The notes under the pieces are model-generated. The model did no database searches. It was not told where the DNA came from and saw only the letters and a program-made list of their open reading frames with translations. The translations under genes and the position numbers were made by a program. This document shows positions 1 through 45,012 of a stretch of DNA of 45,012 nt, one piece after another. The stretch lies in NCBI RefSeq assembly GCF_001096185.1, contig NZ_CRPU01000013.1, forward strand, positions 1 to 45,012. Reading direction: 5' to 3'. Position 1 is the stretch's first letter. The number at the start of each line of letters is the position of its first letter. Origin of the DNA: Streptococcus pneumoniae (GTDB taxonomy: Bacteria > Bacillota > Bacilli > Lactobacillales > Streptococcaceae).

Positions 1-147
1 TCTTATCCAAAAGATAAGTTTGAGAAAGTCAATGGTACCTGGTATTACTTTGACGGTTCAGGCTATATGCTTGCAGACCGCTGGAAGAAGCACACAGACG
101 GCAACTGGTACTGGTTTGACCAGTCAGGCGAAATGGCGACAGGCTGG
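1..147 (+). repeat. Terminal redundancy of the circular genome (copy 1)
   Basis: Bases 1-147 equal bases 44866-45012 except at one position, c at 63 and a at 44928. That change is synonymous (GGC/GGA, Gly). The overlap is in frame, and merging the copies restores a 318-residue lysin. This is best read as a linearised circular contig. Confidence 0.9.
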
Positions 148-381
148 AAGAAAATCGCTGAGAAGTGGTATTATTTTGACACAGAGGGCGCTATAAAGAC
201 AGGATGGGTCAAGTACAAGGAGACTTGGTGCTACCTTGACGGTAAAGAAGGGGCGATGGTATCAAACGCCTTCGTCCAGTCCGCAGACGGAACAGGCTGG
301 TACTACATCAAACCAGACGGAACAATGGCAGACAAGCCAGAGTTCGCAGTAGAGCCAGATGGCTTGATTACAGTTAAATAA
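1..381 (+). CDS. lytA: LytA-type amidase, C-terminal choline-binding part (gene split by window ends)
   Basis: This is the 3' end of the lysin gene whose start lies at 44290. The reading frame is open from base 1. It encodes tandem choline-binding repeats ([39 protein letters not shown]) and ends in the LytA-like tail EPDGLITVK. These repeats hold the enzyme on choline-decorated teichoic acids of mitis-group streptococci. Joining this piece to 44290-45012 across the 147-base overlap gives 318 residues, the canonical LytA length, so nothing is missing. A terminator follows the stop. Its product acts with the holin to release progeny. Confidence 0.95.
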
Positions 382-412
382 ATAGAAAGGAAACTTTCTA
401 AGATGTTCTTTC

Positions 413-440
413 ACCGCAGGCTCAGGCTTGCGGTTTTTTT
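413..440 (+). terminator. Rho-independent terminator after lytA
   Basis: The stem CCGCA (414-418) pairs with TGCGG (429-433). A second inner GC helix is possible, and a run of seven T follows. It lies 32 bases after the lytA stop and closes the late lysis operon. Confidence 0.8.
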
Positions 441-582
441 GTTTTAAAAGGGGCAAAAAAGGGGCAAAAGTGTCGTAAACCTCTGTAAAATGATGTAAAA
501 ACATTTATTTAAAAGCTCAAAATATAGCTGTTTTAAAAGGTATTGTAAGATATAGTAAAACGATGTAAAGGTATTTGTAAAA

Positions 583-597
583 GCCGATGAATTATAA
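583..597 (-). other. attP: Candidate attP core, MM1-like
   Basis: On the minus strand the bases read TTATAATTCATCGGC. This differs at one position from the 15-base core I recall for pneumococcal phage MM1. The site lies between the arm-type repeats and beside the integrase, where attP is expected. The MM1 match is from memory and was not checked. Confidence 0.5.
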
Positions 598-608
598 CGA
601 TATAAAGC

Positions 609-641
609 AACCCCTTGAATTATCAATGTCTTCAAGGGGTT
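609..641. terminator. Hairpin/terminator between attP and integrase
   Basis: The perfect 11-base arms AACCCCTTGAA (609-619) and TTCAAGGGGTT (631-641) flank an 11-base loop. The arm ends in T-rich sequence on the plus strand and moderately so on the minus strand. It could end leftward integrase transcripts and rightward read-through. Confidence 0.55.
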
Positions 642-684
642 TTGTTGTGTTGTGAAATGAAAAAGGGGCAACCAAGGGGCAGAA

Positions 685-1812
685 TTAAAAAATAGTATCT
701 AATTTATTAACCAGTTTATCCTCCATATCCTCAGTTGTATGAGAATAGATTTCCAAAGTCATCTTTGCATTTGAGTGTCCAACTCGATCCATTATTGATT
801 TTATTGGAAGGCCAGACTCTGCTAAAAATGAAATATGAGAATGCCTAAAAATATGGCTAGATAAGTTTTTTTCTATTTTAGCCTGTTTTCCATATTTTTT
901 TAATATCTGTATGAAGCAAGCTATTGTCGTAGGTTGATTCCATTTTTCAAAACAGAAAATATAATCATCGCTTGACAATGGCTGGAAACGTTCGCTAAGT
1001 CGTACTATTTGTCTTTGAATAGCTTCTATGACACTCTCTGATACTTTGATTGTCCGTATTGAATTTGTAGTCTTTGGTAGCGTCTTGATTTTGTTTACTG
1101 AATCAAAATTACCTGTGATCTCAATTTTGTTGTTTTCGAAGTCTATATTCTTCAGTTGTAAGGCAGTTAACTCACCATATCTCATACCAGTTAATGCCAG
1201 CACAAGAACCATATCAGCGTACTTTTGGTGATATTCTCGACGATTAAGGACATCGATAAGTGCTTTTATTTCTTGCATGGTGAGAAAGTTGTTACGCTTT
1301 TTTTCCAGTTCTTCTAAAGTCTTTGGTTTTTGAGGAATCGTAGTATAATCGACCTCGTTGTTTTCAATGTAAGAGTATTGAACAGCGTAATTAAAGATAC
1401 CTCTGAGCCTATGCCGTACTTTTTTAGCTGTAATATATCCGTTGCTTTCAATAATTTTTTCAATAGCCTCTTGAAGAAAACGCCTGTCAAGATTAGCAAG
1501 TATGGTATCGGATGGTATGACTTCCTTCATCTTCTTATCAACTGATTTACAATTATGTTTTGTTGATTCCTTTACTGTTTGCGCCCATGATTTATAGAAA
1601 AGGTTATAGATTTCTTCAAATGTAATGCTTTCTACTTGTTTTGTGCTGAGTTTTTTATTTATCTTCTCTTGCAACAAGATAGCAGCTTGATTTCTTGCCT
1701 GGGGAGTTTTCTTCTCCATGGTCACTGAAACTTTTTTTAATTTCTCAGTATATGGATCTTTATATCTCTCAAAAAATTTGTATTTCCCGTTGGGAAGTTC
1801 TTCCATCCACAT
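685..1812 (-). CDS. int: Tyrosine recombinase integrase
   Basis: Site-specific recombinase of 375 residues that inserts and excises the phage at attP/attB. An N-terminal AP2-like arm-binding region is followed by a SAM-like core-binding domain (about 65-160) and the catalytic domain. The catalytic residues are visible: R211 in TGMRYGEL, H320 and R323 in HIFRHSH, H346 in GHSNAK, and nucleophile Y356 in LEIYSH. The start ATG has GAGGT just upstream. It is the last gene of the leftward lysogeny block and sits beside its attachment site. The full-length family architecture shows no damage. Confidence 0.95.
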   Translation of the reverse strand: MWMEELPNGKYKFFERYKDPYTEKLKKVSVTMEKKTPQARNQAAILLQEKINKKLSTKQVESITFEEIYNLFYKSWAQTVKESTKHNCKSVDKKMKEVIPSDTILANLDRRFLQEAIEKIIESNGYITAKKVRHRLRGIFNYAVQYSYIENNEVDYTTIPQKPKTLEELEKKRNNFLTMQEIKALIDVLNRREYHQKYADMVLVLALTGMRYGELTALQLKNIDFENNKIEITGNFDSVNKIKTLPKTTNSIRTIKVSESVIEAIQRQIVRLSERFQPLSSDDYIFCFEKWNQPTTIACFIQILKKYGKQAKIEKNLSSHIFRHSHISFLAESGLPIKSIMDRVGHSNAKMTLEIYSHTTEDMEDKLVNKLDTIF

Positions 1813-1888
1813 TGCGTTTACCTCACTTTTTTGTTAAAATGGGTATAAGAAAACGACCTTTTGAATGGTTGTTTCTTATAGACGATTT

Positions 1889-1924
1889 CCTCACACTCTC
1901 CTCGACCAAAATTTGAGTGTGGGG
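1889..1924. other. Strong hairpin between PIN gene and integrase
   Basis: Ten-base arms, CCTCACACTC (1889-1898) and GAGTGTGGGG (1915-1924), pair with one G-U. A T-run follows only on the plus strand, so it would stop antisense (rightward) transcription rather than the leftward operon. The rest of the 117-base gap 1813-1929 shows only the integrase leader. Confidence 0.5.
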
Positions 1925-1929
1925 ATTTT

Positions 1930-2496
1930 TTAATTGTTTAAATTTGTATAAACGATTAAAGGCGCTCGAGATTCGAGAAAATCCCTGTCATGAGTTACAA
2001 TACCAAAAGAATTTTTTGTTGCCAAATAATAAAAAATTGCATCATTGTAATCTTTGAGGTTGTACTTACTTGGTTCTATATTTTTTAGTTCATTATGATC
2101 TATGTTTATCAATTTAGCATCGTTCAATATAATCTCAACTTGTTTTAAACTCTCATTAAAAACACTCTCATATTCAGATGTCTTTTGAAATCCTCGTTTG
2201 TATTCAAACTCTACATCATCGATGCTTTCTCCATTTTCTTCACGAATAGACAAATTCTCCTGATAAACTTCAAATGCATTACGACATTTTCGATTGATAT
2301 ATTCAGAAATAGTTAATGTTGTGACATATAAAGTCAAGTCATTTTCTAACGAATATTCCCAAAGCTTATCATATCTAAATCTATTTTCGCCACCAAACAA
2401 ATCCAAAAGGACATTTGTATCAACTAGGATATCCCTACGAGGAAGTCTTGAATTAAGATTGTTTATAGTAGCTTTTACAAAATTAAGATTAGGCAT
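1930..2496 (-). CDS. PIN-domain nuclease, last gene of HATPase-STAS-PIN operon
   Basis: Protein of 188 residues with a PIN-like ribonuclease fold. The acidic residues expected to bind metal are present: D26 in ILVDTNVLLD, E65 in TISEYINR, D152 in DYNDAIFYY and D170 in VTHDRDF. PIN domains cleave RNA and are the toxins of VapBC systems, but no VapB-type antitoxin lies beside it. Instead, its start overlaps the end of the STAS-like gene by 8 bases, so the two are translationally coupled. This suggests (inference) that the nuclease is the effector of a switch formed by the two upstream proteins. It is transcribed with the CI repressor, hence in the lysogen. The sequence is more AT-rich than the late genes. 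Confidence 0.8.
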   Translation of the reverse strand: MPNLNFVKATINNLNSRLPRRDILVDTNVLLDLFGGENRFRYDKLWEYSLENDLTLYVTTLTISEYINRKCRNAFEVYQENLSIREENGESIDDVEFEYKRGFQKTSEYESVFNESLKQVEIILNDAKLINIDHNELKNIEPSKYNLKDYNDAIFYYLATKNSFGIVTHDRDFLESRAPLIVYTNLNN

Positions 2497-2842
2497 TTTG
2501 TTCCTCGATTTCTTGATACATTTTATTCATTTCTGCTTTGTACTGTTCTCTTTTTGTGGTACTATTTTCTATTGAGTAATTAATACAATCCATGAAAATC
2601 TTATTTATATCCTCATTATATCGTATTAAATCTTTGTATTCTGTTAAATTAATCACATCAAAAAGTTTTCCAAACGCTTTATTTGTAAATGATGGGATAA
2701 CAGTTTTTATATCAGAAAAATCAACTGTAACTGGTTCATTATTGGATACTTTTTCTACTAAAATTTCATAGAGAAGTAAACCTTTATCACTACTAGTTGC
2801 TAACTTACTTCCAATAACCTCTTTTACATTTACTGTTTCCAT
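2489..2842 (-). CDS. STAS-like DUF4325 protein
   Basis: Protein of 117 residues. The segment at about 40-58 (VDFSDIKTVIPSFTNKAFG) matches the core of the DUF4325 STAS-like family, related in fold to anti-sigma-factor antagonists such as SpoIIAA. It likely binds the adjacent HATPase protein, as SpoIIAA binds the SpoIIAB kinase. The C-terminus (about 95-117) is a charged helix. AGGAGG precedes the ATG. It lies 23 bases after the HATPase gene and overlaps the PIN gene. Family assignment rests on the motif; the partner role is inference. Confidence 0.7.
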   Translation of the reverse strand: METVNVKEVIGSKLATSSDKGLLLYEILVEKVSNNEPVTVDFSDIKTVIPSFTNKAFGKLFDVINLTEYKDLIRYNEDINKIFMDCINYSIENSTTKREQYKAEMNKMYQEIEEQNA

Positions 2843-2865
2843 ATTATTTCCTCCTGTTTCTTTAA

Positions 2866-3726
2866 TTATAACATTTTATTACATTGTTCGATATCAAAAT
2901 CAAAGATAATTAATGTTCCGCACACATTGTATTCTAATTTTTTATAAGACAAACTCCCATCTTGTTTGATATGAAAATACGAATGATTAGAAAATAATTT
3001 CATAGATGCTTTTTTTGATATTTTTTCTTGTATATAAGCCAAACCGACCCCACTATCTGTGTCGGATTCTAATTCTTTTGTTGTATTTCCTTTTGTAAAA
3101 GCCCATTCAATGGCTTCTTTTTCGCTAGATAAGCTTTTTTTACTTAAAATATAATTTGGTAAGCCAATACCAGTATCTGCAATAGCAAAGCGTATTTTAT
3201 TCATGTTTGGGTAGTGCTGCCCACACATTATAACATTATTTGCACCGGAATGTTCTAAAATGTTATGCACCAGTTCGAAAATGAAAATAGAAATTTCATT
3301 ACGAAAAATAGGTTCGATTTCAGATCTGATTTTTGCAAGAAACTTATTTTCAATGTACTCATCGACAGCATCCTCGTCTTTACAGGGAATCTTAGATAAT
3401 TGAATTACTGTATTTTTATTATCTGATAATCCTTGAGCTAATTTATATCGTTTAAAAAAGCCATTTCGCGATAACAGATTCTGTGTACTTTTAGGTAGCG
3501 ATTTATGATTTGCTTGAACATCATAATCTCTATTATGTAAGCTTTCTACTACCATAGATAATAACACAGTCATTTCTCCGCTAATGAAATTCGTGTTGCT
3601 AAAATTGAGACGTATAATATCATCTTTTTCAAGAACTTCATTAATGTCAGAGTATTGGCTATAAAATTTAGAGATGTTTCTAAACTCAAAATTCAAACTT
3701 CTAGGTATATGAATATAATGCTCCAT
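2866..3726 (-). CDS. STAS-HATPase fusion protein (GHKL ATPase)
   Basis: Protein of 286 residues. An N-terminal STAS-like segment (about 36-75, RLNFSNTNFISGEM) is followed by a GHKL/histidine-kinase-type ATPase domain. The N-box is E151, N155 and H159 in FELVHNILEHSG, the G1 box is DTGIGL (184-189), and the G2 box is SGVGLAYI (225-232). There is no phosphoacceptor histidine domain and no membrane segment, so it is not an ordinary sensor kinase. It resembles anti-sigma-factor kinases or MutL/Hsp90-type ATP switches. GGAGTG precedes the ATG. The gene begins 17 bases after the CI stop, so it shares the repressor transcript. The biological role is unknown; see findings. Confidence 0.75.
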   Translation of the reverse strand: MEHYIHIPRSLNFEFRNISKFYSQYSDINEVLEKDDIIRLNFSNTNFISGEMTVLLSMVVESLHNRDYDVQANHKSLPKSTQNLLSRNGFFKRYKLAQGLSDNKNTVIQLSKIPCKDEDAVDEYIENKFLAKIRSEIEPIFRNEISIFIFELVHNILEHSGANNVIMCGQHYPNMNKIRFAIADTGIGLPNYILSKKSLSSEKEAIEWAFTKGNTTKELESDTDSGVGLAYIQEKISKKASMKLFSNHSYFHIKQDGSLSYKKLEYNVCGTLIIFDFDIEQCNKML

Positions 3727-3743
3727 TATTTCACTCCTTCATT

Positions 3744-4565
3744 TTATTCCCCTCTATACACCCCGATAACCGCATAGATCTTGATGTGTGTGTCTTCGGC
3801 TGGTGGGAAGTCTAGGATGATGTCTTCGTACTTGTCATTGAGCGAGACGAGGCGTAAGCGTCCGTTTTCGGTGTATATCTTCTTAAAGTAAGAACGGTCT
3901 CCGTATGCGATAACTGCTAGGTCTCCGTTATAGGTAGTCAGTCCTTTGTCTACTAAATAGAGAATATCTCCGTCTTGGTAGTCAGGCTGCATGGAGTCTC
4001 CGCTGACCTTAGTCGCAATATCGTGACGTGGTGGTTGCTCGTCAACCTCTATAGTCTCTCTGTCTGTATCGTCGTACCCAAATCCATAGTTAAATCCACA
4101 AGCTGCTGCCGTCTCAGATACAACCTCAACTTGGTACAAGCTGATAACTTCCGATACTTCGTTTTTCTTCGTTTCTTCTTCGTTTTGCTCTATGTACATC
4201 TCGCCGTTTGCTTTTTGTCTCTCCAGAAGCTCCTCAGAAGTCCGTAGGACGATTTTTTTATTATCTGGGGTTAATTGTACCACCTTGTCCGTTATCTGCT
4301 GTGTGAGGAAATCTGGAGTGTCTGGGAGGGAGTCGGTGGTTTCTTCTTTAAAAGTAGTATCTATATCTGATTTTCTAACACCGAAATAATCAGCTAATTT
4401 TTGGATAACACCAAAAGAAGGAGCGCTTCTTAACTTCATATAGTCTGTCATAGTACTTGCTGAAATCCCAACTTCTTTAGCCAATTCTTTTTGGGTGATG
4501 CCACGTTGTTTCCTAAAGTGTGTAATGTTTTCAGCAATAATTTGCATTCGTTTTTTTTCATCCAT
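3744..4565 (-). CDS. cI: CI-like S24 repressor
   Basis: Lysogeny repressor of 273 residues. An N-terminal Cro/CI helix-turn-helix (about 8-62, with ITQKELAKEVGISASTMTDY) is joined by a long acidic linker to a LexA-like S24 autoprotease domain. Catalytic Ser191 lies in VSGDSMQP and Lys228/229 in SYFKKIY. The probable self-cleavage site lies near AAACG (153-157), so RecA-dependent induction is expected. Its start codon sits just behind operator O1, which contains the ribosome-binding site. It heads a leftward operon that continues into the HATPase, DUF4325 and PIN genes. Confidence 0.93.
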   Translation of the reverse strand: MDEKKRMQIIAENITHFRKQRGITQKELAKEVGISASTMTDYMKLRSAPSFGVIQKLADYFGVRKSDIDTTFKEETTDSLPDTPDFLTQQITDKVVQLTPDNKKIVLRTSEELLERQKANGEMYIEQNEEETKKNEVSEVISLYQVEVVSETAAACGFNYGFGYDDTDRETIEVDEQPPRHDIATKVSGDSMQPDYQDGDILYLVDKGLTTYNGDLAVIAYGDRSYFKKIYTENGRLRLVSLNDKYEDIILDFPPAEDTHIKIYAVIGVYRGE

Positions 4566-4566
4566 T

Positions 4567-4581
4567 TACGATTACCTCGTA
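4567..4581. promoter_or_regulatory. Repressor operator O1 (over the cI ribosome-binding site)
   Basis: This is the perfect inverted repeat TACGA-N5-TCGTA. Read on the minus strand, it contains the GAGGT ribosome-binding sequence of cI immediately before the ATG. Repressor binding here would limit its own synthesis. Confidence 0.75.
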
Positions 4582-4596
4582 TTTTTTTATAATTAC

Positions 4597-4625
4597 ATTA
4601 TATATCATTTTTGACCGATAAACAA
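4597..4625 (-). promoter_or_regulatory. Leftward promoter for the lysogeny operon
   Basis: The minus strand reads TTGTTT, 17 bases, then TATAAT (4602-4597). The -10 is perfect and the -35 weak, as for a maintenance promoter. The start would fall near 4590, just ahead of O1. Confidence 0.55.
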
Positions 4626-4633
4626 TAAGAAAA

Positions 4634-4648
4634 TACGAAAAATTCCTA
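4634..4648. promoter_or_regulatory. Repressor operator O2
   Basis: TACGA-N5-TCCTA has one mismatch to the consensus defined by O1 and O3. It lies between the two divergent promoters. Confidence 0.6.
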
Positions 4649-4666
4649 TTTTTTGATAAAAAACTA

Positions 4667-4695
4667 TTGACAGTACGAAAAAATCGTATTATAAT
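4667..4695 (+). promoter_or_regulatory. Rightward early promoter with operator O3
   Basis: A consensus sigma-A promoter: TTGACA (4667-4672), exactly 17 bases, then TATAAT (4690-4695). The spacer contains the perfect operator TACGA-N5-TCGTA at 4674-4688, so bound CI would exclude RNA polymerase. This is the lytic promoter for the early genes. Confidence 0.85.
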
Positions 4696-4728
4696 TAAAT
4701 CAAGCTTAAGGGAAAGGAGGTAAGGCAA

Positions 4729-4866
4729 ATGATGGAACACATCATAAAAAGCCTAGCAACCAAGGACACTGCAACCGTCATCTTGGTACTAGGCTTAACC
4801 AGAGAAGCACGTTTGTGGCACAAACAAATCTTAGAACACAAACGTAAGCTTCAAAACAAAAAGTAG
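4729..4866 (+). CDS. Small basic early protein
   Basis: First gene of the rightward operon, 45 residues, with AGGAGG just upstream of two consecutive ATG codons. A hydrophobic middle (about 16-24, VILVLGLT) is followed by a basic C-terminus rich in Lys, Arg and His. No family is recognised. The position immediately after the early promoter is where Cro or antirepressor-like proteins often lie, but no helix-turn-helix is apparent. Confidence 0.6.
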   Translation: MMEHIIKSLATKDTATVILVLGLTREARLWHKQILEHKRKLQNKK

Positions 4867-4927
4867 AGAAAGGGGCAGTTGCCCCAACCTCTACTTGATA
4901 GTGTACCATCATTTGCCGTGAAAAGCA

Positions 4928-5032
4928 ATGGATGAAAATGTTGGATTGATAATCCTAGCAGGATTTGTGATTGTATCTTTCACTATCCGTAAGATAGTGG
5001 AATACCGATGTGATAAAAAAGATAAGGAGTAG
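4928..5032 (+). CDS. Tiny single-pass membrane protein
   Basis: A 34-residue ORF, too short for most gene callers. Residues 5-20 are hydrophobic (VGLIILAGFVIVSF) and the C-terminus is charged (RKIVEYRCDKKDKE), giving one predicted membrane helix. The upstream sequence has no clear ribosome-binding site, so its expression is uncertain. It precedes the next small gene by four bases. Confidence 0.45.
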   Translation: MDENVGLIILAGFVIVSFTIRKIVEYRCDKKDKE

Positions 5033-5036
5033 GGAA

Positions 5037-5174
5037 ATGAACGAACTAGAAAGAACAGCCCTCAATGAGATATTGAGGACCGTGACCTATATTGCTGAGA
5101 AGTTGGATGAACTAGATTCTAAGATTTCTCAATCAGAAGAAGATGTAAAAAGTAACGCTTCATCTGCATCATAA
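5037..5174 (+). CDS. Small coiled-coil-like early protein
   Basis: A 45-residue ORF (MNELERTALNEIL...) with GGGAAA upstream. It is helical and acidic, with heptad-like leucines and a Ser/Ala-rich end. Its last 46 bases overlap, on the opposite strand, the 3' end of the leftward DUF4145 gene. No function is recognised. Confidence 0.5.
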   Translation: MNELERTALNEILRTVTYIAEKLDELDSKISQSEEDVKSNASSAS

Positions 5175-5815
5175 TCAGCAGCAATAAATTGAGCTGCCGA
5201 GAGAATGAATTTCTTTAAATCATCGATATCTTTACCATCGTGTCTGCGGACATAATGAGTCTCGTCATTACCAATCCAGGCAACAGATTTTGCCAAGGCT
5301 TGAATTTTTGGGAAATCATTTAAGTATGTAGCGATTACTTGTCCAAGCATAATTGTTTTGATTTTTCCTTCATCGTCTTTGTTTTTAGCGATTGCGTAAT
5401 CTTTTATGAGAAATTCTGCTGCTTTACGATAGCCGACACCTGCTATTTGGTCTAATGCCTCTCTTTCTGCAATTGTTGCTTGAGAATAGATTTCAACAAA
5501 AACGGGAGAAACTTTTTCTATGTTTTCAGGGAGTTTAACCTTGATTGGAGGGCGGTAGGTGTAGTCAGCAATTATACAAGGTTTAGATGCAGATGTGAGA
5601 ATATACTCAACAGCAAAGTATTTTTTACAAGTTGAGCGTGAGCAACGAAAAGTAACAACAAAGCGAGCATCTCCACTAGAGTAAATGTCCTCGCTGTCTG
5701 AAACGTATATCATTTCAGGCGAGATATTTTTTCCGCAATGTGGGCAATATTCAGGATATTCAAATTTTACTGTCTGACGACTCGCGCCAGGGAATGAAAC
5801 GATAGTGGTTTTCAT
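5129..5815 (-). CDS. DUF4145-domain protein, leftward moron
   Basis: Protein of 228 residues from the ATG at 5815, which has GGAGAA nine bases upstream; an in-frame TTG at 5830 is less likely. The N-terminus carries a zinc-ribbon-like pair, CPHC at about residues 23-26 and CSRSTC near 57. The rest fits DUF4145 (AEREALDQIAGVGYRKAAEFLIKDY), a domain also found fused to type I restriction subunits. Its own function is unknown. It is transcribed against the early operon from a private promoter, so it is probably expressed in the lysogen. It converges with and overlaps the preceding rightward gene. Confidence 0.75.
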   Translation of the reverse strand: MKTTIVSFPGASRQTVKFEYPEYCPHCGKNISPEMIYVSDSEDIYSSGDARFVVTFRCSRSTCKKYFAVEYILTSASKPCIIADYTYRPPIKVKLPENIEKVSPVFVEIYSQATIAEREALDQIAGVGYRKAAEFLIKDYAIAKNKDDEGKIKTIMLGQVIATYLNDFPKIQALAKSVAWIGNDETHYVRRHDGKDIDDLKKFILSAAQFIAADYDADEALLFTSSSD

Positions 5816-5843
5816 AGCTATTTTCTCCAATCATTTTATTTTG

Positions 5844-5849
5844 ATTATA
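5844..5849 (-). promoter_or_regulatory. Extended -10 promoter of the DUF4145 gene
   Basis: The minus strand reads TGGTATAAT, an extended -10 with a perfect hexamer, 28 bases before the ATG. No good -35 is seen, as expected for this class. Confidence 0.6.
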
Positions 5850-5872
5850 CCACATTTGAAAGGTAGTTAGAA

Positions 5873-6016
5873 TTGGAAGATAAAATCATCGAACTTGCTG
5901 ATTACTTCATCAGCGAGAACACAACGTACAGAGAAGCTAAAATAGCGTGTGAGAAGCTATTTAGACAAGTCAGCCATGAGATAGAACTTAGGGCGATGGA
6001 AAGTCAGATTAGATGA
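5873..6016 (+). CDS. Small early protein (TTG start)
   Basis: A 47-residue ORF beginning at TTG with AAGGTAG about eight bases upstream. It is acidic and helical (MEDKIIELADYFISENTTYREAK), with the sequence YREAKIACEKLFRQV like a helix-turn-helix half. It lies just beyond the promoter of the divergent DUF4145 gene. No family is recognised. Confidence 0.5.
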   Translation: MEDKIIELADYFISENTTYREAKIACEKLFRQVSHEIELRAMESQIR

Positions 6017-6038
6017 ACTTAGATAAGGAGGTGGTAAT

Positions 6039-6254
6039 GTGCAGTGGACTTTAGAGGCTATGAGAATCAACAAAGGACTTACTCAAGCAGAGTTGGCAGA
6101 AAAATTCGAAGTTTCAAGTCAAACAATTGCTAGATTAGAAAAAGATAGTTCTGATATTGGTTATCAACTATTGAAAAAATATATGTTTTTTTTCAATGTG
6201 AAATTCGATGATATTTTTTTAGGGAAAAAATACGAAAATTTCGTAAATAATTAA
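6039..6254 (+). CDS. Small Cro/XRE-type HTH regulator
   Basis: A 71-residue protein starting at GTG, with AAGGAGG seven bases upstream; the overlapping ATG leads to an immediate stop. A complete HTH_3 fold spans about 5-60 (INKGLTQAELAEKFEVSSQTIARLEKD). It could be the Cro counterpart of CI, although it lies 1.5 kb from the early promoter. Its 3' end contains a perfect CI-type operator (6231-6245), suggesting a regulatory connection. Confidence 0.8.
   Translation: MQWTLEAMRINKGLTQAELAEKFEVSSQTIARLEKDSSDIGYQLLKKYMFFFNVKFDDIFLGKKYENFVNN
6231..6245. promoter_or_regulatory. Fourth CI-type operator, inside the HTH gene
   Basis: A perfect TACGA-N5-TCGTA lies within the last codons of the HTH gene. 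A 10-base spaced match is unlikely by chance in 45 kb. It may be a roadblock or looping site for CI. Confidence 0.5.
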
Positions 6255-6265
6255 ACCAAAAAAGC

Positions 6266-6283
6266 ACCTGACGGCAATCAGGT
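6266..6283. other. Intergenic hairpin
   Basis: ACCTGA (6266-6271) and TCAGGT (6278-6283) enclose a six-base loop. There is no T-run. A relative with the bases AGCaCCT...AGGcGCT occurs at 8294-8317. Both are probably mRNA-processing or stability hairpins. Confidence 0.4.
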
Positions 6284-6311
6284 ACTCAACGGAAAGATTT
6301 GAGGAGGACGG

Positions 6312-6491
6312 ATGGAAGAATTTATTGATGCTCTTGAAAAAGAAAAAGACCACCTTGAAAAAATCATTAAGGTAGTCAGCTCTGGTGGTAAATTTCTGAG
6401 ATTGCCATATCAAAAAAAGTCACGCTCGATTAGTGAGAATCTGAAATTGATTTCTCAAAATCTTGATAGACTGAGTGAGCAAGTTCGATAA
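6312..6491 (+). CDS. Small helical early protein
   Basis: A 59-residue ORF after GAGGAGG, starting MEEFIDALEKEKDHLEK. It is predicted to be two charged helices around a Gly-rich turn (SSGGKF). Its last 62 bases overlap, in opposite sense, the leftward gene 6430-6669. The start region (AGGAGGACGGATGGAAGA) recurs almost unchanged at 6734 and 7243, linking three genes as products of a duplicated leader. Function unknown. Confidence 0.6.
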   Translation: MEEFIDALEKEKDHLEKIIKVVSSGGKFLRLPYQKKSRSISENLKLISQNLDRLSEQVR

Positions 6492-6669
6492 ACCAAGCTT
6501 CTGCATCCATGATTTCAAGATGACGAAAGAAACCTGTTTTGGTTTCCAGTTCAGAATCGTGTGCATAACGTAATATTTCTCTAGCAAAGATGGTTTCAAA
6601 ATCAAAATCTTTACCATCATCGTAGATGTCGCGTTTGCTTGCTTTAAGTAAATATTCTTTAAAAGTCAT
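6430..6669 (-). CDS. Leftward small acidic protein, possibly YozE-like
   Basis: A 79-residue protein with AAAGGAG eight bases before its ATG and an extended -10 promoter upstream. It is acidic and helical (MTFKEYLLKASKRDIYDDGKDFDFETIFAREIL). The pattern F..YL...FA...FRHLEI...AW is reminiscent of the YozE SAM-like family, but the match is weak. It runs against the early operon and converges with gene 6312-6491. Confidence 0.55.
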   Translation of the reverse strand: MTFKEYLLKASKRDIYDDGKDFDFETIFAREILRYAHDSELETKTGFFRHLEIMDAEAWFIELAHSVYQDFEKSISDSH

Positions 6670-6681
6670 AAGGTTAACTCC

Positions 6682-6705
6682 TTTCTGCTTATATTATAGC
6701 AGAAA
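6682..6705. promoter_or_regulatory. 24-base palindrome with leftward promoter (copy 1)
   Basis: The perfect 8-base arms TTTCTGCT and AGCAGAAA flank an 8-base spacer, TATATTAT. The spacer holds the minus-strand -10 TATAAT, preceded by TGC (extended -10). The same 24 bases occur at 7191-7214. The design is that of an operator covering the promoter of the leftward gene. Confidence 0.65.
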
Positions 6706-6733
6706 TGGAGATTAGAAATAGAAAGGAGGATGG

Positions 6734-7078
6734 ATGGAAGATAGAGAACTATTTGAGTTGCCAGAAGATTATGTAGAATCTACTGGACTTGACAAAATCA
6801 CATTTGAAGTACCTTTTGAATTGTTTACAAAGATTCTGAAAGGATACGGACATAAGTTAGCTTGGGAGGATTACCAACAAATAAAAATCCACCCAAGTAC
6901 TAGAACAAAAAAGACGGTTGGACAGTGTCAATTTTTGTTTAGTATTTGGATGAATGACCATTTGAAGCCAGCGATTAAGCCTTCAAAAGAGTTGCAGAAA
7001 GAACCTGTGCGTAAGACAAAGAGACTGAAACATCTTCGTAAGTTAGCACAAAATCTTCATCATCGCATGTGGGGCTGA
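6734..7078 (+). CDS. Early protein of unknown function
   Basis: A 114-residue protein. The ATG follows AAAGGAGG. The first 85 residues look like a folded domain (FELPEDYVESTGLDKITFEVPFELFTKILK, then WEDYQQIKIHPSTRTKKTVGQ). The last 35 are strongly basic and are read from DNA that also encodes the leftward gene 6975-7178. The C-terminus may therefore be an extension created when that antisense gene arrived. No family is recognised. Confidence 0.6.
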   Translation: MEDRELFELPEDYVESTGLDKITFEVPFELFTKILKGYGHKLAWEDYQQIKIHPSTRTKKTVGQCQFLFSIWMNDHLKPAIKPSKELQKEPVRKTKRLKHLRKLAQNLHHRMWG

Positions 7079-7178
7079 AATCGCCAATGTATGCACCTTG
7101 CTCAGTTTTGCAGATTAGAAGAGTGTCATCTTCGTTTGTAACTGCATTAAGGTAAGGTGCTAAATCAGATTTAGTCAT
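6975..7178 (-). CDS. Leftward small acidic protein
   Basis: A 67-residue protein with AAAGGAGG before the ATG and the palindromic extended -10 promoter at 7191-7214. It is acidic, with beta-strand-like alternation (DDTLLICKTEQGAYIGDFS). It converges with gene 6734-7078, overlapping it by 104 bases, the largest such overlap here. No family is recognised. It shares its control region with gene 6430-6669, so the two are probably co-regulated. Confidence 0.6.
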   Translation of the reverse strand: MTKSDLAPYLNAVTNEDDTLLICKTEQGAYIGDFSPTCDDEDFVLTYEDVSVSLSYAQVLSATLLKA

Positions 7179-7190
7179 AAGTTATCCTCC

Positions 7191-7214
7191 TTTCTGCTTA
7201 TATTATAGCAGAAA
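7191..7214. promoter_or_regulatory. 24-base palindrome with leftward promoter (copy 2)
   Basis: Identical to 6682-6705: 8-base arms around TATATTAT with the leftward -10 inside. Similarity between the copies extends about 75 bases, from the leftward start codon through the ribosome-binding site of the following rightward gene. Confidence 0.65.
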
Positions 7215-7242
7215 TAGAGGTTAGAAATAGAAAGGAGGACGG

Positions 7243-7497
7243 ATGGAAGAACCAGACAAGTACCTTGAAATCTCTGGCAATATTGCTGGACGTATTGAAC
7301 TGGAAACAGAAAAAGACCTACTTGTCCGTAGAGCGATGGTCATTGATGGACACATCGGTTTATGCGAACAAGCGGTCTACGTTGATAAGAAAGTGCTAGA
7401 TAGCTACTGGGTCAAGATAGTAGAGTTATCTGCTATTCCTGAAACCATCAACAGCGTTGACAGCACTGATTTGGTTAGGAAATGGTTGAACATGTAG
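7243..7497 (+). CDS. Early protein of unknown function
   Basis: An 84-residue protein starting MEEPDKYLEISG after AAAGGAGGACGG. It looks like a mixed alpha/beta domain with a central Arg/Lys-rich strand (KDLLVRRAMVIDGHIGL). The ribosome-binding and start region is nearly identical to those at 6312 and 6734. No function can be given. Confidence 0.6.
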   Translation: MEEPDKYLEISGNIAGRIELETEKDLLVRRAMVIDGHIGLCEQAVYVDKKVLDSYWVKIVELSAIPETINSVDSTDLVRKWLNM

Positions 7498-7516
7498 GAA
7501 ATAGAGGAGAAGGAAG

Positions 7517-7609
7517 ATGAACGAACTAGGACTAATCATAGTAACAATCGTAAATGTAGTTTGTGCTGTAATAAATCTATTTTGCTTTATTAAAGACAGG
7601 ATGGAATGA
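7517..7609 (+). CDS. Tiny membrane protein
   Basis: A 30-residue ORF after GGAGAAGGAAG. It is almost wholly one membrane helix (LGLIIVTIVNVVCAVINLFCFI) with a short charged tail, KDRME. Its last 33 bases are antisense to the end of the leftward gene 7577-8053. Unknown role. Confidence 0.5.
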   Translation: MNELGLIIVTIVNVVCAVINLFCFIKDRME

Positions 7610-8053
7610 TTTGTGTTTGAAAATGAAACGAATTCTCTTGCTAGTCTTGACCTTGATTTTACACGGTAAACTATCCAAGTAATAAGAATAAGTAATACTG
7701 CTATGGGGGAAAATAATTTCATCAACTTCGAAGGGATAGGAATGTAAATCATCTTTTCTCAAAATATACTTTTGAAGAGGGAGGCTTTCGTATGGATCAA
7801 AGTTATTATCTTTTATTTCCTTTCCGTCACTATCGAATAATTGAATACTTTTGATTGTGTATGTGCTGTTACTTGGGTTAACAATATCAAAAGAATATTT
7901 GTAAGGAGCTTCATCTGCCACTTTCATTGCATAGGCATCTGTTATCAATAATCGAGCTCTATTTATAAAAATTGAGTAAAACAGACCTGTGACACCCGTT
8001 ATAGCACCAATCCATGCAGCAGAAATATTCAAAATATCAATCAAACTAAACAT
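7577..8053 (-). CDS. Leftward membrane-anchored protein
   Basis: A 158-residue protein with GAGGT upstream of the ATG. The N-terminus holds one membrane segment (about 8-30, LNISAAWIGAITGVTGLFYSIF), followed by a beta-rich domain (YSFDIVNPSNSTYTIKSIQLF) of immunoglobulin-like appearance. It has its own extended -10 promoter, so it is probably made in the lysogen. A membrane-anchored moron in this position could act in superinfection exclusion, but nothing in the sequence proves that. Confidence 0.6.
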   Translation of the reverse strand: MFSLIDILNISAAWIGAITGVTGLFYSIFINRARLLITDAYAMKVADEAPYKYSFDIVNPSNSTYTIKSIQLFDSDGKEIKDNNFDPYESLPLQKYILRKDDLHSYPFEVDEIIFPHSSITYSYYLDSLPCKIKVKTSKRIRFIFKHKSFHPVFNKAK

Positions 8054-8077
8054 AAGAATTACCTCGTTTTTGATTTC

Positions 8078-8083
8078 ATTATA
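8078..8083 (-). promoter_or_regulatory. Extended -10 promoter of leftward gene 7577-8053
   Basis: The minus strand reads TGATATAAT, an extended -10 with a perfect hexamer about 25 bases before the start codon. Confidence 0.55.
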
Positions 8084-8105
8084 TCACAAACAGAAAGGAG
8101 TAGAG

Positions 8106-8267
8106 ATGAGACCAATAGGATATCGGCTTAATGTTGAAGTTTCTGGTATTGAAGAATTCAAGGAAGCTTGTAAAGAAGTATTAAAAAAAGCCGAAGAATT
8201 GCAAGAAGCAATCGATCGACTTAGTATTATTGAAGTTGAATTAAAAGCCAAGCTTGTCAATGATTAG
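8106..8267 (+). CDS. Small helical early protein
   Basis: A 53-residue protein after AAAGGAGTAGAG. A short strand (IGYRLNVEVSG) leads into a long amphipathic helix (EEFKEACKEVLKKAEELQEAIDRL), suggesting a dimeric coiled coil. No family is recognised. It resumes the rightward series after the leftward membrane protein. Confidence 0.6.
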   Translation: MRPIGYRLNVEVSGIEEFKEACKEVLKKAEELQEAIDRLSIIEVELKAKLVND

Positions 8268-8359
8268 ACTTTCTGTCTAAGGCAAAACAAAAGAGCACCT
8301 AACAGAAGTCAGGCGCTAATCAAAATAACTAACTGAATTATAACACGAAAGGAGCAAAA

Positions 8360-8632
8360 ATGGAAGCAGTTGAAATTGTAAGAATTAAAGATGTGATTAT
8401 TGAAAAAGTCTCTGCTAATGATGAGGAATTAGAACACATCTTTGGATGCTCAAAGCGACAAGCGGGAGACATGAGACGCGAGATGAAAAAGCTACCTAGC
8501 CAACAGAAACATCTTAGGAATGATGGCCAACTTGTCACGATTAAAGGTTTTGATGCTTATCTGCAATACAGAGGAACTCGAACTTGGAAGAAAGAAATGG
8601 CGAAAAGCAAGAAAATGAGGTCAGTTGGATGA
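8360..8632 (+). CDS. Phage HTH protein, possible excisionase-like
   Basis: A 90-residue basic protein with AAAGGAG upstream. The segment LEHIFGCSKRQAGDMRREMKKLP (about 24-46) resembles the helix-turn-helix of small phage DNA-binding proteins. The C-terminus is strongly basic (TRTWKKEMAKSKKMR). No other excisionase candidate is evident, so it could serve that role; this is inference. Its stop overlaps the next tiny ORF. Confidence 0.55.
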   Translation: MEAVEIVRIKDVIIEKVSANDEELEHIFGCSKRQAGDMRREMKKLPSQQKHLRNDGQLVTIKGFDAYLQYRGTRTWKKEMAKSKKMRSVG

Positions 8633-8688
8633 ACTTTTTAACAAAAATAAAAAACTGGTTGGAAAAAGAGAAAAAATTAAAGATTTAG
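8629..8688 (+). CDS. Tiny basic peptide ORF
   Basis: A 19-residue ORF (MNFLTKIKNWLEKEKKLKI) whose ATG overlaps the preceding TGA as ATGA, favouring translational coupling. It is an amphipathic basic helix. It is too short to assign. Confidence 0.35.
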   Translation: MNFLTKIKNWLEKEKKLKI

Positions 8689-8701
8689 AGGAGAGAGAAC
8701 A

Positions 8702-9028
8702 ATGAACGAACCGTTAATAGTTAGCCAGCTTTTAGGAAATGGCGCAGTGATTTTAGGGTTTATCAGCGCAGGTATTTTAGCTCATCAGTTAGAAAAGCAA
8801 AAAGAGGAAGAAAGACGAGAAGAGCAAGAATTTGCGTCTATGATTATTCAAGGATACAACCATGCATACGAACGTGGTAGAGAGGCAGAACGCCAACAAA
8901 TCCGCAAGAATATCCGTCGTCCATTTCCTGGATTTACCTATGACAACGAACCGCCTGTAGGTTTGCGCCCGGAACCTCTGGCATTACCAGAGCCAAAGAG
9001 AGTACGATATGCAAATCGTATGGGATAG
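8702..9028 (+). CDS. Membrane-anchored coiled-coil protein
   Basis: A 108-residue protein with GAGGAGAG before the ATG. Residues about 8-26 form a membrane helix (SQLLGNGAVILGFISAGIL). A highly charged helix (HQLEKQKEEERREEQEF) and a Pro-rich C-terminus follow. Similar small proteins are common in streptococcal phage early regions; no function is established. Confidence 0.65.
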   Translation: MNEPLIVSQLLGNGAVILGFISAGILAHQLEKQKEEERREEQEFASMIIQGYNHAYERGREAERQQIRKNIRRPFPGFTYDNEPPVGLRPEPLALPEPKRVRYANRMG

Positions 9029-9200
9029 ACAAGCGTGGGATTTATCCACTTGCAAGCGTAGAGAGAAAATGCGTGACCTTGAAATGATGGCGCATATGCA
9101 ACATGAAATCGATGATCTCAAGAAACAATTGCAACAGGAACAATCTTTGAGAAAGAGATTAGAAGCAGAGAATTTCCAACTGAAACTACGGAGGAAATAA
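9009..9200 (+). CDS. Small coiled-coil protein
   Basis: A 63-residue ORF overlapping the previous gene by 20 bases. An in-frame ATG at 9069 with GAGAGA upstream is an equally good start and would give the compact 43-residue helix MRDLEMMAHMQHEIDDLKKQ and onward. Heptads of Leu/Met with Glu/Lys indicate a coiled coil. Function unknown. Confidence 0.55.
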   Translation: MQIVWDRQAWDLSTCKRREKMRDLEMMAHMQHEIDDLKKQLQQEQSLRKRLEAENFQLKLRRK

Positions 9201-9334
9201 TGTACTTATGGAAGTGTACGTGCGCTGATTGTGGACGTGAGTTTGATTGGTACGATAACTATCCACCTCTTGAATGTGTGAAATGTGAGAGCGTGGAAAT
9301 AAAAAATGAATTTAAAGGAAGGGCGTATGATTAA
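9200..9334 (+). CDS. Zinc-ribbon mini-protein
   Basis: A 44-residue ORF with GGAGGAAATA upstream. Two cysteine pairs, CTCADC near the start and CVKC in the middle, form a rubredoxin-like zinc knuckle. Its stop directly abuts the next start codon, so it is in the same operon. Such mini zinc ribbons are common in phages and probably bind nucleic acid or protein. Confidence 0.65.
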   Translation: MYLWKCTCADCGREFDWYDNYPPLECVKCESVEIKNEFKGRAYD

Positions 9335-9676
9335 ATGACTCAAGCGGAACGAATTAGGGAATATTATAGAGATCACCCTGCTGCCTCATGTGATGAAGTG
9401 GCTGAGGTTGTCGGTACAACAAATAGTAATGTGAGGGCGAATTTGGCTAAAGACATCAAGGCAGGCAGATGCGTTCGCTTGGAAGATAAGTCATACGACT
9501 ACTCGCCTTACTATAACCATACACAAGCGCTCACTGAGTTGGTTGATTGGAAGAATGATACTAGACGTGAGTGGGTGGAAATGCTGACAAGAGCAGCAGA
9601 GAAAGAAACTGATAGCAACGTTATGCGTTTGCTAATCAAAGAAGCAAATAAATTGATGAAAGAGGTGACGAAGTAA
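9335..9676 (+). CDS. Winged-HTH-like early protein
   Basis: A 113-residue protein. The N-terminal segment QAERIREYYRDHPAASCDEV with VVGTTNSNVRANLAK looks like a winged helix-turn-helix, and the C-terminal part is a charged helical region. Its last base is shared with the next start codon (TAATG). It probably regulates or assists the following replication and recombination genes. The family is not firmly identified. Confidence 0.6.
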   Translation: MTQAERIREYYRDHPAASCDEVAEVVGTTNSNVRANLAKDIKAGRCVRLEDKSYDYSPYYNHTQALTELVDWKNDTRREWVEMLTRAAEKETDSNVMRLLIKEANKLMKEVTK

Positions 9677-10158
9677 TGGCCAGTTTATACGAACTAACAG
9701 GTCAGTTCCTGACAATTTATCAAATGGATATTGATGACGAAACAAAAACGGACACGCTTGAGGCTATCGATTGGCAAGAACAATTCGAACAGAAAGCAGA
9801 AGGATATGCCCATGTTATCAAGAATTTAGAAGCCGACGTGGCCATGTACAAGGCTGAGGAAGAGAGCTTCAAAGCGAAGAAACAGGCGGCACAGAAAAAA
9901 CTGGATTATGTCAAGGATAACATTATGACAGCTATGAATGTCACAGGTCAGACAGAAGTTAGAAGTGGTGCGCTAATTATAAAAATTGCTAAGAATCCAG
10001 AATCAGTCAAGGTCAACGAAGACGATCTTCCGAAAAAATATTTTACAAAAAAAGTGACGCTTGCGCCGGACAAAAAAACACTCAAAGAGTTGCTTAAATC
10101 TGGCAAGAAAGTCAAAGGAGCCGAACTCATTCGGACAGAAAAGTTGGTGATCAAATGA
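9676..10158 (+). CDS. Siphovirus Gp157-like protein
   Basis: A 160-residue protein matching the Gp157 family: a helical N-terminus (ELTGQFLTIYQM), a central coiled coil (EADVAMYKAEEESFKAKKQA) and the conserved C-terminus (KNPESVKVNEDDLPKKYF). The family occurs beside phage recombination genes; in Streptococcus thermophilus a Gp157-type gene has been linked to phage resistance. It overlaps the next gene by four bases (ATGA). Confidence 0.85.
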   Translation: MASLYELTGQFLTIYQMDIDDETKTDTLEAIDWQEQFEQKAEGYAHVIKNLEADVAMYKAEEESFKAKKQAAQKKLDYVKDNIMTAMNVTGQTEVRSGALIIKIAKNPESVKVNEDDLPKKYFTKKVTLAPDKKTLKELLKSGKKVKGAELIRTEKLVIK

Positions 10159-10619
10159 GGATTTTAGCTATTGACCCAGCTAGCAATAAAATTGAAACCA
10201 GCACAACAGGAGTTGTCTTGTTGGATAATGCAAAGTTGGTTGACTATTGGGTAGTACCTTATGGCGCTCAAAACTTTAAAAACTGGTTCAAAGAGATTGG
10301 GCGCGGTCTTGAGTTCGACATAGTGGTCGTTGAAAAATTTGAGGTTAGAGACAATGATTATTCCAGGGACAACTCAGTAGTGGAGACCATTGCAGCCATC
10401 GAATTATGTTATCCGGACTTAGTTCTGCAACGTAACGCAGGTTATCAGACGGATATACCAAATGACTTGCTGAAATCTCTTGGGTTATGGTCCTTTGAAA
10501 AAAGCCACCACAACGATGTGAGGGCAGCTGCAAGGCTTGGGCTATTTTATGCCCAACGGAATGACATCGAGGAGGTGATTGTAGACATTGGCAATCGAAT
10601 TACGCAAATGGCAAGCTGA
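10155..10619 (+). CDS. RuvC-like Holliday junction resolvase
   Basis: A 154-residue protein with an RNase H-like fold. Its acidic residues are D7 in LAIDPASN, the Glu of VVVEKFEV, and the C-terminal D of HHNDVRAAARLGLFY. It cuts branched DNA left by recombination or replication before packaging. It is embedded between Gp157 and the helicase, overlapping both, so the three are coexpressed. Confidence 0.8.
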   Translation: MRILAIDPASNKIETSTTGVVLLDNAKLVDYWVVPYGAQNFKNWFKEIGRGLEFDIVVVEKFEVRDNDYSRDNSVVETIAAIELCYPDLVLQRNAGYQTDIPNDLLKSLGLWSFEKSHHNDVRAAARLGLFYAQRNDIEEVIVDIGNRITQMAS

Positions 10620-11763
10620 AGCAGTTAAACGAAGCGACCGTAATTGCCCTGGGATTTTCCTTGAGGCGTATGGGGGGCGTGGTAAGACCATCTGTGCTTT
10701 TGAAATAGCAAAGCACAAGTCAGCAAAAAAGGTCCTGGTTATCAATAATCGACTAGCTATCCTGAACGGATGGAATAGCACTTATCAAAATCTAGGATAC
10801 AACACTGATTTTGAATTAGAAACCATGACGGACCGCAAATTGCAGAACAGACTTGCAAGTGGTGAGTCTATTGAGTGCGATGTGTTCATTATTGACGAGT
10901 GGCAGAACATGTCTAGTGATGCCAACGTGAAGGGTTATCTCAAAGTCAAACGTGTCTATACAGTTGGACTATCAGCAACGCCTATCAGGAAGAAGGGACA
11001 AAACTTCTACCCGCTTGAAAAAACATTTTTTGGAATGGCTGATCCTAATCAAAAGGAAAACTGGCAACTAGCCCACGGGAAGATGAAATATTCCAAGTTC
11101 AGCTATTCTAAGCAAGAATGGGATGACTTCCGAGATTATGAAAACTACGTAAGTAATCTGCCCAACTTCTTCCGCTGGGAGGAAGTAGAAGCTATTGAGG
11201 AAGCTGAAGAAAACAACGGATTTGAAGTTGTCTTTGAACCTATCTGGTGTCTAACAGCTAATCCGGAGGAATTAGATCAATTTAGAAAATTGAACATCGT
11301 TGGTAAGAATGGTAAATATGCCATGGCAAAACAAACATTTGGTCGAAAGACTTTTGAACGATATCTTACTCAGACAGGTTTTGAGATTGACTTTCCAAAG
11401 TTGAAAGCAGTTAATGCAGATACTCCAATGCTACTTCAATTGGATCTTCTGCTGACCAGTAAGACAGATATGTTGATAGTTAGCAAATCCAAGCAGATTG
11501 TAGAGGTCATTCGAGAACGTCATCCAGAAATTGGTATTTGGACTGGAGATAAGAAGGACTCCCTCGAACAGACAAATGTGGTTGCTACAAGCCAGGTGTT
11601 GGGTGTAGGGGTTGATGGCCTTCAGCATAAATTTAAAACTATTGTGGTCTTAGACCCCGTTAATCCATCTGATGGAGATTATGACGATTATCGCCAACTT
11701 TTATGGCGAGTAACAGGCAGCCGTCAACAACATGACGTGCGTGTCATTGAATTTTATTTCTAA
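10588..11763 (+). CDS. DEAD/SNF2-type helicase
   Basis: A 391-residue SF2 helicase. The start is TTG at 10588, with GGAGGTG upstream and an in-frame stop just before it. The motifs are Walker A GGRGKT (29-34), Walker B DEWQ (103-106), motif III SAT (129-131) and a C-terminal helicase lobe (GVGVDGLQHKFKTIVVLDPV, then RQLLWRVTGSRQQHDVRV with the arginine finger). It unwinds DNA in phage replication or recombination. It overlaps the resolvase gene by 32 bases. Confidence 0.9.
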   Translation: MAIELRKWQAEAVKRSDRNCPGIFLEAYGGRGKTICAFEIAKHKSAKKVLVINNRLAILNGWNSTYQNLGYNTDFELETMTDRKLQNRLASGESIECDVFIIDEWQNMSSDANVKGYLKVKRVYTVGLSATPIRKKGQNFYPLEKTFFGMADPNQKENWQLAHGKMKYSKFSYSKQEWDDFRDYENYVSNLPNFFRWEEVEAIEEAEENNGFEVVFEPIWCLTANPEELDQFRKLNIVGKNGKYAMAKQTFGRKTFERYLTQTGFEIDFPKLKAVNADTPMLLQLDLLLTSKTDMLIVSKSKQIVEVIRERHPEIGIWTGDKKDSLEQTNVVATSQVLGVGVDGLQHKFKTIVVLDPVNPSDGDYDDYRQLLWRVTGSRQQHDVRVIEFYF

Positions 11764-11774
11764 GGAGAATCAAA

Positions 11775-12089
11775 ATGAAACTTTCAAGTGATTATATTGT
11801 AATGCGTAACAAAGAAAACGGACAGTTTTTAAATGAACTCAAGAACAATCGTTCTTCATTAGCTACAAAGGCCGTTTTTGTGGACAATATTCAAAGTGCT
11901 CTTACAATGCCATACAATTCTTATCTCGAACAAAAAACAGCTCTAAAAGCATTGGCTAAGGTACACGGAATGGAGATTATTCGGGTTAAGGCTACATTTG
12001 AACTTACTTATCCAAATGGTGGAGAAGTTCAAAAAATCGAGTGTGAGAATAAAAATATTGGTTTGTTTGACCTATTGAGAAGTTTATAA
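11775..12089 (+). CDS. Conserved-looking replication-region protein
   Basis: A 104-residue protein with AAGGAGA upstream. It is alpha/beta, mildly basic, and begins MKLSSDYIVMRNKENG. It lies between the helicase and the ERF recombinase. Such a place suggests an accessory recombination role, but no motif supports a specific activity. Confidence 0.6.
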   Translation: MKLSSDYIVMRNKENGQFLNELKNNRSSLATKAVFVDNIQSALTMPYNSYLEQKTALKALAKVHGMEIIRVKATFELTYPNGGEVQKIECENKNIGLFDLLRSL

Positions 12090-12100
12090 AAGGGGGATTT

Positions 12101-12811
12101 ATGGTAACAAAACAACAATCCTCAATCTTTGTCACTTTACAGAGCATCCAGCAGAGTTTGGTTGCTCCGAAAGGACAGTATAACAGTTTTGGGAAGTATA
12201 GCTATCGGAGCGCTGAGGACATCTTAGAAGCGCTGAAGCCAATCTTGCAGGAACATGATGCGGTGTTGATTTTGCAAGATGGAATTGTGCAAATTGGCGA
12301 CAGGTACTATGTTGAAGCAACTGCGACTCTTTATGCAGTTGGTGAAACCATTGGGACTACAGCATATGCTAGGGAAGATGATAGCAAAAAAGGGATGGAT
12401 GGTAGTCAGGTTACAGGGGCGGCTTCAAGTTATGCACGTAAATACGCGCTAAACGGACTCTTTATGATTGATGACAATAATGATCCTGATACGGATGAAT
12501 ATCATAATCAGAATAACCAAACAGGCCGTACATCGCAAAAACCAGCTCAAAAAACAAATAGCCAGCAAGAGCAACCGGGCAAAGCTCCAGCTAAAAGTAA
12601 CGGATCCAAAACCATTACAGGAGCACAGGCTAAAACCATTCGGACAGAACTCAAAAATATGGCAGAAGCTACAGGGAGTCCTGCTGCAACAATTGGAAAA
12701 TGGTTCATCGATAAAATGGGTGTTGATAAACCTGAAAGCATTCCAGCTGATCGATTGAAGGAAGCTCAGAAGATTATCGCAGATGCGAAGAAAGCAAGAG
12801 GTATTGAGTAA
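12101..12811 (+). CDS. erf: ERF-family single-strand annealing protein
   Basis: A 236-residue recombinase of the ERF superfamily. The family signature is visible at about 20-125: GQYNSFGKYSYRSAEDI, then YARKYALNGLFMIDDNND. A low-complexity Gln/Lys/Pro linker follows (about 130-165), then a C-terminal helical domain. It anneals single strands during recombination and genome circularisation. It shares its last base with the next gene and is followed by SSB, its usual partner. Confidence 0.9.
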   Translation: MVTKQQSSIFVTLQSIQQSLVAPKGQYNSFGKYSYRSAEDILEALKPILQEHDAVLILQDGIVQIGDRYYVEATATLYAVGETIGTTAYAREDDSKKGMDGSQVTGAASSYARKYALNGLFMIDDNNDPDTDEYHNQNNQTGRTSQKPAQKTNSQQEQPGKAPAKSNGSKTITGAQAKTIRTELKNMAEATGSPAATIGKWFIDKMGVDKPESIPADRLKEAQKIIADAKKARGIE

Positions 12812-13002
12812 TGGAAAAGAAGTATGTCGAACTTAATGGCGAGGAATCTTTGATTGGCACACAGTTGCTTATCGGAAAACAGGTATTAACTGCCTTGTTT
12901 GATATTATTACAGATAATAATAAGCAAGGTGTCGTTTTACCAATCTCTATCAATGAACATAACTTTAGCCTTGCTATTGAAAGGACGGAATCAAATGATT
13001 AA
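12811..13002 (+). CDS. Small protein between ERF and SSB
   Basis: A 63-residue ORF starting at the last base of the ERF stop (TAATG) and overlapping SSB by eight bases. It is an alpha/beta acidic protein ([21 protein letters not shown]). It is translationally coupled to both neighbours. No family is recognised. Confidence 0.6.
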
Positions 13003-13387
13003 TAATGTTGTACTTGTGGGGCGCATGACCCGTGACGCTGAGTTGCGTTATACCCCATCAAATGTAGCAGTTGCGACTTTTACTCTTGCAGTAAACCGTA
13101 CATTTAAGAGTCAAAATGGCGAACGCGAAGCTGACTTTATCAACTGCGTTATGTGGCGCCAACAGGCTGAAAATCTTGCAAACTGGGCTAAAAAAGGCTC
13201 TCTTATCGGGGTGACAGGCCGTATTCAGACTCGTAATTATGAAAATAATGACGGTCAACGTGTGTATGTAACAGAAGTCGTGGCTGAGAATTTCCAAATG
13301 TTGGAAAGCCGTAATCAACAAAGTTCGAATGATGCATTCGGGAATGACAACCCGATGGATATTGATGATTCAGACTTACCATTTTGA
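12995..13387 (+). CDS. ssb: Single-strand DNA-binding protein
   Basis: A 130-residue SSB. The start is the ATG at 12995, with AAGGACGG upstream. An OB fold ([20 protein letters not shown] to about residue 105) includes the typical [17 protein letters not shown]. The tail ends in the acidic tip DIDDSDLPF that recruits partner proteins. It protects single strands for the phage replisome and the ERF protein. Confidence 0.95.
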
Positions 13388-13430
13388 TAACTAAAAAAAT
13401 GTTTGTTCTTTGAAAACTTAATAAAAACAC

Positions 13431-13472
13431 TTGACAAATTGCCCGTACAGTTATATAATTTATTGTACGGGC
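13431..13472 (+). promoter_or_regulatory. Promoter and operator of RHH cassette 1
   Basis: TTGACA (13431-13436), 17 bases, then TATAAT (13454-13459). The inverted 9-mers GCCCGTACA (13441-13449) and TGTACGGGC (13464-13472) bracket the -10. This is an autoregulatory operator for the ribbon-helix-helix gene that follows. Confidence 0.85.
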
Positions 13473-13489
13473 AGGAAAGGAGTGATTGA

Positions 13490-13666
13490 ATGAGCCCACG
13501 AACAGGAAGGCCTAAAAGTTCCAATCCTAAAAACGTTCGTCTTGAAATTAGATTAACTAAATCTGAAGCAGAAGAGTTACAGGCGTTAGCTGATAAACTC
13601 AACACTAACAAGACAGATGTTATTATTAGAGGTATAAAACTTTTACAGTCTGAACATAAAAAATAG
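13490..13666 (+). CDS. Ribbon-helix-helix regulator, cassette 1
   Basis: A 58-residue Arc/CopG-type repressor with AAAGGAG upstream. A basic N-terminal arm (SPRTGRPKSSNPK) precedes the DNA-contacting beta strand NVRLEIRL and two helices (SEAEELQALADKLN, KTDVIIRGIKLLQS). Its own promoter carries a palindromic operator. It opens a cassette of RHH gene, structured RNA and helical protein that occurs three times in this phage. It is likely a dedicated repressor of its own transcript. Confidence 0.85.
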   Translation: MSPRTGRPKSSNPKNVRLEIRLTKSEAEELQALADKLNTNKTDVIIRGIKLLQSEHKK

Positions 13667-13753
13667 GATAAAGCCCCTGTCGCCAAACATCAGCTTTACC
13701 CTATCGCTGCAGAAAGTGTTTCCGCATGAAATATTATATCATGCGAGACACTT
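13663..13753 (+). ncRNA. Two-hairpin leader RNA, cassette 1
   Basis: P1 pairs ATAGG/CCTAT and TAAAGC/GCTTTA around a loop containing TCGCCAAA. P2 pairs AAGTGTTTC/GAGACACTT and GCATGA/TCATGC around the loop AATATTATA. The same architecture with compensatory changes occurs at 25080 and 25452. The 3' arm of P2 can also pair with the ribosome-binding site of the next gene (13769-13778). It overlaps the RHH stop codon. It may be a relative of the phage C4 antisense RNA. Confidence 0.7.
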
Positions 13754-13785
13754 CTTTTCAACATATACAAAGGAGTGTTTTTATT

Positions 13786-14034
13786 ATGTCTCAAAGCGAA
13801 ATTATTAATAGTTATGAAGAATTAGTTGTTTATACAGCGGAAATTAGAGAAAGCCTTGATATTTTACATGAATGGCTGTCGACAGAACCTAAATTTGATG
13901 ATTATTGGTCATATCACGACTTAATTTTTGCTCATAGTCAACATTTTGCACTGCTCAACCTTATTAGATTCAGAATGGATAATTTGGTTATGGAGCACAG
14001 AGAAATTATTGAGAATGTATATCGAGGGAAGTAA
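13786..14034 (+). CDS. Small helical protein controlled by cassette 1
   Basis: An 82-residue, mainly helical acidic protein starting at the ATG preceded by AAAGGAGTG. It resembles, in length and pattern, the 91-residue product at 25577: an EIR/DIR helix near residue 20, then F.LL and a final ..EII. The two are probably paralogous payloads of the RHH-RNA cassettes. It ends one base before the HNH gene. Function unknown; a C4/icd-like role is conceivable. Confidence 0.65.
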   Translation: MSQSEIINSYEELVVYTAEIRESLDILHEWLSTEPKFDDYWSYHDLIFAHSQHFALLNLIRFRMDNLVMEHREIIENVYRGK

Positions 14035-14035
14035 T

Positions 14036-14575
14036 ATGAACAATGAAATTTGGAAAGATGTTGTAGGTTATGAGGGAATTTATGAAGTTTCAAACTATGG
14101 TCGAGTACGAACCCATAAAGATAAAACAACATATACTCAAAGGCATGGTATTCGTCATTGGAAACAACGAATCTTAAAAGAGAAATCTAGGACTAATCGC
14201 GATGTAAGAATAAGTTTGTGGAAAAATGGTAGAAGAAAAGACTACTTAGTTCATCGTTTAGTAGCTGAGGCTTTTATTCAAAATCCAGATAACAAACCGA
14301 CGATTAACCATATTGACGGTAACCCAAGAAATAACCATATTGATAATTTAGAATGGGCGACATACTACGAAAACAATAATCATGCTTTTGACAATAAACT
14401 AATTTCGACTTCCTATGAAGTAACTTTAGTTAATCAAGAAACAGGAGAAAAACAGTATTTTCGTAGTTTGTCCAAAGCTAGTGAATATCTCGGTTTTTGT
14501 TCAGGTTACATAAGTAACCGATTAAAACGAGGAAAGAAGATTGAAGGATATGATATTTTTCATCTTAAGAACTAA
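14036..14575 (+). CDS. NUMOD4-HNH homing endonuclease
   Basis: A 179-residue free-standing endonuclease. The NUMOD4 motif EIWKDVVGYEGIYEVSNYG (4-22) is followed by the HNH_3 core (VHRLVAEAFIQNP, then INHIDGNPRNNHIDNLEW) and a C-terminal NUMOD1-like helix-turn-helix (SLSKASEYLGFCSGYISNRL). Such genes cut intron-less alleles and spread by repair. It is inserted between the RHH cassette and the primase. Confidence 0.9.
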   Translation: MNNEIWKDVVGYEGIYEVSNYGRVRTHKDKTTYTQRHGIRHWKQRILKEKSRTNRDVRISLWKNGRRKDYLVHRLVAEAFIQNPDNKPTINHIDGNPRNNHIDNLEWATYYENNNHAFDNKLISTSYEVTLVNQETGEKQYFRSLSKASEYLGFCSGYISNRLKRGKKIEGYDIFHLKN

Positions 14576-14587
14576 GGAGTAACTAAA

Positions 14588-15409
14588 ATGGGAATGAAAG
14601 AATATGCTCTCAAATATCAAAAAGCGGGGTTTTCCGTAATTCCCGTAGTGCCTAACGGAAAGCAACCAGCAATTAAATTCGCAGATAAGCCCCCAATGAC
14701 TGCCCAGGAAATTGAAGACTACTGGAATCAGTATCCGGATAGTAACATTGCTGTTCGGACTGATAAATTCTTCGTTATCGATGTAGACCTGCACGGAAAG
14801 GCTAATGGCTATGAGAGTCTGGCCAATTGGGAGCATCTGAACTTGATAACTCCAACACTTCAGGCGAAGACAGCCAGTGGCGGTAAACATATTTTTTATT
14901 TTAAACATCCTGATGTGTCCATGACCCAGATGATTAAATTTCTGCCCGGTGTGGATATCAAAGCGCATCCAAACAATTACGTAGTGGTAGCTCCGTCTAA
15001 AACTCCCAAAGGTGTCTATACTTGGGACAAGAAAAAGTCTAAAGAGGGTGGCACTATGGTTACGGCTAGTCGTTCTCTTGTTATGGCCATTAAGAAGGAA
15101 TACAACAAAAAGAACTCTGGCAGTGACCTGGATAATATCTACTATCAAATCAGCAAAGGTGCTGGCAAGAGAAACCGTACCACAGAACTCTTTGAAATGG
15201 TTGTTCTAGGGTTTGGTGATGAAGGTAGCAGAAATGACACTCTTGCAAAATTTGTAGGTGGGCTCTTGAGTCGATCGGTTGATCCGAACTGTATCTTAAC
15301 ACTTGCAGAAACAGCCAATAATAATTCGGTAGAACCTCTTAGTCACAAAGAATTAAGTAGGACTGTCGAATCCATGATCAAAAAACACATGAGGGGGGGG
15401 TGGCCATAA
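14588..15409 (+). CDS. Primase-polymerase (prim-pol domain)
   Basis: A 273-residue protein with AAGGAGT upstream. The N-terminal prim-pol domain shows GFSVIPVVPNGKQP, NIAVRTDKFFVIDVDLHG with the acidic metal ligands DVD, and TASGGKHIFYF. The C-terminal part (from about 195) is a helical linker region. It primes DNA synthesis together with the VapE-type helicase encoded next. A run of eight G at its end lies where a -1 shift would fuse the two proteins. Confidence 0.9.
   Translation: MGMKEYALKYQKAGFSVIPVVPNGKQPAIKFADKPPMTAQEIEDYWNQYPDSNIAVRTDKFFVIDVDLHGKANGYESLANWEHLNLITPTLQAKTASGGKHIFYFKHPDVSMTQMIKFLPGVDIKAHPNNYVVVAPSKTPKGVYTWDKKKSKEGGTMVTASRSLVMAIKKEYNKKNSGSDLDNIYYQISKGAGKRNRTTELFEMVVLGFGDEGSRNDTLAKFVGGLLSRSVDPNCILTLAETANNNSVEPLSHKELSRTVESMIKKHMRGGWP
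15393..15400 (+). other. G8 tract at the primase/helicase junction
   Basis: Eight consecutive G occur three codons before the prim-pol stop. Slipping back one base here continues directly into the helicase frame (MRG-GVAIIGDV). It is either a programmed frameshift or an error-prone homopolymer. Confidence 0.5.
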
Positions 15410-16800
15410 TAGGTGATGTCGTGAATATTTCAATTAAGCAGTTTTCACGCAGGAAGAAAAAAATATTGAACGAGGAAGGCGAAGAGATTGAAATTGAATC
15501 TATCGTGGCCGACAGTCCCAGAAATGTTCTGCTTGCAATGAAGAGCGATAACAAGCTCAACGACTTTCTCAGGCACAATGAATTTACTGGAGAACACGAA
15601 ATTGTAGAGGATGTCAAACTGGATGCTATTCAGTTAAGAAAGGGGCAGTTACCGTCTGCCTTTGAATCCTATTTAAGTGTATACTTGGAAAATCACTTCA
15701 AGACAGTTTTCAAGGCTGGAGCATTAAGGGATGGTATTGAAGCGTTCTTTGCAGAAAAGACCTACAATCCGGTTAAGGAATATATGGAAAACGCATATGA
15801 GTCATGGGATCATAAAGAACGACTTGCCCAGGTATTTCAAACTTGGTTGGGTGCAGAGGATAGCATCTTTGTTCAGAAAATAGCTGTTATGTTCTTTGTT
15901 GGTGCGGTATCTAAGGTTTTTAATCCCTGGGTCAAATTTGACTACACGCTCGATTTGGTCGGTGGTCAAGGTGCTGGTAAGACCACCTTCTTGCAAAAGA
16001 TAGCTGTTGACTGGTACACGGATTCGGCTAAAGACTTTATGGATAAAGATAACTATGAGATCATGCTAAAATCCCTGATTGTCAACGATGATGAGATGGT
16101 CGCGTCCAGAAAGACTACTTTTGATGAGTTAAAAGCGTTCGTGACTAAAACAGAACTTTCCTTCCGTAGATCCTACGGTCGCAGAGCCGAAAAATTTCCT
16201 AAAAACTTTGTTATCGCAAGGACCAGCAATAAAATCGAGTACCTGGGAGACAAGACTGGTGAACGGCGCTTTCTGCCTGTGCTGGTAGATGCAAGCCAAC
16301 AGTTTGTCAAGCCGTTTGATATGACAGATCATGATGTGCTCCAGCTTTGGGGTGAAGCAGTCGCTATTTACAAAAAAGGATTTATGCTTACCTTTGATGA
16401 TGAGTTCGAAAATGAGCTTGCGGTCTATAAGGAGAGCTTCACTTATAAAGATGAGGCAGAATCACAGGTATACGACTATCTTGAAATGCTGGTTCCAGAA
16501 GAGTGGGAAGACTTCTCAGTCACTCAACAGCATCAATATACCTGGTTCTATTTCAATGATGGCAGCTATCGCAATGAGTCCGGCCTGATATATGAAGGTG
16601 TGAAGCTTCAATCGAGTGTGTCTGCCAAACAGATATTAAAGAATGTTTTTGACATTGATAGTGCGAGAGGTGAAAAGATTGCTAGGAAAATCAAGTTGAT
16701 TATGGACAACAATCAGGATTGGGAATACAAAATAAAGAAGGTTAAAGGGAAGACACTACGTGCATATTTTAGAAAAAATATACAAACAGAAGTGATGTAA
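15400..16800 (+). CDS. VapE/P4-alpha-like replicative helicase
   Basis: An SF3-like helicase of 466 residues if read from the GTG at 15400. The GTG at 15421, with AGGTGAT upstream, is the better independent start. Walker A is GGQGAGKT (188-195) and Walker B lies in MLKSLIVNDDEMV, followed by sensor TSNKIEYLGDKTGERRFLPV. It works with the prim-pol protein at the origin. Iteron-like repeats begin inside its last codons and stop, so the origin lies directly downstream, as in P4-type replicons. Confidence 0.88.
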   Translation: MAIIGDVVNISIKQFSRRKKKILNEEGEEIEIESIVADSPRNVLLAMKSDNKLNDFLRHNEFTGEHEIVEDVKLDAIQLRKGQLPSAFESYLSVYLENHFKTVFKAGALRDGIEAFFAEKTYNPVKEYMENAYESWDHKERLAQVFQTWLGAEDSIFVQKIAVMFFVGAVSKVFNPWVKFDYTLDLVGGQGAGKTTFLQKIAVDWYTDSAKDFMDKDNYEIMLKSLIVNDDEMVASRKTTFDELKAFVTKTELSFRRSYGRRAEKFPKNFVIARTSNKIEYLGDKTGERRFLPVLVDASQQFVKPFDMTDHDVLQLWGEAVAIYKKGFMLTFDDEFENELAVYKESFTYKDEAESQVYDYLEMLVPEEWEDFSVTQQHQYTWFYFNDGSYRNESGLIYEGVKLQSSVSAKQILKNVFDIDSARGEKIARKIKLIMDNNQDWEYKIKKVKGKTLRAYFRKNIQTEVM

Positions 16801-17125
16801 CCTTAGCGAAAATGATGTAACCTTTTAGGCAAAAAACGGTCAAAAATCGTGTTTCGGTTACATCAGGTTACATCATTGATGTAACCGCAGGAAAAACCAG
16901 TTATATCAAGGGTTTGAATGCTGTTTTTGATAAAATTTTAAAAAAAGTGATGTAACCCTCCTAAACCCTTGATACTACTGCTGTTTTAGGGTGTCTATTA
17001 GTAAGGTTACATCATTTATATAAAATATTTAATAAGTAAAAATAGCAAGTGCTATAAACGTTGATATAACAGCATTCTTGTTTTTTATAAAATATGTTTT
17101 GCGAAAAGTGATGTAACCTGTAACC
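16794..17125. repeat. ori: Putative replication origin with GATGTAACC iterons
   Basis: Eight exact copies of GATGTAACC or its complement lie in 325 bases. Plus-strand copies start at 16794, 16814, 16878, 16949 and 17110; minus-strand copies start at 16856, 16866 and 17005. A partial copy is at 17119. The first two are exactly 20 bases apart. Those at 16866 and 16878 form a 21-base palindrome. A 12-base inverted repeat (16904-16915 with 16963-16974) and AT-rich stretches lie among them. The whole gap 16801-17179 has no gene. Confidence 0.7.
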
Positions 17126-17179
17126 TTAGAAAAAATATTCACAAAATAAGCATATTATTTAATAAATAAAGGAGAGAAA

Positions 17180-17332
17180 ATGTCATACACAGTAACACTA
17201 TATTTTGACAATATGGTAGACGAAACTCACTTCTTTAAGAAAGAAGGAGATGCTGCCAAATGCAAGGCTCAGTTAGAAAGCAAGTATCGAGGTGATCGAA
17301 TGTATAAAGTAAAGATGGAGGAGGTGGAGTGA
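17180..17332 (+). CDS. Small protein after the origin
   Basis: A 50-residue alpha/beta protein (MSYTVTLYFDNMVDETHFF...) with AAAGGAGAG upstream. It ends at TGATG, coupling to the next start. No family is recognised. Confidence 0.55.
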   Translation: MSYTVTLYFDNMVDETHFFKKEGDAAKCKAQLESKYRGDRMYKVKMEEVE

Positions 17333-17535
17333 TGTTTGAAAGCGTAGTTGTAGATATGGTCACGAACAATGGTTTGGTTGGAGAATTTATAGATATTGAC
17401 GAAGTGGCTTATGTAGATTTTGATAAAGAGTTAATATATTTTAAAGCGCATGATGCTCTAATTCCACGGATGATACCAGTGACTAGAAGTTCATTGCTTC
17501 GAGTTAAAAAGGCTTTGTTTTATAAAAGTATATAA
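17332..17535 (+). CDS. Small early/middle protein
   Basis: A 67-residue protein from the ATG overlapping the previous stop, with GGAGGAGGTGG upstream. Beta-rich N-terminus (SVVVDMVTNNGLVGEFIDID) and a basic end. Unknown function. Confidence 0.6.
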   Translation: MFESVVVDMVTNNGLVGEFIDIDEVAYVDFDKELIYFKAHDALIPRMIPVTRSSLLRVKKALFYKSI

Positions 17536-17556
17536 AAATATTTATGAGGTGGTAAC

Positions 17557-17703
17557 ATGAAACGACCAAACAGATACCCTTACACACGAAGTCAATGGGC
17601 TGAAGAAACTGTTAATCACTATACATATAAAAGCGATATTTGCTATACAAGTCACATTTTAGAAAATAGACTTACTGGAGAAATAAAGGAGGTCACAGAT
17701 TGA
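17557..17703 (+). CDS. Small basic protein
   Basis: A 48-residue ORF (MKRPNRYPYTRSQWAEETVNH...) with GAGGTGGTAAC upstream. It is rich in Tyr and Arg. Its stop overlaps the TTG start of the next gene by four bases. Many streptococcal phages carry a similar short basic ORF here; no function is known. Confidence 0.55.
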   Translation: MKRPNRYPYTRSQWAEETVNHYTYKSDICYTSHILENRLTGEIKEVTD

Positions 17704-17960
17704 AACGATTCATAGCTATCTGGATTCTGGTATCTGCTGGACTAAACATCTGGCAGATGGACAGGATTGCAGAACTAGAAAAGAAAAAGCCGATGGTTAT
17801 CTATAAAGCTGATAATCAAGGCGCTGAGATTTTTGGTAAGGTCGTCGAAAAAGGACGACATGGCAAATTATACACGATAACCATTCGTGACTACGGTGTG
17901 TTTGTGGTTACGAAGGACGTGTATGATAAAGTGAAAATTGGGGATGAGGTGATGTTGTGA
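17700..17960 (+). CDS. DUF1372-like secreted or membrane-anchored protein
   Basis: An 86-residue protein with a TTG start overlapping the upstream TGA and AAAGGAGGT before it. An N-terminal signal or anchor helix (RFIAIWILVSAGLNIW) is followed by a small beta domain (VIYKADNQGAEIFGKVVEKG, then YTITIRDYGVFVVTK). The pattern fits DUF1372, a family of streptococcal phage proteins. Role unknown. Confidence 0.6.
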   Translation: MKRFIAIWILVSAGLNIWQMDRIAELEKKKPMVIYKADNQGAEIFGKVVEKGRHGKLYTITIRDYGVFVVTKDVYDKVKIGDEVML

Positions 17961-18013
17961 ACACAAACATGTGGAGCATAACAAATAACAAAAGCCCAAT
18001 CCATAAGGACTAG
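17957..18013 (+). CDS. Very short ORF, doubtful
   Basis: An 18-residue ORF starting GTG within the previous stop (GTGA overlap). It ends at the tail of the leftward MazF-like gene. It may be spurious; only the coupling arrangement supports it. Confidence 0.2.
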   Translation: MNTNMWSITNNKSPIHKD

Positions 18014-18363
18014 GCTTCGAAGATGAAGTTGTAGAGTTGGACAACCTTCTGAAAACTGGTTGTATCCATGGTTGTGATTTTTTGAGCCTTGCGCTCTCTA
18101 AAGTCAAAAGTATAGAGTTGGAGTGGATTGACAGAGCCATCTACCTTATTGGAACGCACAGGAACGAGCAGGCCTTGTTCTTCTAGTCTGCTTTGACCGT
18201 GTGTAATAGGGCATACAGCCACAAATCCAGTCCGCTCCGAATACTCTCTACGCGAGACGACAATAGCAGGACGGCGTTTCTGAATCTCACGTCCAACAGA
18301 CGGGTCAAAGTCAATCCAGATGATGTCCTGTTTTTCTGGAATGTAATCATATTTCGCTGTCAA
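18010..18363 (-). CDS. mazF: MazF/PemK-type mRNA interferase toxin
   Basis: A 117-residue toxin of the MazF family, which cleaves mRNA at short sites. The signature is clear: DIIWIDFDPSVGREIQKRRPAIVVS, TGFVAVCPITHG and the C-terminal helix. The conserved Arg and Thr/Ser of the active site are present. It overlaps the antitoxin gene by 17 bases. The pair is leftward, opposite to the surrounding operon, with its own promoter, so it acts as an addiction or defence module in the lysogen. Confidence 0.9.
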   Translation of the reverse strand: MTAKYDYIPEKQDIIWIDFDPSVGREIQKRRPAIVVSRREYSERTGFVAVCPITHGQSRLEEQGLLVPVRSNKVDGSVNPLQLYTFDFRERKAQKITTMDTTSFQKVVQLYNFIFEA

Positions 18364-18562
18364 GGAATTTTACCCCCTCGAAGTCATCTTCCATGCGTAG
18401 GTCTGCATCTCCGCTAAATGGGTCTGGAATTTTTGGAGCTAGGACAATGACATTATCTACACCCTTGTAGACAAACATTTCCTGACCTTCTGGAATATTG
18501 AGTGTTTTGGGAATGGTCACAGTGACAGAGTTCCCAACCTTACGAGTTTTAACAGTATTCAT
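18347..18562 (-). CDS. mazE: MazE/AbrB-type antitoxin
   Basis: A 71-residue antitoxin from the ATG at 18562, which follows AAAGGAGAA; an upstream in-frame extension lacks a ribosome-binding site. The swapped-hairpin AbrB fold is evident (TRKVGNSVTVTIPKTLNI), and the acidic tail (FSGDADLRMEDDFEGV) should wrap the toxin. It precedes the toxin, in the normal order. Confidence 0.88.
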   Translation of the reverse strand: MNTVKTRKVGNSVTVTIPKTLNIPEGQEMFVYKGVDNVIVLAPKIPDPFSGDADLRMEDDFEGVKFLDSEI

Positions 18563-18580
18563 TTGTTTCTCCTTTATTTT

Positions 18581-18597
18581 GTATACATACAGTATAC
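18581..18597. promoter_or_regulatory. mazEF operator
   Basis: Two copies of the palindromic hexamer GTATAC (18581-18586 and 18592-18597), 11 bases apart, lie in the leftward promoter region about 20 bases before mazE. They are a likely autoregulatory site. Confidence 0.55.
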
Positions 18598-18691
18598 ACC
18601 TAAAAAGGGAGCAAGGCAAGAAAAAAGCCAGCACAGCTGACTCCTTTGTGATATGTTCGCTAAAAGTATTATATCATAAAGGAGCTATGTT

Positions 18692-19138
18692 GTGAGGTTA
18701 TTAAAAAGAGTTGACGTGCAATTCACCAAGAAAAATGTTTATGACGTTCTAGAGAGTTATCGCTCGTATGTCCGAATGGCAGGTGCTGAGTATTTGCCTA
18801 AAATCACAACGACTTACTCATTTGAACCAAAGACATTTACTGGTAAGAACACAGCTGCTGAGAATATGGTTATCGAACATGTGGATGCAGAGGCAGAGGT
18901 TTTGGAGATTGAAAGAGCAGTGAATTGCATTATGGATCCATACGTTCGGCAGGTTATCGCAAAGAAGTACATGGATATGAAAATCCAATTATCAGACAAG
19001 GCTATCTATATGGACTTAGGCTATTCTGAAAGTGAGTTCTACCGCATGCTTAGCAGAGGTGCTTTGGAATTTGCGGAAGCCTATCGAAAAGGTAAGTTGA
19101 TTGTCTATCGTAAAATTTTGGGAGATATTTGCAAGTAA
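18692..19138 (+). CDS. ArpU-family late transcription regulator
   Basis: A 148-residue protein with a GTG start and AAAGGAG upstream. The C-terminal half has a sigma-4-like helix-turn-helix (SDKAIYMDLGYSESEFYRML). ArpU-type proteins control expression of late phage genes and usually precede the terminase genes, as here. Confidence 0.85.
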   Translation: MRLLKRVDVQFTKKNVYDVLESYRSYVRMAGAEYLPKITTTYSFEPKTFTGKNTAAENMVIEHVDAEAEVLEIERAVNCIMDPYVRQVIAKKYMDMKIQLSDKAIYMDLGYSESEFYRMLSRGALEFAEAYRKGKLIVYRKILGDICK

Positions 19139-19193
19139 ATTGCTAGGAAATGGCTTATTTTACATGATAAAATAGTATTGTCAATAATTAGAG

Positions 19194-19275
19194 ATAGAGG
19201 TCTCAGAATTTGGTAGATGGTTACCTGAAATCAGGGTGTCGTATAGGCATTGAGGGTTCGAGGCCCTCCCTCTAT
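19194..19275 (+). ncRNA. tRNA-like structure 1 (class II shape, no normal anticodon loop)
   Basis: Acceptor ATAGAGG/CCTCTAT (7 bp). D arm UCA/UGG around GAATTTGGTAGA, very like tRNA-Leu. T arm GAGGG-TTCGAGG-CCCTC. The would-be anticodon arm (CCTGAAATCAGG) can only close a tiny loop, so no standard anticodon is displayed. No CCA is encoded. A possible extended -10 (TGATAAAAT, 19165-19173) lies just upstream. Confidence 0.45.
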
Positions 19276-19317
19276 TTCGTTCATTGATGTCTCCTTTATA
19301 TTTTTCATTTTATTTCC

Positions 19318-19331
19318 GAGGCTTCGGCCTC
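19318..19331. other. UUCG tetraloop hairpin
   Basis: GAGGC-TTCG-GCCTC is a very stable hairpin between tRNA-like structures 1 and 2. There is no T-run after it. It may be a processing or stability element. Confidence 0.5.
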
Positions 19332-19334
19332 TTA

Positions 19335-19434
19335 GACAGTAAGGACAGGTTAGCAGGTTGTTTGGGTCTCCTTAATTTTTTTACCAAACGTGCGTTTTAC
19401 TGCTAGACCAGCTGGTTCAATTCCAGCTACTGTC
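19335..19434 (+). ncRNA. tRNA-like structure 2 (expanded, 100 nt)
   Basis: Acceptor GACAGTA/TACTGTC (7 bp) and a perfect T arm, GCTGG-TTCAATT-CCAGC. Between them is one long hairpin instead of D and anticodon arms: GGTTAGCAG pairs with CTGCTAgACC, and GTTTGG with CCAAAC, capped by an 18-base loop. This is a tRNA-like domain on a rod, reminiscent in outline of tmRNA or viral tRNA-like structures. Confidence 0.45.
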
Positions 19435-19525
19435 ATTTGAGTGTTTGTGTCCCAGAATGGGGTAGGCAGTAGGCTTAGCATTCATATATCACTCATTAAC
19501 TTAAAAATGGTTGCAGAAGCGACCG

Positions 19526-19599
19526 AACCTCGCATGGTTGCGTAGCTACTTATATCCTAGGTAAGTTATAAGCTAGAGGGTTTGATTCCCTCAGAGGTT
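19526..19599 (+). tRNA. tRNA-Arg(CCU)-like, atypical D arm
   Basis: Acceptor AACCTCG/AGAGGTT (6 of 7 pairs). Anticodon arm CTTAT-ATCCTAG-GTAAG has U33 and anticodon CCU, which would read the AGG Arg codon. T arm is GAGGG-TTTGATT-CCCTC. The D arm is very short (TGG/CTA) and the variable region has ten bases. CCA is not encoded. It is the most tRNA-like of the three but could be degenerate. Confidence 0.5.
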
Positions 19600-19674
19600 G
19601 TAATGACTACAAAAAAATAAATCAGAAAATTGATTTCTAATTAACACGCAAGGTAGTAGTCGCCTTGCAGGAAG

Positions 19675-19697
19675 GTCGCACATCGTGTGGCTTTTTT
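19675..19697 (+). terminator. Terminator before terminase genes
   Basis: GTCGCAC-atc-GTGTGGC (with G-U pairs) is followed by six T. It ends transcripts from the tRNA-like region 27 bases before the terS start. The remaining bases of the gap 19139-19723 hold nothing else I can name. Confidence 0.6.
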
Positions 19698-19723
19698 GAT
19701 TTTTTGAAAGGTGGTGATGGAAA

Positions 19724-20170
19724 ATGAACGATAAACAGAAACACTTCGCTGATGAGTACATCATCAGTAGAAACGCAACACAATCTGCAATAAAAGCAGG
19801 GTATTCTGATAAAACAGCATATAGCATAGGACAAAGATTGTTGAAAAATGTTGAGATTTCTGAATACATCAAAAAACGCACAGAAGAACTTTTTGACGAG
19901 CGTTCAATGTCAATCGCAGAAGCCTTGGCAATCTCTGCTAGTATTGCTAGAGGAGAAACTCAACAAGGCTATTCTAAAAAAACTGTAAAGACCGCTGAAG
20001 GTGTGGAGGTTTCGGAAACGACTTATGAATTTACTCCGACGATTGAAGAAAGACAACGCTCTATAGACCACATATTTAGAGTGAATGGTGCGTATTTAGA
20101 GAGAAAAGAAATCGAGATGTCTTCAGCTGTTCAATTCGTTGATGATATAGGAGTTAGCGATGAAGCGTAG
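19724..20170 (+). CDS. terS: Terminase small subunit
   Basis: A 148-residue protein of the Terminase_2 family. The N-terminal helix-turn-helix region (DKQKHFADEYIISRNATQSAIKAGYSDKTAYSIGQRLL) is typical, and the C-terminal part forms the oligomerisation and portal-contact region. It recognises the packaging site and recruits the large subunit. It overlaps terL by 11 bases. Confidence 0.93.
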   Translation: MNDKQKHFADEYIISRNATQSAIKAGYSDKTAYSIGQRLLKNVEISEYIKKRTEELFDERSMSIAEALAISASIARGETQQGYSKKTVKTAEGVEVSETTYEFTPTIEERQRSIDHIFRVNGAYLERKEIEMSSAVQFVDDIGVSDEA

Positions 20171-21416
20171 AATGAGCGAATTTATCCCAAAGGCTTTTTA
20201 TTCTATGTGGCGTGCAGCATTCGATCCTAAAATCTTACATGTGGTTGAAAAAGGTGGGCGTGGTTCTGGCAAGTCCAGCGACCTCGGACACGTTATTGTT
20301 CAATTTATTATGCGCTATCCAGTCAATGCGGTGTGTATTCGTAAGACAGATAACACATTAGAACAGTCGGTTTACGAGCAATTGAAATGGGCGATTAGTG
20401 AGCAAGGGGTTAGTCATTTATTTAAGATTAATAAGTCCCCTTTGAAGATAACCTATATCCTAAGAGGAAATTATATTATCTTCCGTGGTGCACAAGATCC
20501 AGAGCGTATTAAATCCTTGAAAGACAGCCGTTTTCCATTCGCAATCGGCTGGATTGAAGAGCTTGCTGAGTTTAAAACTGAAGATGAAGTAAAGACAATC
20601 ACCAACTCCCTTCTTCGTGGAGAATTGGCTGATGGTCTTTTTTATAAGTTCTTTTACTCTTACAATCCTCCAAAAAGAAAACAGTCTTGGGTGAATAAGA
20701 AATATGAAAGCGTCATACAGCCTCCTAATACCCACGTACACCATTCAACTTACTTGGATAACCCATATATATCCCAAGCCTTTATAGAAGAAGCAGAGGC
20801 CACGAGAGAGCGTTCTGAGAAGCGTTATCGTTGGGAGTATCTGGGTGAGGCTATCGGTTCGGGTGTAGCACCGTTTGAAAATCTGGTATTCCGCAAGATT
20901 ACAGACGAGGAGATAGCAAGGTTCGATAATATTCGACAAGGGAATGACTTTGGTTATGCTAACGACCCTCTGGCTTTTGTAAGATGGCATTACGACAAGA
21001 AGAAACGAGTTATCTACGCTATTGATGAGATTTACGGCGTAAAGATTAGCAACCGTGAGTTGGCTGAAAGAATCCGTGAGAAAGGTTATCAATCTCAGAT
21101 GATAACCTGTGATAGCGCAGAACCTAAGTCGATTGATGAGTTAAAACTGCAGCTGAATATTCCTCTTGTCCAAGGTGCTAAGAAAGGTCCTGATAGTCGA
21201 GAGTATGGAGAACGCTGGTTGGATGATTTGGATGCGATTGTGATAGATCCAGAACGTACGCCGAATATTGCACGAGAGTTCGAAAGTGCCGACTATGCAG
21301 TTGACCGTGATGGAAATCCCAAACCCAAACTAGAAGAAGTAAACGACCACACAATCGACGCTACTAGATATGCGTTTGAAGACGATATGAGACAACCAGG
21401 AATATCATTCTGGTAG
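20160..21416 (+). CDS. terL: Terminase large subunit
   Basis: A 418-residue packaging motor of the Terminase_3 (PBSX/SPP1) type. The ATPase has Walker A GGRGSGKS (32-39) and Walker B with the FAIGWIEELAEF segment. The nuclease domain has acidic residues in GNDFGYANDPLAF, CDSAEPKSIDEL and NDHTIDATRYA. The ATG at 20160 has AGGAG upstream. Confidence 0.95.
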   Translation: MKRRMSEFIPKAFYSMWRAAFDPKILHVVEKGGRGSGKSSDLGHVIVQFIMRYPVNAVCIRKTDNTLEQSVYEQLKWAISEQGVSHLFKINKSPLKITYILRGNYIIFRGAQDPERIKSLKDSRFPFAIGWIEELAEFKTEDEVKTITNSLLRGELADGLFYKFFYSYNPPKRKQSWVNKKYESVIQPPNTHVHHSTYLDNPYISQAFIEEAEATRERSEKRYRWEYLGEAIGSGVAPFENLVFRKITDEEIARFDNIRQGNDFGYANDPLAFVRWHYDKKKRVIYAIDEIYGVKISNRELAERIREKGYQSQMITCDSAEPKSIDELKLQLNIPLVQGAKKGPDSREYGERWLDDLDAIVIDPERTPNIAREFESADYAVDRDGNPKPKLEEVNDHTIDATRYAFEDDMRQPGISFW

Positions 21417-21427
21417 GAGAAGGAGAA

Positions 21428-22855
21428 ATGTTGAGTAATTGGTTTAAATGGTTAATCAGGCGGTTGTTGATTAAGAATACAACCCAAAATGAAATACTAG
21501 AGATTGAGATAAAAGAGCACCAGAATTCTGAGAAAGTGAGCACGATGAAAGAAGCTTACAACTACTATCGAAATCGCACGGATATCCGAAAGAAAAAAGT
21601 AGATGTGGATTGGCGGACGAACTCAAGGATTGAATTGGGTTTATTTAAGAAACTGGTAGACCAGAAGGTTGGTTATTTGTTTTCTAAACAACCGACAATC
21701 TCGCTTGAGGGAGAAGAATCCCAAGCCTTTTTAGACAGCGTGTTTGACGAGGATCTTTTATCTACAATTAAGTCACTTGGTAAGGAAGCAGTGATGAAAG
21801 GGATAGCCTATGGCTTGCCTTATTACGACGAGAACGGTCGTCTACGCTTGTTTAAAATCCCAAGTGAACAGATTATCCCTTTTTGGAAAGACGAGCGTCA
21901 TTTGGAACTATCAGCCTTTGTGCGTGTCTATAATCAAGCAGTCTACGAAAGCGGAGTGAAGAAGACCAAAACTTTTGTAGAATACTACGACGAACAAGGA
22001 ATTACAGATTATATCTGGACAGGTTCACACCTCGAACTCAATCCACTATCCAAGGAGACCAAGGGGAATTTTTATTACGTTAACGCAGACGGTACACGGA
22101 TCCCTTATACTTGGGAGAAAGTCCCTCTGATTCCATTCCGCTACAACGAGTATGAGGACGGTCTTTTAGTCCAAACCAAGTCTCTGATTGATAATATTCA
22201 ACTTCAAATGTCTACTAACGCTGATATGTTGGCAGATATGCCGAAACTGATTTATGTTTTGAAAAACTATCAGGGCGCAGACCTGGGCGAGTTCATGAAT
22301 AATCTGAATAAGTTCCGCTCTATCAAAGTTTCTAGTGATGGTGGTGTAGATACCCTACAAGCAGACAATGATACTAGCGGAGTTGAAGCAGATGTCGAAC
22401 GCTCTCGTAAGTTCTTATATGAGGCTGCACGAGCCATTGATACCCAAGATGATAATCTAGGTAATGCCAGTGGTCAAGCTCTTAAATGGCGCTATACAGA
22501 CCTTGATTTGGACTGTAACGAGCTAGAAAATGAGTTCCAAAAAGGCATCAAGCAATTCCTTTGGTTTGTAGAACAGTATGCTGCTAATGAAGGAGTAGCA
22601 TTTGACGCATCTAAATTCACTTATGTCTTTAACCGTGACATCATTTCAAATGAGTCTGAAGCTATTCAAGATTGTGTGAACTCAATCGGTATCTTAGACG
22701 ACCTAAGTATTCGTGAACAACATCCATGGTATCAACCAGAGGTTGAGGAACGATTGAAAGAACAACAGGAACAAGGACAAGATCCATACTCTGAAACTAA
22801 TTTCAAAAAGGTAGAGGATGACCATGACGACCAAGGACAAGAAAAAGATAGATGA
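21428..22855 (+). CDS. Portal protein (SPP1 gp6-like)
   Basis: A 475-residue portal forming the dodecameric DNA gate of the capsid. Its features are the portal-family core (DWRTNSRIELGLFKKLVDQKVGYLFSKQP), the central ASGQALKW segment in the stem region, and an acidic tail. It overlaps the MuF gene by 38 bases, the usual portal-MuF order. Confidence 0.93.
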   Translation: MLSNWFKWLIRRLLIKNTTQNEILEIEIKEHQNSEKVSTMKEAYNYYRNRTDIRKKKVDVDWRTNSRIELGLFKKLVDQKVGYLFSKQPTISLEGEESQAFLDSVFDEDLLSTIKSLGKEAVMKGIAYGLPYYDENGRLRLFKIPSEQIIPFWKDERHLELSAFVRVYNQAVYESGVKKTKTFVEYYDEQGITDYIWTGSHLELNPLSKETKGNFYYVNADGTRIPYTWEKVPLIPFRYNEYEDGLLVQTKSLIDNIQLQMSTNADMLADMPKLIYVLKNYQGADLGEFMNNLNKFRSIKVSSDGGVDTLQADNDTSGVEADVERSRKFLYEAARAIDTQDDNLGNASGQALKWRYTDLDLDCNELENEFQKGIKQFLWFVEQYAANEGVAFDASKFTYVFNRDIISNESEAIQDCVNSIGILDDLSIREQHPWYQPEVEERLKEQQEQGQDPYSETNFKKVEDDHDDQGQEKDR

Positions 22856-24617
22856 GTACTGGACTGAGCGAGCTTTACAACAGGAGCACAACGCTCAGAT
22901 AGTTGCTGATAGGTATATGGCCCAGATTGGCCAATCCTTAGCTGACTATAAACACCAACTGGTTTCTGAGATTGAGAAGTTTTATGCCAGGTATGCAGTT
23001 GATAACAAGATGACTCATGCAGAGGCCAAGCAATATTTGACGGATAAAGAGCGTAGAGAGTTTAAGCATGTGACCCTTGAAAGGTTCCGTGAGATGGCCT
23101 TGAATCCTGATACACCGACACCTTTGCTGGATGCCTTGAGTTACCGTCATCGAATCAGTCGCAAAGAGGCTTTGCTTGCCGAAATTGAGCGTCTAACGGC
23201 TGAGCTATACGGAAAGCCAGACGGCATACATGACAAGGTCACAGAAGCTCTGAGCGACGTCTACATCAAAGGTAAAATCCATCAAGCTAAGAACTTGGCG
23301 CATTTTGGAATCATAGAGAAACCAATATTAGGTGTCGATGCAGTTAGGCATAAGATAGCTAGTAACTGGAGTGGTAAAACATTCTCAACGAATGTGTGGG
23401 GGCATGATGCAGCTGTTTATAAATCTATCAGTGATACAATCAATAAAGGCCTAACAGGTGGCTGGTCTATTGATAGAATGGCTAGGGCTCTTTCTGAGCG
23501 TACAGGAGTAGCATATCATCGAGCAGATACGCTTGTCAGGACTGAGACGACCTTTTACAATAACCTTGCAACGCTAGATTCTATCAAGGAATTAGGTGGC
23601 GACCACTACGAAATTGTAGCAGTATTAGACAGTCGTACAAGTGAGATTTGTCAGTCAGAAAATCATAAGATTTATCCTGTTAAAGAATATGAACCAGGAC
23701 GAACCGCACCGCCTTTTCATGTTCGTTGCCGTTCTACTATCAGGCCTGCAGTCAAGTCTGATAAGAAAGGCAAGACTGATAAGACTGATAGGGCTGAAGA
23801 AACAGAACAGATTAGTCCGTATCTCGATATATTACTAAATAACGCTCCTGTGAAAATGGCAAAAGAGAAACGTTCCCTGGACGAAATCTTTGCAGGTTGG
23901 GAGCGTGAAGGGGAAGCGATTAAAGAAAAACTGTTTGCGAAAGATGGGGAAAAGGTGTATAATCAGGGTATGAGTTCAATTGATTTAATGGCAAAACAAC
24001 AGTCTTTTGTTGTTGGAAATGATATTCGAGTGAATGCCAAAAAACTTATCGGAACCGAGTTTGATTTTTGGGTTCAGGATCGTACTAAGAAAATTAGAGA
24101 TGCTGTAGCAAATGTTCAAGAAGTTTTCCGTGAATTACCTGACTACTCAAAACCGACAGTTGTTTTCTTAAAAAAATCAGAATTACCTGGTTTAGCAGGA
24201 TATGACTACAAACAAGATATTTTATTTATGAGTGACACTTTTAATTCAGAAAAAGAATTCAAAAATATTTTATCAGACGGATTCTTTGCTGCAAAAGACA
24301 TTAAAGATGCAATAGTTCATGAGTTGACTCATAAACAACACTGGGATTCTGCAAAAGCGTTTTACAAAGCAAATAAAAAGCGTTATAATAGTATTGAACA
24401 AGCAATGATGGAATTGAATTCAGGGCTAATTACATATGTCAAACAACAGCAATCTCTTGACCGAAGCTATTTGAAAGATATTAGTTTGAATGCTTATAAT
24501 GCGTTTTTGTATCATAATAATATCAATGAACTAGTAGCAGAAATCGGGGTAATAGGTGATAACGTAACTGATAAAGTGTTGTTGAAAAAAGTGAAGGAGG
24601 TATTGAAATGGAAGTAA
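22818..24617 (+). CDS. MuF-type head protein with C-terminal zincin toxin-like domain
   Basis: A 599-residue two-part protein. Residues about 1-320 are the SPP1 gp7/MuF head morphogenesis module (TLVRTETTFYNNLATLDSIKELG, then CRSTIRP). A Lys/Thr linker (315-340) leads to a C-terminal domain with HELTH (501-505) and a downstream ELVAE (571-575), the ligands of a gluzincin metallopeptidase. MuF proteins with variable C-terminal toxins are a known class of phage polymorphic toxins, carried in the virion. The 61-residue protein encoded next may be its immunity partner. The 3' half is more AT-rich. The start could be the ATG at 22818 or 22824. Confidence 0.85.
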   Translation: MTMTTKDKKKIDEYWTERALQQEHNAQIVADRYMAQIGQSLADYKHQLVSEIEKFYARYAVDNKMTHAEAKQYLTDKERREFKHVTLERFREMALNPDTPTPLLDALSYRHRISRKEALLAEIERLTAELYGKPDGIHDKVTEALSDVYIKGKIHQAKNLAHFGIIEKPILGVDAVRHKIASNWSGKTFSTNVWGHDAAVYKSISDTINKGLTGGWSIDRMARALSERTGVAYHRADTLVRTETTFYNNLATLDSIKELGGDHYEIVAVLDSRTSEICQSENHKIYPVKEYEPGRTAPPFHVRCRSTIRPAVKSDKKGKTDKTDRAEETEQISPYLDILLNNAPVKMAKEKRSLDEIFAGWEREGEAIKEKLFAKDGEKVYNQGMSSIDLMAKQQSFVVGNDIRVNAKKLIGTEFDFWVQDRTKKIRDAVANVQEVFRELPDYSKPTVVFLKKSELPGLAGYDYKQDILFMSDTFNSEKEFKNILSDGFFAAKDIKDAIVHELTHKQHWDSAKAFYKANKKRYNSIEQAMMELNSGLITYVKQQQSLDRSYLKDISLNAYNAFLYHNNINELVAEIGVIGDNVTDKVLLKKVKEVLKWK

Positions 24618-24793
24618 TGGCTGTCCCAAGTAAAGAGTTGTTAATTTTTTATAATCAAATCGATGAATGGGTTGACCAAGTTTATCCAGACAAAGATATG
24701 CCTCGTGTATCTTTTAAGAAGAACACTCCTAAGTCTGTTTTAGATTTATTTGACACTATTAAATTAAAAATCGGTTTTGATTATGCAGTATAA
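24608..24793 (+). CDS. Small protein, candidate immunity for the MuF zincin
   Basis: A 61-residue protein with AAGGAGGT upstream. It overlaps the MuF gene by ten bases and is followed by a terminator. The sequence (VPSKELLIFYNQIDEWVDQVYPD) is acidic and amphipathic. Position and coupling suggest it neutralises the C-terminal domain of the MuF protein; no family match is claimed. Confidence 0.55.
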   Translation: MEVMAVPSKELLIFYNQIDEWVDQVYPDKDMPRVSFKKNTPKSVLDLFDTIKLKIGFDYAV

Positions 24794-24800
24794 CGTACCA

Positions 24801-24836
24801 AAGCACCTAGAGAAATCTAAGTGCTTTTCTTATTTT
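24801..24836 (+). terminator. Terminator after the MuF toxin pair
   Basis: AAGCAC plus TAGA pairs with TCTA plus GTGCTT around GAAA, followed by TTCTTATTTTT. A strong rho-independent terminator in the middle of the late operon. Confidence 0.75.
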
Positions 24837-24857
24837 TAATTTTTTTCAAAAAACCTC

Positions 24858-24902
24858 TTGACAATGTAGCTACATTTCTTTATAATTTAGAATGTAGCCA
24901 CA
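24858..24902 (+). promoter_or_regulatory. Promoter and operator of RHH cassette 2
   Basis: TTGACA (24858-24863), 17 bases, then TATAAT (24881-24886). TGTAGCTACA (24865-24874) lies in the spacer and TGTAGCCACA (24893-24902) after the -10. Same plan as cassette 1 with a different operator sequence. Confidence 0.8.
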
Positions 24903-24921
24903 AATCAGGAGGTGATGACAA

Positions 24922-25083
24922 ATGGCTGATAGTCAGAAATCAAATAAAGATACTGTCATTCGTGCTAGAGTAGACAGAGAGACTGTTGAGCAGCTCGAAT
25001 ACATCGAAAAAAAGACCAACAGAAAAAAATCTGCGGTCATTCGAGATGGAATTCAAAAGATTTATGATGAGATAACAAAATAA
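24922..25083 (+). CDS. Ribbon-helix-helix regulator, cassette 2
   Basis: A 53-residue RHH protein with AGGAGGTGATG upstream. The beta strand TVIRARVDR is followed by the helices RETVEQLEYIEKKT and KKSAVIRDGIQKIYDE. It is an autoregulated Arc/CopG-type repressor by context. Its stop codon lies inside the first helix strand of the RNA element, as in cassette 1. Confidence 0.82.
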   Translation: MADSQKSNKDTVIRARVDRETVEQLEYIEKKTNRKKSAVIRDGIQKIYDEITK

Positions 25084-25174
25084 CGCATAATCCTCCCTCG
25101 CCAAAGTTGAGATTATACGTTATCGCTCGAAAGAAACTCTTTCTGAAATCATTATATCAGAAAAGGGCTTCTTT
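25080..25174 (+). ncRNA. Two-hairpin leader RNA, cassette 2
   Basis: P1 pairs ATAACG/CGTTAT and ATAATC/GATTAT around a loop with TCGCCAAA. P2 pairs TTTCTGA/TCAGAAA plus AAAGAA/TTCTTT around AATCATTATA. The stems differ in sequence from cassettes 1 and 3 but keep pairing. GGGCTTCTTT can also pair with the following AAAGGAG. Confidence 0.7.
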
Positions 25175-25199
25175 GTCATACCGCAAAGGAGTTTTTATA

Positions 25200-25244
25200 A
25201 TGGCAAAAAAGTTTAAAAAATCGCTTGACAAATGTCGACAATAG
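25200..25244 (+). pseudogene. Truncated payload ORF of cassette 2
   Basis: A 14-residue ORF, MAKKFKKSLDKCRQ, with AAAGGAG upstream. Its first codons resemble the start of gene 25577 (MAKIEL). Its stop lies inside the promoter of cassette 3. It looks like the stump of a payload gene cut off when cassette 3 was joined on, or it may now be a leader peptide. Confidence 0.5.
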
Positions 25245-25266
25245 TTTTATTATATTTATGTCGGCA
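25225..25266 (+). promoter_or_regulatory. Promoter and operator of RHH cassette 3
   Basis: TTGACA (25225-25230), 17 bases, then TATTAT (25248-25253). TGTCGACA (25233-25240) and TGTCGGCA (25259-25266) bracket the -10, forming a third distinct operator in the same layout. Confidence 0.78.
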
Positions 25267-25283
25267 AAAGTGAGGTGATGAAC

Positions 25284-25448
25284 TTGACTGACAAAAAGAA
25301 AATGGGGCGACCTACGAGCGACCCTAAGACCGTTAAGTTAACTGTTAGGATTAACGAGGAAACTAATAAAACTTTGGAAGAGTATTGCAAAAATAACAAT
25401 CTCTCCAAAGCTGACGGTGTTAGAGAAGCAATAAGTCGTCTAAAATAA
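25284..25448 (+). CDS. Ribbon-helix-helix regulator, cassette 3
   Basis: A 54-residue RHH protein. TTG at 25284 has GAGGTG at good spacing; the in-frame ATG at 25278 is too close to it. The basic arm KKKMGRPTSDPK and strand TVKLTVRI resemble cassette 1, and the helices are NEETNKTLEEYCKNN and KADGVREAISRL. It is probably the repressor of the operon leading to the Bro-type antirepressor. Confidence 0.8.
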   Translation: MTDKKKMGRPTSDPKTVKLTVRINEETNKTLEEYCKNNNLSKADGVREAISRLK

Positions 25449-25451
25449 CAA

Positions 25452-25546
25452 ATACCGCCTAGCTCTCTGTCGCCAAACTTGCGAGCTAAACGGTATCACC
25501 ACAGAAGTGTTTCTGCATGAAATATTATATCATGCTGAGACGCTCT
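25452..25546 (+). ncRNA. Two-hairpin leader RNA, cassette 3
   Basis: P1 pairs ATACCG/CGGTAT and TAGCTC/GAGCTA around a loop with CTGTCGCCAAAC. P2 pairs GTGTTTC/GAGACGC (two G-U pairs) and GCATGA/TCATGC around AATATTATA. The 3' arm of P2 can pair with the downstream GAAGGAGTGT. Highly similar to cassette 1 in loops and variable in stems. Confidence 0.7.
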
Positions 25547-25576
25547 TTTCAAGGTACACGAAGGAGTGTTTTTATT

Positions 25577-25852
25577 ATGGCAAAAATTGAATTAACAGAA
25601 GAACAATTGACTCATCTAGGCTACGAGCTTTCAGATATTCGAAGGACGGTTGAAATGGCAACCAATATGACAGAAACCTTGGCTTGGGTTCAACTTAAGG
25701 ATGAGACAGCTTTTAAAGAGATGTCTAAAAAGTTTTTTGATACTTTTAATGAACAATTCGGTTTACTTCATTCAACACTAGATGAAATTGCTTTTATTTT
25801 GATGAACTCAACAGATAAAGCAGAAATCATAGGAAGTAAAATTTTTAACTAG
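25577..25852 (+). CDS. Small helical protein controlled by cassette 3
   Basis: A 91-residue helical protein with GAAGGAGTG upstream of the ATG. It aligns in layout with gene 13786-14034 (a DIRRTVEMA helix, QFGLLHS, a final AEII). It lies ten bases before the antirepressor gene, the place held by icd before ant in phage P1. Function unknown. Confidence 0.65.
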   Translation: MAKIELTEEQLTHLGYELSDIRRTVEMATNMTETLAWVQLKDETAFKEMSKKFFDTFNEQFGLLHSTLDEIAFILMNSTDKAEIIGSKIFN

Positions 25853-25862
25853 GAGCATAAAA

Positions 25863-26621
25863 ATGGAACTACAAATTTTTAAAAATGAACAATTCGGAGA
25901 AGTAAGAACGGCAGAAGTCAATCAAGAAGTTTATTTTAATTTGAAAGATTGCTGTCAGGTTTTGGAAATTAAAAATCACAATGACGCACTAAAACGGCTA
26001 AATAAGGATGGGGTCGTTACTACCGACCTCACCGACAGTCTAGGACGAACTCAACAAGCCAACTTCATCAACGAAGCGAATTTCTATAAACTTGTTTTTC
26101 AATCTCGCAAACCAGAAGCAGAGAAATTTGCTGATTGGGTCACTAGCGAGGTGCTGCCCTCTATTCGTAAGCATGGCGCTTATATGACCGACCAAGTGGC
26201 CTATAATATCACGCACAACAAACAAGCCTTAGCAGACTTGCTCCTTATGGCTGGTAATCAACTGAAAGAAAAAGAAGCAGTCATTAAAAATTTGGAAGCT
26301 GAAAAAGCTGTACTGTCCGTTGAAAATACCATAATGAAGCCGAAAGCAGACTATTTCGATGAACTAGTAGATAGAAACTTGCTGACCAGCTTCCGAGAAA
26401 CAGCAAAACAATTAAAAATCAAAGAACGCAAGTTTATTGACTTCTTGATGGAGAAAAAATACATCTACCGAGATAAGAAAGGTAAGCTCCAACCAACAGC
26501 CAATAAAAACGATGGTTTGTTTGAGGTCAAGGAAACATTCAACGAAAAAACACAATGGTCTGGCACACAGACCCTCATCACACCTAAAGGCCGTGAAACC
26601 TTTAGACTACTATTTATCTAA
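25863..26621 (+). CDS. ant: Bro-N / KilAC antirepressor
   Basis: A 252-residue antirepressor. The Bro-N domain (about 1-110) shows VYFNLKDCCQVLEIKNHNDALKRL and FINEANFYKLVFQSRKPEAEKFADWV. A coiled-coil linker (130-160) precedes a KilAC/ANT C-terminus (YFDELVDRNLLTSFRETAKQL). Such proteins block repressors to allow induction. It lies far from the immunity region, inside the late head genes, behind its own RHH-RNA control cassette. Confidence 0.88.
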   Translation: MELQIFKNEQFGEVRTAEVNQEVYFNLKDCCQVLEIKNHNDALKRLNKDGVVTTDLTDSLGRTQQANFINEANFYKLVFQSRKPEAEKFADWVTSEVLPSIRKHGAYMTDQVAYNITHNKQALADLLLMAGNQLKEKEAVIKNLEAEKAVLSVENTIMKPKADYFDELVDRNLLTSFRETAKQLKIKERKFIDFLMEKKYIYRDKKGKLQPTANKNDGLFEVKETFNEKTQWSGTQTLITPKGRETFRLLFI

Positions 26622-26630
26622 TTATGCCCT

Positions 26631-26660
26631 AACCGCGTCGAAATTGAGGCGGTTTTCTTT
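26631..26660 (+). terminator. Terminator after the antirepressor
   Basis: AACCGC (26631-26636) and GCGGTT (26649-26654) form a stem followed by TTCTTTT. It closes the accessory block before the scaffold gene. The leader 26661-26750 also contains a small hairpin, CGTGG-CCACG (26708-26723). Confidence 0.65.
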
Positions 26661-26750
26661 TCGCCCTGGGCATGGCGTTAAAAGGCTTTTTTACTTTACC
26701 AAGATGTCGTGGTCGTTGCCACGTTAAACAAACGTACAGGAGGAAAAGAA

Positions 26751-27317
26751 ATGAATCGTAAATTTTTGGAACAGTTAGGATTGACTGAAGAACAAGTTGA
26801 AGCAGTTATGTCTGAACACGGCAAATCAACACAGGACCTACAAGCGAAGGTGTCTGCTGCAGAAGATAATGCCAAAGGCTTGCAAGACCAGTTGAGAGAG
26901 CGTGATAAGGACATGAAACAGCTCAAACAAGACGCTGAGGGCAATGCTGACCTACAACAAAAATACTCAGACTTGGACAGCAAGTACAAGACACAACAGA
27001 AGGAACATGAACAACAACTCAAGACAATGCAGTTAGATCATGCTATTGAAATGCACTTGAGTGGTAAGGTTCACGACGCTGGAATCGTGTCTAGTCTACT
27101 AGATAAGTCTAAATTGGGATTAGGTAACAACGGAGCGGTGACTGGATTAGATGAACAGTTGACAGCTTTGAAGGAATCTAAGGGCTTTTTGTTTGCTCCA
27201 GAACAGGCTGTAGAACCACATATCGCAGGCGCTAAGCCACAAGGGACAACACAAGAAGAAACAGTTGCTAACGATCTGACAACGCAGATGATTCATGCGT
27301 TTACGTCAGATCTATAA
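26751..27317 (+). CDS. Capsid scaffolding protein (GP20 family)
   Basis: A 188-residue, almost entirely coiled-coil acidic protein from the ATG with AGGAGG upstream. It matches the Phage_GP20 minor structural family (LGLTEEQVEAVMSEHGKS, then LDHAIEMHLSGKVHD). It organises capsid assembly and precedes the major capsid gene, as usual. Confidence 0.88.
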   Translation: MNRKFLEQLGLTEEQVEAVMSEHGKSTQDLQAKVSAAEDNAKGLQDQLRERDKDMKQLKQDAEGNADLQQKYSDLDSKYKTQQKEHEQQLKTMQLDHAIEMHLSGKVHDAGIVSSLLDKSKLGLGNNGAVTGLDEQLTALKESKGFLFAPEQAVEPHIAGAKPQGTTQEETVANDLTTQMIHAFTSDL

Positions 27318-27342
27318 TCAAAAATAGAAAAGAGGAACAGAT

Positions 27343-28257
27343 ATGCCAGCAACATTAAACTATGCACAGGCTTACCAACAAGGTTTGCAAAATCGTTATA
27401 GTGAAAACGGACTGTTATTCACTAACAAACTTTGGAACTCTCCATCCAACACGCTTTTGAAGTTCACAGGCGCTAAAGAGGTGAAAGTACCACGTCTTTT
27501 GATTAAAGAAGGACGCAAGGATCGTACACGTCGCACGATTACGAATATTGACGCTAACTATGAAAACCAATGGGAAACATACACATTGACTAATGAGCGT
27601 TACTGGTCAACACTAGTAGACCCGTCAGATGTTGATGAAACTAATTATGTTACTTCCATTGCTAACATTACTAAAACATTCAATGATACTGAAAAAGTTC
27701 CAGAAATGGATAAATTTATGGTATCTAAATTGTTCTCACGTAAGAAAGCACTTGATACAGAAAGTAAACAAATTAAGTCCTTGAATTTGACTGAGGAAAA
27801 CTTCCTCGCAACATTTGATGAGCTGATGGAACAAATGGATGAAGCTGGAGTACCAGCTGAAGGTCGTGTTATTTTCTGTACACCAGCTGTTAAACGTATG
27901 ATTAAGAACATCAAGCAATTTGGTCGTACAGTCAATATCCACGGTCAAGGTACAGTGATTGACCGTTCTATTGGTCGTTTGGACGATGTGACGATTGAGC
28001 CATCTATTCCATCTGACCGTATGAAGACCTTGTACAACTTCACAAATGGCGCTAAGGTTGACCCAACTGCTAAACAAATCCATTTCTTCTTGATTCATAT
28101 TCCATGTATGGCAGCGCCACAAAAATATGAATTTGTAGGACTTGACGCACCAAGCGCTTCTTCAAGTGGCAACTACTTGTATTACGAACAATCTTATGAT
28201 GATGTATTGCTATTCCAGACTAAACATGAAGGTCTAGCATTTGTTGTCGCACCTTAA
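27343..28257 (+). CDS. Major capsid protein
   Basis: A 304-residue HK97-fold capsid protein of the type found with GP20 scaffolds. N-terminal KLWNSPSNTLLKFTGAKEVKVPRL is followed by central ANYENQWETYTLTNERYW and the C-terminal P-loop region. It is placed between scaffold and connectors. AGAGGAA precedes the ATG. Confidence 0.88.
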   Translation: MPATLNYAQAYQQGLQNRYSENGLLFTNKLWNSPSNTLLKFTGAKEVKVPRLLIKEGRKDRTRRTITNIDANYENQWETYTLTNERYWSTLVDPSDVDETNYVTSIANITKTFNDTEKVPEMDKFMVSKLFSRKKALDTESKQIKSLNLTEENFLATFDELMEQMDEAGVPAEGRVIFCTPAVKRMIKNIKQFGRTVNIHGQGTVIDRSIGRLDDVTIEPSIPSDRMKTLYNFTNGAKVDPTAKQIHFFLIHIPCMAAPQKYEFVGLDAPSASSSGNYLYYEQSYDDVLLFQTKHEGLAFVVAP

Positions 28258-28272
28258 AGAGGAGGATAGAAA

Positions 28273-28524
28273 ATGATAACAGTAAAGAAAGAAAATCGTG
28301 TCCTAGATATCGATGAACTAGAAAAAGCAACCTTCCTTGAAGATGGCTACGATGTGGTAAAAATCAAAGATGGCGAATATGTCGTCGTAGAGCCAGCAAC
28401 CAGCGGACGTACTTATACCATTCAGGAGTATCAAGCAGTTGTGGCAGAACGTGACAAGGCTCTTGCAGAACTTGAAAAAGTGAAAGCTAAGAAAACGAGC
28501 AAGAAAGACGAAGAAGAGAAATAA
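28273..28524 (+). CDS. Small head-region protein
   Basis: An 83-residue protein with GAGGAGG upstream. A beta-rich N-terminus (DVVKIKDGEYVVVEPA) is followed by a helix and a Lys-rich tail (KKTSKKDEEEK). It lies between capsid and head-tail connector genes; a capsid-decoration or connector role is possible but not shown. Confidence 0.65.
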   Translation: MITVKKENRVLDIDELEKATFLEDGYDVVKIKDGEYVVVEPATSGRTYTIQEYQAVVAERDKALAELEKVKAKKTSKKDEEEK

Positions 28525-28541
28525 GGAGGGTGTTTCTGCTG

Positions 28542-28895
28542 ATGGAGAAGATGACACTTGAAGAAATTCAACAGCATAACGAAGATGCTAGGCAAGCCTT
28601 AATCGACTTGTACGAACAACGTTATTCAGGCTATCCAGAAGAGTTAGTGGTCAATGAAGTCATGCAGAACATTCTTAACTACTGTAATCGTGAGGATTTT
28701 CCTTTAGAATTGCGATTTGTGGCTATTCAGATGGTTTATGTTGTTTGTAATCCTGACCAAGCTGTCCAAGGCAAGACTATTTCCGTTGGAGATACTCGTG
28801 TCGAATTGACTAAGTCAGACCTTGCTAGACGTGCTGAAAGTGTCTTGCTGGACTTTACCAGTCAGCTACAGCGGTTCAGAAAGTTGAGGTGGTAG
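28542..28895 (+). CDS. Head-tail adaptor (connector) protein
   Basis: A 117-residue helical protein from the ATG at 28542, with AGGAGGG upstream; a GTG at 28530 is too close to that site. Helices such as QILNYCNREDFPLELRFVAIQ-type segments fit the gp6/gp15-like adaptor family that sits under the portal. It is the first of four connector genes. Confidence 0.7.
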   Translation: MEKMTLEEIQQHNEDARQALIDLYEQRYSGYPEELVVNEVMQNILNYCNREDFPLELRFVAIQMVYVVCNPDQAVQGKTISVGDTRVELTKSDLARRAESVLLDFTSQLQRFRKLRW

Positions 28896-28896
28896 G

Positions 28897-29253
28897 ATGA
28901 ATATCAATGATGTCCTATCTCGGGCAAAACCAAGTATTGAATGGACCTATGATAAAAAGATGGATGTGTTTGCTACTGTCGAGGGGACGAAGCCCAACGG
29001 AGCTGATTTTGTAGAGTTCAAAGAACTCTACAAGAAGGTTCCCTGTCGTGTCTCTGTTCGTAACTTAGTGAATACTGAGCAGAACGAAGCACACCAACTC
29101 AAGACAGAACACAAGATTTTCTGTTCGCCTAAATTTGCTATCAAAGCTGGTAGTAAATTGATTGTGGACGGTGTTAAATACCTGACCAGTGAAGACCCGA
29201 TGGTCTATGTCACGCATCAAGAAATTGTGGTGAGACGACATGAGTGGCTATGA
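28897..29253 (+). CDS. Head-closure (stopper) protein
   Basis: A 118-residue beta-rich protein (SIEWTYDKKMDVFATVEG, then VPCRVSVRNLVNT and IVDGVKYLTSEDP), resembling minor capsid/stopper proteins that plug the connector after packaging. It overlaps the next gene by 14 bases. Confidence 0.7.
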   Translation: MNINDVLSRAKPSIEWTYDKKMDVFATVEGTKPNGADFVEFKELYKKVPCRVSVRNLVNTEQNEAHQLKTEHKIFCSPKFAIKAGSKLIVDGVKYLTSEDPMVYVTHQEIVVRRHEWL

Positions 29254-29668
29254 CGATAGTGATGTTCAAGAGTTCTTAAAACGCCTTGAACGAGCTCAGG
29301 CAATCATTGATTCTGAGTTTATGCAGGCTGCTAAAGATATCGGCCTAGCCTTTTTGAAAGAGGTTAAGGAGCGAACACCAAAGGGTCTAACAGGTAAGCT
29401 CAATCAATCCTGGAAGATGGAAGTAAGCAAAAATGGGAATGTGTACGAGGTTATCGCATTCAACCCTATGGAATATGCTTCTTTCGTCGAAAGCGGACAC
29501 CGTCAACAAGTAGGGCGCTATGTTCCTGCAATTGGTAAGCGTTTGGTCAATCCTTGGGTAGAAGGGCGCTTCATGATGAGGCTGACAGAAGAACAGATTA
29601 AACAGAAAATCCCACAAATCACGCAACAAATCGAAGAGAGGCTAAAGGAGGAACTAGGTGGATTATAG
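29240..29668 (+). CDS. HK97 gp10-like neck protein
   Basis: A 142-residue protein of the HK97-gp10/tail-completion family: AFLKEVKERTPKGLTGKL near the start and MEYASFVESGHRQ in the middle. It joins head and tail. It overlaps both neighbouring genes. Confidence 0.82.
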   Translation: MSGYDDSDVQEFLKRLERAQAIIDSEFMQAAKDIGLAFLKEVKERTPKGLTGKLNQSWKMEVSKNGNVYEVIAFNPMEYASFVESGHRQQVGRYVPAIGKRLVNPWVEGRFMMRLTEEQIKQKIPQITQQIEERLKEELGGL

Positions 29669-30116
29669 TATTAGACCACTTGTCATCAAGCAACTCAAAG
29701 ATGTGTTTGGGTGCAAGGTGTATGACGAACAAATCCAGCAAGGATTGAAAACACCTTGTTTTATTGTAGATGTGAAACCTGTGACTCGGAAGCGGTTGGC
29801 AAACCAAAATGATAAGCAGGTTTTTATTGTCTTGCTGCATTACTACACCGAAAAAACAACAGATTTATACCAGAAGTTTGAAGAGATTGAAACGGTGTTT
29901 CATTCGCCTTCTTTTCGTTATTTGGGGGATAAGTACCCTATCAATGACTTGAAGGTGGAATACAATGCCAATGACTTGATATGCACATTTACAATCACTC
30001 GATACGTTCGATGGGTTGAAGAAGAACCGACAATGCAAATATTAGAAAGGATAGGTGAAAGTTCTCATGGAGACAACGGAAAAACCGAAGACAAAAACAG
30101 TGGCACCATCCACTGA
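29658..30116 (+). CDS. Tail terminator-like protein
   Basis: A 152-residue protein with a GTG start and AAAGGAGGA upstream. The fold pattern (PCFIVDVKPVTRKRL, then FIVLLHYYTEKTTDLYQKFEEIE) fits the tail-completion family that caps the tail tube. It is the last connector gene before the sheath. Confidence 0.72.
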   Translation: MDYSIRPLVIKQLKDVFGCKVYDEQIQQGLKTPCFIVDVKPVTRKRLANQNDKQVFIVLLHYYTEKTTDLYQKFEEIETVFHSPSFRYLGDKYPINDLKVEYNANDLICTFTITRYVRWVEEEPTMQILERIGESSHGDNGKTEDKNSGTIH

Positions 30117-30261
30117 AGATAAATTTGGTAAAGAGGCATTACTCAAGTATTTTGAAGATGATGCAACTTTGTTAAACATTTTGCTGGAAGATGACCAGTC
30201 ATACTCACTAGCAGAAGTAAGAGGCATTTTAGAAGACTGGAGAAAGGGTGTGGCTAACTAA
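30067..30261 (+). CDS. Small protein before the sheath gene
   Basis: A 64-residue acidic protein from the ATG at 30067; a GTG at 30055 is also possible. The N-terminus is Lys/Thr-rich and the C-terminus a helix (SLAEVRGILEDWRKGV). It overlaps the tail terminator gene and shares one base with the sheath start. A short protein of this type is common before the sheath in Xkd-type tails. Confidence 0.65.
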   Translation: METTEKPKTKTVAPSTEDKFGKEALLKYFEDDATLLNILLEDDQSYSLAEVRGILEDWRKGVAN

Positions 30262-31544
30262 TGGCACAATGGAGAGTACAGAATAAACGAGTTCCAAAGG
30301 CCTACATCAATTTTGTTTCAAGAGATGATGTGATTATTCCTTTGGAAGACAATACGATTGCAGCAGTTATGATTGCTGGATCTTGGGGAGAACCTGGTGC
30401 TTTCACACTTGTTGACGGCACAAGTAATTTCCGTCGCCTATTTGGTAAACCGATTGATGAACTTCTTCCGATTCGTGAAGCCTTGAAAGGAACTGGTAAG
30501 GTTCTTGTCTACAACGGTGTGAACAACACTGGGGTACAGGCAACGAAAACAGAAAGCGATATGGTCGTTACAGCGAAATACAAAGGATTAGCTGGTAACC
30601 ATATTCATGTTATCTTCAAGAAACAAGTCGAGACTGGTTTTGAGGTAACAACCGTTTTCTTCGGAAAAGAAGTTGATAAACAAATCATCACAGCCTTGCC
30701 ATTTAAGAATGACTATTTGAATGTAACGGGTGCTTTAACAACAGAAGATAAAACCATCTTGCTTGAAGGTGGTACCGATGGAGCTACAACTAATTCAGAA
30801 GTTGAAGATTTCCTTAATGCACTCGACACTCAAGACTTCCGTGTCTTGGCTCTGGGTACAGATGAAAGTGCAACAAAAGCACTTGTGACAGCTCATATCA
30901 AGAAATGGCGTGACGCTGGTCGTTCGGTTATTGCAGTCTTGAATGATTACACGGATGCTGACGATGAAGGTGTTGTATCAGTTGGTAACGGGGTTACATT
31001 GAGCGATGGTATGAAACTAGGCGCTAAGGACTGTGTATACTTCGTAGCTGGTAAGTACGCAGGGGCTGGCTTGCAATCCAATACATTCAAATCTTATCCA
31101 GGCGCTATCGACTGTGAACGTAAGAATGAAGCAGAGGCTGAAAAGCTCATCAATAAAGGTCAGCTTATCTTTGCTTATCGAAATGAAAAAGTGATTATCC
31201 TGTCAGATGTGAACTCATTTACTAGCTATACGGCAGAACACAGTCGTATCTTTGGTAAGAACAAACTTGTCCGCACCATGGATAATATCAATACCAATGT
31301 CAAGTATATCTTTGAGAACTACTTCATCGGTAAAGTGCCAAACAACGTGAATGGTCGTGAGTTGTTTAAACAGCGAATCATCACAATGGTCCTTGACCCA
31401 CTTGCTCAAAAGCAGGCTTTGGAGTATAAAGCGAAAGATATTGAGATTTCACAAGGTATCACCAAAGAATCTGTCGTGGTAAACTTGCCAGTTGTCTTGA
31501 CGGACGCTATGGAAATCTTGTACATGACGGTTATCTGTGATTAA
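30261..31544 (+). CDS. Contractile tail sheath protein
   Basis: A 427-residue sheath protein of the XkdK/FI-like family. N-terminal ITAAVMIAGSWGEPGAF-type segment, central GNHIHVIFKK and DFLNALDTQDFRVLAL, and the conserved C-terminus that interlocks sheath subunits (NVNGRELFKQRI). Its presence makes this a contractile-tailed phage, unusual among well-known pneumococcal phages, which are mostly siphoviruses. Confidence 0.92.
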   Translation: MAQWRVQNKRVPKAYINFVSRDDVIIPLEDNTIAAVMIAGSWGEPGAFTLVDGTSNFRRLFGKPIDELLPIREALKGTGKVLVYNGVNNTGVQATKTESDMVVTAKYKGLAGNHIHVIFKKQVETGFEVTTVFFGKEVDKQIITALPFKNDYLNVTGALTTEDKTILLEGGTDGATTNSEVEDFLNALDTQDFRVLALGTDESATKALVTAHIKKWRDAGRSVIAVLNDYTDADDEGVVSVGNGVTLSDGMKLGAKDCVYFVAGKYAGAGLQSNTFKSYPGAIDCERKNEAEAEKLINKGQLIFAYRNEKVIILSDVNSFTSYTAEHSRIFGKNKLVRTMDNINTNVKYIFENYFIGKVPNNVNGRELFKQRIITMVLDPLAQKQALEYKAKDIEISQGITKESVVVNLPVVLTDAMEILYMTVICD

Positions 31545-31562
31545 GAAAGGAGAAACTAGCTA

Positions 31563-32027
31563 ATGGCTATTATGAACCAATTAGATGCTTTGTCAGCTAA
31601 GGAAGGAACAGTCTTCTTTACAATCAATGACAAGCAATATGAACTAGCAGAACTTATCTCGCTAGAAGCAAAGGTTGAATACACAAAAGCTGATGTTACC
31701 CCTCTCAACTCTCGTATGAAAGGTGGTAAGATTGTCGGTGCAGAAGGTACAGGTTCCTTGAAGATGTACTATCACCGCCCAGAATTAAAGACGATGGCTT
31801 TAAACTATGTCAAACAAGGTATTTTACCTCGTATCGATATCAAGTGTACCAATGAAGACCGCACATCTCGTGCAGGTCGCTATACCATCGTTTTGAAAGG
31901 GGTTCTGTTCAAAGAATCACTTATCTTTAAACTAGATGGGTCAGCGGATGAGGTCATTGATGAAGAAACGGACTTCACATTCCAAGATTTTGATATCTTA
32001 TCAGAATTCCAAGAAATTACATACTAA
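31563..32027 (+). CDS. Tail tube protein (XkdM-like)
   Basis: A 154-residue tube protein of the DUF2001/XkdM family: GTVFFTINDKQYELAELISLEAKVEYTK, then MKGGKIVGAEGTGSLKMYYHRPEL. It forms the inner rigid tube through which DNA passes. It directly follows the sheath gene, as in PBSX. Confidence 0.9.
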   Translation: MAIMNQLDALSAKEGTVFFTINDKQYELAELISLEAKVEYTKADVTPLNSRMKGGKIVGAEGTGSLKMYYHRPELKTMALNYVKQGILPRIDIKCTNEDRTSRAGRYTIVLKGVLFKESLIFKLDGSADEVIDEETDFTFQDFDILSEFQEITY

Positions 32028-32042
32028 CACAAGGAGGAAATA

Positions 32043-32447
32043 GTGGTGAGTGGATTAAAAGCATTTTTGAAACAAAATAAAAAAGGGGAAGAGACTAAGG
32101 ATGTCTTGCTTCCTTCTTTTGAGGAACCAGTTAAAATTCGAGTGTTGAGCGCTCGTGAAGCGGACTTAATAAATGACCGTTGCTTTGTCAATAAACCTGG
32201 TCGCAATGGACGCCAAGAGCGTGTTTTTGACGGTGTTAAATATAACCGTGAAATCTGTATTGCGTCTATCGTGGTTCCTGACCTTAACGATAAAGAATTG
32301 CAAGATTCTTATGGAGCAATGGGAGCTTCTGAGTTATTCGGTACCATGTTTAATTGGGGAGAAAGTGCCTTGATTTTGGAAGCTGTGACCGAACTCAGCG
32401 GTATCAACCAAACATTCCAAGATAAGGTTGACGAGGCAAAAAACTAA
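32043..32447 (+). CDS. Tail assembly chaperone, short form (XkdN-like)
   Basis: A 134-residue acidic chaperone matching XkdN-like proteins (LPSFEEPVKIRVLSAREADLI, then YGAMGASELFGTMF). It starts at GTG with AAGGAGG upstream. It ends GCA AAA AAC TAA, where a canonical slippery heptamer lets part of the ribosomes shift -1 and make a longer form. Tail chaperones coat the tape measure during tail assembly. Confidence 0.85.
   Translation: MVSGLKAFLKQNKKGEETKDVLLPSFEEPVKIRVLSAREADLINDRCFVNKPGRNGRQERVFDGVKYNREICIASIVVPDLNDKELQDSYGAMGASELFGTMFNWGESALILEAVTELSGINQTFQDKVDEAKN
32438..32444 (+). promoter_or_regulatory. Programmed -1 frameshift site
   Basis: The heptamer A AAA AAC is in the correct phase of the chaperone frame and directly precedes the stop TAA TAA. 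After slipping, reading continues at CTA ATA AAA into a 53-codon extension. Confidence 0.8.
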
Positions 32448-32605
32448 TAAAAGAGGACGCGGAGGCACAACTTGCCTACTTCGCCCTCGTAAACTATTAC
32501 ATTCGTCCTAGTGAATTTGTAAATATGGATGTAGAAGAAAAAGCCTTTTTCGTCGCAGTCATGGATGAAGAGGCGAAACAACGTAAAAAAGCAATGAAGA
32601 AGTGA
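32444..32605 (+). CDS. Frameshift extension of the tail chaperone (GT-like)
   Basis: An open segment of 53 codons with no start of its own, reading LIKEDAEAQLAYFALVNYYIRP and onward to a Lys-rich end. It is expressed as a C-terminal extension of the XkdN-like protein by -1 shift, giving about 187 residues. This matches the G/GT chaperone arrangement of tailed phages. It stops 11 bases before the tape measure start. Confidence 0.8.
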   Translation, partial: LIKEDAEAQLAYFALVNYYIRPSEFVNMDVEEKAFFVAVMDEEAKQRKKAMKK

Positions 32606-32615
32606 GGTGATTCTA

Positions 32616-35063
32616 TTGGCAAATATACAAACAACCATGTCTTTGACCGATAGAGTCACAGGCACTTTAAATAGAATCTATGCGACTATGGAGCGTGTCA
32701 AAAATGCAGGCTCTGGCATAGATAAAGCTATGAAGGCTCAAGAGTCCGCTATGAAAAAAGCTGGTGATTCTGGCCAATATTTTGTCAATAAAGCTGGGCG
32801 AGTCGTTGATATCAATGGTAGGTTTGTCAGCAGTGCAACGCTAGCAGCTGCAGGGCTCAAAAAAGAAGAACTGGCTCTACGAGATTTAGGGAATGCTTCG
32901 AATACTGCTTCTAAAAAACTTAGTAAGTTAAATTCTGCAAAAGGGATGGTGAAAGGCGCTTTAGTTGGCGCTGCTATCGCCCTAGCTGGGGTAGTTGCAA
33001 AAAAAGCTATAGATATGTCAGACGAGTATGCTAATATGCACGCTCGTTTAGATATGATTCGAGACAGTACGCAGACAACAGAGGAACTACAAAAGTCTAT
33101 CTATACATCCGCACAGCGTACAGGTTCAGCCTATACTGAAATGGCGAACGGAGTCGCTAAGATGCGGATGCAGGCTGGCGATTTTTTCCAAAACAACGGT
33201 GAAACAATTGCCTTTTTGGAAACTATGAACAAATCCTTTGTTGTTGGTGGGGCAAGCATTGAAGAACAAAAAAGCGCCATGCTTCAGCTTACTCAGGCTA
33301 TGGCCAGTGGTAAGTTGCAAGGTGACGAGTTGCGTTCTCTAGCTGAAACTTCACCAGCCTTAATCCAAGCTATTGCCAATAAGCTAGGGGTTAGCCGTGG
33401 CGAGGTTAAGAAACTTGGAGCAGACGGGAAGATTACGGCCGACATTGTCAAAACTGCTATGCTGGATGCAAGTGATACGATTGACAAGCAGTTTCGTAAT
33501 ATGCCCCTAACTTGGGGCAGAGCATGGCAGAACTTCCTGAACTTTGTGACCAAGGCGTTTGAGCCAATATCGATTAAGATAAATCAGATAGTGAACTCGT
33601 CCGCCTTCCAACAATTTGCCCAGATTGTAGCCACGGTACTTCAATATGTCGTTCAAGCGGTTATCTTTGCCATGGATATGATTGGGGCTGTTTGGAGTAT
33701 GTTAGCTCCTATTGCTCAATTTGTGGCTGATAACTGGTCTGTGATTCAACCGATTATTATTGCTGTGGCATTCGCTATTGGTACTTATATAGTCGCAATG
33801 AACGCAGCAGAAATCGCTACTAAACTATTTAGTATTGCTACCAACGCGGCTAAAACAGCAATGGCTGCTTTTAATGCAGTTTTGGCAATGAACCCAATCA
33901 TGTTGATTATTATGGCAGTCATTATTCTGATTGGTCTATTCTATGCCTTAGTTGCATGGTTTAACAATCTTACTGGTGCAGCCGTATCAGCTACAGGAAT
34001 CATCATGGGAGCGATATTTGCCCTTGGAATGATAATTTGGAATGTGATTCTCGGGGTTATCAATATCATTATATGGGTGATAAATATGGTCCTACAACTT
34101 GTTTTTGGTGTTGCTAACGGCATCATGATGATAGGTATGGGGATTTATAGTTTCATTCTAACGATTATAATAGGAATCTTGCAATTTATCGACTGGTTTA
34201 TTACGGGAGCTATAAATCTATGGAATGAATTGACTTATAACTGTCAAATGGCATGGTATGATATCGCCCAAGGTGGTAGAGGGATGGCGGTCGCTATCGC
34301 TGGATTTGTAGATAGTATGGTTAATAGTGTTATTGGTGCAGTCGAGGGCATGATTAACTCTGTCCTTGGTGGCTTCAATAAAATGATTGGCTTCTTAAAT
34401 GGGTTCGGTCTAAATCTAAGTGCTGTTGGAACGGTTTCTCTTGGTCGGACGAACTTTGCCGGTGATATTGCGAACGCCATTGACAGCATGGAAAAACCAG
34501 TCAAGAAGACTTTTGAAGGTCTGCATTTGGCAGCTGGTCTTATTAGCCACCAAGCTAACTTAAAAACTCCCGAACTAGAGGCTCCACAACTGGGGTATCT
34601 TGAATTTGGTAGCGTCGGTGGGGCCTTTAATAACGGCTATAAATTCGGTCAAGGGATTGATAAGGCTGTCGGTGGTTTCTTCAAAGGAGCTGGTGACGCC
34701 AACGGTGCAGGGAACAACTTCTTGGGAGACCAGGGCACTACACCTTACGAACTCAGCCCAGCAAGTTCAGTCCCTGAACAAGGCGACGGAGGAAAAGGTG
34801 GCGGTCACAATCCAACTGGTGGTAAATTAGACAAAGTTGGCAAGATTGAAGATGAAATCAAACTGGACGATGAATACATCAAGCTTATTAAGGACGTTGC
34901 GACCATGAAGTGGCAACAGAACTTTATTACCTTGAAACCAGAGATTGTGACCAACATTGACTCCATTAACAACGCCGGTCAGTATGCCAACGTATTGGAT
35001 GATTTGAATGCAACGATTGTATATGCTTTGAATAATGGCGCTGACGGACTCATGGCTTACTAG
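32616..35063 (+). CDS. Tape measure protein
   Basis: An 815-residue protein whose length sets the tail length. The TTG at 32616 has GAGGTG upstream and gives the typical start MANIQTTMSLTDRVTG; a GTG at 32607 is too close. The first 130 residues are helical. A tape-measure domain at about 130-300 holds AQRTGSAYTEMANGVAKM and LAETSPALIQAIANKLG. A long membrane-like section at about 340-510 would insert during DNA entry, followed by a Gly-rich tail. It is shorter than siphovirus tape measures. Confidence 0.93.
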   Translation: MANIQTTMSLTDRVTGTLNRIYATMERVKNAGSGIDKAMKAQESAMKKAGDSGQYFVNKAGRVVDINGRFVSSATLAAAGLKKEELALRDLGNASNTASKKLSKLNSAKGMVKGALVGAAIALAGVVAKKAIDMSDEYANMHARLDMIRDSTQTTEELQKSIYTSAQRTGSAYTEMANGVAKMRMQAGDFFQNNGETIAFLETMNKSFVVGGASIEEQKSAMLQLTQAMASGKLQGDELRSLAETSPALIQAIANKLGVSRGEVKKLGADGKITADIVKTAMLDASDTIDKQFRNMPLTWGRAWQNFLNFVTKAFEPISIKINQIVNSSAFQQFAQIVATVLQYVVQAVIFAMDMIGAVWSMLAPIAQFVADNWSVIQPIIIAVAFAIGTYIVAMNAAEIATKLFSIATNAAKTAMAAFNAVLAMNPIMLIIMAVIILIGLFYALVAWFNNLTGAAVSATGIIMGAIFALGMIIWNVILGVINIIIWVINMVLQLVFGVANGIMMIGMGIYSFILTIIIGILQFIDWFITGAINLWNELTYNCQMAWYDIAQGGRGMAVAIAGFVDSMVNSVIGAVEGMINSVLGGFNKMIGFLNGFGLNLSAVGTVSLGRTNFAGDIANAIDSMEKPVKKTFEGLHLAAGLISHQANLKTPELEAPQLGYLEFGSVGGAFNNGYKFGQGIDKAVGGFFKGAGDANGAGNNFLGDQGTTPYELSPASSVPEQGDGGKGGGHNPTGGKLDKVGKIEDEIKLDDEYIKLIKDVATMKWQQNFITLKPEIVTNIDSINNAGQYANVLDDLNATIVYALNNGADGLMAY

Positions 35064-35077
35064 GAAGGAGGTAGCAA

Positions 35078-35740
35078 ATGTTTATATTTATTGAAGGCAT
35101 TAAATTGCCAGTCAATCCAGAAGAAATCAAACTGGAGGACAAACAAGGAATTGAGACAGTCGCTATCATCGATACTGGTAACGTTCCGCTTGTCGGAAAT
35201 CCAGAGCTTCAATCGATTGAATTTGAATCCTTTATTCCTAGTGGAAGATACGACGGAAATTACCAACGAAATAGCCGTGTTTCTCCAGAATCCTTTGTAT
35301 CATCTATTCGTAAATTTAAGACGGAAGGCACTCCTATTCAACTCATGATTGGGGGTGCTTTTGGTTCTGCTATTAACGGGAAATTTCTAGTGGAGCAGTT
35401 CGATGTCTCTACCAAGACAGGATATGAAAATGACATGATATACAAGATTAAGTTTTTACAATATCGGTCTCACAAGCCACGGAAGGTTACTATCAAAGAC
35501 AAAAAAGCACTTGAGGCTACTAAAAAGAAACCGCAGGCGAAAGCTACTGAAGAACGTAGTGCGACAACAGAGAAACCTGCTCAAAAAAGCCATACGGTTG
35601 TGAGTGGTGATACTCTTTGGGGAATTGCTCAGACATTTTACGGAGATGGCAGCCGATATACTGAAATTTACGAAGCCAATAAAGACAAAATCAAAGACCC
35701 TCATTGGATTTATCCTGGACAGGAGTTTGTGATACCATGA
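35078..35740 (+). CDS. LysM baseplate/hub protein (XkdP-like)
   Basis: A 220-residue protein with GGAGG upstream. The N-terminal domain (about 1-130) matches XkdP-like phage proteins, a Lys/Ala linker follows, and a C-terminal LysM domain ([21 protein letters not shown]...YPGQEFVIP) binds peptidoglycan. It sits at the hub or tape junction. It overlaps the next start. Confidence 0.88.
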
Positions 35741-36702
35741 TGCAATTATTTTATCAGAACAATAAAACTGGAGATACATGGGATTTAGCGACTGTGTCTG
35801 AAAAGGTCGAATTCAAGACAACTAGAAAAGGGTCAGCTTGGAGCGTGGAGATTACCTTGTACAACTCTACAAAAGTAGCCTTTGAATACGGTTCTCCGCT
35901 CGCTTTTAAGCTAGATGATAAAGAGGTGTTCTTTGGTTATTTGACGAAAATCAAGTACGAAAAAGATACTAAAACAACCTTGACCTTCCACGACCAGATA
36001 AAGTACTTGCTACGAAATATCAATTTTGTTGCCAGGGATAAAAACGTCAATCAAATCGTCTCGGCAATCGCAGGAGATTTTGACTTAAAGATTGGGGAAC
36101 TAAAAGCCCCAGCCGTGACCTTATCGCCTCAACTAAAGGAAGATAAGAAGGCTTTGGATATTATCCAGGAGGCCATGGACGAGACCTTGGTACAAAGCGG
36201 AGAATTGCTAGTCTTGTATGACAAGTTTGGAGAGTTGACGCTAACGACTCCGAAAAATTTACCAATCCAGTACATTATCGGAAATGAATCCTTTATGTCT
36301 AGCTTTGAGTTTGAAGGTTCGATTGAGGATAGTGCCAATATTGTCCGCTTGATCCAAGAGAACAAAGAGACCAAAAAGAGAGAGGTCTACATCTATCAGG
36401 ACAGCTACAATATCGGCGCTTGGGGAAAGCTCCAGTACATGAAAAAAGTGGACGAGAAAGCGACTGAGGGACAAATCAAGCAATGGGGCGAAATGCTCTT
36501 GAAGATGAAAAACCGTCCCAAAGAAACTTTCAGTCTAAAAGCTGATATTGGAAGTATTGACTTTTTAGCAGGCCATGCAGTCTATGTGGATGTTAAGGAT
36601 ATTGAGAAGAAGGGATGGTATGTCATTGAAGAGGCAACTCATTCCTTCAGTGCAGAAAAGCACACGATGGAAATTAAATTATTTATGGCAGGAGGCGAAT
36701 AG
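35737..36702 (+). CDS. Baseplate hub protein (XkdQ-like)
   Basis: A 321-residue late-control-D/XkdQ-type hub protein, related in fold to gp27/gp[21 protein letters not shown] near the start, then [20 protein letters not shown]. Two ATG codons in tandem at 35737 and 35740. It forms the central hub of the contractile baseplate. Confidence 0.85.
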
Positions 36703-36999
36703 ATGGAAGTAATAGAAAATCTAAAAAAATTAATCAGCAATTTCATTGAAAATCGTCAGTTTGCCAAGATAACAACTGGTGTTGTTTTATCGGTTTCTCC
36801 TCTCAAAATTCAATTGACCAATGAGTTGATTTTGGATGATTCTATGTTAGCTGTTACATGGACGGATGAAACATTGGATCCTGAGTATGTTGGACAAACC
36901 CTTCATCTCATCAGACAAGATGGTGGAGGGTTTTATTATGTCTTGTACAAGAAAATTTTCCACTACAAGCGCAAAGTGAAAGGGGGTTCTGATGAATGA
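36703..36999 (+). CDS. DUF2577 baseplate protein (XkdR-like)
   Basis: A 98-residue small OB-like protein (FAKITTGVVLSVSPLKIQLTNEL) of the DUF2577/XkdR family, found between XkdQ and XkdS in PBSX-type tails. It directly abuts the previous stop and overlaps the next gene by four bases. Confidence 0.82.
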   Translation: MEVIENLKKLISNFIENRQFAKITTGVVLSVSPLKIQLTNELILDDSMLAVTWTDETLDPEYVGQTLHLIRQDGGGFYYVLYKKIFHYKRKVKGGSDE

Positions 37000-37394
37000 G
37001 TACTCCTAAAACAAACTTTTTAAACATTGCTAAAAATGTTGTCGAAGCTAAGAAACAGCCTAGCTTAACACTAGATGAAACCAATATCTTGCTGGAAACA
37101 GACGGCATTCATGCTCTGAAGCAATCAATCAGACGCATGCTGACAACTGAACGGTTCATCTATACGATTTATGACCATCGATACGGTGTGGAGTTAGATG
37201 CTTTATTTGGTGGGGATATGGACTATGCCCAAATGGATATCGCACGGCGCATAAAAGAGGCCTTGTATGAAGATGACAGGATTCATGAGGCTCATTCTTT
37301 TTCTACTAAGGTAAAGAAAGATGAGTTTTATGTACAGTTCATGGTTGATAGTGATTTTGGAACATTTGAGATGGATTTGGAGGTGAAACGATGA
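36996..37394 (+). CDS. DUF2634 baseplate wedge (XkdS/gp25-like)
   Basis: A 132-residue protein of the DUF2634/XkdS family, related to T4 gp25. HALKQSIRRMLTTERFIYTIYDHRYGVELDAL is the diagnostic part. It nucleates sheath assembly on the baseplate. Confidence 0.87.
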   Translation: MSTPKTNFLNIAKNVVEAKKQPSLTLDETNILLETDGIHALKQSIRRMLTTERFIYTIYDHRYGVELDALFGGDMDYAQMDIARRIKEALYEDDRIHEAHSFSTKVKKDEFYVQFMVDSDFGTFEMDLEVKR

Positions 37395-38446
37395 TAAAGG
37401 TAAAAACATATCCAGAAATTTTAGAGGATATGCTGGCCTTGTTTGATGATAAGTATGATAAAAGACAAGGATCTGTCTTGTACAATCTAGTTGCGCCTGC
37501 AGCTCGAGAAGTTGCCATTCAGTATACGGTCTTAAAATCGTATGAGGAAGTCAACTTTTTAGATACGAGTACAGGAATTTTCTTAACTCGTTTGTGTAGG
37601 CAGTTCGGAGTTGAACGCTTGCCAGCTACGGCATCAGTTCGATTGGTTCAATTCAAACAGGAAATCCCGCTCGGAACCCGTTTCAGCGTGATTAATAGTG
37701 AGTATAATTTCCGTGTTTTGGAACGTCGCTCTGGATTTGAGTATAGTGTAGTAGCTGAACAAGTCGGAAATGCACCCAACTATGTAAGAGGTCAACTCAT
37801 CAACATTGATGTGTTGAATGGTTTCAAAGGGGCAGAAATCGGCTCTGTTATCGTTGTAGGCGAAGATGAAGAGACGGATAAACAACTCCGTAAACGGACC
37901 ATTGAGTATCTGAAAACACCGACTTTGAACGGAAACATTGCCCAATACAAGAAATGGGCAAGCGAGTTCGTTGGTGTTGGTTCTGCTTTGGTAGAGCCAC
38001 TCTGGAAGGGCGAAAATACAGTGCGTGTATCTATTACAGACGCTGACGGTAATGAAGCGAGTTCGGAACTGGTAAACAAGTTCAAGAATTACTTGGATCC
38101 TGAACCGAGTGGTCACGGATTAGGCGTTGCTCCGATTGGTGCTTATGTGACTGTTCAGTCTGTAAGTGGCTACGACGTTCGTATTGTTGCAACTATCAAG
38201 ATTGATGAAGATGTAGACGTTGAAACAATCAAGAATGAGGCGAGAGTCCAACTCATTAAATACTTACGTGAAGAAGCATTTGAAGAGAAAGAGGTTCGGA
38301 ACTATAAAGTTGCCACAATCATTGACAGAATCAATGGGGTTCGAGATGTGGACCGTATTTTGTTGAACGATAGGGAACAAAGTATTGAACTTTCTACCAA
38401 CATGCTTCCGAAACTAGCGGAGGTAACTATCAATGTCACAAGTTAG
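37391..38446 (+). CDS. Baseplate J-like wedge protein (XkdT)
   Basis: A 351-residue gpJ/gp6-like protein. KVKTYPEILEDMLALFDDKYDKRQGSVLYNLVAPAAREVA opens it, and GKTIEYLKTPTLNGNIAQYKKWA-type segments follow. It builds the baseplate wedge ring. It begins at ATGA overlapping the previous gene. Confidence 0.9.
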   Translation: MIKVKTYPEILEDMLALFDDKYDKRQGSVLYNLVAPAAREVAIQYTVLKSYEEVNFLDTSTGIFLTRLCRQFGVERLPATASVRLVQFKQEIPLGTRFSVINSEYNFRVLERRSGFEYSVVAEQVGNAPNYVRGQLINIDVLNGFKGAEIGSVIVVGEDEETDKQLRKRTIEYLKTPTLNGNIAQYKKWASEFVGVGSALVEPLWKGENTVRVSITDADGNEASSELVNKFKNYLDPEPSGHGLGVAPIGAYVTVQSVSGYDVRIVATIKIDEDVDVETIKNEARVQLIKYLREEAFEEKEVRNYKVATIIDRINGVRDVDRILLNDREQSIELSTNMLPKLAEVTINVTS

Positions 38447-38951
38447 ATATCGTATGTTATCGGCTTTGCCAGAGGTCTTAGATCCAACCATCAACGATTT
38501 GTTTGAAACTGAGATTCCAGAGCTGGAATTGATTACAGACTTAATCTTTGATACCAGACGGTTGATGTTGTTGCCAGAAGCGACGGAAGACTGGATTACA
38601 CGTTGGGAAAAAGCTTTGCAGGTAAAACCGAAAACAATTGATTTGGAAGAGCGAAGGCGGTATCTAATCACTTTAATTTCTTCCAAAATAAAAATAAACT
38701 CAGTGAGTTTGCAAAAAATTACAAAGAGCTTTACGAATGTCAACAACTTAGTAACGGTCAAGGGTTCGGCGGTACATATTCGATTTTTAGGAGAACTACC
38801 GACCGGATATTTGAACCGTTTTTTAAAGTATGTGCGTGAATTGATTCCTGCTCATTTAGGAATCCAATTCTCGGTTGAAGCGCCAATGATGAACACAATT
38901 TATATTAGCGTTCATACATTCAGTGATATTCGTTCAGTTCGATTTGAATAG
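38433..38951 (+). CDS. Tail protein I-like (XkdU/DUF2313)
   Basis: A 172-residue protein of the YmfQ/DUF2313 family, which connects the baseplate wedge to the fibre. LLPEATEDWITRWEKALQVK and LEERRRYLITLISSKIKINSV are characteristic, and the end contains the typical HLGIQFSVE segment. It overlaps XkdT by 14 bases. Confidence 0.87.
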   Translation: MSQVRYRMLSALPEVLDPTINDLFETEIPELELITDLIFDTRRLMLLPEATEDWITRWEKALQVKPKTIDLEERRRYLITLISSKIKINSVSLQKITKSFTNVNNLVTVKGSAVHIRFLGELPTGYLNRFLKYVRELIPAHLGIQFSVEAPMMNTIYISVHTFSDIRSVRFE

Positions 38952-38961
38952 GAGGAAATAA

Positions 38962-40008
38962 ATGGGATATTTTATCCAGCCTATTGTGACCGATAAAGCA
39001 ATCAGTGAAACAGCCTTAGCGATTCAAAATAGAGAACCACTGGTTTTCACTCGAATAGCTTTAGGTAGCGGACGGCATCAGACAGACACTGGCAAGAAGA
39101 ATGATGTAGCTCAAATAGTTCATTCTCTGCAAGTGACACAGTCTTTATCGACGGATGTAGCTGATACGATTCGTCTCACAGCGAGATTTGATAATTCGCG
39201 GATTGAGCGTGAAATGATTATCAATGAAATCGGTGTGTTTGCAAAACGTGGGAATCATGAAGAATTCATGTACATGTATACTTGGGCAGAGCAGGGAGAT
39301 GTGATTCCTCCCAAAACATCTGCTTATGTATATCGAGATTATGATTTCAATACGACTATCAGCAAGAATAGTCAGATTACCATTCAATACAATGCGACTG
39401 ACTTGGTTTATGCAACTGTCCCTGAATTGAAGGCGACAGAAAGAAAGCTACAAACCAATATCGATAATCACATTAGAGATACTGCACGCCATGTTTCTGA
39501 CCAGGAACGAACGCGCTGGAACGGGAAAGCTGACGCAACCCACCGTCACAAGGTTGCAGACATTGACGGTCTTGAAACGATTATCAGCAACCAAACAACA
39601 AACAAAGCGAATCAAGCAGACCTTACTGGTCACATTCAAAACCAAAACAACCCACACAATGTAACTAAGCAACAAGTGGGACTAGGGAATGTCACGAATG
39701 TTGAGCAAGCAAGTAAGCAAGATTTTAACAATCACGCAACTAATCATAACAATCCGCATGGAGTGACGAAATCCCAAGTGGGGCTAGGGAACGTAGACAA
39801 CATTAGACAAGCAAGTTATGAGTCTGTAGAGGATTTAAAGCGTGAGTTTCAGGAGCACGAAGATAGACTAAATGCTATTGAGTACATGTTCTTGCAGAAT
39901 GATTTCACTGCTCCGATTCGGACGGAAGACGGTACAGAACATACCTTACTTGCGGATGAAAACGGCCGTGTGATTGTCGCTGATTGGAAATATATTATGG
40001 AGGTATAA
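38962..40008 (+). CDS. Tail fibre protein with N-terminal collar domain
   Basis: A 348-residue fibre. Residues about 1-150 are the DUF3751 tail-collar fibre domain (MGYFIQPIVTDKAISETALAIQ). The middle has tandem collagen-free fibre repeats of the NxNNPHxVTKxQVGLGNV type (two clear copies, about 220-275). A helical C-terminus follows. It binds the cell surface or carries the adhesin encoded next. Confidence 0.88.
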   Translation: MGYFIQPIVTDKAISETALAIQNREPLVFTRIALGSGRHQTDTGKKNDVAQIVHSLQVTQSLSTDVADTIRLTARFDNSRIEREMIINEIGVFAKRGNHEEFMYMYTWAEQGDVIPPKTSAYVYRDYDFNTTISKNSQITIQYNATDLVYATVPELKATERKLQTNIDNHIRDTARHVSDQERTRWNGKADATHRHKVADIDGLETIISNQTTNKANQADLTGHIQNQNNPHNVTKQQVGLGNVTNVEQASKQDFNNHATNHNNPHGVTKSQVGLGNVDNIRQASYESVEDLKREFQEHEDRLNAIEYMFLQNDFTAPIRTEDGTEHTLLADENGRVIVADWKYIMEV

Positions 40009-40009
40009 C

Positions 40010-40408
40010 ATGGCAGTAATTAGTACACAGACACGAAGAGTAACTGATTTGCCACAGGCTAATCAGGTCAACAACTCGGACAATATCATGATTCATGATG
40101 GACGTGGGTTGAAAAAAGTGTCTGTGCAGACTTTTAAAAACGGAGTGAGTCCAACTCCCACAACCGCAACAGCTGGTTCAAACGGAGTTGTCAGACCCGA
40201 TAACTCAACGATTACAGTCGATAGTTCTGGTGTTTTACGAGTGAACAGGTCGGCGCTTGGAATTCCAAGTACACCGTCCGAAGTGATCGCGAATAAATTT
40301 GTAAACCAAAACGGAAACCAGCAAATGAAGTATTGGTATGGCTCAAAAGCCCAATATGAAGCAGTTAGAACTAAAGATCCCAACACAATCTATGATGTGT
40401 ATGAGTAG
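40010..40408 (+). CDS. Fibre-associated protein, module copy A
   Basis: A 132-residue protein. The last 35 residues (NQNGNQQMKYWYGSKAQYEA, ending NTIYDVYE) recur at the end of the 43.6-kb adhesin as NQNGSQALNYWAGTQAQYDA, ending NTIYDIFK. This is a common C-terminal motif of streptococcal fibre proteins. It is followed, in both places, by a small GN-x-E-I-I/V-x-R-Y protein. Confidence 0.75.
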   Translation: MAVISTQTRRVTDLPQANQVNNSDNIMIHDGRGLKKVSVQTFKNGVSPTPTTATAGSNGVVRPDNSTITVDSSGVLRVNRSALGIPSTPSEVIANKFVNQNGNQQMKYWYGSKAQYEAVRTKDPNTIYDVYE

Positions 40409-40416
40409 GTGATTTT

Positions 40417-40824
40417 ATGACTACAAGAGAAGGAATTTATGTCGGAGGACATGAGATTATAGAACGATATGTTGGTAATCGTTTGGTTTGGGAGAAATGG
40501 GTCTATGTTGGATATTTCCAGAATCTAAGAACTCCGTTTGAATCACAAGGCTATTTGGTTTTTGATTCAATAGATTTAAGTGATTTCAACAATAAATATC
40601 GTGACGAGAGCAAAGTAAAGGATGTTAAAGTACGGATTAAGCACCGGAACAATACAATTACAACTGTTTATGCGAAGTATGCACGGTTGTACGATAGGGA
40701 TACAAGGCCAGATAATTACAGTAGAGGAAGTGCGCTCTATATCTCATTTAAAGACGATAATCAAAGACAAGTATTCAAAAGTAATGTCACTAAAGACGAT
40801 TCACTATACTTTTATTTTAAATAA
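40417..40824 (+). CDS. Small fibre-linked protein, module copy A
   Basis: A 135-residue protein opening GGHEIIERYVGNRLVWEKW, which parallels GNREIVKRYIGDRLVWES at 43623. The rest is beta-rich (DVKVRIKHRNNTITTVYAKY). Probably a tip or fibre-stabilising component. GTAGGTGATTTT precedes its ATG, as in copy B. Confidence 0.7.
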   Translation: MTTREGIYVGGHEIIERYVGNRLVWEKWVYVGYFQNLRTPFESQGYLVFDSIDLSDFNNKYRDESKVKDVKVRIKHRNNTITTVYAKYARLYDRDTRPDNYSRGSALYISFKDDNQRQVFKSNVTKDDSLYFYFK

Positions 40825-40840
40825 TCAGGAGAAATTTAAC

Positions 40841-41416
40841 ATGGAATTTGTATTAGTAAATAAATTTTTTAGAGTTGGCAAGACGGAAGTCTCTATTCAA
40901 TGTGACAAGCCGTTTACTTTTTTCACTCGTGAGTTAGAGGGTGACCATTTGGGTGACACGGATGAAACGCTCATTGAAGCGGTCAAAGAAATTCTACGAA
41001 CTGAGTTAGACCCTACAAGTGCCATTGTCAAGAACCAAGAACAATTGGCTAAGACAACGGAAGCGCTGGAGAAAGCCAACCAACTCATGGATAGCGTGCA
41101 GAAGGTCAATCTCCAGAATGCTCAGGATATTGAGGATATCTTAGCGCGATTGGAAGAGCTGGAAACTCAAGGAGAGCCTGACCAGGAGGAGAAAGAGGAG
41201 GCAGACGAGGACGCCCCTCAGGTTACGGCAACAGAAAACCCAGCTGATGACCCAGCCCCAACGCAGCCAACTACTGAACAAGCAGTAGCAGAAGCGCCTA
41301 CACAAGCAACCCCAGCGGTAGAAGATAAGAAAGAAAGCGAGAAAGAAGATGACATTTCTGAAACGACAAACCAAGAGAGCCCTAGTGAAGACAATGGAGG
41401 TAGCAGCAATGAGTAA
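40841..41416 (+). CDS. DUF1366-like protein with acidic Pro-rich tail
   Basis: A 191-residue protein with CAGGAGAAA upstream. The N-terminal domain (VNKFFRVGKTEVSIQCDKPFTFF) resembles streptococcal phage DUF1366 proteins. A coiled coil follows (about 70-115), then a disordered tail rich in Glu, Ala, Pro and Thr. Role unknown; it lies between baseplate and lysis genes. Confidence 0.68.
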   Translation: MEFVLVNKFFRVGKTEVSIQCDKPFTFFTRELEGDHLGDTDETLIEAVKEILRTELDPTSAIVKNQEQLAKTTEALEKANQLMDSVQKVNLQNAQDIEDILARLEELETQGEPDQEEKEEADEDAPQVTATENPADDPAPTQPTTEQAVAEAPTQATPAVEDKKESEKEDDISETTNQESPSEDNGGSSNE

Positions 41417-41561
41417 AATTACACTAGACCAAGCAAAAATCGACATGTACATCAACCTACTGGAACGTGGAGCAGTTGACTTTTCATGGGTACATAAACG
41501 CTGGAAAGACCGTGTGCGCAAGGAATTGAAGCGACGTGGTTTGAGCCATCTGGCAAACTAG
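41409..41561 (+). CDS. XkdX-like small protein
   Basis: A 50-residue basic protein (TLDQAKIDMYINLLERGAVDFSWVHKRW) starting inside the previous stop region. Length and position fit XkdX-like proteins near tail fibres. Function unknown. Confidence 0.6.
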   Translation: MSKITLDQAKIDMYINLLERGAVDFSWVHKRWKDRVRKELKRRGLSHLAN

Positions 41562-41571
41562 CGAGGTGCTT

Positions 41572-42009
41572 ATGGACGTCTTACAACAAACAGAACATTT
41601 CTTTATGAATGTGCTACCAGTAGCGACGCCAATCGTTGTGGCTTGGTTGGGCTATAAAATGCCGAAGAAAACAAAAGAAGAAACAGATAAAATCGTCTCG
41701 GAACTAACCGATGTCAAGAAACAGATTGAAGATGTCCAGACTACCGCTAAAGATAGCAATTCCAAAATCGATGAAGTACAGGCAAAGCTAAAAGTGCACG
41801 ACGAGGCGCATCTAAATACCATGAAGTTACGCCTTGACCGTGATATGCGACGGGCTATTCGTAGAGGGTTCACTTCAAAAGACGAATTTTCACTAGTGGA
41901 AAGTCTGCACAAAAGCTACAAGGCTTTAGGAGGCAATGGCTACATAGACCGCTTATTCAACGATTTTGGAAAATTGGAGATTAAGGAAGACATCTTAGTA
42001 GATGATTAG
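41572..42009 (+). CDS. Membrane-anchored coiled-coil protein
   Basis: A 145-residue protein from the ATG at 41572. Residues about 8-28 form a membrane helix (HFFMNVLPVATPIVVAWLGY), followed by a long coiled coil (about 35-85) and a helical end. It could be a second holin-like or spanning lysis component, but it may equally be structural. Confidence 0.6.
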   Translation: MDVLQQTEHFFMNVLPVATPIVVAWLGYKMPKKTKEETDKIVSELTDVKKQIEDVQTTAKDSNSKIDEVQAKLKVHDEAHLNTMKLRLDRDMRRAIRRGFTSKDEFSLVESLHKSYKALGGNGYIDRLFNDFGKLEIKEDILVDD

Positions 42010-42022
42010 AAAGAGGTGCAGA

Positions 42023-42499
42023 ATGGTCTGTAAGCTCAATATGACCAATTTGCGGCAAATTGACGGTGGTCACCTGATTAAGCAAGGGGACTTGGCTTCC
42101 ACCTTTGGTTTTGCCCTCTTAGACGAAGACTACCAAGTGATTTCCTCTCTGGAAGGGGAGGAGGCGCTGATCAGTCTTACCAAGGGGGGCTACCAGTGGA
42201 AGAAGCAGGTAGCTGTTACCAGTCAAGGTGTGAGTTTTCATCTGGACGCTATCTTGCCGATTGGGAGTTATCGCTTGGAAATCACGGCTGGAGGCTATGT
42301 TTTCCCCAGTGATAAATCTGTTCATATCCAGATAGTCGCCTCAGATAAAGAATTGGTCACAGAAGAAGTCCATGCTTTAAAAGAGCTGGACATCGCAAAA
42401 GAAGTCGAAAAACAGCTTGCGGGTAGAACTGCAGGCGAGAGCCCAGTAGGTCAGGAATTGCCAGACCTGCTCTTTTATTACAATTTAGGAAAGGTGTAA
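42023..42499 (+). CDS. BppU-like upper baseplate protein
   Basis: A 158-residue protein from the ATG at 42023, with AAAGAGGTGC upstream. The N-terminal domain resembles BppU of lactococcal and streptococcal phages (NLRQIDGGHLIKQGDLASTFGFALLD, then LPIGSYRLEITAGGYVFPSD). It ends in a helix. It anchors receptor-binding proteins encoded next. Confidence 0.75.
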   Translation: MVCKLNMTNLRQIDGGHLIKQGDLASTFGFALLDEDYQVISSLEGEEALISLTKGGYQWKKQVAVTSQGVSFHLDAILPIGSYRLEITAGGYVFPSDKSVHIQIVASDKELVTEEVHALKELDIAKEVEKQLAGRTAGESPVGQELPDLLFYYNLGKV

Positions 42500-42505
42500 C
42501 ACAAA

Positions 42506-42826
42506 ATGGATACTACAAAATTAACAGCATTTGCGCAGGCAGTGGGGGAAGATGTCAAAGGAATCAAGCAGGATATGGATACCAAGGCGACAACTGTTGC
42601 CATGAACCAAGCTATCTCTCAAGCTAAATCCGAGGTTAAGGCTGAAATCTTGGGCGAAGGAACGCCTGAAAATCTGGATACGCTGAAAGAAATCGCGGAA
42701 AAAATCACAAGTATGGGACAAGATGAAAATAGCGCACTTCTTGGCAAAGTAACTGAAGTCAGCGGACGTGTAGACCAGATTGCTAATGTTGACTTGGTCG
42801 CAACCTATAACGCAGCGAAAGCGTGA
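42506..42826 (+). CDS. Fibre/adhesin linker protein
   Basis: A 106-residue helical protein (AVGEDVKGIKQDMDTKATTVAMNQ, then GEGTPENLDTLKEIAEKI). The segment AxGEDVKxIK is shared with the start of the next protein, so the two probably dock on the same partner. It contains the phage-fibre hinge-type GTPENLDTLKEI motif. Confidence 0.72.
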   Translation: MDTTKLTAFAQAVGEDVKGIKQDMDTKATTVAMNQAISQAKSEVKAEILGEGTPENLDTLKEIAEKITSMGQDENSALLGKVTEVSGRVDQIANVDLVATYNAAKA

Positions 42827-42831
42827 GTACT

Positions 42832-43614
42832 ATGAGTAACCTTGAAAATCTAGCAAGAGCAATCGGTGAGGATGTCAAGGCTATCAAAGAAGACTCAGAG
42901 CTAAAGGATAGGGAGGTTAAGGAAAGACTGGACTCTCTTGAGAGTAGACCGAGAGTCAATCCAGAAACCCTCGTTACAAAAGCGGAGCTGGAAAAGAAAG
43001 GCTACTTGACCTCCCACCAAGACTTGTCTACTTACGCTCAAAAATGGGAGTTGTACAATGATATCCCAATCAAGGCTAGGATTTCCGCCTTAGAAAATCG
43101 CCCATCCTTTGACAATCTGACCTCCAGCCAGAGAGAAAGCTTAAAAGGGGAAAATGGACATAGTTTGAATGCCAGCGTTCGTATTGAGGGCTCTTATAAG
43201 AATGGCTCTACTAGTCAGTTGAACCTGTTTGCGGATGTATTCTACGATGGCGAAGCAGTCACGAGTGGTTATACTCTTGATTACTACTACAGAGGTTTTG
43301 GGAATAATAGCTGGGGTGTTTTGAGAAATCAAACGCCTGATGCAAATGGTAAATTTGGTCAGTGGAACGCTTCTCAGCGCTCTGGTGGTTGGTTCGAAGT
43401 CCGTATTGAAGTGAATTACAGAGGATTGAGAGCCTCTGCTTTTACCCATTTGGATAATGTCAACGATGGTGAACGAGGAGCAGATGGTGCGCCTGGTCAG
43501 AACATCATCAATCAGAACGGTTCGCAGGCACTCAACTATTGGGCAGGAACACAAGCTCAGTATGATGCCATCACTACCAAAGACCCTAACACGATCTACG
43601 ATATTTTTAAGTAG
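42832..43614 (+). CDS. Receptor-binding/tail fibre protein, module copy B
   Basis: A 260-residue protein from the ATG at 42832; a GTG at 42823 overlapping the previous stop is possible. A helical N-terminus (AIGEDVKAIKEDS) and coiled coil precede a beta-rich domain (about 105-210, LNASVRIEGSYKNGSTSQLNL). A Gly-rich link and the C-terminal motif shared with 40010-40408 complete it. A likely host-binding tip. Confidence 0.78.
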   Translation: MSNLENLARAIGEDVKAIKEDSELKDREVKERLDSLESRPRVNPETLVTKAELEKKGYLTSHQDLSTYAQKWELYNDIPIKARISALENRPSFDNLTSSQRESLKGENGHSLNASVRIEGSYKNGSTSQLNLFADVFYDGEAVTSGYTLDYYYRGFGNNSWGVLRNQTPDANGKFGQWNASQRSGGWFEVRIEVNYRGLRASAFTHLDNVNDGERGADGAPGQNIINQNGSQALNYWAGTQAQYDAITTKDPNTIYDIFK

Positions 43615-43622
43615 GTGAAGCT

Positions 43623-43958
43623 ATGAGAGATAGAGTAAGGATTATGTTAGGCAATCGAGAAATTGTTAAACGGTATATTGGTGATAGGTTGGTGTGGGAG
43701 AGTGGACCTCCATTATTATTGGAAGTGTTAAACACGAGAATGTGGCAGTACTGGGGTGGGTACAATATTGATATTAAAGGTAATGATATTGAGGTTACTG
43801 ATATACGATATGTGCAACTCAATAATGGCGAATTAATAGAAATTAAGGCTGATATGTATACCCGAGGAGTCATATATCTAACTGGCGCACACTTAAGGGA
43901 GTATATAGGTACCGTTAATGTTAAGTTTTATGGAAAACAGAAAGGAAACAACACATGA
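43623..43958 (+). CDS. Small fibre-linked protein, module copy B
   Basis: A 111-residue protein whose start (GNREIVKRYIGDRLVWES) parallels gene 40417; the remainder is a different beta domain (YNIDIKGNDIEVTDIRYVQL). Same position after a fibre gene. Overlaps the holin gene by four bases. Confidence 0.7.
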   Translation: MRDRVRIMLGNREIVKRYIGDRLVWESGPPLLLEVLNTRMWQYWGGYNIDIKGNDIEVTDIRYVQLNNGELIEIKADMYTRGVIYLTGAHLREYIGTVNVKFYGKQKGNNT

Positions 43959-44290
43959 CACAATTTAATGAACTCATCATTGCTTTTGTGACAGGCTTTT
44001 TAGCAGTAGCAATAGGCAATATCGTGAAAGCAGTGAAAGACTATCTTTTGCGAAAAGGTGGAGAAAAAGCGGTAAAAATCGCTGAAATCCTAGCTAAGAA
44101 CGCAGTTAATGCCGTGGAGCAGGTAGCTCAAGAGACAGGCTACAGGGGAGATGAAAAACTGGCACAGGCTCGCGCTAAAATTCGTGCAGAGCTGACCAAA
44201 TATAACATCAGCATGACCGACAAGGACTTGGATACCTTTGTGGAGTCCGCAGTGAAGCAGATGAACGACGCTTGGAAAGGACAAGAGTAA
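43955..44290 (+). CDS. LLH-family holin
   Basis: A 111-residue holin. One N-terminal membrane helix (about 8-28, [20 protein letters not shown]) and a charged helical domain ([22 protein letters not shown], then [20 protein letters not shown]) typical of Phage_holin_6_1. It forms the membrane lesion that lets LytA out. It shares one base with lytA (TAATG). Confidence 0.88.
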
Positions 44291-45012
44291 TGGATATCGA
44301 TACAAGCAGACTACGTACAGGCTTGCCCCAGGTTGGGGTGCAGCCTTATCGACAAGTACACGGCCACTCAACAGGCAACCGCAACTCAACAGCTCAAAAT
44401 GAGGCGGACTACCACTACAGAAAGAACCCTGAGCTTGGCTTCTTTTCTCATGTCGTTGGAAATGGTCGTGTTATGCAGGTAGGACCTGTAAATAACGGAT
44501 CTTGGGACGTTGGTGGCGGTTGGAATGCTGAGACCTATGCAGCAGTTGAGCTGATTGAAAGCCATTCAACTAAAGAAGAGTTCATGACAGACTATCGCCT
44601 TTATATCGAATTGCTACGAAACCTAGCAGATGAAGCAGGCTTGCCGAAGACACTTGATACAGACGACTTGGCAGGTATCAAAACGCATGAATACTGTACT
44701 AATAACCAGCCTAACAACAACTCAGACCATGTGGATCCATACCCTTACTTGGCAAAATGGGGCATTAGCCGTGAACAGTTCAATCAGGATATTGAAAACG
44801 GCTTGACAATTGAAACAGGCTGGCAGAAGAACGATACAGGCTACTGGTACGTACACTCAGACGGCTCTTATCCAAAAGATAAGTTTGAGAAAGTCAATGG
44901 TACCTGGTATTACTTTGACGGTTCAGGATATATGCTTGCAGACCGCTGGAAGAAGCACACAGACGGCAACTGGTACTGGTTTGACCAGTCAGGCGAAATG
45001 GCGACAGGCTGG
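44290..45012 (+). CDS. lytA: LytA-type amidase, N-terminal part (runs off window)
   Basis: The first 241 residues of the N-acetylmuramoyl-L-alanine amidase. The Amidase_2 domain spans about 1-170, with zinc ligand H26 in [23 protein letters not shown], and the second ligand region [10 protein letters not shown]. Choline-binding repeats begin at about 175 ([12 protein letters not shown]). It continues at base 148 of the window. It has no signal peptide, so export depends on the holin. Confidence 0.95.
44866..45012 (+). repeat. Terminal redundancy of the circular genome (copy 2)
   Basis: Matches 1-147 with one synonymous difference (44928). Within the lytA choline-binding region. Confidence 0.9.

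Follow-up and report, generated by a model that had tools for sequence, protein, structure and literature searches.

What might a temperate phage gain by carrying a kinase, a STAS protein and a nuclease between its repressor and its integrase? The question is raised by a 45,012-nucleotide stretch of Streptococcus pneumoniae DNA (the whole of which we call the window), where the minus strand reads, in order, CI repressor, STAS-GHKL ATPase, DUF4325 protein, PIN protein and tyrosine integrase. We suggest, with a probability of roughly 0.7, that this is a lysogeny-coupled VapKSC operon, carried as temperate-phage cargo and providing abortive-type protection of the lysogen, with a phospho-switch that has been shifted by one residue or altered.

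The operon and its phage

The presumed transcript opens with a CI-type repressor with HTH and Peptidase_S24 domains (3744..4565, minus strand, as are the genes that follow) and continues, after 17 bases, with a vapK-like gene for a 286-aa STAS + GHKL kinase (2866..3726), a vapS-like gene for a 117-aa DUF4325 STAS antitoxin (2489..2842) and a vapC-like gene for a 188-aa PIN nuclease (1930..2496); a gap of 117 bases then leads to the tyrosine integrase (685..1812). The gene coordinates bear out an earlier, sequence-only reading of this DNA, which had described three tightly coupled leftward genes 17 bases after cI, an 8-base overlap between the DUF4325 and PIN genes, and a position in the slot between cI and int that, as it turns out, recurs in other phages. 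In a consensus scan of positions 600-5000, terminator-like sites on the minus strand were found at 4872-4885 and 4126-4144, the second inside cI, with none between the ATPase and integrase genes, so that co-transcription of vapKSC from cI is plausible; promoter-like matches across the same interval did not exceed chance (23, versus 18.5 +/- 4.1 in shuffles), and several lay inside the operon. In the early region, positions 5129-5830 (minus strand) gave a weak match to DUF4145 (1.4e-4, below the cut-off), and the product resembles, by eye, a protein encoded at 13355-14047 of locus L075.

The window contig runs unbroken through a 16-base attP core (582..597) that is common to both prophage ends on a chromosome contig, C6, of the same genome (L085). 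There the left prophage end corresponds to window 582-1666, with its junction at the 3' end of the whiA gene (as assigned by Pfam), and the right end to window 44793-45012 and 1-597 (the last at 99.7%), the two ends flanking a one-N join; the window's own ends, 1-147 and 44866-45012, are identical bar one mismatch. The simplest reading of these junctions is that the sequenced culture would have held both the integrated prophage and excised circles.

Window VapK consists of a STAS and a GHKL domain, with both gene and model beginning at the STAS domain, and retains the E151/N155/H159, D184-G-x-G and G226-x-G228 motifs, in agreement with the N-box, DTGIGL and SGVGL motifs that had been picked out from the sequence. 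The same reading had called the PIN protein intact on the basis of D26, E65, D152 and D170; these residues, together with D149 and D172, are invariant in our alignment, in which D26 is aligned with the catalytic Asp, D28, of the published VapC. In its predicted model, the 117-aa VapS ends in a C-terminal helix spanning residues 81-116. PHROGs returned two families of unknown function for the window proteins, phrog_3364 (the kinase) and phrog_9989, with no match for the PIN protein, and NCBIfam gave nothing above its cut-off for the operon proteins.

Relationship to VapKSC and other known systems

VapKSC was first described in June 2026, from Escherichia sp. E4736, together with a structure (PDB 9Z7O; PMC13373217). 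The toxin there is a PIN protein, VapC, which VapS binds and neutralises via its STAS domain and a C-terminal helix extending to the VapC active site; the complex falls apart when the VapS serine is replaced by a phosphomimetic, S48 being the proposed phospho-acceptor, and ssDNA is the proposed trigger of VapK, whose conserved aromatic F54 is the equivalent of CapK W68 (PMC13373217). The Escherichia operon protects against phage Bas42 by about 2 logs (PMC13373217). The window shares the K-S-C order, an HTH-less STAS-GHKL kinase, a DUF4325/STAS antitoxin with a C-terminal helix and a PIN toxin, and its VapS and VapC are homologous to the 9Z7O proteins by profile (E 5.6e-21 and 2.6e-16, respectively). 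The single window VapC sequence did not match 9Z7O VapC, as its profile did; a weaker PIN match was to the 7by2 VapC (2.8e-4, profile A9). Residue F47 of window VapK falls in a column where 10 of the 11 aligned proteins have an aromatic residue (L006 has R), and is a putative equivalent of F54. The window copy differs from the published system in sitting within a prophage lysogeny operon, and in carrying Pro50-Ser51 in place of the VapS Ser48 site.

Structure searches with the window VapK and VapS models ranked the SpoIIAB/SpoIIAA and RsbW/RsbV partner switches first, and 9Z7O was absent among the 50 matches listed in each. Those switches also pair a GHKL kinase with a STAS partner, but the output of the window operon is a PIN nuclease rather than a sigma factor, and its kinase has a STAS domain of its own. 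The sequence-only reading had envisaged just such a SpoIIAB/SpoIIAA-like switch with an RNase as its output, serving defence or conflict; this agrees with published VapKSC, but the Ser/Thr to be expected in VapS is absent at the site, a departure on which that reading made no comment. Its statement that no characterised system holds this set of genes is superseded by the June 2026 paper, a prior description of the kind that it had itself named as telling against it (PMC13373217).

Other known systems fit less well. Like the window pair, CapK and CapS comprise a STAS-GHKL kinase and the STAS protein on which it acts, in linkage with immunity genes (PMC13373217), but an N-terminal HTH is present in CapK, and CapS has a wHTH and represses transcription; we set this pairing aside, as a Pfam scan up to E 1 found no HTH family in window VapK or VapS, and VapS ends in one long helix. 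The PIN toxin belongs to the VapC superfamily of VapBC modules, but its antitoxin is a STAS protein accompanied by a kinase; VapBC was likewise rejected, the neighbour of VapC being a DUF4325 protein and not a VapB-type DNA-binding antitoxin. A comparison with defence HMM sets, as the sequence-only reading had advised, returned only DrmA in PADLOC, for the window ATPase and three of the four other VapK proteins tried. We reject DrmA, and with it DISARM, because the matches lie in the first 275 of 1750 model positions (5-268 for the window ATPase) and the Pfam scan gave no helicase family. In the DUF4325 literature that we found, as far as its accessible parts go, the K-S-C set is not described (PMC7924643 included), and the available part of the DefensePredictor account describes no STAS partner for its PIN systems DS-3 and DS-5 (PMC13092281). 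A phage gene set of a formerly uncharacterised kind, with phrog_3364 as its kinase, can now be assigned to a system for which a structure and a mechanism are available.

We searched phage records, plasmids, IMG/VR, GTDB contigs and genomes, counting a locus where all three genes were present with a distinct VapS sequence. The genome search for the triple that the sequence-only reading had proposed shows that the genes do co-occur elsewhere, in 15 loci with the window included: Streptococcus phage Javan172, a Deinococcus gobiensis plasmid, a human faecal phage contig, a Verrucomicrobiales MAG, another four genomes belonging to the window's genus (G155, G199, G270 and G988) and another six contigs from IMG/VR (L016, of which L017 is a double, L064, L068, L069, L070 and L071). 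Gene order and strand are kept in all 15, and pairwise identities of K, S and C covary (Mantel r 0.94, 0.94 and 0.91; 0/2000 permutations as high), with the window 15-37% identical per gene to the other 14 loci. Among 284 genomes of the window's genus, 24 gave some match and five a strong one (E 1.3e-101 or better; next 6.7e-33), and all five strong matches hold the triple; the vapK of G199 (L009/L063) has an internal TGA, truncating it at 272 aa, with vapS and vapC open. Viral contigs searched with the single window ATPase sequence yielded no relative, and genome contigs searched with alignment A1 yielded two loci. We left out of the count many weak VapK matches that represent other GHKL proteins or K-S pairs.

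Lysogeny modules of related phages carry VapKSC repeatedly: in 8/15 loci, including all five strong matches among the 284 genomes, the operon lies between a lysogeny repressor and an integrase on one strand. The repressor is an S24 CI in the window, L064 and G155, and an HTH protein with an ImmA-type M78 peptidase in Javan172, G199, G270, G988 and L068. Spacing varies, with an 84-aa gene between CI and vapK in G155, a 273-aa gene plus 624 bases between the repressor genes and vapK in L068, and 936 bases between vapC and int in G199. Three further operons follow lysin genes instead (L016, L069 and L070), and the remaining four are those of the Deinococcus plasmid, contigs L004 and L071, and L006, the Verrucomicrobiales MAG, where, at 4007-8606, vapKSC and directly downstream of it a homologue of HmaB of Hma defence (PADLOC E 1.6e-298) are found. 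The repressor-integrase placement is not in the main text of PMC13373217, where 'prophage' appears once, of another system, and 'lysogen' is absent; its 289 loci may nevertheless include these phages. Prophage KIRK of Francisella hispaniensis, with a CI (S24), a 293-aa hypothetical protein, a 112-aa DUF4325 protein and an integrase four genes on, possibly uses the same slot; a PIN protein is not named among the KIRK genes tabulated in PMC7924643.

In L075 (G270), positions 8234-12068 hold an integrase beside an HU gene, vapKSC, and ImmA-type and HTH genes, followed by chromosomal-looking genes about 7 kb off; the integrase resembles that of the window at its N-terminus, and the locus could be either a prophage remnant or a small element.

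The VapS phosphosite

Window VapS has Pro50 in the column of Escherichia VapS Ser48, with Ser51 next to it (codons at 2690..2695, minus strand, counted from the gene start at 2842 by way of the alignment). The stretch is ungapped, VIPSFTN in the window against, for example, LITAFLN and LISAFSN in relatives and FASPFFN in 9Z7O, and the column holds S/T in 14/15 VapC-bearing loci and in 9Z7O, Pro occurring only in the window. In the predicted model, Pro50 starts a helix (50-56) to which the adjacent Ser51 also belongs. Amongst DUF4325 proteins with a kinase but with VapC not found in the locus, S/T was present in 11/13 (the others being one N and one P), versus 2/8 where no kinase was found in the fetched flank; pooling gives 25/28 with a kinase against 2/8 without (Fisher p 0.0010, or 0.0012 if L087 and L088, which differ by one residue, are treated as a single sequence). 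This association is a trend and not proof, because the sequences lack independence (one genome supplied two of the eight kinase-less proteins) and most flanks run to about 1.5 kb. Six of the eight kinase-less proteins (L114, L127, L119, L117, L072 and L073) have His or Pro at the site. The Pro50-Ser51 arrangement is not in the main text of PMC13373217, and such an antitoxin offers a natural experiment on how rigidly the GHKL-STAS phosphosite is conserved.

A proposed mechanism and its alternatives

Synthesising these observations, we suggest that the lysogen would express vapKSC by read-through from cI, with VapS keeping VapC silent; ssDNA, whether brought by an infecting phage or produced by damage, may then activate VapK, leading to phosphorylation of VapS, most likely at Ser51, one residue further on than usual, since the canonical site is taken by Pro50. 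VapC freed in this way would cut RNA and halt growth, such that the prophage's host population is protected from superinfection. S24 CI repressors respond to ssDNA (CI/RecA). With CI and VapK both ssDNA-responsive, a damaged lysogen would be expected to start induction and VapC release together, which raises the question of how a prophage whose induction makes ssDNA lives with a VapC trigger thought to fire on ssDNA; candidate ways out are shut-off of the cI transcript, thresholds, or the altered VapS. More tentatively, and with some doubt, we speculate that temperate phages have repeatedly wired VapKSC downstream of DNA-damage-responsive repressors (S24 CI or ImmR-ImmA), such that one ssDNA signal has two outputs, prophage escape or host arrest, and that the window phage may have retuned the second by moving the phospho-acceptor one residue.

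A VapS-VapC pair might alternatively serve addiction, stabilising the prophage by killing cells that lose it, with VapK as a modulator and any anti-phage effect incidental. The module does travel on mobile elements (phages and the Deinococcus plasmid), in G270 on a short stretch between the HU-adjacent integrase and the chromosomal-looking genes about 7 kb away, and VapS neutralises VapC in the published system (PMC13373217). A plain addiction pair would not need VapK, however, and its presence at 15/15 VapC-bearing loci (fetched by K or S queries, and with the stop-truncated vapK of G199) counts against this explanation, as do the eight S loci without K, which showed no VapC either, and the protection against a phage by the published operon (PMC13373217); we regard it as unlikely. 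Somewhat less likely again is a locked or decaying copy, in which Pro50 abolishes phosphorylation and VapS holds VapC permanently, leaving the operon inert or triggered only by loss of VapS. Loss of the switch is a live rival, because non-S/T sites are enriched among kinase-less DUF4325 proteins (Pro, His or Asn in 6/8, versus 3/28 with a kinase), but this trend is soft, given the non-independent sequences and short flanks noted above, whereas the three open frames and the retained catalytic residues of VapK and VapC argue for selection on function. With those frames intact and Ser51 adjacent in the same helix, we favour a one-residue shift of the phosphosite over its loss.

It is also conceivable, if least probable of the three, that the K-S pair acts alongside CI to tune prophage induction, with VapC arresting the host during or against induction. 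The slot with CI or HTH and ImmA-type genes in 8/15 loci would suit such a regulator, and CI (as is general for S24 repressors) and VapK (PMC13373217) would both respond to ssDNA; operons of the same kind are nonetheless found after phage lysin genes (L016, L069 and L070), on a plasmid and beside HmaB, which a role in lysogeny does not readily accommodate. Lysogen protection by VapKSC is the reading that we prefer over all three.

Kinase-DUF4325 pairs in loci where VapC was not found were also met (L076, L078, L087, L088, L077 and L079), several of them in the window's genus, the DUF4325 partner being short, at about 99 aa, and, in the one scanned (L076), matching DUF4325 only in Pfam. By their length and content these pairs fit neither CapKS nor VapKSC as published, and, as judged from sequence, form a third arrangement. 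In L076 (G190, 8208-9400) the pair comes right after ResIII and Eco57I-type restriction genes, in L078 (G042, 8219-9411) it follows a SNF2-PLD helicase, and in L087, L088 and L077 it lies beside phage lysis genes. Two phages have similar pairs: in S. agalactiae phage LYGO9 the pair follows an annotated lysin gene, and in phiGBSVK-D it follows a holin together with a gene whose annotation reads 'integrase family protein'.
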